Shown: positions 1-50,621 of the stretch, piece after piece
Position numbering within the stretch: the stretch's first letter is position 1
Layout of the letters: each line of letters opens with the position of its first letter
DNA from: Podaxis mareebaensis
Taxonomy: Eukaryota > Basidiomycota > Agaricomycetes > Agaricales > Agaricaceae
Assembly: GCA_018524725.1 (NCBI GenBank)
Contig: JAEUWP010000592.1
Location: forward strand, 1-50,621
Length of the DNA: 50,621 nucleotides
Direction: 5' to 3'
Made by a program: the position numbers and the translations under genes
The notes under the pieces: model-generated
What the model was told of the DNA's origin: nothing
The model's database searches: none
The model's input: only the letters and a program-made list of their open reading frames with translations

Positions 1-102
1 TAGTAAGACTATGTTAAGTTCAGATATAAGTCATAAAAGAGTCTAAAATGTTACAAAAAAAGGAGTTAGAAGTGCAACGAAATTGGGATAATATGGGACT
101 TA

Positions 103-3100
103 CTAATTATTGTGAGACACCTTGGAAGACTTCTGGGATGGTTTGCGTTCAGTGGCCTTTCGCTTCTGTAAACCCTCCTGAGTTGCTGTGGACGTAGATG
201 ATACAGGCTTCTTCATCTTTGCTGGTACAGAAGCCTGGCATCCCGATTTCCCTGTGGAATCCAAATGCTTCGATGATCCCTGCAAAGAACCTGAAACACT
301 GCGTGACACAGTTTGAGACGTAGGATGGGAAGGATGGGAAGGCTCAAGCAATGGTGACAAGCTTCGGAGGTCAGTTATCTTGCCCCAACCTGCAATGATA
401 TTAGTATCATCATCGGGCTCACTTTCACTACAGGTGCCCTCCAAGATGTTTGCTCGGGGATCATTGTCATCCTCAGCACACTCCATGGTCCTCCGTCCTC
501 ACTTAACATACTCCATCGCAGCTTCAATAATGTCTCCCATTTCATCCACAGGGATTAGATTGACCAAGGCGACATATTGCAGAGTCTCACATCCCCAAGT
601 TTGTAGTGAGAATGACGTATGTCCTGTTGTTTCAATGCCCTTGCTGTTAACCTGAGGGACATACCTGATTGTCAGGATGTTCTTCTGCTGCACCTCATGG
701 ACATTCTTGACAGTTATACTGCCATTGGCCCAGAGGCTCAGTGCTCATTCAGCCTTTGTGTAAGGGAATAATCAGAATATGGAGTGCAACTGAGAGTAAG
801 GAAACCTCACCGCAGCAGCAGCTAATGCAAGGGCACCACGAGGGTGTTCATCCTTGTTGGACACTAAGCCATCAACCCACTCAGTCCCTTCAACTAGCTT
901 GAGGTGGGCAGCGAATGTTCATAGAATGAGTTCATTCTGGAATTGGCCATGAAATTTCTTGGCAAAAGTATAAGCACTGTGGAGCAACAACAAAACAAAG
1001 TACTTACCTTAGGAATATTGCCGCTTGCATGGCTGTAAATGAATCATTGCTGTTTGAGCTGGTGAGCAGCCCACTGCCACCGTTTGCTATCTGAGTCACC
1101 AAAGGCTGTGTTCATGTCAAAAAATTCAATGAGTGGCCAAACGGCACTATGCTGAATGTTTGTCCACCAGGTGTCACTAAATTGTTGTATTGCCTATCAT
1201 GATAATAAATCATATCAGAGTAAGGCCAGCATGAGGAATATCATGAGTACTTACAAGCTGGAATTCTGCACTCTTCTTTTCCTGCATGAGTTTATAATCG
1301 TCGCCTGCGTAGATTCGGCCAATTGTTTCAATGGCTTCGATGAGGGTTTGGGCTTCAGGCTTCCATGGGTTTGCCTGAGCAGCCATCCAACAGAGGAGGG
1401 TCGGGAGGATCTTCTTGGTGAATACATCTCGAATCACCGAGGGAAGTTGGCCAGTCTTGATGTGCTCACGCTGGCCTTTCTCGTCGTCATCTTCAACTTT
1501 GACCAAAGCCTGGAACACAAGCTGAGTAGGAATACAGCAATCCATAAATCACTAACTTCGCTGGTAAGGCGCTGCTTTCCCTTTACTGGGCTACCTGCTG
1601 CATACCTTTGCTCAGCGCCATCCCTTTCATCATTGTCTGAAATCCCACTGTCTTCATCTTCATAGTCTTTGTCAGCTTCAGTGATTGCAGCGAGGGGAGC
1701 GGGAGTTCGAGGCTGAGCAAGGTCAGAGGATTTGCGAGTAGGAGCCATAGCAACTGGCTTAGCCTTTTCCTTAGTCTTGGACCTGAAAGACAGTCAGCAA
1801 TCTGATATCAGAACAAGCAAAGCATAGTGTGAATGAAGTAGAGCAGGGAATGAGTACGTACGCAATCTTGTCACCTCTGTGGGTAGCTTTGACTATTTTA
1901 GGTGCCACCTCGTGTCCGCCACGTGTCAGATCAACAAACGAACAAAGGAAGCAGCGGCTCTCACCTTGTCTCTGTTTGCATCCTTCGTACCTGCCCGTCC
2001 TTTCCCCCTGTCCTTTGCGTCCTCTTGCTTTCTTGACTTGTGGACTACAGGGACCTCCTCTTCGTCGTCAGAGTCTGATTCAGACTAGAGAGCTGGTAAG
2101 TCAGTATGTCCTCTCTTTGATGATCAAAAACTAACTATCTCCATGACCATCTCATCCTCCGCTACTTCTGTCATTGAAGGGATGGCTTTCTTCACAGGTT
2201 TCTGTGGGGCTGTCTTGACGGGTGGCATTTCCGATGTGGGCTTGCGAGCTTTCTTCTTAGGAGGTGGAACTTTGGCTACAGAGTCGGCATCTGAGTCCTA
2301 AGAGGTTGAAGTTGTGGTAAGTTCAATTTTAACATGCTCAGACCCGTGACTCACAGATTCTTGAATTGTAGAATAATGCTGTTTTGACTTTGACACAGGG
2401 ACTTCTGCTTGAATAACAGTTAGAATTCCACTGTGACAATGAAGGCAGCCACTTTACCTCCAATATCCTCGTCAATGTCCATGTCCATCGTGGACACTGT
2501 GCCCTTCTGTCTGTTGTCCATAATGTTTTCATTGGTGTTGCTCTCTTCAACGCAATCTCCGCTGCTGCTGTTGTTTTCATTGTTGGTCTCGTCACCCTTG
2601 GTTTCATCATCCTTGACTTCATCATCCTTGACTTCATCGTCCTTGACTTCATCATCCTCGACTTCGTCATCCTTGACTTCATCATCCTCGACTTCGTCGT
2701 CCTCGACTCCATCATCCTCGACTTCATCACCCACATCATCTTGTGTCTCCATTTTCTCTTCATCAGCATCAGAACCTTTCCCTGCACCTTCCAAGTTCAG
2801 ATTTGTCTCTCATAGTTCCTGTATGGCATTATGAAGGTTAATATCATGTCCCTTTCCCTTCTTTCGGACTGTGCCCTCGATGTCAGTCAGTGCTTCAACT
2901 TCTGAACCCTCGGACTCAGGTACATGTGCCACAGGCTGTTTCACCACCTTCTGGGCACGGGCCACAACACGCTTTGATGACTTAGCCTTTTTTGACTTGG
3001 AGGGTTCTCCTGGCGTGTCATTATTGGCATAGTCAGCAGCGCCTTTGTTCTCAACACATGCGACACGCTTCAACTTTTCCTGAAGCTCCGCTGTTGTTTG

Positions 3101-3217
3101 AACTTTCTTTTTTGGGGTCTTCTTCGCCTTCTTCACCTTTCCATCTTCAGTAATAAGGTCAACCAACCCAGGCTGGGCTTTTATCCCAGTGGTTGCTGAT
3201 CGAAGTCCCGTTCGCAT
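103..3217 (-). pseudogene. Decayed multi-exon gene, uncharacterised agaricomycete protein family
   Basis: I do not recognise a named domain. Read on the minus strand from an ATG at 3217, the N-terminal half is lysine-rich and then strongly acidic (pentad repeats at about 2595-2735). A further basic/acidic exon lies near 2300-2140 and an SDSDDEEE stretch near 2080. The C-terminal half is ordered, with motifs such as LCWMAAQANPWKPE, TIGRIYAGDDY, HPRGALALAAA and ALSLWANGS, spread over exons at about 1545-1260, 1180-1015, 990-815, 745-500 and 486-103. These resemble proteins I associate with ectomycorrhizal agaricomycetes. The gene is dead. In-frame stops are seen at 2810-2812, near 1047, near 935, near 739 and at 499-501; those at 739 and 499 sit where CGA (Arg) would fit. 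Each stop is followed by frame-consistent coding sequence. It is divergent from the Plavaka gene, so it could be an accessory ORF of that element or a neighbouring host gene. Confidence 0.5.
2595..2735 (-). repeat. 15-bp tandem repeat encoding acidic pentads (D-D-E-V-K/E)
   Basis: About nine tandem 15-bp units encode the pentad DDEVK or DDEVE on the minus strand. Single-base differences between units swap K for E. The repeat lies in the disordered acidic part of the minus-strand pseudogene and is probably a slippage-prone linker. Confidence 0.7.
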
Positions 3218-3511
3218 GTCCTTCTAACTTTTAAGTTCAGCATGTGTCAGGAATGGGTTTCTTGAGCAGACACTCACGTATTTAGGTTGTTCGCAAGAAG
3301 TGGGGTGGCAGTAGCACTAAGCTGGAACTTCGTAAAGGATGATTTGGGGATGTGGTACAATGTGGTGCTACCACTGAATTACATGTCTGAATGACCGGAC
3401 AGGACTGGTCACGTGCACTTCAGACTTAGCGATTTTAGTAAGTTATCCACCACATCTTTGATCTATAAAGTATGCCCTGCCTCACCTCAAAGCCTCGCCA
3501 ACCCAACACAC
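3218..3511. promoter_or_regulatory. Shared upstream region between divergent genes
   Basis: This stretch of 294 bp separates the minus-strand ATG (3217) from the plus-strand ATG (3512). It must have held both promoters if both genes were once expressed. I see no clear TATA box or terminal inverted repeat. Confidence 0.3.
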
Positions 3512-6500
3512 ATGAATTCACGCAGGTCTAACTTTGATACTAAATGTCCCGCTCCCCAATGCAAGCAATGGTGTCGAGGTATGACTGGATTTCAGGCAGC
3601 ACCTTGAGTATGGCCACAAGGACATGTCTGCTATTGAGAAGGCAGCTCTACTCCAACTTGTACATTGTTCACCAGAGTGCAAACTTGCTGTACTCACACT
3701 GGGTTATCTTCTTTCATATTAGGTTACTGATGGTGCAAACAATTCAGGCACCGACGAGCCACCACAACTTCAAGTTAATCCAGCTGCTGCAGATGCTGCC
3801 AGTGCCAGCCTTGGCAGCTGCAACTCCCCATTGTACTCTCCTATGCCAACAACCTCTCCCCCTCGTTCAACTGATAGCCTGTCAATTGCATCCGCAGACT
3901 TTGAGGATACAAGCATCGTTGAACAAGATTTCTCTTGGGATCATGTTCCCATATTTTGGTATGATTGCAGTGATATGGGCCTTTCATCTACAAGCTCTGC
4001 CAGCTACGAGTCTGATGGTCTGATTGCGTCTGTCTCTTCCTCTGATGGAACTGGGTCAGCTGGTGGAGGACCTGATGTTCGTCCCAGTGAGTTCTTAGCT
4101 CGTGTTATATGTAACAAATATTGATTAAATAAAATACCCACAGATGGGCTTCACTCACCAGCAAGATCAATCTCACCAGATTTACCAGCCTCGGATAGTG
4201 ATGATGACACAGATGGTCCAGTTCGCCGAGTATACCACAGCAAATTGACAGGTCAGTGCTCCTGTTTCAATAACTGCTGGTTTATTGTCACCTCATTTGT
4301 ATAATACCTAGGCGTTATATGTGAAAAAAATGATGATATGATTCCAGCCACTGACAATCCGGCCAGTGACTGGTTTCCCTTCGAAAATCAAGTTCAATTC
4401 GAGACTGCTGATTTTCTGTACCACCGTGCTGAGATGTCTGGAGGTGACATTGATGCATTACTCCAAATATGGGATGCCTCGCTTGCTGCCCATGGTGAAC
4501 GTGCACCATTCCCGAATCACAGAGCACTATATTGCCAAATCGATGCTATCCCTTATGGTGATGTGCCTTGGAAGACATTTACCGTCAGCTATATGGGAGA
4601 AAATCCGTTTGAAGGGTCAGGACCTTCGTGGATGACTGATGATCAGGTGGTATGGTACCGGGATCCATTGCTTGTTCTGAAAAGAATGATAGCAAATCCT
4701 GACTTTGACAAGGAGTTCGACTATGTACCCTACCATGAGTACATCAATGGTGTGCACCAATTCCGAGACTTCATGTCAGGAAATTGGGCTTGGAAGCAGG
4801 CGGTATGTGGATTGCTCATTAGATGGAAAAGTACTGATCACTACTTTCACAGGATTTGATAAGTCGTAATCCTGAAAACGAGGGCGCATTCTTTGTTCCG
4901 ATTATCCTTGGGAGTGACAAGACCACGGTATCAGTAGCAACGGGCAACAATGAATATTGGCTGGTCTATCTCTCGATCGGTAACATTCATAATACCACTT
5001 GCTGCACTCACCGAGATGGGATCACAGTTATAGCATTCTTAGCTATCCCGAAAGGTAGGTAATGTTTGAACCAATTATGATGAAATACCACCTTTACTCA
5101 CTCATAATCCAGCTGAAAAAGAGCATTGCAAAACAAACGAGTATCGTAAATTCCGCTGCCAACTGTTTCATGAATCAATGTCTCGAATTCTTCACTTGAC
5201 CCGTGCAGCCATGACCACACCAATACAAGTCCAGTGTCCAGACAGCAATTTTTGTCGAGTGGTGTTTGGCCTTGGGCCTTACATTGCTGATTACCCCGAA
5301 CAGTGTTTTCTTTCCAGTGTTGTTCAACAGTGGTGCCTGAAGTGAGTGCTTAAGTAACCCTGACTTCAATGTTCTCTTACACTGGGTGTTCATTGCTGGC
5401 AGATGCTTGGCACCCACAAAGAATCTTGATGGAAATTTACAAACAATTACCCCACGAACGGTGAAACACACCACTCAAGTAGTATCTGATTTTGAATTGG
5501 TTGATGCATGGGATGAATATGGTATGGTTGGTGATGTTGTGGTAAGTATCATTTCCGCCCATGTTAGAGAACTGTATCATGTCATAATCCTGGGTTACAG
5601 CTGTTCATGGAGGATTTCCCCCGTGCTGACATACATGAGCTGATATCCCCTGATATACTCCACCAAGTAATCAAAGGAACTTTCAAGGACCACATTGTTA
5701 CCTGGACTGATCAATACTTCACCATCACTCATGGAAGTCGACAAGGCAAAGTTGTCAAGGACTTCATTGATAAGTGGTGAGCCGTCAACTTAGAAATAGC
5801 TCTCAATTATACTCACTTATTTATAGTATTGCCATTGTTCCTCCATTCTCAGGTTTACAACGATTTTCTCAAGGTCATGACTTCAAGCAGTGGACCGGTG
5901 ATGATTCAAGAGCGCTCATGAAGGTAGGATTTCAAATTTTTATCCCCCATTTGTAACTCAGGACTCCCACAAAGGTTTACTTACCTGCTCTAAGGGGTCA
6001 AGTACCACGCAAAATGCTACGTGTGATCCGTGCATTACTCGAGTTTTGTTACATTGTCCGGAGAGATGCCCAAGATGACCTTTCTTTACAGGCCCTCGAA
6101 GATGCGCTTTCATGTTTCCATCAGCATCATGAGATATATGTTGAAACCGGTGTTCGTAAACCAGATTCATGTCCACCGCATCAACATTCTTTAGTGCACC
6201 ATGCCCGAGCTATTCGCCTCTTTGGTTCTCTCAATGGCATATGTTCTTCGTTGACAGAATCAAAACACATCGATGCTGTCAAGAAACCCTGGAGGCGATC
6301 CAACTGCTTCAATGCACTTAAGCAAATACTTACAACAAATACTCGCCTTGACAAACTTTGAGCTGCTCGGATTGAATTCACACGATGCTGTATGCTTCGT
6401 CCGATGATGGATAATACTTCACGGTGTGAGTGGACTTGTTTTTAATGTGCAACACCAGCTCACACACAAGTACAGTCTCAATCCCAGTTTCTGGTTTTGA

Positions 6501-7307
6501 TGTGCCACCCGAATCAGATCAACAAGATGGTGATGACGAGGAAGCTGTAGATGAACCTGAGTCTGAGCCATACATCAAGCTCGCGCAGCCTAGTAGTATC
6601 ATCGGTATGACAGACTTCACCCTCACAAATGAATTATCTGATTGCCATTGTCAGCACAAAACCTTGAGCCTATTGACGTTGCCAATCGCCTTCAACTCCC
6701 TCAGTTTCCCCAACTCCTTTCCCATTACCTGGCTGACCATTCAGAGTTTTGGGATTCGGCCTCAGGTGGAGATCTGGAGAGGCTCCCTCGCCTCCAGCTG
6801 AATCTCTACCCATCCACTGTGGCCACTTTCCACGCACCAAGTGATCATTCAGGGACTGCAGGGATGCATCGAGAGCGTATTCGTGCTGTTGACTCATGGA
6901 TGGGGGGAAGTGCCTGGTATGACATTGTGTTCATCTGGAATGCAGTGAATGCCATGTCTATCTCAGATGGCTTGAAGATTGCACGGGTGAAACTATTCTT
7001 TTCTATAACCCTTCACAGGGGTTTGGAAGTCCACACCTGTGCTCTCGTGCACCACTTTGGGTATGTTGGAATGCGCATTGACGAAGATATGGGGATGTGG
7101 ACTGTCCGACCTCTCTTTCACGATTCCTCAAAGCCAAAGATGAGTATTATTCCTCTTGATGAAATAGTGCGTGCTGCACACCTAATCCCTGTCTATGATG
7201 AGGAGCCAATCCCACACACTTTTTCATTCACAGAAACTCTTGACCACTACCGTAAATTTTATGTTAATAAATTTGTTGATTACCATGCTTTTGAAATGGC
7301 CACTTAG
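3512..7307 (+). pseudogene. Plavaka-family DNA transposase, nearly complete
   Basis: The spliced product matches Plavaka transposases (CACTA-like DNA transposons of basidiomycetes) along almost its full length. Exons are approximately 3512-4086, 4144-4251, 4312-4802, 4853-5054, 5113-5341, 5403-5541, 5601-5776, 5827-5923, 5975-6423, about 6476-6604 and 6655-7307, joined by 50-60 bp GT..AG introns. Order: an N-terminal C2H2 finger (KCPAPQC...QHLEYGH), a Ser/acidic linker, then the family signatures DWFPFENQVQFETADFLYHR, FMSGNWAWKQA, ILGSDKTTVSVATG, GLGPYIADYPEQ, ELISPDILHQVIKGTFKDH, VPPFSGLQRF, TGDDSRALMKVYLPAL, SLTESKHIDAVKKPWRRS and, at the C-terminus, AHLIPVY and FYVNKFVDYHAFE. Two lesions are visible: a +1 frameshift inside the zinc finger near 3595, and an in-frame TGA at 6359-6361 (RLDKL*AAR), which fits CGA-to-TGA. 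I did not find convincing terminal inverted repeats. Confidence 0.88.
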
Positions 7308-7827
7308 ATCATTCTTTACCTTAGATAGCCTTTCGCTTTCTCTTACTACTAGGATGTATCTACTAGGTATTTGTATTACCTGACTTACACCCACCATATC
7401 CTGGATTCACATTCCAGGTTTGGGACAAATCAATGCAAGATCTTGTCACTGTCACGCCAATCCGCCAACCTTTCCCTGCACCACCACCGCTCATTGTCCA
7501 CATTCTAGCTATCACCTGTAAGTGTTCATACCTATCTCTATACTAACCTTTTCTTTTTGTGTGTCAAACCCATGTCCTCCAATGCTCCCTCCTCCCACCT
7601 AGAGATGTCGAGATGATGAGCCTCGTCAATATCTGTACCTGCACCGACTGGAGCTCCACGGGCAAGATCACACAATAATTTGCCTACTACAGTCGTATGT
7701 TTGCTGGTGTTCATGGTAAATTTCCCTCTAACCTTCCTCAGACCCCCCATAATCCACAAACTAGGGATCCTTTTACGGTCACAAGAAAGTAGCAAGGATC
7801 AGCACTTGCTTTATTACCCATCTCTTC
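7308..7827 (+). other. Spacer with possible cyclin 5' exon remnant
   Basis: No intact gene is visible. A short plus-strand frame near 7640-7700 reads VPAPTGAPRARSHNNLPTTVV, which could be the N-terminal leader of the cyclin pseudogene that follows. The rest holds nothing I can name. Confidence 0.25.
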
Positions 7828-8646
7828 GCATGCCCTGAAAACCCTCTGACATCTGGTGTGACTGCTATCCATGGTAAACTCCACTACTTCATTGCATACG
7901 CCCTTCATCGGACAAAGCTGCACATTGTGGTTACCTTTGCCGCATTGGTCCTGCTCCAGTGCCTTGAGGCAAGGTTTCCCACTGCGTGGGGATCATCGGG
8001 ACATCGACTCTTCATCTCCGCTTTCATGATAACCTCTAAGGTCATCTGTGACGATACGTATTTGAACAAATCTTGGGCAATCGTGGCTCAGGGAATGTTC
8101 AGTTTACGGGAGGTCAACCAAATGGAGTGGGAAATGTGCGGCTATCTCGACTGGGAAATCAATATCGACAACAATACCCTAATAAACTTCGAGGCAGCAT
8201 TACGATGAGATTTCAGCACAGATAGTGATCACTATCTGAACTACCCTAACGTGATGGTCTTGAGGAGAGCAGCCAGGGCTGCCACCTCCACTTCTAACAC
8301 TCTGATGCTGGAGCCTTCCTCTACAACATCCCCTGTTCCCGGGCTCTCTACACAGCAAAACCCCACCCCCTCAAAAATCCAAGCCCCATAATCCCAACCG
8401 CCATCATTGTTGTCATTGCCATCACCATGGGGTCCTTCTGAAATGCCTGATACTCCTCCAGTGAGTTATTCCAACTCCTCGTCGCCTGCTTCATTGGGAT
8501 CTCCAGGTACACCTGTTCACGGAGAGACCTCAAATCCCCAAATCAAGGGTTTGGATCTGCCGCCTTGGTTTCGACTCGGAGAAGTTCCATCTGTGCATCC
8601 ACTCAAGGGGCAGATGTTTGCCTTTGCTCTTCCTTCACTATGGTGA
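7828..8646 (+). pseudogene. Pho80/PCL-type cyclin pseudogene
   Basis: The frame from about 7858 reads a fungal cyclin box: FIAYALHRTKLHIVVTFAAL, then LEARFPTAWGSSGHRLFISA, SKVICDDTYLNKSWAIVAQG and EMCGYLDWEI, the order and spacing of Pho85-class cyclins. The same frame continues past a TGA at 8206-8208 (after FEAALR) and a TAA near 8390 into a Ser/Pro-rich tail ending HPLKGQMFAFALPSLW and a stop at 8646. Such cyclins activate Pho85-like kinases in cell-cycle or phosphate control. The two in-frame stops, and the missing N-terminal exons, make this a relic. The tail is what I would expect for agaricomycete members, which supports one gene rather than two. Confidence 0.7.
7831..7870 (+). repeat. 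40-bp interspersed motif, copy 1
   Basis: This segment ends in ATCTGGTGTGACTGCTATCC. It is repeated at 8721-8760 (35 of 40 positions identical by eye) and, more diverged, at 11201-11240 and 11446-11485. Confidence 0.6.
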
Positions 8647-8674
8647 TACTAACTTATGCGCATTCCATGTATCC

Positions 8675-8760
8675 AGATCCCTTCTCACATATTTTGTACT
8701 CTGTCACCCACTGTTTTGTATGTCCTAAAACTCCTCTAACATCTGGTGTGACTGCTATCC
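8675..8760 (+). repeat. Interspersed motif, copy 2 with longer flank
   Basis: The 40-bp motif at 8721-8760 is preceded by GATCCCTTCTCAC and a TGTCAC block. Both are also found in the same order at 11391-11485, so the duplicated unit is about 85-95 bp here. Confidence 0.55.
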
Positions 8761-8789
8761 GCGGCCTGTATCACAGACATTTTTGTTTG

Positions 8790-9121
8790 TTGGTATGGCA
8801 CTGAATGTGACTACAATGCCATGGTTCTTGACTTGCGCCCTTCCCGAGTTGAGGACTTGCTCAACTTTTGCGAATGCAAGTCCAGCTTCAAGACTGTCCT
8901 GCCGCTCCTTTGGTGTGTCTTTCCTCTTTCGCTTCATTTGGCATTTCATGATCTTGTCCGTCACTTAGTAGGTGATATCTATGTTGGTATCAACACCATC
9001 TCTGGGAAAGAGGTTGCCATCAAGCTTGAGTCCGTCCTGGCAAGCACCCCATGCTTGAATACAAGTCCAACATTGGTCAGTCCCTATCATCAATTTCCCC
9101 AAGACAGCAAACTGATTAGTC
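8790..9121 (+). pseudogene. Casein kinase 1 fragments in scrambled order
   Basis: Two pieces of a CK1-type Ser/Thr kinase lie on the plus strand. The first, near 8790-8912, reads WYGTECDYNAMVLDL...VEDLLNFCE...SFKTVLPLLW, which corresponds to the hinge region of CK1 (family form GTECDYNAMVLDLLGPSLED). The second, near 8967-9085, reads GDIYVGINTISGKEVAIKLE, the glycine-loop and catalytic-lysine segment that should come before the first. A frameshift follows it (reading HPMLEYKS in the next frame). The order is therefore C-before-N within this stretch, and the catalytic loop and remaining lobes are absent. It lies between two cyclin relics and cannot encode an active kinase. Confidence 0.65.
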
Positions 9122-9127
9122 GGCACT

Positions 9128-10687
9128 CTTAGATTAAGTTGTCAAAACTCTCACTGAGATCTGGCATCTGCGTGACATACCTGCTGTCTTCCAGATGTTT
9201 GCCCATGCCGGTGTCATCATTGGCACATATCCAGAGGCTCAGAGTAAACATTGTACTTTCATATCTACTTTCATATCTTGTTACCACATGGCTGCATTGG
9301 CTCCCATTGTTGTGCTGTAAACTGGTCACCACTGTATGGATCTGATGTCTCAAAAGCCGCTTCCTGCATTGTGAACTGGTAGCCACTGTATGGGCCTGAT
9401 ATCTCAAAGGCCGTCACATCAATGTGGTCACCATAGTCTTCTTACACCACCACCAACTCGTCTCTGTTCTCTTCCTCATAAACTGTCACATCAACATCGG
9501 CGTAGACGTCTTCCTCCTCTCCCTCATTCTCCCCAGCCTTGATTTCTTCTTCACCTTCGTCATCATCCTCGTCTTCCCCGTCATCATCCTCACCCTCATC
9601 ATCCTCACCATCATGTCATCCTGCAGAAATGACCTAACGGCTAGTCTCACCCCAGTCAAGGGCTTTGTGCACGAGGTTCTTCGCCATTCTTGTAGACGAA
9701 CTTGTATTGGCAGTTTGTATTGCAGACATTGCTACCACCTCACCCCCATGCATTGAACCTCCAACAACAGTGCAAGAAACACCAATAGTAGCTTCGACTG
9801 CCTCAGTCGGCAGTCTCTCCTCACCTCTCCTTTGCCCTCAATGGACTTTCCTCGCCTCTCTCATCCTGGCCTTGAAATTCACTCAAGACAAACGCTACCC
9901 CAATAGAGCGTGGGCCAAACTATCCAGTCTTCTGGCACAGGAGATGGACATTGTGAATGCCCCCTTGAAGAAGCTCTGGAGTTGCAGCTTTGGGTTGGTA
10001 AGGTCCCTGTTGCACAACCATCCCAACCAAGTCCGGTGACACCAGCAAACATACCCACAGGTTGTCCAGTGACTCGATCGCAGAGTGATGGTAATATCCT
10101 CAACCTACCGTCGACTCACTCGCCTTTTCTTGTCCGTCAAGAGCCTCGAATGCAGCCGATGGCTCCAAATAACCAATGACTTCTATATCGGTGTCCAATG
10201 ACTCTGCCTGCCGAAATGTTCTCATGGACATCCCCTACTGGTCATGCGGAAATGGCTCTGCACAGGATCTCACAGGTAATTCAGCAGGAAGTTCGCTTAT
10301 AGACTGTTGCTGATCCCTGCCTAGGAGCAATTACCTTTGCATGCAAGCACACCCCCATTCACAACGTATACTGATGTGCTTAGTCAGAGTCCGAGTCTGG
10401 ATAATCCTAGCCTTAGCTACTCTCCCTCATCAACAGAGTCACTGTCCAGTGATTGCACCACCCGAGGAACACACTCACCGATGAACCAATGGCCCGCGTA
10501 CTCCAACTCAACTTCTTCTACTGCAATAGAACTCTGGCCATACTCAGATGCCAGTGACACCACACAAGACACACAGATCTCCCCCCTGGGTTTCACAAAG
10601 AGCAGCCGGATTGTCCAGCCACCTGCAGTGTCCGAAAACCCCAGAGACCCTTGTTTCCTCCCTGGCACCATCGTAAACAGCGAATGA
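9128..10687 (+). pseudogene. Second cyclin pseudogene (G1/S Pas1-like)
   Basis: Pieces of one cyclin appear in order but in shifting frames. VVKTLTEIWHLRDIPAVFQ lies near 9135-9195. LTPVKGFVHEVLRHSCR lies near 9645-9700. FLASLILALKFTQDKRYPNR followed by AWAKLSSLLAQEM lies near 9850-9950. After a one-base shift near 9950 comes CECPLEEALELQLWVGK, which matches the cyclin form CERALGEALEWRLWVGK. A Ser/Pro-rich tail continues to 10179 and probably from 10337 to 10687 (SLSYSPSSTESLSSD). The C-rich CATCATCCTC tract near 9520-9620 interrupts the conserved parts. I take it as an inactivated member of the class of fungal cyclins that partner with Pho85-type kinases. The exon boundaries are uncertain. 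Confidence 0.6.
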
Positions 10688-11039
10688 TTCCTGCCGTCTC
10701 AATTTAGACATCCAATATGCCTGGCTCATGGAAAGTGAACTTCTTAAACCACTGTCCCTTGTATCCGAATAGCTGTTTATGTGATGTATGTGACATGTTC
10801 TCTCTGTGTTCCTAATCTCGTTTTCTCTCTCAAATCTGTTCAACCATTGTACCCTATATGCGTCACTTGAAACTTTTTTTTCCACCTGTGAAATCCAATG
10901 CTGATTGGGTGCTTGATGCGTGCTTTTCTCTTCTTTTTTTCTTATTCTCTATTTATTTCTCCTTTCCCCCTCTCTATCTCATGTGGGAACACACTGTAGA
11001 CTTTGCACGCCGCCCTCAGGAGATCACCAGGGACTCTGC

Positions 11040-11165
11040 TACACCAAGACTGAACGTGGCTACAGCAACATGGTTCTCAACTTGGCCCTTCCCTCAGGGA
11101 CTTGTGAGCTTCACAACCACTGGCCCGGCTGCAAGACTGTCCTCTGTCAAAGTGCACGGCCAAGC
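11040..11165 (+). pseudogene. Possible second casein kinase 1 relic
   Basis: The DNA around 11050-11145 (ACTGAACGTGGCTACAGC, CATGGTTCTCAACTTG, GCAAGACTGTCCT) parallels the CK1 hinge fragment at 8797-8905 base by base with indels, including the same start at the TEC/TER position and the same KTVL end. It is not an open frame of the kinase. The similarity could be partly chance, since only about 100 bp are involved. Confidence 0.35.
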
Positions 11166-11200
11166 CTGAGATAGAAATGGATGCACACTCAACATATTGA

Positions 11201-11485
11201 ACCACTGAAAGCCTTCAAACATCCGATATGACTGCTATCCATGCAGGATTTACAGCCTCCTCCCGTTTCCAGCCCCCCTGGATCTCGATTGTAGCAGTGC
11301 ATCGAGCAAAGCCTCTATGATGCCCTGCACCACTGCTCCTGGGAGTACACACGACTTTCTGCTAATTGAGTACTTAGGTCACTAGGTGAGAGATCCCTTC
11401 TCACGTAGTTTATATAGTGTCGCTCACATTACTTTATGCTGTCACCTGTCTGGAAACCCTCCAGAATCCAGTGTGACTGCTATCG
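11201..11485 (+). repeat. Interspersed motif, copies 3 and 4
   Basis: Copy 3 is at 11201-11240 (ends ATATGACTGCTATCC) and copy 4 at 11446-11485 (ends GTGTGACTGCTATCG). Copy 4 also keeps the upstream GATCCCTTCTCAC block (11392-11404) seen before copy 2. Confidence 0.5.
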
Positions 11486-11898
11486 TCCTTTCATGCTCTC
11501 ACAGGAGTGATTTGGTATTGTGGGAAAGGACTGTGAACCACATGACACAGTGTTCATTCATGGTTCGTTTGCTGAATGCTGAGTGTTGTTTACCCGCCAT
11601 TGTTGTGTCTGCACTTCTCACTCATCTCTGGAATCACAACTCAGACATTTTTGGCATGGCTTTACTCCAAATGCTCACTGAATGTGAGCTGCAGTCTCTT
11701 CCTGAAGTCCACAAAGTACAGTGCCCTTTTGAAGCCCTGGAGTTTGTGCCATCTGAGCATATGCCTGTGAGTTCAAATCAAATGCCTGTCCTGAATGTGC
11801 ACTTTGACACACGCTTTTCCCCAGAAGTTGGCAGCAGTAGGACAATCCCTGAAATCACTGGAAGATGGGCTCACGAGGGCCAGTTCCACTGGTTATAA
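11386..11898 (+). CDS. Unidentified ORF, 170 codons
   Basis: This is an open frame with no ATG-supported start I trust and no domain I recognise. Its first third overlaps repeat copy 4. The last third (from about LQMLTECELQSLPEVHKVQC) looks more protein-like. It may be an exon of a larger decayed gene together with the ORF at 11981. A non-coding reading is equally possible. Confidence 0.25.
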   Translation: MRDPFSRSLYSVAHITLCCHLSGNPPESSVTAIVLSCSHRSDLVLWERTVNHMTQCSFMVRLLNAECCLPAIVVSALLTHLWNHNSDIFGMALLQMLTECELQSLPEVHKVQCPFEALEFVPSEHMPVSSNQMPVLNVHFDTRFSPEVGSSRTIPEITGRWAHEGQFHWL

Positions 11899-11980
11899 TG
11901 ACTCTGGTGCAGAGCTCAAGACCTGAAAAGATGCTATATGAACACACTGTAAACGAGGTCAATCTGAACAGCCATCAGTC

Positions 11981-12292
11981 ATGAAACTTTCAGGGTTGGG
12001 TATCAGAGTCAAGGACTTCGCGTTTGAGAGCACACTTCCACCTGTCCCCACTGTCTATCTCCAACCACGCCAGATCCAACCATCTGTACCTAGAGACCCA
12101 AATGACCCTAATGATCCCCACTTTGTTCTTGAAGAAGAATGCAGGAAGAAAGTATACAGCTTTGCATCAACAAGGAAGATTGAGAGGACATCCACAGAAC
12201 CCATGTTAGAACCTGACATAGTGTCTTTCCCTTGTAGTGGGTTTTCAGGGATTAAACGTGCTGATGCGCAGCTTGATCTCCTGAGCTCTTGA
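11981..12292 (+). CDS. Conserved-looking C-terminal fragment, unknown function
   Basis: The frame begins MKLSGLGIRVKDFAFESTLP and contains VYLQPRQIQPSVPRDPNDPN, ERTSTEPMLEPDIV and SGIKRADAQLDLLSS before a stop at 12292. The ERT-STEP and IKRADA-LLSS patterns look like the disordered tail of an agaricomycete protein I cannot name. Composition is protein-like and more credible than the ORF upstream. It may be the last exon of a host gene whose other exons are broken. Confidence 0.4.
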   Translation: MKLSGLGIRVKDFAFESTLPPVPTVYLQPRQIQPSVPRDPNDPNDPHFVLEEECRKKVYSFASTRKIERTSTEPMLEPDIVSFPCSGFSGIKRADAQLDLLSS

Positions 12293-12747
12293 TCACCAGC
12301 TCTTCTCTGTTACCTTTTGACTCTATTATTAGTCTACCTGAGTCTACTGTTACTTCCGAAGCCTTCTATTAATGACTAATTTCATTCAGAGACTTAATAT
12401 TCCCCGCCCTTGTTGTGTGACACTGGTCTCATTTATATTTACTTACACAGATTTCCAGTATTGAAATTCCTTATAAATGACTTAAAACCCGCTTTTAGTG
12501 CCTTACAAGTGACTTAGAGCTGACCTTTCCTGCCCCTTATGATAGGCCTTACCCAGGCACTTCAATATGTTCTTAAAAAAAGCTTACTTACCAACTTGAG
12601 GAACACTTTTATTTTTCTTATTGCCTTTTAGAGCTTAAATATCTTATATGCCTTTTTGGTTTACTAAATGTAAGTCAAATATAAGTCCCAAGTCCAGTAA
12701 GACAATCAAAAGTCAGAAAAAGCACTATAAGTTTTTTCAGTTTTGCT
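12293..12747. other. Unassigned AT-rich spacer
   Basis: I find no gene, RNA or repeat here. The right edge is where LINE A sequence begins abruptly (near 12748) with no poly(T), so that LINE copy has lost its 3' half by deletion or rearrangement. Confidence 0.5.
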
Positions 12748-13818
12748 GATGTCAAAGAACACCTGTTTGGTGGTTTTGGTGGCCCACCTGAATTCAGCCC
12801 AATCTTCCCAGGACCCAGAGGTCCTGTGATGATTGAGTAAAGCTTGACACTCCCCATTCCACCAGGGTTTGGAGCATGACACAATATTGACCTCTTTGGC
12901 ACAGAAGTCCCATGCCCTAGAGAAGACCTCAGCCATGGCAGATGCCATCTCCTCAATCTAGTCGGAGTTCTGAGACCTCCTGTCTGACAATGCAGTCAGG
13001 CCTTCTGAGCACATGGTGAGGAACTCAAGTTCCTCCTCTGATTCCCTAGGCAGTGCCCACCTAGTTCCCCCCAGGGTTACACATTTGATGGGAAGTTGAA
13101 TAAGGAGGAGAGTATGGTCAGATGACCCCCTCTGTGTGGGCTCAATGCTGCAGCACAGGGTGAGAGCATTCTGTATTGAAACAAACATCAGGTCGATCAC
13201 TGAGGGGCAATCTGATGCTGTGAATGGAAAACAAGTAGGGCTAGGGACTTGGGGTTGAGCCAGATTTAGGCCGAGATCAGATGCTGTATCCAGCAGCATC
13301 TAGGACCAGTAGTGATGGGAGGGGTATGACTCTTCCCAGACACTTAAGCAGAGATTGAAATCTCCCCCCATGTAATTCAGGGGTGGTAGCTGATCCGCCA
13401 TCTCTGACAGCCAATGGACTGCTGTTTTCTCATCATCAGAGTAGACATTGAGGAGGTGACATATTGCTTCCCTCTGGAAGAGGGAGATCATCATGAGATC
13501 ATTATGGTCCACTAGATCTGTACAAAGTGATGGCCTAAGTTTAGACAGCCTGTTATGGACATAGCCCATAACACATGGCCTGGAACCCAGTTCTGTTTGC
13601 CTGATGAAGCAAGTCCACTCAGGATGCTTGGGGGCACCAACAATGTCATCACCCTCTTTCCTAACAGTAGAGGGCACTTTATGGATACTTCTCCACAGGG
13701 GTTCTTGGAGAAAGATAATATTGAATTCATTTTTGCACGATTCAAGAAGTGAGTCCACAAGAATGTAACTATAGTTAACATTCCGTGAAAAAATATGGAT
13801 GTCTGAGATCACTTTCAT
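12748..13818 (-). pseudogene. LINE A ORF2 N-terminus: EEP-type endonuclease domain
   Basis: ORF2 starts at the ATG 13818-13816, which overlaps the ORF1 stop as TAATG. One frame runs to about 12748, broken by TAG at 13300-13302 and at 12958-12960. EEP motifs appear in order: SRNVN near the start, FLQEP (metal-binding Glu), YMGGDFN (Asp/Asn), DLMFVS and GSSDHTLL (the catalytic SDH). Downstream is CSKPWWNGEC, the link to the RT domain. Endonucleases of this type nick the target so that the RT can prime from it. The TAG at 12958 stands where a Gln codon would fit (NSD*IEEM). RT and RNase H are missing from this copy. Confidence 0.8.
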
Positions 13819-16025
13819 TAAGACTGAAAGGGACACTGGGTGTCGGGATGAGTGGAGCAACGAAACATTCGGTCATGTACTTCAGAATACTTCTTTCTGA
13901 TCCAATCACCATTGAATTGGTGGGACTAGAATGGGCACTTGCAGGAGTCAGCAGCATGCTTGCCCTTGTAGTTGGGGCAGGCAAAGGATTCCCCATGAGG
14001 ACAGGAATGATCTGGCTGGGTTGGGGGGATCGGGGGGTTTGCCTTTGAGTTGCCCTTGCACAACCCACACAGGAGACAATGATTCTCATGCTTGTGAAGA
14101 CCTAAGCAAAGAGGGTAGGCATGGCCTTCACACTGGTATGCCATGGTAGGATGTCCCCATCTCCAGCAGTGCTGGCAGAGGGGAACTCTGGGGTTGGCCT
14201 TAGCTACCAGAATGCGGCAGGATTGACCAAAGATCTGTATGGTCCTGTTAATCAAGGACCTCGCTTTGATACTCCTTTGGGAGCCCCAGATTTCAAACTA
14301 GGTAGTGCACCTGTCTGATGCTGGAGAGTTTCGCTGAACTCTGACATTGTTGGCTATAGTAAACAGGTCTGCATATGGGGATTGCCTTATAGCAGCAATG
14401 ATGTCATCAGGCTTGGTATTATCATGCCCCTGATGAAGGAAGGGGACTCCAATAATCTTGAGATAAGACTTGGAGTGGGGAAGGTCTATGTCCCCTCGAG
14501 AGGTGGGGCCAAAGACCAAAGGGAGGCAGCAGCAGATGACTTTGAGGTCATCCTCCATGGTGACAACATTAGTGGCCACAATGAATCTACTGAAGCCAGG
14601 TCTGATAGATTCACTGCAAAGCTTAGACTTGTTAGAATAAATGGAGGATAAGAGGTCCAGCAGAGTGGCACTAGAGATTGGCTTAGAGCTGCTGTAGAAA
14701 ATATACCATAGTATTCGAGGTGTAACTTGACAAGATGTTAACTTGTCAAGTGCATAACTATTTACTACATTCATTGTTTACTATCACCATCCAGAACACA
14801 CAAATGATATAGTAGAAGTAGAGCAATGACATCAGAAATGACATCAGTGGAGCAAACAATGTCATGAATGACATAATGAATGAGAAGGGCAAAAATGTCC
14901 AAATCAACCAATTTACCCACTACTAACAAGACTTCACAGCGATGAGGGCCATGTTAATGGTGGCCAGCAAGTCATTGGGCATCACTGTAAGGGTAGCGAC
15001 ATCCACCATGATAATAACCTGGCACCTAGTAGGGCCAGATATAGTCATAGCAGGCTGCTTGGAGGCAGCCTTGGTGGGTTTGTTCCCAGTCACCTGCTTT
15101 TCAAGCTGGACAAGCTTCTGGGGGGGCAGAGTTGGGAACACCCTGGCGAGGTTCACCAGGTTCATTGTCTTGGCTTGTTGAGGGCCAGGGGGGGCAATTG
15201 CAACCTGGGCATAATTCCCTAGTCAGGTAGCCATGTTGATGGGAGGTGGGGGGCTCTTGGGGGCACCTCTTTTTGGTGGAACAGGCAATGGGCAGGGGCC
15301 TGTATGAGAATGGTTCCCTCCATCAAGTGCCAATGGTTGGGTGTTGATGGGGTGAGCTGGGGGCACAGCTGGTGGAGTGTCTGACTCCATTGGGGGGGGA
15401 GAAGACAGCAGAAGGGGTGAGGGCTGCCTCAGCAGAACAGGCCCTATAATTTCAACAAGCCCATCTGCCAGTGTAACTGATGAGTTAGGGAAAATCTAGA
15501 CAGGGAACCATCCAGTGTCTCTGAGAGCAGCCACCAATGTGGCAGCTGACCTTGCAACTTTGTGAAGTTTGCTTTCTGGGATGGGAGAGTTAGAATGTTC
15601 AAGCAGCCAGCCTTGTGCTGTCTCAAAGGACTCAGCTATCACCTCTGCATCCTCCCCGACACCAGACAAGGTGCCAACCAACTCTAGGGGATGGTAGCTG
15701 GAGGATCACCTATGTCTATCTGAGATGATGGTCCCAGGGTGGAAGAGGCCTGGCAAGAGTTGCCAGGGGTGGAATGAGAGTGAGCAGCTCTTGGGGTCTG
15801 CTTGACAGAGAGTTGATGGTCCTGGGACAGGGTCAGCAATGTGTAGCACTCTCTGGTAGCAGTGCTGGGTGTAGGAGGGGTAGCTTCTTCCCCCCACTCA
15901 ATGGATGCGAGTCTTGAACTCAGGGACACTACTGAGGTGTCTGCTGAGGCAAAGCAGCAGCCAGGGGTGGGTTCCCCTGCACATGATCCACCTTGACCTC
16001 TCAAAGATTCGGATTGGTGTGACAT
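13818..16025 (-). pseudogene. LINE A ORF1 (Gag-like, zinc knuckles), interrupted
   Basis: The ATG is at 16025-16023 (MSHQSES) and the stop TAA at 13820-13818. The N-terminal half is acidic and Pro/Ser-rich. A folded region follows (TMNLVNLARVFPTLPPQKL, then RCQVIIMVDVATLTV and SKSYLKIIGVPF), which I take as the RNA-binding part by position. The C-terminus has knuckles of the form CQHCWRWGHPT...C and CLLCGLC...C. Internal stops (for example at 13926-13928, where another copy supports Trp) and the solo LTR make it dead. LINE ORF1 proteins coat the element RNA. A second copy at 42802-44200 confirms the order. Confidence 0.72.
14630..14928. mobile_element. Solo LTR, family 1, 5-bp TSD AGACT
   Basis: The 299-bp insertion starts TGTTAGAATAAA and ends CTACTAACA, with TG..CA termini and inverted TGTTAG/CTAACA ends. 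It is flanked by AGACT at 14625-14629 and 14929-14933. Removing it restores the LINE A ORF1 seen intact at this point in the copy near 43890. Inside is a 9-bp inverted repeat CTTGACAAG/CTTGTCAAG (about 14727-14751). No internal coding region is present, so it is a solo LTR left by recombination. Confidence 0.85.
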
Positions 16026-16146
16026 ATTAGTTGATGTGTACCCCACCCAATGTCAGATCAGGTGACCTCAAGGCTTTGGAAGGCAAGTAGGACAATGAGC
16101 AGATAGTGTTTCCCAAATAGGAAGGTAGTGGTACAAGGTCAAGAAG

Positions 16147-17927
16147 TGTGACAATGGCACCCTCATAGCCCAGGCCAAAGCCTGGGATGATAACCTGCAG
16201 GCATTTCAGAGTGCTTATGCAATCATTTTTAGACTGTTTGTCATATTCACCCTGGTCCTGGAACATTCTAAATCAGAGCTTTTTCACTTCTCCAGGAAGC
16301 CTGGAGATGACAACCCACTGATTGATCTGGGATTTGCCCTGTTTACCAGTGATACTCTTCTTAGACCCAAGCCACATTGGCAGTACCTGGGATTCTATTT
16401 CAATTGACAGCTCTCATTCAAGGAGCATGTCAGGTACTACTCTACCAAATCCCTATCAACTGTTAAGGTGATGGGGATGCTTAGTAATTCCTCATGTGGT
16501 CTGACCTCAATCAGAAGCACACACTTTATAGAGCATGTGTGGTGCCCATAGCCACCTATGGGTTCTGCCTCTGGTATTTCCTGGGAGCATACAACAAGCT
16601 ACTCCTCAGATCTCTCTCCAAGATGCAGCATAAAGCAGTGCTCTGGATTATCAGAGCTTTCAAAACATCTCCAACCAGGGGGAGCAAGGCCCTAGCAGGC
16701 CTAATCCCCTTTCATTTGCATCTCAAGAAGTTTGCTGAGAGGGCATGCTTCAGGCTTCACACCCTGTCCCCAAACCATGCCCTTAGGGCCATTTTGGGGA
16801 ATGACTACTCTATGGGAGTGCCTCTCCACCCCAGATCTATCACCCTCATGATGCCTAGGCAGTGTGAGAAGGCAGGTGGTCCCCTTATCTCCTCCAACAA
16901 AAAGTTGGATGAGATTAGTAAATGGTTCGAGCCAGATGCTGATGAGGCCCAGCCTGGATATCGCCTTCTCAACTGGTTTCAAGATTAGGTCGAGTTCTGA
17001 GCTGCCCTCCAGGATGAGGAAGACTGGGCAAGGTACATCCAACAGATGGAGACCATCTTGAGAGAGGCAGAACACTCCCCTGATACAGCCTACTGTAGAA
17101 CTGATGCAAGCCAGCCCACTCATGGCTTTTACCAGGCTGTCTCAGTGGCATTAGTATATCACTGTGGAAACCTAGTCAATGTGACCAGGAGAGCGGTAGG
17201 CTATGTTACTGCACTGGATGTGGAACTCTTTGCCATTCATCTGGCACTGGCACAGGCCATAGGTCTGGAAGGGGTCAACACAATTTTGATATGGACAGAC
17301 TCACTGGCTTCTGCCAAGAGATCTGTTGACCCATCTCCCATGTCAGGGCAATCACATGCCCTCACTGTGATCCATCTCCTCACACCATGGCTATCCCAAC
17401 TGGGGAGAAAGCTTCAATTCTGGGAGGTCCCTTCTGGGGACCCCTGGGCATCTGAAGAATGTTGTGAACTCATGCCTTGGCACTTGGAAGGCTGTCTTCC
17501 AGGAGCCGATACAAGGGTCACCAGTTCCTCAAGGTTCTGGACCCAGGCTCTAAACAGCCACTACAGCCCAGGTACTACTCTAGTGGCACCTGGTTTTCAC
17601 TTCTCAAGGGTGCCCCCCCCTTCCACAACAGCACACTTTGCAAGGTGTATTCTAGGACATGCCCCCATCAGGTTATACAAGATCCAGTTTTTCCCATAGG
17701 AGGAATTCTCCTATCCATACAGCTCAGCCATGGTCGAGACACATGACCACATCTTGCAGTACTGCAAGTGCTTCAAGGAACACATCAGGGGCCCTATCTA
17801 TTTAGGGGACTTAATCAAATTTCTGAAAACAAACACCTTGGCATTTGCTTTCAGGGCCAATCCCTCAGGTATTGGATAACAGCCAAACCTGGTCCAGTTA
17901 TAGACCCTGGGCCCAGCCCTCAAGTCC
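16147..17927 (+). mobile_element. LINE A, segment 2 (plus strand): RT thumb, RNase H, C-terminus
   Basis: This plus-strand LINE A copy begins within the RT catalytic motif (VDNGTLIAQAKAWDDN) and runs through LVLEHSKSEL, FKEHVRYYSTKSL, RACVVPIATYG, the RNase H residues (CRTDAS, DVELFAI, WTDSLAS) and the C-terminal zinc motif (about 17720-17770). A deletion near 17449 removes the end of RNase H, and stops occur at 16407-16409, 16986-16988 and 17697-17699. ORF2 ends at about 17877. Its 3' UTR is split by segment 3 and resumes at 20341. Confidence 0.8.
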
Positions 17928-20326
17928 TTTTTTTTTTTTTTTTTTATTCACCAATTTATATACTGGTGCTCGGTCGCAGTCTGGTTGCAGAATACATCAC
18001 TGTATCTACTCTATGTAAGATGATGCTAGGGATAAGCTCCCCATGGGCTAACATGTGCTTGCCTCCTAAAGGCTACCAAGTGCAGGAAGAGGACAGTGCA
18101 GAGGCACTGCCAGACTAGCTACTCCCCAGTCCAGTCCCCCTGCCCACCTCCAAAGGCCCCTGGAAGCCATTCCCCAAAGGGACCCACAACCAGAACAATG
18201 GGTCAATTCCCAGTTAACCACTACTAGCATAGAGCCAGTGGACACCAATAGAAGCAGTCAGATAGGTGTTAGTTTGCCATAAAGGACTCAAAGGCTAGGC
18301 CCAAGGTTCATAACTGGACCAGGTTTGGCAGTTATCCAATACTTGAGGGGTCAGCCCTGAAAGCAAATATGAAAGTGTTTGTTTTCAGGAATTTAATCAA
18401 GTCCCCCAAATAGATGGGGCCCTTGATGTGGTCCTTGAAGTGTGTGCAGCACTGCAAGATGTGATCACGCATCTCAACCATGGCCAAGCCGCATGGACAG
18501 GAAGCTTCCTCCTGTGGGAAGAACTGGATCTTGTAAGACCCAATGGGGGTGTGTCCTAGAACACACCTTGCAAAGTGTGCCAACACTGAAGGTGGGGTAC
18601 CTTTAAGGAGAGAGAACCATGTGCCACTGGAGTGGTACCTGGGCTGTAGCAGCTGTTTAGAGCCTGGGTCTAGAACTTCAAGGAACTGGTGACCCCAATA
18701 TTTCAGCTCCCAGAAGATAGCCTTCCAGGCATTGAGGCAGGAGTTTACAATGTTCTTCAGATGTTGATTCAGGGATTGAACCACCTGTGTCCCAATGGCT
18801 ACAGGCAGGAGGCTGGAGGCGTGCTCATGAGCCTCCCCATGAATTTCCCAGGAATCCCCAGATAGGACCTCCCAGAATTGAATTTTCTTTCCCAGTTGGG
18901 ATAACCATGGAGTGAGAAAACAAATCACAGTGAGGGTGTATTGCTGCCCTGATGTGGGAGAGGGATCAACAGCTCTCTTAGCTGATGCCAGGGAGTCTGT
19001 CTAAACCAGAATAGTATTGACACCTTCTAGGCCTACTGCCTGGGCAAGTGCCAATCGAATTGCAAGGAGTTCTGTATCTGGTGCAGTAATATCGCCTACC
19101 ACTCTCCTGGTTGCATTGACTAGGTTTCCATGGTGGTACACCAAGGCCGCTGAGACAGCTTGGTAGAGGCCATGAGTGGGCCAGCTTGCATCGGCTCCAC
19201 AGTAGGCTGTATCAGGGGAGTGTTCCACCTCTCTCAAGACGATCTCCATCTGTTGCAGATATCTCACCCAGTCTTCCTCATCCCAGAGGGCTGCTCTAAA
19301 CTTGACTTGTTCTTGGAACCAATTGAGCAAGTGACATCCGGGCCAGGCTTCATCAGCATCTGGCTCAAATCATTTGCTAATCTCATCCAACTTCTCATTG
19401 GAGGAGATAAGGGGGCCACCTGCCTTCTCACACTGTCTAGGAGTCATGAGGGCGATAGATCTAGGGTGGGGGGCCACTCCCATAGAGAATTCATTTCCCA
19501 GTAATGCCCTAAGGACATGATTGGGAGAGAGGGTGTGAAGTCTGAAGCTTGCCCTTTCAGTGAGCTTCTTGAGGTGTAAATGGAAAGGGATGAGGCCTGC
19601 CAGGGCCTCACTCCCTCCAGTTGGAGACATTCTGAAGGCACCAATGATCCAAAGTGTAGCTTTCCACTGCATCATTGAGAGAGATTTGAGGAGTAGCTTA
19701 TTGTGAGCTCCTAGAAAGTACTAAAGGTGGAACCCATAGGTGGCTATGGGCACCACACATACTCTATAGAGTGTACACTTCTGATCCAATGTCAACCTGT
19801 GCGAGGAGTTACCCAATATCCCCATCACCTTAACCATCAATAGGGATTTTGTGGAATAGTACCTGACATGCTCTTTGAATGAGAGCCATCGATCAAAGTA
19901 GAACCTCAGGTACCGCCAGTACAGTCTGGGTCTAAGTGGAGTGTCACCAGTGAATGGGGTAAACCTCAGATCTATTGGTGGATTGTCATCTCCATGTTTC
20001 TGTGAGAAGTGATAAAGCTCTGATTTGGAATGTTCCAAAACAAGAGCAAAGGCAACAAAAAGTCTAAAGATTATTGCATAGGTGCTTCTGAGTGCCTGCA
20101 GATTGTCATCCCAAGTCTTAGCCTGGGCTATGAGAGTGCTGTCATCCATGTATGAAAGGAGGGTGACTCTGAGGGGTGCTGCTTCCCTATCAAATAACTT
20201 CATCAGGGGAGCCAGATACAAAGCAGAAAGGATGGGGGACAAGGCAGATCCTTGTCCCACACTGATGTCTGCATCCATGGGATCTGAGGAGAACTGTCCC
20301 CAAAGATAGGAGGTAGCTCGCCTGAC
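17928..20326 (-). mobile_element. LINE A, segment 3: 5'-truncated insertion with 14-bp TSD
   Basis: A poly(T) (poly(A) on the element's strand) starts at about 17928, followed by the 3' UTR and ORF2 from the C-terminus back to the RT palm. The target duplication CCCTCAAGTCCTTT is at 17917-17930 and 20327-20340, so the insertion sits in the 3' UTR of segment 2. ORF2 (20326 to 18332) keeps one frame for 2 kb, with TAG stops at 19721-19723 and 19001-19003 where the other copies have Trp (TGG), and a third stop at 19370-19372. The RT motif reads YMDDST here. RNase H Asp/Glu positions (GADAS, DTELLAI) and the CPC...H...CC zinc motif are kept. Confidence 0.85.
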
Positions 20327-20340
20327 CCCTCAAGTCCTTT

Positions 20341-20694
20341 ATAGTGAATTAATGCCTATCTGACTGCTTCTATTGGTATCCACTGGCTCTATGCTAGTAG
20401 TGGTTAACTGGGAATTGACCCATTGTTCTGGTTGCAGGTCTCCTTGGGGATCAGCTTCTGGGGGCCTTTGGAGGTGGATAGGGGGACCAGACTGGGGAGT
20501 AGCTTGTCTGGCAGCACTTTTGCACTGCCCTCATCCTGTGCTTGGTAGCCTTTGGGAAGCAAGTGCATGTCAGCACACAAGGAGCTTATCCCTTGCATCA
20601 TTTTACATAGAGTAGATATTGTGATGTATTCTGCAACCAGACTGCATTCAAGCACCGGTATATAAATTGTTGAACAAAAAAAAAAAAAAAAAAA
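20341..20694 (+). mobile_element. LINE A, segment 2: remaining 3' UTR and poly(A)
   Basis: This continues the plus-strand 3' UTR after the segment 3 insertion and ends TATAAATTGTTGAAC plus about 19 A (to 20694). The next base starts element N sequence (GATCCACC, compare GGATCTACC at 48390). Confidence 0.8.
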
Positions 20695-21437
20695 GATCCA
20701 CCACACCTCCTCTCCCTACTTCCCCCCCCATTGGGGTACTGGGATTTTCAGGGAGACAAAGTCAATCCCCATCCCCTTCACTCTCTGCTGGATACATCCA
20801 GACAGAGGAAGTGTTAGCAGTGATGAATCTTATTGACAGGGTAACCCAGTGGGCTTACCAAGCTGTTGCACAAAGGCAGTTCCTTCCAGGAGCTGCAGGG
20901 CATCTTGCCCTCTCAGTGATAGAGCTTATACAGGCTCTCTCACCACTACCAGAGGTTGAGCAAGTGCTCACCTTAATTATGAGTGACTCCTCACACTGAG
21001 GAGTCACAGGCCCCAGTTACTAACACTAGCAGTATTAGAATAAACGGGAACGTTGTTAGATGTTGCCTGAGTAGCACTGGATGGCTTAGAGCAGGTATTG
21101 CAAAAGCAAAGGCCATAATATTTGAGGTGTAACTTGACAAGGAATTGACTTGTTGAGTGCATGACTTTATACTACATAAAGTATCTATTTATAAATGGAC
21201 CCAGGTAACCCCAGGTAGATGGAAGCTAATGGAACATCAAAGAAGTCAATAGAACATCTGATACATAAATAGAATGATGACATCATAGAAGGGCCTAGAC
21301 CCAAAATCATCTGATTACCCACTTCTAACAAGCAGTCTGTTTGCAGACTCTGGCTACATGTCTATGGAGGCATCAGCTTCCACACCTTTATCTAGGCTAT
21401 GAGTATCACACTCAAGTGCCAATTCAGCTCAGGGTAG
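20695..21437 (+). mobile_element. Element N fragment (plus strand)
   Basis: It matches the intact element N from about 48391 to 48874: the ORF portion reading LPTSPPIGVLGFSGRQSQSP, SLSAGYIQTEEVLAVMNLID and GAAGHLALSVIELIQALSPL. The 5' part and everything past the ORF end are missing. A solo LTR interrupts it at 21033-21330. It is followed directly by the poly(T) of an oppositely oriented element N. Confidence 0.75.
21033..21330. mobile_element. Solo LTR, family 1 relative, 5-bp TSD AGCAG
   Basis: The 298-bp insertion starts TATTAGAATAAACG and ends CTTCTAACA, flanked by AGCAG at 21028-21032 and 21331-21335. It resembles the solo LTR at 14630 at both ends and at GAGGTGTAACTTGACAAG, but is much diverged elsewhere. 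The first dinucleotide has decayed from TG to TA. The target is the element N ORF, which resumes exactly after it (compare 48768). Confidence 0.85.
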
Positions 21438-22926
21438 TTTTTTTTTTTTTTTTTTTAACATCAACAATTTATTATGTGGGGCTTGATCGCAGTCCATGCC
21501 TGCACATAGAATCACTACATACAGGATGTCTAAAATGTACACTAGACTGTTACACACCAACATAGTCACACCTCCCAAGGGCTACCATGACCAGGATGAA
21601 TACCAAGTTGACATCAGCTTTGTGTCTCTGGGACCCCCCAACAGTGTGCTCCCAGTCCCCATGCTTTGGCACATCAATGTTAATTCACCGTAAACCTCCA
21701 CCTTGATGGAAGTTAACCAGGCACTGAAGGGAGGCGAGATAATTACCTCCACAGGGGGGAGGGTGAACTCCCTGATATCACCTCAGACTGCACATCAGCC
21801 ATCAGTGCACAGGAGAATAGAAATTGAACAGGTCCCATATTTAGTGAGTGGTGCTCAGGGGCATACACCCTGATTAGAAGCCTCACAGGAATACACTTGG
21901 CAGCTCTCATAGAGAGCATACCCAATAATGTTCACTTCCCCTTGTGGGGAGAGGGATGGTGTAGCCAGTAGCTGCAGCAATAGGGGGGAATGTAAAATGT
22001 CCTGCAGAAGAGCCACATCAGGACAAGTGTGGGTGCTCTGACAAAGCACTTGGCGAGTGGTGCTCAGGCCAACTAGGTATTGTAATAGCAAGTCACTTTA
22101 GTGACTTGCCAGATGATAGGGAATAGCCAAATGTTGGCCATTGCCTGAATCCCTAGGGCCAATGCCCATCAGGAGGCAACATATTAGAAGAGACCATATA
22201 CTAATGGTAGTGCCAGTGGTAACAATGCCACCAGCTAGAACTACCCTGAGTTGAATTAGCCCCTGAGTGTGGTACTCATGGCCTAGATAAAGGTGTAGAA
22301 GCTGATACCTCCATAGACATGTAGCCAGAGTCTGCAAACAGACTGCTGGTGTCAGTGACTGGGGCCTGTGACCCCTCAGTGTGAGGAGTCACTGCCCAGG
22401 CAGGAGATGACTCTTCTGGAACAGAAGAGTCACTCATAATTAAGGTGAGCACTTGCTCAACCTCTGGTAGTGGTGAGAGAGCCTGTATAAGCTCCATCAC
22501 CAAGAGGGCAAGATGCCCTGCAGCTCCTGGAAGGAACTGCCTTTGTGCAACAGCTTGGTGAGCCCACTAGGTCACCCTGTCAATGAGATTCATCGCCACT
22601 AGCACTTTCTCTGTCTGGACATATCCAGCAGGGAGTGAGGGGGATGGAGATTGACCTTGTCTCCCTGAAAATCCCAGTGCCCCAATGGGGGGGGAGGTAG
22701 GGAGAGGAGGCATGGTAGATCCTTCATCATGGGTGATAAAGGTATCAGACAATAAGTATGCATAGAGTACAGCATCAGCCCTCTGTTGAGCACATTGGGC
22801 AAAGATATGAAGACAGACACTCTCATTGAGTATCTGTGCCTTCTGGATAGTTGTGCGGCTGAGTAGCCACTCTAGAGCATAGTGCCGAGGCACCTGGGAG
22901 TCCTCCTGGAGGTCATCTGGGAGGTC
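21438..22926 (-). mobile_element. Element N, 5'-truncated copy (minus strand)
   Basis: Poly(T) at 21438 is followed on the minus strand by the element N 3' UTR (AATTTATTATG... on the plus strand), the two conserved hairpins (22087-22110 and 22122-22142) and the ORF. It is cut at 22926, where the poly(T) of LINE A segment 4 begins inside what would be the 5' part of the ORF. Confidence 0.8.
22276..22893 (-). pseudogene. Element N protein, decayed copy
   Basis: It is homologous to the intact 241-codon ORF at 48142-48867, from the residues after the acidic start (HYALEWLLSRTTIQKAQ) to SGYMSMEVSASTPLSRP. A TAG at 22567-22569 (RVT*WAHQ) stands where the intact copy has CAG (Gln). The family has no domain I recognise. 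Confidence 0.7.
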
Positions 22927-24210
22927 TTTTTTTTTTTTTTTTTATTCACCAATTTATATACCAGTGCTCGATTACAGTCCAGTTGCAGAATACATCACTA
23001 TATCTACTCTATGTAAGATGATGCTAGGGATAAGCTCCCCATGGGCTGACACATGCTTGCCTTCTGAAGGCTACCAAGCACAGGAAGAGGACAGTACAGA
23101 AGTACTGCCAGACTAGCTACTCCCTAGTCCAGTCCCCCTGCCCACCTCCAAAGGCCCCCAGAAGCCAATCCCCTAAGGGACCCACAACCAGAACAATGAG
23201 TCAATTCCCAGTTAACCACTACTAGCATAGAGCTGGCAGATACCAATAGAAGCAGTCAGATAGGCATTAATTCACTGTAAAGGACTCAAGGGCTGAGCCC
23301 AAGGTCTATAACTAGACTGGATTTGGCAGTTATCCAATACCTGAGGGATTGGCTCTGAAAGCAAACACCAAAGTGTTTGTTTTCAGGAATTTGATCAAGT
23401 CCCCCAAATAGATGGGGCCCTTGATGTAGTCCTTGAAATGTGTGCAGCACTGCAAGATGTGATCATGCATCTTGACCATGGTCAAGCTACATAGACAGGA
23501 GGCTTCCTCCTGTGGGAAGAACTGGATCTTGTAGGACCCGATGGGGGTATGTCCTAGAACACACCTTGCAAAGCATGCTGATACCAAAGGTGGGGTACCT
23601 TTAAGGAGAGAGAACCATGTGCCACTGGAGTGGTACCTGGGCTGTAGCAGCTGTTTAGAGCCTGGGTCCAGAACTTCGAGGAACTGGTGACCCCAATATT
23701 TCAGCTCCCAGAAGATAGCCTTCCAGGCATTGAGGCAAGAGTTTACAACATTTTTCAGATGTTGATTCAGGGATTGAACTACCTGTGTCCCAATGGCTAC
23801 AGGCAGGAGGCTGGAGGCATGCTCATGAGCCACCCTATGAATTTCCCAGGCATCCCCAGAAGGGATCTCCCAGAATTGAAGTTTCTTCCCCAGTTGGGAT
23901 AACTATGGGGTGAGAAGATGAATTACAGCGAGGGCATGTGGCTGCCCTGATGTGGGAGAGGGATCAACAGCTCTCTTAGCTGATGCTAGGGAGTCTGTCC
24001 AGACCAGAATAGTATTGACACCTTCCAGGCCTATTGCCTAGGCTAGTGCCAATCGAATTGTGAAGAGTTCTGCATCCAGTGCAGTAATATCACCTACCAC
24101 TCTCCTGGTTGCATTGACTAGGTTTCCATGGTGGTACACCAAGGCTGCTGAGACAGCTTGGTAGAGACCATGAGTGGGCTGGCTTGCATCAGTTCCACAG
24201 TAGGCTATAT
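22927..24210 (-). mobile_element. LINE A, segment 4, 3' part (3' UTR, zinc motif, RNase H)
   Basis: Poly(T) from 22927 and a 3' UTR of about 390 bp lead into the ORF2 C-terminus (stop near 23333). The zinc motif (CLCSLTMVKMHDHILQCC) and RNase H (WTDSLAS and DAELFTIRLALA) are readable. An in-frame stop is present near 23910. The segment is interrupted at 24210 by a Gag-only LTR element and resumes at 25949. Confidence 0.82.
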
Positions 24211-24428
24211 TGTTAGAACATGTGACCAGCTTTACCATATTTCTTTACTATATATAGTAATCCATCAATAGTTGGTCTGTGCACACTTTCCATATGTATA
24301 TATAGAGTAGCATGTCATCTCAATCAAAAAGGTCTCACCCTCACTTCAGTGTTAGTGTCAGTGTCAGTGTCAGTGTCTGAGCTCTATCTCTTCTCATCCT
24401 CCACTCTACTCTCTTTATTTTTCTGACA
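24211..24428 (+). repeat. 5' LTR of Gag-only element copy 1
   Basis: It starts TGTTAGAACATG and ends TTTTTCTGACA. It has a TATATATAG box near 24297 and a short AGTGTC array that varies between LTRs. Confidence 0.85.
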
Positions 24429-24440
24429 GGTTATGGGCCC
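24429..24440 (+). other. Primer-binding site, half-tRNA-iMet type
   Basis: GGTTATGGGCCC lies directly after the LTR. Its complement, GGGCCCATAACC, is the anticodon arm of initiator tRNA-Met, the site used by Drosophila copia with a cleaved half tRNA. The same 12-mer is at 45538 and on the minus strand at 50161-50172. Confidence 0.75.
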
Positions 24441-24565
24441 CAGGCTGTAAACTGTGCCACATCATCACTCCTTTGCTGCTATATCATCAGTTCTAGCCCC
24501 TATTCCCCTATTCATTACTATTCCTATCCTCCTATTATTCTCTTGTCATTTCCTCCTTGCCCATC

Positions 24566-25522
24566 ATGTCTATTCCCTCCATTGCCATCACTATCCACAA
24601 CTCAGTCCCCAGTCTCAATGCCCAGAACTGGTCCCAATGGTCCCTTGCTATGCAGATGTTTTTCCAGTCTGCTAATGCCTCCCACATCTTCTCTAATTCT
24701 CCACCCTTCTCTGATGATGCCAAATATCCTTCCTGGACCTCCCTAGACTCCCAACTCCTTCCTTTCATCTTTGCCAAGTTGGACCAGGACTACTGGTATC
24801 TTCTTGATAGTGTTACCTCTGCCAGGGCTCTCTGGGACAAGGTTAAAGCCTTGTTTGAGAAGTCTACCATTGGTCATAGAATGTTGGCTAGGCAAAAGTT
24901 TTATGGAGTGTCTCATGACATTTCCAAGCCTATTACCATATTCATCCAAGAGGTTATTGGTAGAGCTTCTCAGCTCAAGACTCTAGGTTGTACTGTGGAG
25001 GATACTGAGGTGATTGATGTCATCCTCATGAACCTGAATCCCTCTTTCCATCCCATTAGAACCACTATCCTTGCCCAGGATGACTATTCCATTTTAGAGA
25101 AGCTCAAGACCATCCTTTCCTCTGCCACCTCTGCTGATGGACTTGGCCCTGGTTCCTTCACATCCCAGTCTGCTTTTGCTGTTTCTAGTGGCAAGAGAAG
25201 ATATCCTCCCCACACCACTCACTCCAAGCCCTCTCACTCCTCTCATCACTCTGGTCACCCTATTTCTAGGGCTCCTTCTCCTGTGGATTCCAAAGGCTTT
25301 AGGTGGTGTAATCCTACCAATGAGGGTCACTGTCATAGGTGTGGAAGAGAGGGTCATATTGCTGCTAGGTGTGTTTACAACATGCCTCAAGAGGTTAAGG
25401 ATTGGGTCTTTGCCAATTCTAGACAGAATAGCCATTCTTCTCAACAGAGGGCTAATGCTGTTTATCACTTCCTATTCTCTCCCCACCACTCTCCTAGCAA
25501 CTCTCCTCCCCTTTCTCCTTAG
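24566..25522 (+). CDS. gag: Copia-type Gag (UBN2-like) with CCHC zinc knuckle
   Basis: The first in-frame ATG is at 24566 (MSIPSIAI), giving 318 residues. The N-terminal part has the copia Gag pattern (LNAQNWSQWSLAMQMFFQ, then LLDSVTSARALWDKVKALFE, then LGCTVEDTEVIDVILMNL). A Ser/His-rich linker leads to the knuckle CHRCGREGHIAARC (C-x2-C-x4-H-x4-C). It is uninterrupted and ends at TAG 25520-25522, while the copy at 45675 reads on through CAA for about 20 more codons, so this version is probably shortened by a new stop. Gag forms the particle that packages element RNA. No pol follows. Confidence 0.85.
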   Translation: MSIPSIAITIHNSVPSLNAQNWSQWSLAMQMFFQSANASHIFSNSPPFSDDAKYPSWTSLDSQLLPFIFAKLDQDYWYLLDSVTSARALWDKVKALFEKSTIGHRMLARQKFYGVSHDISKPITIFIQEVIGRASQLKTLGCTVEDTEVIDVILMNLNPSFHPIRTTILAQDDYSILEKLKTILSSATSADGLGPGSFTSQSAFAVSSGKRRYPPHTTHSKPSHSSHHSGHPISRAPSPVDSKGFRWCNPTNEGHCHRCGREGHIAARCVYNMPQEVKDWVFANSRQNSHSSQQRANAVYHFLFSPHHSPSNSPPLSP

Positions 25523-25725
25523 ATGGCTTCTGGTGCTTTTGTTGACTATTCTGCTATGCCTCCTTTGTTGATTTGATAGACTTTGACTTTGGACTCTCTT
25601 GATGGACACTTTATTACCTTTGCTTCTTTACTCCTTTTTAGTTCTTTTACACTTTTTAGATTAGGTGGGTGTATTGGACTTTGTTTTGCTAGTGTTACTT
25701 TTGGGTTCATCTAGTCAAGTGGGTG

Positions 25726-25943
25726 TATTAGAACATGTGACCAGCTTCACCATATTTCTTTACTATATATGGTAATCCATCAATAGTTGGTCTGTGCACA
25801 CTTTCCATATGTATATATAGAGTAGCATGTCATCTCAATCAAAAAGGTCTCACCCTCACTTCAGTGTCAGTGTCAGTGTTTGTGTCAGTGTCTGAGCTTT
25901 ATCTCTCCTCATCCTCCACTCTATTCTCTTTATTTTTCTGACA
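25726..25943 (+). repeat. 3' LTR of Gag-only element copy 1
   Basis: It starts TATTAGAACATG (TG decayed to TA) and ends TTTTTCTGACA. The adjoining AAGTGGGTG is the likely polypurine tract. Confidence 0.85.
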
Positions 25944-25948
25944 TGTAT

Positions 25949-28071
25949 TGGGGGAGTGTTCTGCCTCTCTCAAGACAATCTCCATCTGTTGCAGGTATCT
26001 CACCCAGTCTTTCTTATCCCAGGGGGCTGCTCTAAACTCGACTTGTTCTTGGAACCGATTGAGCAAACAATATCTGGGCCAGGCTTCATCAGTATCTGAC
26101 TCAAATCATTCACTGATCTCATCCAGCTTCTCATTGGAGGAGATAAGGAGGCCACCTGCCTTCTCACACTATCTAGGAGTCATGAGGGCAATAGATCTAG
26201 GGTGGGGGGCCACTCCCATAGAGAATTCATTTCCCAGTAATGCCCTAAAGGTATGATTGGGAGAGAGAGTGTGAAGTCTAAAGCTCACCCTTTCAGTGAG
26301 CTTCTTGAGATGTAGATGGAAAGGAATGAGGCCCACCAAGGCCTCACTCTCTCCAGTTGGAGATGTTCTAAAGGTGCCAATGATCCACAGTACAGCTTTC
26401 CACTACATCATTGAGAGAGATTTGAGGAGTAGCTTATTGTGAACTCCCAGAAAGTACCAAAGGCAGAACCTATAGGTGGCTATGGGCACCATGCATGCTC
26501 TATAGAGTGTATGCTTCTGATCCGATGTCAACCTGCATGAGGAATTACCTAACATCCCCATCACCTTAACCATTGATAGGGATTTGGTGGAGTAGTACCT
26601 GACGTACTCCTTGAATGAGAGCCACTGATCTAAATAGAACCCCAGGTACTGCTAATACAGTCTGGGTCTAAGTGGGGTGTCACTGGTGAATGGGGCAAAC
26701 CCCAGATCTATTGGTAGATTGTCATCTCCATGTTTCCATGAGAAGTGATAAAGCTCTGATTTGGAATGTTCCAAAACAAGAGCAAAGGCAACAAAAAGTC
26801 TGAAGATTATCATATAGGTGCTTCTGAGTGCCTGCAGGTTGTCTTCCCAAGCCTTAGCCTGGGCTATGAGAGTGCCATCATCTACATAAAAAAGGAGGGT
26901 GACTCTGAGGGGTGCTGCTTCCCTATCAAATAACTTCATCAGGGGAGCCAGATACAGAGCAGAGAGGACAGGGGACAAGGCAGATCCTTGTCCCATGCTG
27001 ACATCTGCGTCCATGGGATCCAAGGAGAACTGCCCCCAAAGATATGAGGTAGCTCGCCTGACTAGGTAAGAAGCAAAGAATTGCCCCACATTAGGAGGGA
27101 ATCCCTGCTTGTCTAATATGGCCATGAGCATGTCATGGTTCAGAGATGGAAAGAACTGAGTGATGTCGAATGTGACAACACTCGTCTTGAGACCCTTGGC
27201 CCAGCCACTTCAGATGACATGGGTCAGGAATAAACCAGTATCTTTGGTAGATCTCTGCCTAATCCCACTGAGTTGGTTCAGATGAAATACTCCATACTTG
27301 ATGGAGTCAAATTGGAGGCACTTAGATAGCATCTTCTCAATAAGTTTGCCCAAGGTGTTCAGAAGCACAATGGGTCTAAACAACTTGGGCGTGGAATACA
27401 AGGGCTTTCCTGGCTTGGGGATAATCACTGAGACAGACTCCTTGAAGTGCCTCAGCTAATGTCCTACTGAGAGGCAGGCATTGGCAAGGGCAAGGAACAC
27501 ATCATGACATTGCTCATTCATGATGATGTCCTTGAGGTAAGACTATGTGATGTGGTCTGGGCCTGGGACAGATACTAAGGAGCAGGCCAATAGTGCTTCA
27601 GCTAGCTTGAGGCATGAGAATGGGACCCACTCCTGAGAGGGCAATGAGGGGAGGAGATCCAAGATGTTAATCTCAGGTCTACGATCTGAGGCTGCATTGT
27701 AGGTGTCATGCAGAGCATTCCACAAGGCATCAAGGTTGTGGCAGGGGTAGCCATCATAGCTGATGGCCTCTACTGCTGGCATCTTATGCTGTTTGACCCA
27801 TTCCATGAGGTCCCACAGACACTTATTCATGGTGGCTATTTCCTTGATCTTCTTATCAAAGAATACCCATTTGGCAGCTTTGGTGACCCACCTGAACTCA
27901 GCCTAGTCTTCTTGGGACTCTGAGGCCCTGTGATGACTTAGTGAAGTTTGGCACTCCCTGTTCCACCAGGGTTTGGAGCATGACACAATGTTGACTTCTT
28001 TGGCACAGGAGTCCCATGCCCTAGAGAAGACCTCAGCTACAGCAGAAGCCATTTTCTTGATCTGGTCAGAG
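25949..28071 (-). mobile_element. LINE A, segment 4, 5' part (RNase H linker, RT, endonuclease tail)
   Basis: On the minus strand this continues ORF2 upstream of RNase H. It includes ALMTPRQCEKAGG, the RT palm (YVDDGTLIAQA and GQGSALSPVLSALYLAPLMK), the N-terminal RT block (VLLNTLGKLIEKML) and the linker CSKPWWNREC. It ends at 28071 with SRAWDSCAKEVNI upstream. Several frames are broken. The codon CAG at 27156-27158 (minus strand) is intact here but is TAG in segment 5 (37528-37530), which gives a direct mutated/unmutated pair. Segment 5's poly(T) begins at 28072. Confidence 0.82.
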
Positions 28072-28499
28072 TTTTTTTTTTTTTTTTTTTTTTGTTCAAC
28101 AATTTCTATACCAGTGCTCAGATACAGTCCAGTTGTAGAACACATCACTGTATCTACTCTATGTAAGATGATGCAGGGAATTAGCTCCCTATGGGCCAAT
28201 GCACACTCACCTCCTGAAGGCTACCAAGCACAGGAAGAGGGCAGTGTGGTAGTGCTGCCGGACTAGTGACTCCCCAGTCCAGTCCCCCTATCTACCTCCA
28301 AAGGCCCCTGGGAGCCAATCCCCAAGGAGACCTGTACCCAGAACAATGGGTCAATTCCCAGTTAACTGCTACTAGCAAAGGCCGGTGGACACTAATAGAG
28401 GCAGTCAGATAGGCGTTGATTCACCATAAAGGACTCAAGGGCTAGGCCCCAGGTCCATAACCAGACTGGGTTTGGCAGTTATCCAATACCTGAGGGATC
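28072..28499 (-). mobile_element. LINE A, segment 5: 3' UTR and last ORF2 codons
   Basis: Poly(T) 28072-28093 is followed by about 385 bp of 3' UTR. The ORF2 stop TAA is at 28481-28479. LINE B is inserted a few codons before that stop, with a target duplication ending at 28499. Confidence 0.82.
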
Positions 28500-28590
28500 T
28501 AGTCCCTTCCTTTCTCAGTAACTACCACCATCGTCTCAGTAGTATCATTGCTCGTAGTACAAGAAATACATTAACTCATTCTAAATCACT

Positions 28591-31215
28591 ATGAAAGACT
28601 CCAAAGAATCTAGCGGTTTCTTTGGAGGTGTAAAGAAAACCGCCAGCTCCATCCATTCCGGCATTGTTCATCAGCATTGCTCTAGCACTAGTGTAGCACC
28701 CAACCCGACTCTTCCTCAAGAGGCTTTGGTCCCTCTCTTCAATGATTTTCAAGTCTCAGAAGACTTTCTCAGAAAGCCCCCTTCCCCCTCTCCATCCATA
28801 GGAGCCAAGTGCTCTTATTCGACAGACCATTCTCTCTCTAATTGCTTGGAGAAAAGCATGAAACTCAGAGAGGATGATGATGCTGCTTCTGTGTCCTCTG
28901 CTGAAGAGAATGGAGACAACCTCAAGGGCTCTCAAGGGACTTCTACCCCCAAGTCCATAGCCCAATCTCTTGTGCCGGCTTGCAAAGGAATTGACCTTTC
29001 TCCTGAAATCACCCCATTGTCTCATCGAGTTCTATCACCCACACAAGCTATAGCCTCCTCTTACGGCTTTGTTCCCCCAACTCCCAGAGCAGCTTGGGAC
29101 AAGTCCCAACCCTCTGACCCTCTCCCTGCCCTCCCAACATTCTCCCCCATTTCTTCTCCCCCTGCCGACACTCAGCCTCAAGGTGAAGACCCTTTGTCCT
29201 GTGGAATGGATTGGTCAGCAATCTGTTCTGCCCTCTGTGACACCATTGGTGACACTGATGTCACCAACACCTCTGATCCTAAAGTGCTCAGCTTACTCAC
29301 AGCGCTCTTATCTTTCTCTTCCAGTTGGCTCTCATCCTGGGCCAATAATGGAGGAGATTTATTGTCCTTTGAGGGGACATCTTCCCTCGTACATCTAATA
29401 CAAACCATCACTCATTCCAAGCAACTTTGGAACAAATCTGTTCCTCTCAACAACCATTCCATGTGCCTTTATGACACTATTTCCATGCAGTTCCCTCCCA
29501 CTCATACCCTCTCTCCTACTCCCATGCCCATGTCAACTGGGCATCATCAAGAACACTGGGCTGAAAAGGCACCAGCAGTGTCCTCCCCTTCCCCAAAAGA
29601 TGCCTCTGGGTTTCTCCAGGGCTCTTCCCCCATTCCTATTTCTAACGCCTCTGGGATACTCCAGGGCTCAGACTTGCAACTTGAAAGGGATACTGCTCAA
29701 GCAATCGCCCTTTCACACCTCCTGCCTACAGACCCTACCAAACCAGGTGAGTCTTCAACTAATATCATTGATGCTGATATGCTTCCTCCTCCCCCTGCTC
29801 AACCTACTATCCCTGCCGCTCCTGGTCCATCCAGCCAGGAAAAGGCTAACCCTAACCCTAGCACCTGGTCTATGGTTAATCGTCGCTGGGCATCTCGCAA
29901 AACGGTAGCCGCTCCTGCACAGCATAAGCCTATTGTAGCCTCCGCTTTCCCCCCTAAGGAACCCCATCCCCCTCCTCTTTCTCATCCCTCTCCCCCTTCT
30001 TCCACCCCTCCTCCAGTCAATCAATCTATCAAACCTCAGTACAGGTCTGGTGCACCTTCCCCTTCAACTCAGAGGTCGTCATATTCCAAGGCGGCTTCTC
30101 AAACGCCTCTTAAAGTAGACAAGCTACAAAAATATGCGGCTCTCCAAAATCAATTCCCCTTGATGTTGCCAGTTGATATCATCAACTTCCTCTACAATGC
30201 AGGTGACATCAAATCACCTGCCCCTAAACACACTTTCTCTTCCCCCCACCCCTTCCAACCAAAGGCCACTCAAGGCCCATCTCACAAGAATGTCATCATC
30301 TCTTTCAACGACACATTCCATCATCTCATGATCACCTTGTTAGACCTCGTTATCAGATGTTGCAACAACAAGTTATATCAGAAGAATCTTCCCCTTCGCA
30401 TTGAGTCAGCAAAGAAAAATGAGTGTACCCTCTGGCTCAACACAAGTGCAGTCGCATCCAAGACGGAACTCAATGCCATTAAAAAGGGCATCACTGATTC
30501 AAATAGATCGGCCTTCGCATCCCCCGACATTAGGAACGCTGTCAACCCTTCACTCCCAATGTCCAAATCATTCATAAAACTCACCAACCTCCCGTATTTC
30601 AAGGAGGATGGTACTCTACATTCTGCTGAGGACATCAAGCCTATCATCAATGTCTCACCATACACTGACATCGCTAACCACCTTGTTGGCAAACCGCGCT
30701 TTTGCTGAGTCTCCCCTCACTCAGACTCAGCCTTCCTTTTCTTTGACCTTTGGGATTCTCAAACAGCCTCAAGGGCAAAACTCTATATCAACCACACCAT
30801 TCTCTTTGAGAATAGGGTGTGCACCTTCCAAGGAGCCAGCATAAGGGTCGCAAGCCCTCTGTGTAACCGTTGTTGGAGATGGGGACACCCCACACACTTG
30901 TGTAAAGCACGCAACCCTAGATGTGCCATTTGTGGTGACCCACACCACACCAATAACCACTGCCATGATGGGTACTGCTGTCATGGCAAACCCAGTCCCA
31001 ACCCCCACCCCCCCACCCCTGCTAAGGTCACAGAATGTCCTCATGTGACTTCATTCAACTGCCTGTCATGTGGCTCCAAGGAGCATCACATGAACAGTGA
31101 TAAATGTTCATTCTTCTGTCATAGATATGATAAAGAATGGATTATAAATAAGCTCAAAGAGGTGAAAACTGAGAAGGCAAAAGCCAATTTCAACACCTGT
31201 TCCATTAATGTCTGA
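28591..31215 (+). pseudogene. LINE B ORF1 (Gag-like), one in-frame stop
   Basis: A single frame of 875 codons has one TGA at 30706-30708 (after GKPRF-C) and no frameshift. The first 500 residues are Ser/Pro-rich and look disordered. Residues of about 550-690 form a folded region (HKNVIISFNDTFHHLMITLL, ECTLWLNTSAVASKTEL, KSFIKLTNLPYFKEDGTL) that aligns with LINE A ORF1 (KSYLKIIGVPF). After the stop the same frame gives FDLWDSQTASRAKLYINHTI and three knuckles: CNRCWRWGHPTHLC, CAICGDPHHTNNHC and CLSCGSKEHHMNSDKC. The stop removes all knuckles from the translated product. The product would bind element RNA. The reading frame overlaps ORF2 by eight bases. Confidence 0.85.
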
Positions 31216-34200
31216 ACATTCTATCTGCAATTCTGCTTCATTATTTAAGATTTCAATTTGTTCCTTTAATGTACAAAAGAATTGGTCTACAGTTGAATTC
31301 CTTCTTAATTCACCTTTACTTAAAGATGTTCACATCTTATGCCTGCAAGAACCTGCCTTCAGGTACATCTGTAATATCCTGTCCACATCAGCCTCTGAAG
31401 GAGATCCAATGGAAGGACCGCCTATCCACAGAGATTGGCTACTACTCCATGACCAATCCATTTCCAAACCTCACATTATCACATATGTACGCAATTCTAT
31501 CTAGTCCCTCAACCCTGTTATTCACCCAAACATTATTTCGTCCCCTGACTTTCAAATGTTTTCACTTTCTATTCCTAGCAAACAGTATTTTCTTAACTGT
31601 TACTTTGAAACAAACGACTCTTCTTCCATAGATTACCTAGAATCATGTATTCATTCCTTCCCTAATAATGTTTGTTATGCAGGAGGAGATTTCAACACGA
31701 GGTCTTCCAAATGGGATCACCATGCTCCACATCACTCGGCATGAGCTGACTTGTTGTGTGACATCATGAACACAATTGGTCTTACAAGATCCACTCCGAT
31801 CCAATACTCCCCTACTCATTTCCCTGATGATCTCAACAAATTGGCAATGGTGATTGATCTCATGTTTGCAATCTCCCCACCTAACCTCCCTGCCCCTACT
31901 CATTCATACCAACATGATTGGAGATCTCGATCCAATCATGTCCCCCTCTTCACACATGTCCCTTTGTCGTCAACTGTCACCCCCATTACTATCAAACATA
32001 CCATACCAAGAGACTCCGAAGAAGAAGCTCTCTTTCTGTACAACTGCTCCTTGTGCATTAAGGCACTCCCCCCCAATTTTGAATCTTCTGATGATGTCAA
32101 TAATTATGCGACTTCCATCTTCAATATTGTTTCTGAGGAATGGAATGTGAACACTGTAGAAGTCAAGATTTGTCACCGCTCAAAGCCTTGGTAGAACAAC
32201 CAATACTCTGATGCCCTATACACCTTTAATGCCCACCACACCAAACGTAACTGGAGCAATTTTAGATGCACCACCAAAAATGCAAAGAGAGCTTTCTTTG
32301 ACAATAAGATTTTGGAGATCTCAAGGGAGAAACAACGTCCTTGGGATTTAATGTCATGGGTGAAGAAACGAAATCTTCCCCCATCCCAATCCATCCTTCA
32401 TAAAGGACTACCATGTGATGAACTGGAAAGCTTATGGAAAGTGCTTGACGAGACATACAATGCGGTGTCCAATAAACCTGTTGATCTTAGTACAGCCAAC
32501 TTTGCTCCTAAAAGGGAAGAGCGATCATGGCCTCCTTTCTCACCCAGGGAATTGACAGATGCCCTCTCACCCTGCGCTAATTCTTCTGCCCCAGGCCCAG
32601 ATCACCTTACATAGGCCCACATCAAATTCTTCATGTCTGATGATGTCATCAAATCGAACTTCACATCCTTTGCCTCTGTGTGTATTCAATTCCACACATG
32701 GCTGGAATATTTCAAAACGTCCACTTCGGTTATCATTCCTAAACCGAACAAACCTCACTACTCAACGCCTAAAATGTTTTGGCCCATCGTCCTCCTCAAC
32801 ACCCTAGGCAAACTTATTGAAAAGATGATATCCAATCGTCTTCAATTCAAATCTACCCAGTTCAATCTCGTTCATCCCCTTCAATTTGGGGGCATCATCC
32901 ACTGCTCAACTGAAGATGCAGGTGTTTTCATCACCCATATGGTCTGTACTGGATGGAAAAAGAACCTGAAAATGAGCATCCTCGCTTTTGACATTGCTCA
33001 ATTCTTTCCTTCTATCAACCACTCTCTTTTAATCGAGGTCCTTAAAAGACATGGCTTTAATTTGTCTATAGTCTCCTTTTTTTCAGACTATTTAATTAAT
33101 TGTTTTACTAAGTACTCTTGGAATAACAACACCTCTCCTCCCTTCCCAGCTTCTGTAGGCATAGGTCAAGGTTCAGCTCTTTCCCCCATCTTAACCACTC
33201 TTTATCTTTCACCTTTCATTCATAAATTCTCCAACAATGCTCGGTGTAAACTACTCTCTTTTGTAGACGATGGTCTCATTATCGTACAATCTGACTCCTT
33301 CCACACAAACTGTAATTTACTTGCTTCTGTATATCTTAGTTGCAAACAATTGCTAACCGCCATGGGCCTCGCTCTTGAACATGACAAGACTGAAGCCTTT
33401 CATTTTTCCAACCGCCCTTGGGCAGAACCCGACCCCCACATCATTGTTAATCATCCCACAGATAGTTGGCTTACCTTCATTCCCAAGCGTCACCTTAGAT
33501 ACTTGGGCTTCTTTTTCGACTGGGCACTCTCATTCAAAGAACATGTCCGCTACTACTCCACAAAGGTGCTCTCCACAGTCAAATGTATGCACCTCCTCAG
33601 TAACTCCATCTGAGGTCTATCCCCATCACATAAGTGCCTCCTTTATAGGTCTTGTGTCGTACCCATAGCCATATATGGCTTCCATTTATGGTTTAATCAC
33701 AATGGCTGATACAAAGGCCTCATCAAACAGCTACAACAAATGCAATGGTCTGCAGCCTTATGGATCACCGGTGCATTTCGCACAACCCCCATGGGTGGAG
33801 TTGAGGCCATTGCAGGCCTCATCCCCATCCAACTTCACCTCTTCAAGCTCACTAAGCGATGCTCTCTCCACTTCCAAACCCTCCCTCCTTCCCATCCTTT
33901 AAAAATCCTTACACGTGACGTTGACCCCCTTGATGTGCGCTCTACTAAAAATTGGTCCACAGTGTTAGACTTTGTATCTGATGCCCAATTAGTCTCAGAC
34001 CGGTTCAACCGTCTCCACCCTAGTGCCAAACCTGGTCAGCGTCTAGTCGACCATTTTGACTCTCAAATCCATTTTCATCAATGCCCTACCCCTGTTGATA
34101 ATAATGTAAAAGCTCAATACATACAATCTCTCAATCTAGCTAGGGATTCTTCTTTTTCCTCTCCTGTTTCATTAGTAGTCTCTTCTGATGGTTCGGTTCC

Positions 34201-35140
34201 CCTTAATCTGTGGCTCTCCACTTCCTCTGCTTATCTAGTTTTCAATTCCTCCTCTATGGACATTCTCTCTTCTTCCGTTTGCCCCTGTGGGGAAGTACTC
34301 TCTTCTGATTCTGAATCCTATGCAATTCATCTTGGTCTTTTCTCCTCAATCTCTCTCGCTATCTCTCATAGTTGTTCTTCTATTTGTTTCTTCACTGATT
34401 CCATCTCCTCCACCAAACTTCTTTTTAATTATGGCCCCCACAGTGCTCACAAGGATGCCTTAGCAGTCATCCCTCTTCTCAGAGAGTGGTTGTCCTCCTC
34501 TCCCCTCAACAACATCCATTTCTGGTCAGTTCCATCCTCTGAAAAATGGTCAGTACACTTCCAAGCGCACAACCTTGCCAAATCATTATGCATCCCCAAT
34601 AACCCATGGTTCCCCATCTGCACTTCCCTGGAATATGTTTGCAACCACTACACCACCAAATGCCTCGCCCTCTGGAGGCAGAAAATGAACATTCCCAAAT
34701 ACCAAGGCCACAATTGGCTTCCCCTTACCAACTCCATGGATCAACCCTTGGAACCCAAGTACACCAATGGTGGCACCTGGCTCTCATCAGGCCTTGGTGC
34801 TGACCCAAATCTCTGTGTGCACTTTACCCGCTGTGTAACTGACCATGCACCCATTGGCGCTTTCAGACAGTGCTTCTTCCCAGGACACTACATTACCTCT
34901 TGCCTATGCAGTGAGGAACTCGAGACACGGGACCATATTATCCATCACTGTCCCCTCTACCATCGACCTTATGGAATTTGTACGAATATCCACTGGCTCA
35001 TTCAGTTCCTTTGCGAAAACCTGGCAGCATTCTCATTCGCTGACCAGATTCAAGGACCAATAACATTTGAGGACTACAACACTCAACAGCTTACTCGACG
35101 AGAGAGGCTGGCCCTTCACAGTGCTCCTGACATTCACTAA
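31208..35140 (+). pseudogene. LINE B ORF2: EEP endonuclease, RT, RNase H, Cys/His tail
   Basis: One frame of 1,311 codons carries six in-frame stops (31502, 31742, 32192, 32612, 33611 and about 33703) and no frameshift. EEP: ICSFNVQKNW, CLQEPAF, YAGGDFN, VIDLMF and SRSNHVPLF (SNH in place of the usual SDH). RT: SVIIPKPNKPHYSTPK, VLLNTLGKLIEKM, FDIAQFFPSINHSLL, GQGSALSPIL and the catalytic FVDDG. RNase H: SSDGSV, SDSESYAI, FTDSIS and the HFQAHNLA region. Tail: CLCSEELETRDHIIHHC. Two stops replace Trp in conserved contexts: KPW* (LINE A has KPWWNGEC) and DHLT*AH (LINE A has DHVTWSY). The enzyme would make cDNA at the nicked target but is dead here. Confidence 0.9.
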
Positions 35141-35460
35141 GGGGTTTATTCTCTTTCCTTTCTTCTTCTCCCTCTCATATATATATACGCTTGTCCTTCA
35201 CTAGCTCCATCTTTTCCCCTTCCACTTCACTTTCATCTCTTTTCTCTCTTTATATCTGATTAGTTGTACTCTCTATCCTGTGTTGGCTGCCCCTCGCTAG
35301 CTCCCTCACTCCTCTCCTCACTTCTCTTTCTGTTTCTCTCTGTTTCCTTCTCATGTCTGTAGGTTTCAGCTCTTGGGACTGCTATCATACACCCATTTGT
35401 AGTAGCTAGTTTATTGCAATAAATGTTGATTTAAAAAAAAAAAAAAATACCCAAGGGATC

Positions 35461-38368
35461 AGCCCTAAAAGCGAATGCTGAAGTGTTCATTTTCAGGAAT
35501 TTGATCAAGTCCCCTAAGTAGATAGGGCCCTTGATGTGGTCCCTGAAGTATGTGCAGTACTGCAAGATGTGATCACACATCTTGACCATAGCCAAGCTGC
35601 ATGGACAGGAGGCTTCCTCTTGTGGGAAGAACTGGATCTTGTATGACCTGATGGGAGCATGTCCTAGAACACACCTTGCAAAGCATGCTGACATAGAAGG
35701 TGGGGCACCTTTGAGAAGAGAGAACCATGTACCACTGGAGTGGTACCTGGGCTGAAGAGGCCATTTAAAGCCTGGGTCCAGAACTTCAAGAAACTGGTGA
35801 CCCTTGTATTTCAGCTCCTGGAAGATGGCCTTCCAGGCATCAAGGCAGAAGTTTACAACATTCTTCAGATGTTGGTTGAGTGATCTCACAACCTGCATCC
35901 CAATGGCTACAGGCAGGAGGGTGGAGGCATGTTCATGTGCCACTCCATGAATCTCCCAAGGATCCCCAGAGGGGACCTCCCAGAATTGAAGTTTCTTCCC
36001 TGGCTGGGACAGCCATGGGGTGAGAAGACGAATGACAGCCAGGGCATGTGGTTGCCCTGAAGTAGGAGAGGGGTCAACAGATCTCTTAGCCAATGCCAAG
36101 GAATCTGTCCATACCAGAATAGTGTTGACACCCTCCAGGCCCACTGCCTGGGCAAGTGCTAGTTGGATGGTGAATAGTTCTACATCAGGTGCAGTGACAT
36201 TGCCTACCGCTCTCCTGGTTGCACTGACTAGGTTTCCACAGTAGTACACCAGGACTGCTGAGACTGCCTGGTAGAAGCCATGAGTAGGCTGACTTGCATC
36301 AGTTCCACAATAGGCTGTGTCAGGGGAGTGTTCTGCCTCTCACAAGACAAGCTCCATCTGTTGAAGATATCTTGCCTGGTCTTCTTTATCCTGGGGGGCT
36401 GCTCTAAACTCAACTTGGTCGTGAAACCAATTGAGAAGGCAATATCCAGGCCAGGCTTCATCAGCATCTGGCTTGAATCATTTGCTAATTTCATCCAGTT
36501 TTTCATTGGAGGAGATAAGGGGACCACTAGCCTTCTCACACTGTCTGGGAGTCATGAGGGCAATAGACCTGGGATGGGGGGCCACTCCCATAGAGTAATC
36601 ACTACCAAATAAGGCCCTGAGGGCGTGATTGGGGAAGAGGATATGAAGTCTAAAGCTCACCCTCTCAGTGAGCTTCTTGAGATATAAGTAAAAGGGGATG
36701 AGGCCTGCTAAGGCCTTACTTCCTCTGGTTGGAGACATTCTAAAAGTGCCAATAATCCAAAGTGCAGCTTTCCACTGCATTGTTGAGAGAGATTTGAGGA
36801 GTAGCTTATTGCATGCTCCTAGAAAATACCAAAGGTGAAACCCATAGGTGGCTATGGGCACCATGCATGCTCTATAGAGTGTGTGCTTCTGATCAGATGT
36901 CAGTCCACGTGAGGAGTTCCCTAACATCCCTATTGCCTTAACTATCAACAGGGACTTGGTGGAGTAATACCTGACATACTCCTTGAACAAGAGCCATCAA
37001 TCAAAATAGAATCCCAAATATTGCCAATATGGTTTGGGTCTAAGTGGAGTATCACCAGTGAATGGGGCAAACCCTAGATCTATTGGCAGATTATCATCTC
37101 CATGTTTCCATGAGAAGTGATAAAGCTCTGATTTGGAATGTTCCAAAACAAGAGTGAAGGTAACAAAGAGTCTAAAGATTATTGCATATGCACTTCTAAG
37201 CACTCACAGGTTGTTGTCCCAGGCCTTAGCCTGGGCTATGAGAGTGTTGTCATCCACATATGAAAGGAGGGTGACTCTGAGTAGTGCTACCTCCCTGTCA
37301 AATAGTTTCATCAGGGGAGCAAGGTACAAGGCAGAGAGGATGGGGGATAAAGCAAAGCCTTGTCCCACGCTGACATCTGCATCCATGGGATCCAAGGAAA
37401 ACTGCCCCCAAAGATAGGAGGTGGCTTGCCTAACAAGGTAAGAAGCAAAGAACCTCCCTACATTTGGGGGAAATCCCTGCTTGTCTAGGATGGCCATGAG
37501 CATGTCATGGTTCAAAGATGGAAAGAACTAGGCAATGTTGAATGTAACAACACTCGTCTTGAGACCCTTAGCCCAGCCACTTTGAACAACATGGGTCAGG
37601 AATAACCCAGCATCTTCAGTAGATCTCTGTCTAATGCTACTGAGCTGGTTCAGATGAAATACTCCATATTTGATGGAGTCGAACTGAAGACGCTTGGATA
37701 GCATCTTCTCAATAAGTTTACCTAATGTGTTCAGAAGCACAATGGGTCTGAACAACTTGGGCATGGAGTATGAAGGCTTTCCCAGTTTGGGGATAATCAC
37801 TGAGATGGACTCCTTGAAATGCCTTGGCCAGTGTCCTACTGAGAGGCAGGCATTGGCCAAGGCAAGAAACATGTTGCAACATATTTCATTCATGACAATG
37901 TCCTTAAGGTAAGACCATGTGACATGGTCTGGGCCTGGGGTGGATGCAGAGGAGTACACCGATAGTGCTTTGGCTAGCTCGAGGCATGAAAATGGGACCC
38001 ACTCCTGTGAGGGCAGGGAGGGGAGGGGATCTAGGACATTAATCTCAGGTCTATGATCCAAGGCTGTATTGTAGGTACCATGCAGAGCATTCCACAAGGC
38101 ATCAAGGTCATGGCAGGGGCAGTCATCATAACTGATAGCCTCCACTGCTGGCATTTTGTGCTGCTTGACCCATTCCATGAGGTCCCACAGCTGCTTGTTT
38201 GTGGTGGCTATTTCCTTGATGGTCTCATCAAAGAACACCTGTTTGGCAGCCTTGGTGGCACACCTGAATTCAGCCCAGTCCTCCTGGGACCTGGAGGTCC
38301 TGTGACAAGTGAGTGATGCTTGACACTCTCCATTCCACCAAGGTCTGGAGCATGACACAATATTGACC
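35461..38368 (-). pseudogene. LINE A segment 5 ORF2: RT, RNase H, zinc tail, four stops, no indels
   Basis: From 38358 down to the LINE B junction one frame is kept for 2.9 kb. It holds CSRPWWNGEC, VIIPKLGKPSYSMPK, VLLNTLGKLIEKMLSK, GQGFALSPILSALYLAP, YVDDNTLIAQA, LVLEHSKSELYHFSWK, RACMVPIATYGFHLW, RNase H (CGTDASQPTHGF, DVELFTIQLALA, VWTDSLALAKR and EIHGVAHEHAS) and CPCSLAMVKMCDHILQYC. Only four stops interrupt it: TAG 37530-37528 (CAG in segment 4), TGA 37206-37204, TGA 36999-36997 (CGA in segment 3) and TGA 36480-36478 (TGG in segment 2). A few point changes therefore silenced it. It is cut upstream at 38368 by the poly(T) of segment 6. Confidence 0.87.
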
Positions 38369-40046
38369 TTTTTTTTTTTTTTTTTTTTTTTTTTCCTTCA
38401 ACAATTTATATACTAGTGCTTGATCGCAGTCCAGTTGCAGAATACATCACTGTATCTACTCTATGTAAGATGATGCTAGGGATAAGCTCCCTGTGGGCTG
38501 ACATGTACTCACCTCCCAAAGGCTACCAAGCACAGGAAGAGGACAGCACTGAGGTGCTGCCAGACTAGCTACTCCCCTGTCCAGTCCCCCTGTCCACCTC
38601 CAAAGGCCCCTGGAAGCTGATCCCTAGAGGGACCCACAACCAGAACAATGGGTTAATTCCCAGTTAACCACTATTAGCATAGAGCCAATGGACACCAATA
38701 GAGACAGTTGGATAGGCATTAATTTGCTGTAAAGGACTCAAGGGCTAGGCCCAGGGTCCATAACTGGACTGGGTTTGGCAGTTATCTAATACCTGAGGGA
38801 TCGGCCTGAAAGCAAATGCCAAGGTGTTTGTTTTCAGGAATTTGATCAAGTCCCCTAAATAGATAGGGCCCTTGATGTGGTCCTTGAAGCATGTATAGTA
38901 CTGTAAGATGTGATCACATGTCTCAACCATAGCTGAGCTGCATAGGCAGGAGGCTTCCTCCTGTGGAAAGAACCGGATCTTGTAAGACCTGATGGGGGCA
39001 TGTCCTAGAACACACCATGCAAAGCGTGCCAACACAGAAGGTGGGGCCCCTTTGAGAAGCAAGAACCAAGTGCCACTGGAGTGATACCTGGGTTGAAGCA
39101 GTCATTTAGAGCCTGGGTCCAGGACCTCAAGGAACTGGTGTCCCTGATATTTTGGCTCCTGGAAGATAGCCTTCCAGGCATCAATGCAGGAGCTCACAAT
39201 GTTCTTCAAATGCTGATTGAGCAATCAAATGACCTGTGCCCCAATAGCCACAGGTGGGAGAGTGGAGGCATGCTCATGTGCCACCCTGTGAATTTCCCAG
39301 GGATCCCCAGAAGGGACCTCCCAAAACTGAAGTTTCTTCTCTGGTTGAGAGAGCCATGGGGTAAGAAGTCATATCACAGCCAGGGCATGTGGTTGCCCTG
39401 ATGTGGGAGAGGGATTAACAAATCTCTTAGTGGATGCCAAGGAATCTGTCCATACCAGAATAGTATTGACACCTTCCAGGCCCACTGCCCAAGCCAGTAC
39501 CAATCAAATGGCAAAGAGTTCAGCATCAGGTGCAGTAACATCGCCTACCACTCTTCTAGTCACATTGACTAGGTTTCCGCAGTGATATACCAAGGCTGCT
39601 GAGACAGCCTGGTAGAAGCCATGGGTAGGCCGGCTCGTGTTGGTTCCACAATAGGCTGTGCCAGGGGAGTGTTCTGCCTCTCTTAAGATGATCTCCATCT
39701 GTTGTATATACCTCGCCTAGTCTTCTTTATCCCGGGGGGCAGCTTGGAACTTGATTTGGTCTTGGAACTGATTGAGAAGACAATATCTGGGCCAGGCTTC
39801 ATCAGCATCCAGCTCAAATTGTTCACTGATCTCATCTAACTTCTCATTGGAAGAGATAAGGGGACCATCTGCCTTCTCACGCTGTTTGGGAGTTATGAGG
39901 GCAATAGATCTGGGGTGGGGGGCCACTCCCATGGAGTATTCATTTCCCAATAAGGCCCTAAGGGCATGATTGGGAGAGAGTGTATGGAGTCTGAACCTTG
40001 CTTTCTTGGTAAGCTTCTTGAGGTGTAGATGGAAGGGAATGAGTCC
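38369..40046 (-). mobile_element. LINE A, segment 6: 3' UTR to RT thumb
   Basis: About 26 T start at 38369, followed by the 3' UTR, the zinc motif (CLCSSAMVETCDHILQYY), RNase H (CGTNTSRPTHGF and DAELFAI) and the PHPRSIALITPKQ region. It ends at 40046 (GGGAATGAGTCC), where the next poly(T) begins. The stop at 39717-39719 and further stops within RNase H break the frame. Confidence 0.8.
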
Positions 40047-40548
40047 TTTTTTTTTTTTTTGTTCATCAATTTATATACCGGTGCTCGGATGCAGTCTGGT
40101 TGTAACGTACATCACTGTAGCTACTCTATGTATGATGATGCAAGGAATAAGCTCCCCACAGGCTGATGCATACTCACCTCCTAAAGGCTACCAAGCACAG
40201 GAAGAGGACAGCGCAGAGGCACTGCCAGATGAGCTACTCCCTAGTCCAGTCCCCCTGTCCACCTCCAAAGGCCCCCAGAAGCCGATCCCTGAAGGGACCC
40301 ACAACCAGAACAATGAGTCAATTCCCAGTTAACTACTACTAGCATAGAGCCAGCAGACACCAATAGGGGCAGTCAGATAGGCATTAATTTGCTGTAAAGG
40401 ACTCAAGGGCTAGGCCCAGGGTCCATAACCAGACTGGGTTTGACAGCTATCCAATACCCATGGGATCAGCCCTGAAAGCAAACGCTGAAGTGTTCATTTT
40501 CAGGAATTTAATCAAGTCCCCTAAATAGATAGGGCCCCTGATGTGATC
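40047..40548 (-). mobile_element. LINE A, segment 7: 3' UTR plus ORF2 end
   Basis: A short 5'-truncated copy of 502 bp: poly(T), complete 3' UTR and about 30 codons of the ORF2 C-terminus, ending at CCCCTGATGTGATC where another poly(T) begins. Confidence 0.8.
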
Positions 40549-40986
40549 TTTTTTTTTTTTTTTTTTTTTGTTCAACAATTTATATACTGGTGCTTGGACG
40601 CAGTCTGGTTGTAACATACATCACTGTAGCTACTCTATATAAGATGATGCAAGGGATAAGCTCCCCGCAGGCTGACACGCGCTCACCTCCTGAAGGCTAC
40701 CAAGCGCAGGAAGAGGACAGCGTGATAGTGCTGCCAGACTTGCTACTCCCCGGTCCAGTCCCCCTGTCCACCTCCTAAGGCCCCCAGAAGCCGATCCCCA
40801 AAAGGACCTACAACCAGAACAATGGGTCAGTTCCCAGTTAACCGCTACTAGCAAAAGCCAGTGGACACCAAAGGCTGTAGTCGGATAGGCGTTAATTCGC
40901 CATAAAGGACTCAAGGGCTAGGCCCAAGGTCCATAACTGGACTGGGTTTGGCAGTTATCCAATGCCTGAGGGATTGGCCTTGAAAG
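40549..40986 (-). mobile_element. LINE A, segment 8: 3' UTR, left arm of inverted repeat
   Basis: Poly(T) and 3' UTR in minus orientation, ending a few codons into ORF2. It carries the variant AAAGGCTGTAGTCGGATAG, found elsewhere in the window only in the oppositely oriented segment 9. Confidence 0.8.
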
Positions 40987-41506
40987 TGCACACTTCAAGG
41001 ATCACATCAAGGGCCCTATCTACTTAGGGGACTTGATCAAATTCCTGAAAATGAACACTTCAGCATTTGCTTTCAAGGCCAATCCCTTGGGCATTGGATA
41101 ACTGCCAAACCCAGTCCAGTTATGGACCTTGGGCCTAGCCCTTGAGTCCTTTACAGCGAATTAATGCCTATCCGACTACAGCCTTTGGTGTCCACCAGCT
41201 TTTGCTAGTAGCAGTTAACTGGGAACTGATCCATTGTTCTGGTTGTGGGTCCTTTTGGGGATCGGCTTCCAGGGGCCTTAGGAGGTGGACTGGGGAACTG
41301 GACCGGGGAGTAGCAAGTCTGGCAGCACTATCACGCTGTCCTCTTCCTGTGCTTGGTAGCCTTTGGGAGGCAAGCGTGTGTCGGCCCGTAGGGAGCTTAT
41401 CCCTTGCATCATCTTATATAGAGTAGCTACAGTGATGTATGTTACAACTGGACTACGTCTGAGCACCAGTATATAAATTGTTGAACAAAAAAAAAAAAAA
41501 AAAAAA
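40987..41506 (+). mobile_element. LINE A, segment 9: 3' end, right arm of inverted repeat
   Basis: Plus-strand copy from HFKDHIKGPI codons through the ORF2 stop (near 41102), the full 3' UTR and poly(A) 41487-41506. From about 41065 it is the inverse of segment 8. Confidence 0.8.
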
Positions 41507-42450
41507 GACAATATCCAGGCCAGGCCTCATCAGCATCCAGCTCAAAACGTTCACTGATCTCATCTAACTTCTCGTTGGAGGAGATCAGAGGGCCACCTGC
41601 CTTCTCACACTATCTAGGAGACATGAGGGCGATAGATCTGGGGTGAGGAGTCACTCCCATAGAATAATCTCTCCCCAATAGTACCTGGAGAGCGTGATTG
41701 GGGGAGAGTGTGTGGAGTCTGAAACTCACCCTTTCAGTGAGCTTCTTGAGATGCAAGTGGAAGGGAATGAGGCCCTTGCGGGCCTCACTTCCTCCTGTTG
41801 GAGACATTCTAAAAGTGCCAATAATCTAAAGTGCAGCTTTGCGCTGCATCGTTGAGAGAGATTTGAGGAGAAGCTTGTTGTGTGCTCCTGGAAAGTACCA
41901 AAGGCGAAACCCATAGGTGGCTATGGGCACCACGCATGCTCTATAGAGTGTGTGCTTCTGATCAGATGTCAGACCATGCGAAGAATTGCCCAGCATCCCC
42001 ATCGCCTTAACTGTTGATAGGAACTTGGTGGAATAATACCTGACATGCTCTTTGAATGAGAGCTGTTAATCAAAATAGAATCCCAGATACCGCTAGTACG
42101 GTTTGGGTCTAAGAGGAATATCGCCGGTGAATGGGGCAAACCCTAGATCTATCAGCGGATTATCGTCTCCATACTTCCATGAGAAGTGATAGAGCTCCAA
42201 TTTGGAATGTTCCAAAGTGAGAGTGAAGGTGACAAACAGTCTAAAGATGATGGCATAAGCACTTTTGAGTGCCCACAGATTGTCGTCCCAAGCTTTAGTC
42301 TGGGCTATGAGTGTGCCATTATCCACATACAAAAGGAGGGTGACTCTGAGAGGTGCAGCTTGCCTGTCAAATAGCTTCATCAGGGGAGCCAAATACAAAG
42401 CAGAGAGGATGGGAGACAAGGCAGACCCTTGTCCCATGCCGATGTTTGTC
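41507..42450 (-). mobile_element. LINE A, RT fragment
   Basis: Minus-strand ORF2 from the RNase H linker (PHPRSIALMSPR) through MSPTGGSEARKGLIPFHLHL, LTLEHSKLELYHFSWK and the RT motif YVDNGTLIAQT, to GMGQGSALSPILSALYLAP. It has neither a 3' tail nor a 5' end of its own. About 260 bp of it overlap the part already present at the end of segment 6, so it is not that segment's continuation. It meets a plus-strand endonuclease fragment at 42443-42450 across the shared bases GATGTTTGT. Confidence 0.75.
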
Positions 42451-42680
42451 TCAATACAGAACGCTCTTACTCTGCACTGCAGTATTGAGCCTACATGGAG
42501 GGGGTCATCCAACCATGCCCCCCCTCATTATCCAGCTCCCCATTGAATGAGTTACCCTGGGGGGAACTAGAAGGGCATTGCCTAGGGACTCAGAGAAGGA
42601 ACTCGAGTTCCTCACCATGTGTTCAGAGGGCCTATCTGCAATAGTAGACAGGCATCCTCAGAACTCTGACTAGATCCAGG
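42443..42680 (+). mobile_element. LINE A, endonuclease C-terminal fragment
   Basis: On the plus strand this matches the minus-strand segment 1 at about 13190-12957 (VSIQNALTL, SIEPTWRGSSNHAP and the tail to NSD*). The SDH motif reads SNH. It ends at the family 5' terminus at 42681. Confidence 0.75.
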
Positions 42681-44200
42681 CACTTCTTGACCTGATACCA
42701 CTACCTTCCTAATTGGAAACATACTCAGCTCATTGTTGCATCCATTCTACAAGACTCTAGGTCACCCGATCTGATATCAGGTGTGGTATCCATTGACTTC
42801 AATGTCATACCAATCTGAATCCTCAAGAGGTCAAGGTGGATCATGCCAGGGAGGACCTGGCCACCACTTTGCCTCAGCAGATGCCTCTGTAGCATTGCTG
42901 AGCTCACAACTCAGATCTATTGATTGGGGGGAAGAAACAACCCCCCCACACCCAGTGCTGCCATCAGGGAGCACTATGCATCCCTGACACTATCCCAGGA
43001 CTGTCAACTTTCTGTCAAGTGGACCCCAAGAGCCACTCATTCCCATTCTACCCCTGGCAACTCTCACTAGGCTTCTCCTACCCCAGGCCCATCATCTCAG
43101 ATAGATGTGGGTGACCCCCTGGCCACTGTCCCCCTAGAGTTGGTTGGCACCCTTTTGGGTATCAGGGAGGATGCAGAGGTGATAGCCATATCCCTTGAGA
43201 CAGCACAAGGCTGGCTGCTTGAGCATTCCAACTCTCCCATCTTGGAGAGCCAACTCCATGAAGTAGCAAGGACAGCTGCCACACTAGTAGCTGCTCTCTG
43301 AGATGCTGGATGGTTCCCTGTCCAGATACACCCTGATTCATCAGTTACCCTGGCAGATGGGCTAGTTGAGATTATAGGGCCTCACCTGCTGAGGCAGCCC
43401 TCCCCCCTCCCCCCATCCTCTCCCCTTCCAATGGAGTCAGACACACCACCAGCTGTGCCCCCAGCTTGTCCCATCAATACCCATCTGTTAGCTCTCAATG
43501 GAGGGAACCAATCCCACTTGGGACCATACCCCCTTCTGGTGCCACTGAAGTGAGGTACCCCTAAGGGCCCCCTGCCTCCTGTCAACATGACCACTTGACC
43601 TGGCAACTATGCCCAGGTCACAATCACCCCTCCTAGCCTTCAACAAGCCAAGACAATGAACCTGGTGAACCTCACCAAGGTGTTTCCATCTCTACCACCC
43701 CAGAAGCTTGTCCAGCTCGAAAAGCAGGTGACTAGAGGCAAACCTACCAAAGCTGCTTTTAAGTGGCCTGCCATGACCACGTCAGGTCCCACCAGATGCC
43801 AGGTCATTATTACAGTGGACGTTGCCACTCTGACAGTGACACCCAATGACTTATTGGCTGCTATCAACACAGCTCTCATTGCCACAAAGTCCAAACTTTG
43901 TGGTGAATCTATTAGACTAGGCTTCAGTGGCTTCATTGTAGCCACCAATGTCATTGCTACAGAGGACAACCTCAAAGTCATCTGCCATTGCCTCCCATTG
44001 GTCTTCAGCCCCACTTCCTGAGGGGACATCGACCTTCCTCACTCCAAATCCTATCTCAAGATTATTGGAGTTCCATTCATCCATCAGGGGCACAACAACA
44101 CCAAGCCCAATGACATCATTATTGCCATGAGGTCTTCACCTTATGCAGACTTGTTTACGATCACTAACAATGTCTAGGTCAGGCACAACTCTCCAGGGCA
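42681..44200 (+). mobile_element. LINE A, segment 10: 5' UTR and ORF1 (plus strand)
   Basis: It begins CACTTCTTGACC, the same 5' end as segment 1, with a 121-bp 5' UTR and ORF1 from the ATG at 42802 (MSYQSES). The frame shifts near 42980 and is broken by stops at 43302, 43551, 43597, 44019 and 44174. The middle is well kept (TMNLVNLTKVFPSLPPQKL, TRCQVIITVDVATLTVTPND, SKLCGESIRLGFSGFIVATN, SKSYLKIIGVPFIHQGH). The knuckle region is absent because the sequence switches to element N near 44200. Confidence 0.78.
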
Positions 44201-44202
44201 TT

Positions 44203-44475
44203 GGCCCTAGGGATTCAGGCAATGGCCAATATTTGGCCATTCCCTATCATCTGAGCAAGTCACTTTGGTGACTTGCTATTATGATACCTAGTCAGCCTGA
44301 GCACCACTGGCCAAGTGCTTTGTCAGAGCACCCACACTTGTCCTGATGTGGCTCTCCTGCAGGACATTTTACATCCCCCCCTATTGCTGCAGCCACTGGC
44401 TGCACTGTCCCTCTCCCCGCAAGGGGAAGTAAACATTATTGGGTATGCTCTCTATGAGAGCTGCCAAGTGCATTC
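44203..44475 (+). mobile_element. Element N middle part fused to LINE A ORF1
   Basis: From GGCATTGGCCCTAGGGATTC this matches 48949-49224 of the intact element N, including both hairpins (44221-44241 and 44254-44277). It ends AAGTGCATTC, where the poly(T) of segment 11 begins. No poly(A) or target duplication separates it from the ORF1 sequence before it, so the junction is a chimera. Confidence 0.72.
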
Positions 44476-45325
44476 TTTTTTTTTTTTTTCAATAATTTAT
44501 ATACCAGTGCTCAATCACAGTCTGGTTACAGAATACATCACTGTATCTACTCTATGTAGGATGATGCTAGGGATAAGCTCCCTACAGGCCAACATGCACT
44601 CACCTCCCAAAGGCTACCAAGTGCAGGAAGAGGACAGCACTAAGGCACTGCCAGGCTAGCTACTCCCCTGTCCAGTCCCCCTGCCCACCTCCAAAAGCCC
44701 CTGGAAGCTGATCCCTGGAGGGACCTGCAACCAGAACAATGGGTTAATTCCCAGTTAACTACTACTAGCATAGAGCCAGCAGACACTAATAGAGACAGTC
44801 AGATAGGTGTTAATTCACTGTAAAGGACTCAAGGGCTAGGCCCAGGGTCTATAACCAGACTGGGTTTGGCAGTTATCCAATACCCAAGGGATCAGCCCTG
44901 AAAGCAAATGCCAAGGTGTTCGTTTTCAGGAATTTGATCAAGTCCCCTAAATAGATAGGGCCCTTGATGTAGTCCTTGAAGTGTGTACAGCACTGTAAGA
45001 TGTAATCACATGTCTCGACCATGGCCGAGCTGCATAGGTAGGAGGCTTCCTCCTGTGGAAAGAACTGGATCTTGTAAGACCCAATGGGGGCATGTCCTAG
45101 AACACACCATGCAAAGCATGCTGATACAGAAGGTGGGGCCCCTTTGAGAAGTGAGAACCAAGTGCCACCAGAATGATACCTGGGCTGAAGCAGTTGTTTA
45201 GAGCCTGAATCCAGGACCTCAAGGAACTGGTGACCCCAATATTTCAGCTCCTGGAAGATAGCCCTCCAGGCATTGATACAGGAGCTCACAATGTTCTTCA
45301 AATGCTGATTGAGTGATTGAATGAC
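44476..45325 (-). mobile_element. LINE A, segment 11, part 1 (3' UTR, zinc tail)
   Basis: Poly(T) 44476-44489, 3' UTR, ORF2 C-terminus (stop near 44873) and the zinc region (YLCSSAMVETCDYILQCC). It is interrupted at 45326 by a Gag-only element. Later parts of the same LINE copy are at 47052-47418, 49686-49843 and 50426-50507. Confidence 0.82.
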
Positions 45326-45537
45326 TGTTAGAACATGTGACCAGCTTCATCATATTCCTTTACTATATATGGTAATCCATCAATAGTTGGTCTGTGCACA
45401 CTTCCCATATGTATATATAGAGTAGCATGTCATCTCAATTAATAAGGTTTTACCCTCACTTCAGTGTCAGTGTCAGTGTTAGTGTCTGAGCTTTCTCTCT
45501 CCTCATCCTCCACTCTATTTTCTTTATTTTTCTGACA
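45326..45537 (+). repeat. 5' LTR of Gag-only element copy 2
   Basis: TGTTAGAACATG to TTTTTCTGACA, with a TATATATAG box near 45412 and a shorter AGTGTC array than copy 1. Confidence 0.88.
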
Positions 45538-45549
45538 GGTTATGGGCCC
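45538..45549 (+). other. Primer-binding site, half-tRNA-iMet type
   Basis: GGTTATGGGCCC directly after the LTR, identical to the site at 24429. Confidence 0.75.
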
Positions 45550-45674
45550 TGGGCTGTAAACTGTGCCATATCATTACTCCTTTGCTGCTATATCATCAGT
45601 TCTAGCCCCTATTCCCCTATTTATCACTATTCCTGTCCTCCTATTATTCTCCTATCATTTCCTCCTTGCCCATC

Positions 45675-46685
45675 ATGTCTATTCCCTCCATTGCCATCAC
45701 TATCCACAACTCAGTCCCCAGTCTCAATGCCCAGAACTGGTCCCAATGGTCCCTTGCTATGCAGATGTTTTTCCAGTCTGCTAATACCTCCCACATCTTC
45801 TCTAATTCTCCACCCTTCTCTGATGATGCCAAATATCCTTCCTGGACCTCCTTGGACTCCCAACTCCTCCCTTTCATCTTTGCCAAGTTGGACCAGGACT
45901 ACTGGTATCTTCTTGATGGTGTTACCTCTGCCAGGGCTCTCTGGGACAAGGTTAAAGCCTTGTTTGAGAAGTCTACTATTGGTCATAGAATGTTGGCTAG
46001 GCAAAAGTTCTATAGAATGTCCCATGACATTTCCAAGCCTATCACCATATTCATCCAAGAGGTTATTGGTGGAGTTTCTCAGCTCAAGACTCTAGGTTGT
46101 ACTGTGGAGGATACTGAGGTGATTGATGTCATCCTCATGAACCTGGACCCCTCTTTCCATCCCATTAGAACCACTATCCTTGTCCAGGATGACTACCCCA
46201 CTCTAGAGAAGCTCAAGACCATCCTTTCCTCTGCCACCTCTGCTGATGGACTTGGCCCTGGTTCCTTCACTTCCCAGTCTACTTTTGCTGCTTCTAGTGG
46301 CAAGAGAAGATATCCTCCCCATACCACTCACTTCAAGCCCTCTCACTCCTCTCATCACTCTGGTCACCCTATTTCTAGGGCTCCTTCTCCTGTGGATTCC
46401 AAAGGCTTTAGGTGGTGTAATCCTACCAATGAGGGTCACTGTCATAGGTGTGGAAGAGAGAGTCATATTGCTGCTAGGTGTGTTTACAACATGCATCAAG
46501 AGGTTAAGGATTGGGTTTTTGCCAATTCTAGACAGAATAGCCATTCTTCTCAACAAAGGGCTAATGCTGTTTATCACTTCCTATCCTCTCCCCATCACTC
46601 TCCTAGCAACTCTCCTTCCCTTTCTCCTCAAATGGCTTCTGGTGCTTTTGTTGACTATTCTGCTATACCTCCTTTGTTGATTTGA
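45675..46685 (+). CDS. gag: Copia-type Gag (UBN2-like), full-length copy
   Basis: An intact 336-residue frame runs from the ATG at 45675 to TGA at 46683-46685. It has the same domain plan as the copy at 24566, with the C-terminal extension QMASGAFVDYSAIPPLLI retained. The knuckle reads CHRCGRESHIAARC, so the Gly before the His is Ser here while the Cys/His ligands are kept. It may still make protein. An overlapping frame upstream (from 45563) begins with GTG rather than ATG and is not a gene in my view. Confidence 0.87.
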   Translation: MSIPSIAITIHNSVPSLNAQNWSQWSLAMQMFFQSANTSHIFSNSPPFSDDAKYPSWTSLDSQLLPFIFAKLDQDYWYLLDGVTSARALWDKVKALFEKSTIGHRMLARQKFYRMSHDISKPITIFIQEVIGGVSQLKTLGCTVEDTEVIDVILMNLDPSFHPIRTTILVQDDYPTLEKLKTILSSATSADGLGPGSFTSQSTFAASSGKRRYPPHTTHFKPSHSSHHSGHPISRAPSPVDSKGFRWCNPTNEGHCHRCGRESHIAARCVYNMHQEVKDWVFANSRQNSHSSQQRANAVYHFLSSPHHSPSNSPSLSPQMASGAFVDYSAIPPLLI

Positions 46686-46834
46686 TAGACTTTGACTTTG
46701 GACTCTCTTGATGGACACTTTATTACCTTTGCTTCTTCACTCTTTTTTAGTTCTTTTATACTTTTTAAATTAGGTGGGTGTATTGGACTTTGTTTTGCTA
46801 GTGTTACTCTTGGATTTATCTGGTCAGGTGGGTG

Positions 46835-47046
46835 TGTTAGAACATGTGACCAGCTTCATCATATTCCTTTACTATATATGGTAATCCATCAATAGTTGGT
46901 CTGTGCACACTTTCCATATGTATATATAGAGTAGCATGTCATCTCAATTAATAAGGTCTTACCCTCACTTCAGTGTCAGTGTCAGTGTTAGTGTCTGAGC
47001 TTTCTCTCTCTTCATCCTCCACTCTATTTTCTTTATTTTTCTGACA
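46835..47046 (+). repeat. 3' LTR of Gag-only element copy 2
   Basis: It is identical to the 5' LTR except at three transitions. The purine tract GGTGGGTG precedes it. Confidence 0.88.
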
Positions 47047-47051
47047 ATGAC

Positions 47052-47418
47052 CTGTACCCCAATGGCCACAGGTGGGAGAGTGGAGGTGTGCTCATGAGCT
47101 ACCCCATGAATTTCCCAGGGATCCCCAGAAGGGACCTCCCAGAACTGAAGTTTCTTCTCCGGTTGAGAGAGCCATGGGGTGAGAAGTCATATCACAGCCA
47201 GGGCATGTGGTTGCCCTGATGTGGGAGAGGGATCGACAGATCTCTTAGTGGATGCCAAAGAATCTGTCCATACCAGAATAGTATTGACACCTTCCAGGCC
47301 TACTGCCTGAGCCAGTGCCAATCGAATGGTGAAGAGTTCTGCATCAGGTGCAGTAACATCGTCTACCGCTCTTCTAGTCGCATTGACTAGGTTTCCACAG
47401 TGGTATACCAAGGCTGCT
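47052..47418 (-). mobile_element. LINE A, segment 11, part 2 (RNase H)
   Basis: Minus-strand RNase H sequence (VWTDSLASTKR, DAELFTIRLALAQAVG, TRRAVDDVTAP). It is interrupted at 47419 by element N. Confidence 0.8.
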
Positions 47419-48141
47419 CAAATGCTTCTTTTCCAGTAACCACCATCAACACTTGGTGATGCCTCTCTCCCAGGAAGTTGCGAGCCTTGTAACTCCCTCA
47501 AATCTTGTCTGATTCACTTCAGATTTTGCACACACCTAGCACCATACTGGCGCTAGAGATGTACCAAATTTTGTGGCAAACAGCTGATCCATTGAGCCAC
47601 AATTCACCCTTCTTGTGGATTTTGATCCCAAGACTCAGGTCAGCTAGGGGAGTGCAACGGAGTGCTCTAGGGAGGCAACTATGGTCTAGGGACCTAGGCA
47701 AGTTCTCAATGAGCATTTATTGAGCTGATTCAGTGGCAGTTCCAGGTCCTGGAATGTCTACATTTATCTGGAGGACACCCAGCTGTCCCCTCCCCCTTCC
47801 CTCCACTTCCCAGCTTTCTAGGGGGTGGAGTTTTTTGCTGATTTTGCTGCCGTTCTGGGAAACGACACAGCCACTGGAGTGCTACATGCATGCCAAGTTT
47901 CAACCCAACCACTCGAGCCATTCTTGATATATCACCTTATCTCTCCCCAGTACTGATTTCTTTGCTGCTTGGGATCTGCTGGTCCAATTTTCTCCGGACC
48001 TCGCACAGACCATCTAGGCCCTTAGGCCTAGATCTCCACCAAATTTTGCACTGATCGGAGCAGTTTCTGTGGAGATATGCGCATTTTTCGTTGGGAGAGG
48101 CCATCTTTGCCCTCTTTTTTCTCTAAACCCCCACCATTGAC

Positions 48142-48867
48142 ATGGACCCCTTCATTATTGACCTCGATGACAACTCCCCATGGGAGGACCTCCTGGATGA
48201 CCTCCAGGAGGACTCCCAGGTGCCTCAGCACCACACTCTAGAGTGGCTACTCAGCCACACAACTATTCAGGAGGCACAGACACTCGATGAGAGTGTCCAC
48301 CTTCATACCTTTGTCCAACGTGCTCAATGGTGGGCTGATGCTGTGCTTTATGCACACTTATTATCTGATACCTTCATCACCTGTGATAAAGGATCTACCA
48401 TGCCTCCTCTCCCTACTTCCCCCCCCATTGGGGCACTGGGATTTTCAGAAAGACGAGGCCAATCCCCATCCCCCTCACTCCCTGCTGGATATGTCCAGAC
48501 AGAGGAAGTGCTAGTAGTGATGAACCTCGTTGACAGGGTGACCCAGTGGGCTCACCAAGCTGTCGCACAAAAGCAGTTCCTTCCAGGAGCTGCAGGACAT
48601 CTTGCCCTCTCAGTAATGGAGCTTATACAGGCTCTCTCACCATTACCAGAGGTTGAGCAAGTGCTCACCTTAATTATGAGTGACTCTTCTGGAACAGAAG
48701 AGTCATCTCCTGCCCGGGCAGTGACTCCTCACACTGAGGGGTCACAGGCCCCATTCACCGACACCAGCAGTCTGTTTGCAGACTCTGGCTACATGTCTAT
48801 GGAGGCGTCAGCCTCTACACCTTTATCTAGGCCACAAGCATCACGCTCAGGTGCCAATTCACCTTAG
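48142..48867 (+). CDS. Element N protein, 241 residues, unknown function
   Basis: An intact ORF from ATG 48142 to TAG 48865-48867. The N-terminus is acidic (MDPFIIDLDDNSPWEDLLDD). An alpha-helical stretch follows (HTLEWLLSHTTIQEAQTLDE, then VQRAQWWADAVLYAHLLSD), then a Pro/Ser linker. A second helical block comes next (EEVLVVMNLVDRVTQWAHQA, HLALSVMELIQALSPLPEVE) and a Ser/Thr-rich tail ending SGYMSMEASASTPLSRP. I recognise no domain and no zinc knuckle. It is homologous to the decayed ORF at 22893-22276 and the fragment at 20695-21437. By position it corresponds to a LINE ORF1, but I see no similarity to LINE A or B ORF1. Confidence 0.75.
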   Translation: MDPFIIDLDDNSPWEDLLDDLQEDSQVPQHHTLEWLLSHTTIQEAQTLDESVHLHTFVQRAQWWADAVLYAHLLSDTFITCDKGSTMPPLPTSPPIGALGFSERRGQSPSPSLPAGYVQTEEVLVVMNLVDRVTQWAHQAVAQKQFLPGAAGHLALSVMELIQALSPLPEVEQVLTLIMSDSSGTEESSPARAVTPHTEGSQAPFTDTSSLFADSGYMSMEASASTPLSRPQASRSGANSP

Positions 48868-48970
48868 GGTAGCTCTAGCCGGCAGCATTGTCACCACCAG
48901 TGCTACCATTAGTATATGGTCTCTTCTAACATGTTGCCTCCCGATGGGCATTGGCTCTAGGAATTCAGGC

Positions 48971-49027
48971 AATGGCCAATATTTGGCTATTCCCTATCAT
49001 CTGAGCAAGTCACTAAAGTGACTTGCT
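48971..49027 (+). other. Two adjacent conserved stem-loops in element N
   Basis: Hairpin 1 (48971-48991) pairs AATGGCCAA with TTGGCTATT (one G-U pair). Hairpin 2 (49004-49027) pairs AGCAAGTCAC with GTGACTTGCT around a TAAA loop. Both recur at 44221-44277 (loop TTTG) and on the minus strand at 22087-22142, with stems kept and loops changed. Confidence 0.65.
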
Positions 49028-49685
49028 ATTACGATACCTAGTTGGCCTGAGCACCACTGGCCAAGCGCTTTGTCAGAGCGCCTACACTTGTCCTGATGTG
49101 GCTCTCCCACAGGACATTTTATATTCCCCCCTATTGCTGCAGCCACTGGCTGCACCGTCCCTCTCCCCACAAGGGGAAGTGAATATTATTGGGTATGCTC
49201 TTTATGAGAGCTGCCAAGTGCATTCCTGTGAGGCTTCCGATCAGGGTGTATGCCCCTGAGCACCGCCCACTACATGTGGGACCTGTTCATTTTCTGTACT
49301 CCTGTGCACTGATGGCTGATCTGCAGTCTGAGGTGATATCAGAGGGTTCACCCTCCCCCCTGTGGAGGTAATTATCTCGCCTCCCTTCAGTGCCCAGTTA
49401 ACCTCTGTCAAGACGGGAGTTTACAGTGAATTAACATTGACGTGCCAAAGCATAGGGACTGGGAGCACACTGTTGGGGGGTCCTAGAGACACAAAGCTGA
49501 TGTCAACTCAGCATTCATCCTAGTCATGGTAGCCCTTGGGAGGCATGACTGTGTTGGTATGTAACAGCCTAGTGTACAATTTAGACATCCTGTATGTAGT
49601 GATTCTATGTGCAGGCGCAGACTGTGATCAAGCCCCGTGTAATAAATTGTTGAATAAAAAAAACAAAAAAAATACCAAGACTACT

Positions 49686-49843
49686 GAGACAGCCTAGTAG
49701 AAGCCATGGGTGGGCTGGCTCACATCAGTTTCACAATAGGCTGTGCCAGGGGAGTGTTCTGCCTCTCTCAAGATGATCTCCATCTGTTGTACATACCTTG
49801 CCCAGTCTTCTTCATCCCGGGGGGCAGCTCAGAACTCAATTTG
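49686..49843 (-). mobile_element. LINE A, segment 11, part 3
   Basis: Minus-strand ORF2 between RNase H and the RT thumb (on the minus strand QQMEIILREAEHSPG and upstream codons). It is interrupted by the miniature LTR element at 49844. Confidence 0.8.
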
Positions 49844-49860
49844 TATTAAGACAGAAAAGT

Positions 49861-49932
49861 GACCATACCAGAGATTGAACCTGGCACCACCTGTGATTGC
49901 AACAGGAGCTCTAACCACTGAGCTATATGGCC
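49861..49932 (-). other. tRNA-like sequence in 3' LTR of the miniature element
   Basis: The 72 nt fold as 7-bp acceptor (GGCCATA/TATGGTC, one G-U), D arm GCTC/GAGC, anticodon stem CCTGT/ACAGG with loop TGCAATC, 5-nt variable loop, and T stem CCAGG/TCTGG with loop TTCAATC. The A box is TAGCTCAGTGG and the B box GGTTCAATC. TTTT follows two bases after the end. The loop lacks U33, so decoding is unlikely. Confidence 0.8.
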
Positions 49933-50160
49933 TGGTACAAGTGGGAATTGGTAGGTGTTATATATACCATACCAAGGATGGGACTTGACTTTCCTCTGTT
50001 GGCACACTGTAGGATCTGGTGCACTATGCAGTTAGGGATAAGTTCAGAGGACCCTTGCCTGTCAGGTGACTTGACCTATCATCTCCTAACATACCCCCCT
50101 GATGTGACATGTTGCCCACTTTTCTATCATGGCAGCTTACCAAGTGAGTGGCAATGCTCA

Positions 50161-50172
50161 GGGCCCATAACC
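50161..50172 (-). other. Primer-binding site of the miniature element
   Basis: GGTTATGGGCCC on the minus strand, abutting the 5' LTR. It is identical to the sites of the two Gag-only elements. Confidence 0.75.
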
Positions 50173-50189
50173 TATTAAGACAGAAAAGT

Positions 50190-50261
50190 GACCATACTAG
50201 GGATTGAACCTGGGACCACCTGTGATTACAACAGGAGCTCTAACCACTGAGCTATATGGCC
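50190..50261 (-). other. tRNA-like sequence in 5' LTR of the miniature element
   Basis: The cloverleaf is the same as in the other LTR, with loop TGTAATC and one C-A mismatch in the T stem. A TATATATAA motif (50295-50287) lies 26-34 bases upstream of its first base, and TTTT (50187-50184) just downstream, giving a complete type-2 RNA polymerase III unit. Confidence 0.8.
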
Positions 50262-50425
50262 TGGTACAAATGGGAATTGGTAGGTGTTATATATACCATA
50301 CCAAGGATGGGACTTAACTTTCCTCTGCTGGCACACTGTAGGATCTGATGCACTGTGCAGTTGGGGATAAGTTCAGAGGACCCTTGCCTGTCAGGTGACT
50401 TGACCTATCATCTCCTAACAATTTG

Positions 50426-50507
50426 GTCTTGGAACCAATTGAGAAGATGATATCTGGGCCAGACTTCATCAGCATTCAGCTCAAATTGTTCACTGATCTC
50501 GTCCAAC
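50426..50507 (-). mobile_element. LINE A, segment 11, part 4
   Basis: It resumes the LINE A sequence exactly after the duplicated ATTTG and ends GTCCAAC at 50507 (ORF2 codons KLDEISEQFEL), where a new poly(T) starts. Confidence 0.75.
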
Positions 50508-50621
50508 TTTTTTTTTTTTTTTTGAGTCAACAATTTATTATGTAGGGCTCAATCACAGTCCATGCCTGCACATAGAATCACTACATACAGGATGTCTAAA
50601 ATGTACACTAGGCTGTTACAC
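50508..50621 (-). mobile_element. Element N, 3' end of a copy leaving the window
   Basis: Poly(T) 50508-50523, then CAACAATTTATTATGTAGGG and the 3' UTR as in 49571-49655 (inverse), up to the window edge. Confidence 0.8.

Follow-up and report, generated by a model that had tools for sequence, protein, structure and literature searches.

A non-coding LTR element of Podaxis mareebaensis with tRNA-like segments in both LTRs and most of the traits of Helenus-type TRIMs

A stretch of 50,621 nucleotides from contig JAEUWP010000592.1 of Podaxis mareebaensis (the window, analysed here at its full length) contains a 577-bp LTR element on its minus strand (Table 1). The two LTRs, 248 bp each, are 96% identical and differ at 10 of 248 positions, nine of the differences being transitions. 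Both begin with TGTTAGG and finish with CTTAATA, giving TG...TA ends rather than the usual TG...CA. They enclose an interior of 81 bp, in which a primer-binding site (PBS) adjoins the 5' LTR and a polypurine tract (PPT), AGGGGGG, lies two bases before the 3' LTR; the whole is flanked on both sides by a perfect 5-bp target-site duplication (TSD), ATTTG. None of the 22 ORFs of at least 150 aa listed for the window overlaps the element, and a genome search gave no second match to the interior. Repeat and flank analysis thus bears out the original prediction of a TRIM with these LTRs, interior and TSD, and its placement of the PBS and purine tract was also correct.

The flanks were joined with one copy of the TSD kept. 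The joined sequence aligned without gaps over 246 of 246 nt, at 89% identity, to window positions 39588–39833, a paralogous empty site with a single copy of the target. The junction is also spanned without gaps at 36248–36467 and 16936–17146, and with gaps at 19140–19370 and 25951–26120. Since these paralogous sites run across the junction, the target was one member of a set of repeats, and insertion of the element duplicated 5 bp of it. The structure of the element is well beyond chance. Inverted copies of a repeat (88%) flank the element at 49560–49672 and 50508–50620, with an A-rich end that is perhaps the 3' end of a LINE and with pieces matching eight further places in the window. By eye, numerous short ORFs resembling reverse transcriptase, in both orientations, lie between 13300 and 38358; among those scanned, the ORF at 32633–33613 matched RVT_1 (92.8 bits).

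Table 1. Features of the TRIM and of a Copia-type element in the window (coordinates are window positions)
Feature	Position	Strand	Basis
Whole Helenus-type TRIM (very probable assignment), 577 bp	49844..50420	-	repeats, TSD, paralogous empty site
5' LTR, 248 bp	50173..50420	-	direct repeat
3' LTR, 248 bp, 10 differences from 5' LTR	49844..50091	-	direct repeat
Interior, 81 bp, non-coding	50092..50172	-	between LTRs
PBS GGTTATGGGCCC, start of interior	50161..50172	-	exact complement of iMet tRNA nt 28–39
Polypurine tract AGGGGGG, 2 bases before 3' LTR	50094..50100	-	read from interior sequence
TSD ATTTG, left	49839..49843	.	flank
TSD ATTTG, right	50421..50425	.	flank
tRNA-like segment, 5' LTR; A box 50244–50254, B box 50200–50210	50189..50261	-	ARAGORN, Rfam 51.1 bits
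tRNA-like segment, 3' LTR	49860..49932	-	ARAGORN, Rfam 46.9 bits
TATATATAA, TATA-like, −34 to −30 of tRNA-like start, 5' LTR	50287..50295	-	sequence
TATATATAA, 3' LTR	49958..49966	-	sequence
TTTT one base after tRNA-like segment, 5' LTR; possible weak Pol III terminator	50184..50187	-	sequence
TTTT, 3' LTR	49855..49858	-	sequence
Gag-only Copia-type element (L048), 212-bp LTRs, TSD ATGAC (by eye), no pol	45326..47046	+	PF14223 60.2 bits

In each LTR, ARAGORN reported a tRNA on the minus strand, which is the sense strand of the element, and both segments scored above the Rfam gathering score of 29 for RF00005, with E-values of 4e-8 (5' LTR) and 5.5e-7 (3' LTR). The segment occupies LTR positions 160–232, and in the 5' LTR its A box (TAGCTCAGTGG) and B box (GGTTCAATCCC) both fit the Pol III consensus. 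ARAGORN, Rfam and the consensus boxes therefore agree with the predicted sense-orientation cloverleaf with A and B boxes in both LTRs; the segment predicted at 72 nt is present, although it is 73 nt long according to Rfam and 74 nt according to ARAGORN.

TRIMs with a tRNA-like sequence in the LTR were named Helenus by Kojima in 2024 and form a TRIMp3 group (PMC10886601). The original prediction had known of no fungal TRIM with a tRNA-like gene in its LTR and had proposed an undescribed system; since Helenus, fungal families included, is described in that paper, the claim falls. Among the literature matches listed, judged by titles and the starts of abstracts, this was the only account of tRNA-bearing TRIMs that was found.

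A tRNA called by both ARAGORN and Rfam might be a working one that is spread by the element, and PMC10886601, in the passages drawn on here, leaves this possibility for a few fungal Helenus families. ARAGORN labelled the segment Leu, but the anticodon it read differs between the two LTRs (TAA and CAA). Position 33 of the anticodon loop, usually U in tRNAs, is a G in the segment (by eye), and the segment has a short variable region, unlike the long-armed Leu-type tRNAs of the same genome; the Leu label is not credible for these two reasons. On free folding, z-scores were only −1.9 and −1.6, a near-cloverleaf being obtained from the 3' LTR copy and none from the 5' LTR copy, and a working tRNA-Leu was rejected on account of this weak fold and the missing long variable arm. 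We regard a working tRNA as extremely improbable; from its sequence, the segment looks like a tRNA-derived promoter. The G at position 33 and the lack of a Leu-type variable arm point in the same direction as the published view that in most Helenus families the tRNA-like part is unlikely to be a working tRNA, where disagreement over the isotype in tRNAscan-SE is cited (PMC10886601).

Compared with 64 host tRNA predictions, the segment is closest to Ile-AAT, with scores of 27 for the 5' LTR copy and 21 for the 3' LTR copy against next-best scores of 19 and 17.5, respectively.

The LTR was then used to search the genome of the same fungus (36.95 Mb in 429 contigs). This search, which the original prediction had proposed, returned a solo LTR of 249 bp on contig C390, with the 5-bp TSD ATCCC on both sides, and a copy on contig C19, which starts inside the LTR so that the LTR is cut by the contig start. 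Together with the element in the window, the LTR was thus found inserted at no fewer than three loci, counts being lower bounds because the genome search skips common words. Since contig C19 begins inside an LTR, assembly breaks may hide further copies. The LTR also ends in TA at C390 and, judged by similarity since the opposite end is missing, at C19. All four LTRs found (the window pair, C390 and C19) contain the tRNA-like part, although the A box of the C390 solo LTR carries two changes; the fear that other copies might lack the segment was not borne out, both further insertions having kept it. Consistent with this, the first 30 nt of the segment, with up to three mismatches, matched four places in the genome, namely these four LTRs, and a reversed control matched none. 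A tRNA family search of the genome, in which 63 of 1322 candidates were scored, did not have the window element itself in its list.

These copies bear on whether the segment is a local accident, that is, a tRNA-headed SINE or a tRNA gene that entered one LTR a single time and was then carried over to its partner, without any wider family. Such an insertion is the origin proposed for Helenus (PMC10886601), and the likeness to the host Ile-AAT tRNA would fit it; the tRNA-like part of the C19 copy likewise scored 27 against a smaller set of 30 host tRNA loci, where the best of 200 shuffles reached 7.5. However, the same segment occurs in two further insertions elsewhere, indicating that it spread as part of the LTR, and no SINE with this tRNA-like head was found in the genome (E up to 10, within the limits of the search tool). 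A single local insertion is therefore largely refuted within this genome and we consider it highly improbable. An exact-pattern scan for the tRNA-like part gave no match in viral and none in prokaryote collections; neither collection is fungal, so the result carries little weight.

Seven of the eight Helenus traits that were compared were found in the element, the assignment being by traits, with published families compared by description. As in Helenus, a tRNA-derived sequence is present, here in both LTRs. Box A (TRGCY, YGG) and box B (GGTTC) are kept in Helenus (PMC10886601) and correspond to the two boxes of the 5' LTR, the changed box A of the solo LTR apart. Helenus elements measure 311–1263 bp and have no coding capacity (PMC10886601), a range that includes the non-coding 577 bp found here with their 81-bp interior. 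In fungi they have a 5-bp TSD and a PBS mostly to the anticodon loop, with iMet dominant (PMC10886601); here, ATTTG and the ATCCC of the solo LTR are 5 bp long, and the PBS is a 12-nt exact complement of the iMet anticodon arm. A PPT before the 3' LTR is likewise shared, as is the occurrence of a solo LTR with TSD. Fungal Helenus elements are tied to Copia, and Copia elements with a similar PBS region are described (PMC10886601); this trait was found for the PBS only, since among ten translated loci with this PBS three had a Copia gag, one a weak one and one a Ty3-type domain (see below). Fungal families include those of the Agaricomycetes Agaricus bisporus and Coprinopsis cinerea (PMC10886601), and P. 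mareebaensis belongs to the same family, Agaricaceae, as Agaricus bisporus. In keeping with this, the nad4 protein encoded on the mitochondrial-looking contig C429 shares 95% identity with that of Leucoagaricus naucinus, another member of the Agaricaceae, and reaches 97% with further proteins among the 120 of 1421 matches listed. We are confident that the element is a Helenus-type TRIM.

Other TRIMs resemble the element in part. Cassandra, a plant TRIM, also has a Pol III small-RNA promoter in its LTRs, but that promoter is derived from 5S rRNA (PMC10853983), whereas the sequence in this fungal element is derived from a tRNA. Ajax, a nemertean TRIM, shares a small-RNA promoter in the LTR and a 5-bp TSD, but its LTR is again derived from 5S rRNA (PMC10886601). 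PbTRIM of the red harvester ant is a further non-plant TRIM with LTRs, PBS and PPT; unlike the element described here, it has a 4-bp TSD and a PBS to tRNA-Leu, and no tRNA-like LTR segment is mentioned in the passages of PMC3532108 that describe it.

Over all of its 12 nt, the PBS is perfectly complementary to nt 28–39 of the initiator-Met (iMet) tRNA of the same genome, which is encoded by two genes of identical sequence with a stem reading GGGCCC. Yeast iMet as a query gave no match in the genome. One genome match to an iMet search pattern was rejected as an iMet gene since ARAGORN found no tRNA there, and none of 21 matches to a T-arm pattern was an iMet, as judged by eye. Within the 25-nt PBS region, the longest match to iMet was 12 nt, compared with at most 10 nt in 1000 shuffles, whereas the longest match to the element's own tRNA-like part was 6 nt. 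The suggestion that the tRNA fold serves as primer is thus not supported, and self-priming by the tRNA-like RNA was rejected. An iMet half-tRNA ending at nt 39 is the primer type of Drosophila copia. In Helenus, the tRNA-like part was likewise found not to be complementary to the PBS, and half-tRNA priming with a PBS at the anticodon region of the tRNA is described for Copia and Ty5 (PMC10886601); these are autonomous coding elements, whereas the TRIM only borrows the primer.

A 20-nt pattern reaching outward from the PBS, with up to three mismatches, matched 27 places in the genome, the element included, and its reversed control matched two. The exact 12-nt PBS is present at 25 of the 27 places. 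The two bases before the PBS, with CA read as an LTR end, are CA at 24 places, TA at two (the element and L057) and GA at one. The element is the only place of the 27 with a tRNA within 400 nt upstream of the PBS. At L057 (contig C229, PBS at 43421), the upstream sequence ends in TA like that of the TRIM.

Ten of the 27 loci were translated, and 12 of the 14 resulting open stretches were scanned with Pfam. A Copia gag above the Pfam cut-off was found at three of the ten (L048, L044 and L045), the latter two also having Pol_BBD, and a weak Copia gag below the cut-off at L042. Locus L043 (contig C171, PBS at 15290) has the exact 12-nt iMet PBS after CA; there, a stretch starting about 700 nt downstream matched DUF4939 (40.4 bits, above cut-off) and Ty3_capsid (21.7 bits, below), so that the locus is either a Ty3-type element with an iMet PBS or one carrying a neighbour's domain. 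No Pfam family was matched by the translated stretches of L047, L051 and L060, and open stretches of 100 codons were lacking at L041 and L046. Given the Ty3-type domain at L043, the three loci without a family and the two without an open stretch, it is not established that only Copia elements use this PBS.

One of the loci with a Copia gag lies in the window itself (Table 1). Its PBS (45538–45549) is the same as that of the TRIM, its LTRs are 98.6% identical and its gag ORF (45666–46685, 339 aa) is intact, making it a member of the candidate helper class that itself has no pol. A second gag-only Copia-type element, at 24211–25943, has the same iMet PBS and LTRs of about 216–218 bp that are 96.3% identical. 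The window gag is 51–53% identical to two Leucocoprinus proteins and 89% identical to one further protein. Of 20 relatives found for the stand-alone gag, 14 were aligned; they are of about the same length and 34–92% identical, and in 13 of the 14 the tail is alike, ending in L-I or L-L. A gag-only family of long standing is suggested by this, the search having been filtered by length so that relatives fused to pol are hidden. Between the LTR of the TRIM and that of the gag-only Copia element in the window, only short weak matches were found (best E 0.22). A helper sharing the interior was rejected, the interior having no other match in its own genome. A putative Copia-type helper is nevertheless supported by the PBS and the length of the TSD, not by wider homology.

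Upstream of the tRNA-like segment, each LTR carries the TATA-like TATATATAA, and the TTTT downstream of the segment is the only run of four or more T residues in either LTR. TATA boxes at about −30 of tRNA genes are known from fission yeast. For comparison, we used 58 ARAGORN predictions, representing 48 non-mitochondrial loci, from the genome of the same fungus. TATAW starts between −35 and −26 in 8 of the 58, compared with 1 of 58 in the 10-nt bin on either side (Fisher p 0.03, for a bin that was chosen by the analyst; other bins gave 8 at −30 to −21 and 2 at −40 to −31), and a TATA box precedes both iMet genes (L111 and L112). A TATA box thus precedes some tRNA genes of this fungus, an arrangement that the LTR shares. 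Within 40 nt of the same predictions, a run of five or more T residues was present in 47, a run of four at most in 10 and no run of four in one, so that a T4 need not be leaky in this fungus.

The same TATA-like sequence would also suit an element of Helenus-like anatomy transcribed by Pol II, with a start about 30 nt downstream and the tRNA-like part a captured relic in R/U5 that has no role as a promoter. The position of the TATA box would put such a start near the 5' end of the tRNA-like part, which is unprotected from mutation after insertion and has two A-box changes in the C390 solo LTR. By contrast, both internal boxes match the Pol III consensus in the 5' LTR, the tRNA-like part is retained in all four LTRs found and boxes A and B are conserved across Helenus families (PMC10886601). 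We consider Pol II transcription possible but the less likely of the two, and a Pol III promoter in use is fairly likely on the strength of the sequence features.

With somewhat better than even confidence, we favour a Helenus-type TRIM with a tRNA-derived Pol III promoter that is moved in trans by an iMet-primed Copia element. TFIIIC and TFIIIB would be recruited by the A and B boxes together with the TATA-like box, and Pol III would start shortly before the tRNA-like segment of the 5' LTR, read frequently through the weak TTTT of that LTR, cross the interior and stop at the TTTT of the 3' LTR. The terminal repeat (R) of the resulting RNA would then be the tRNA-like segment. A Copia element that is primed with the 5' half of the iMet tRNA may provide packaging and copying of this RNA in trans, and insertion by the Copia integrase would generate the 5-bp TSD. 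The tRNA-like part would act as a promoter, as neither a working tRNA nor a primer. A transcript running from TTTT to TTTT is a doubtful detail, and only tentatively do we propose that the LTR is a whole Pol III unit of fungal style, whose leaky, shared TTTT may set both ends of the RNA and make the tRNA-like gene the R region; no such account was found in the passages of the Helenus paper drawn on here (PMC10886601).

Several observations stand against Pol III transcription. The A box of the C390 solo LTR has two changes, the TTTT of the 5' LTR should halt some Pol III transcripts early and the TATA box could equally serve Pol II, a TATA being present in only 8 of the 58 host predictions. Four of the ten LTR differences fall in the 73-nt tRNA-like part, where its length predicts about three, and so give no sign that the fold was under selection once the element had inserted. 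For the model as a whole, the LTR ends in TA instead of CA, the interior matches no candidate helper and a locus with a Ty3-type domain shares the PBS.

If the TTTT-to-TTTT arrangement were true, the element would be a retrotransposon whose RNA arises by reading through from one tRNA-like gene into a second. The locus adds a clean Helenus case to the record of the Agaricaceae, together with the iMet gene of its own genome, a paralogous empty site and Copia-type elements with the same PBS. Automated tRNA annotation of fungal genomes will count LTRs of this kind, as has been shown for rusts (PMC10886601), and the question of whether Helenus is transcribed by Pol III becomes testable in a mushroom.
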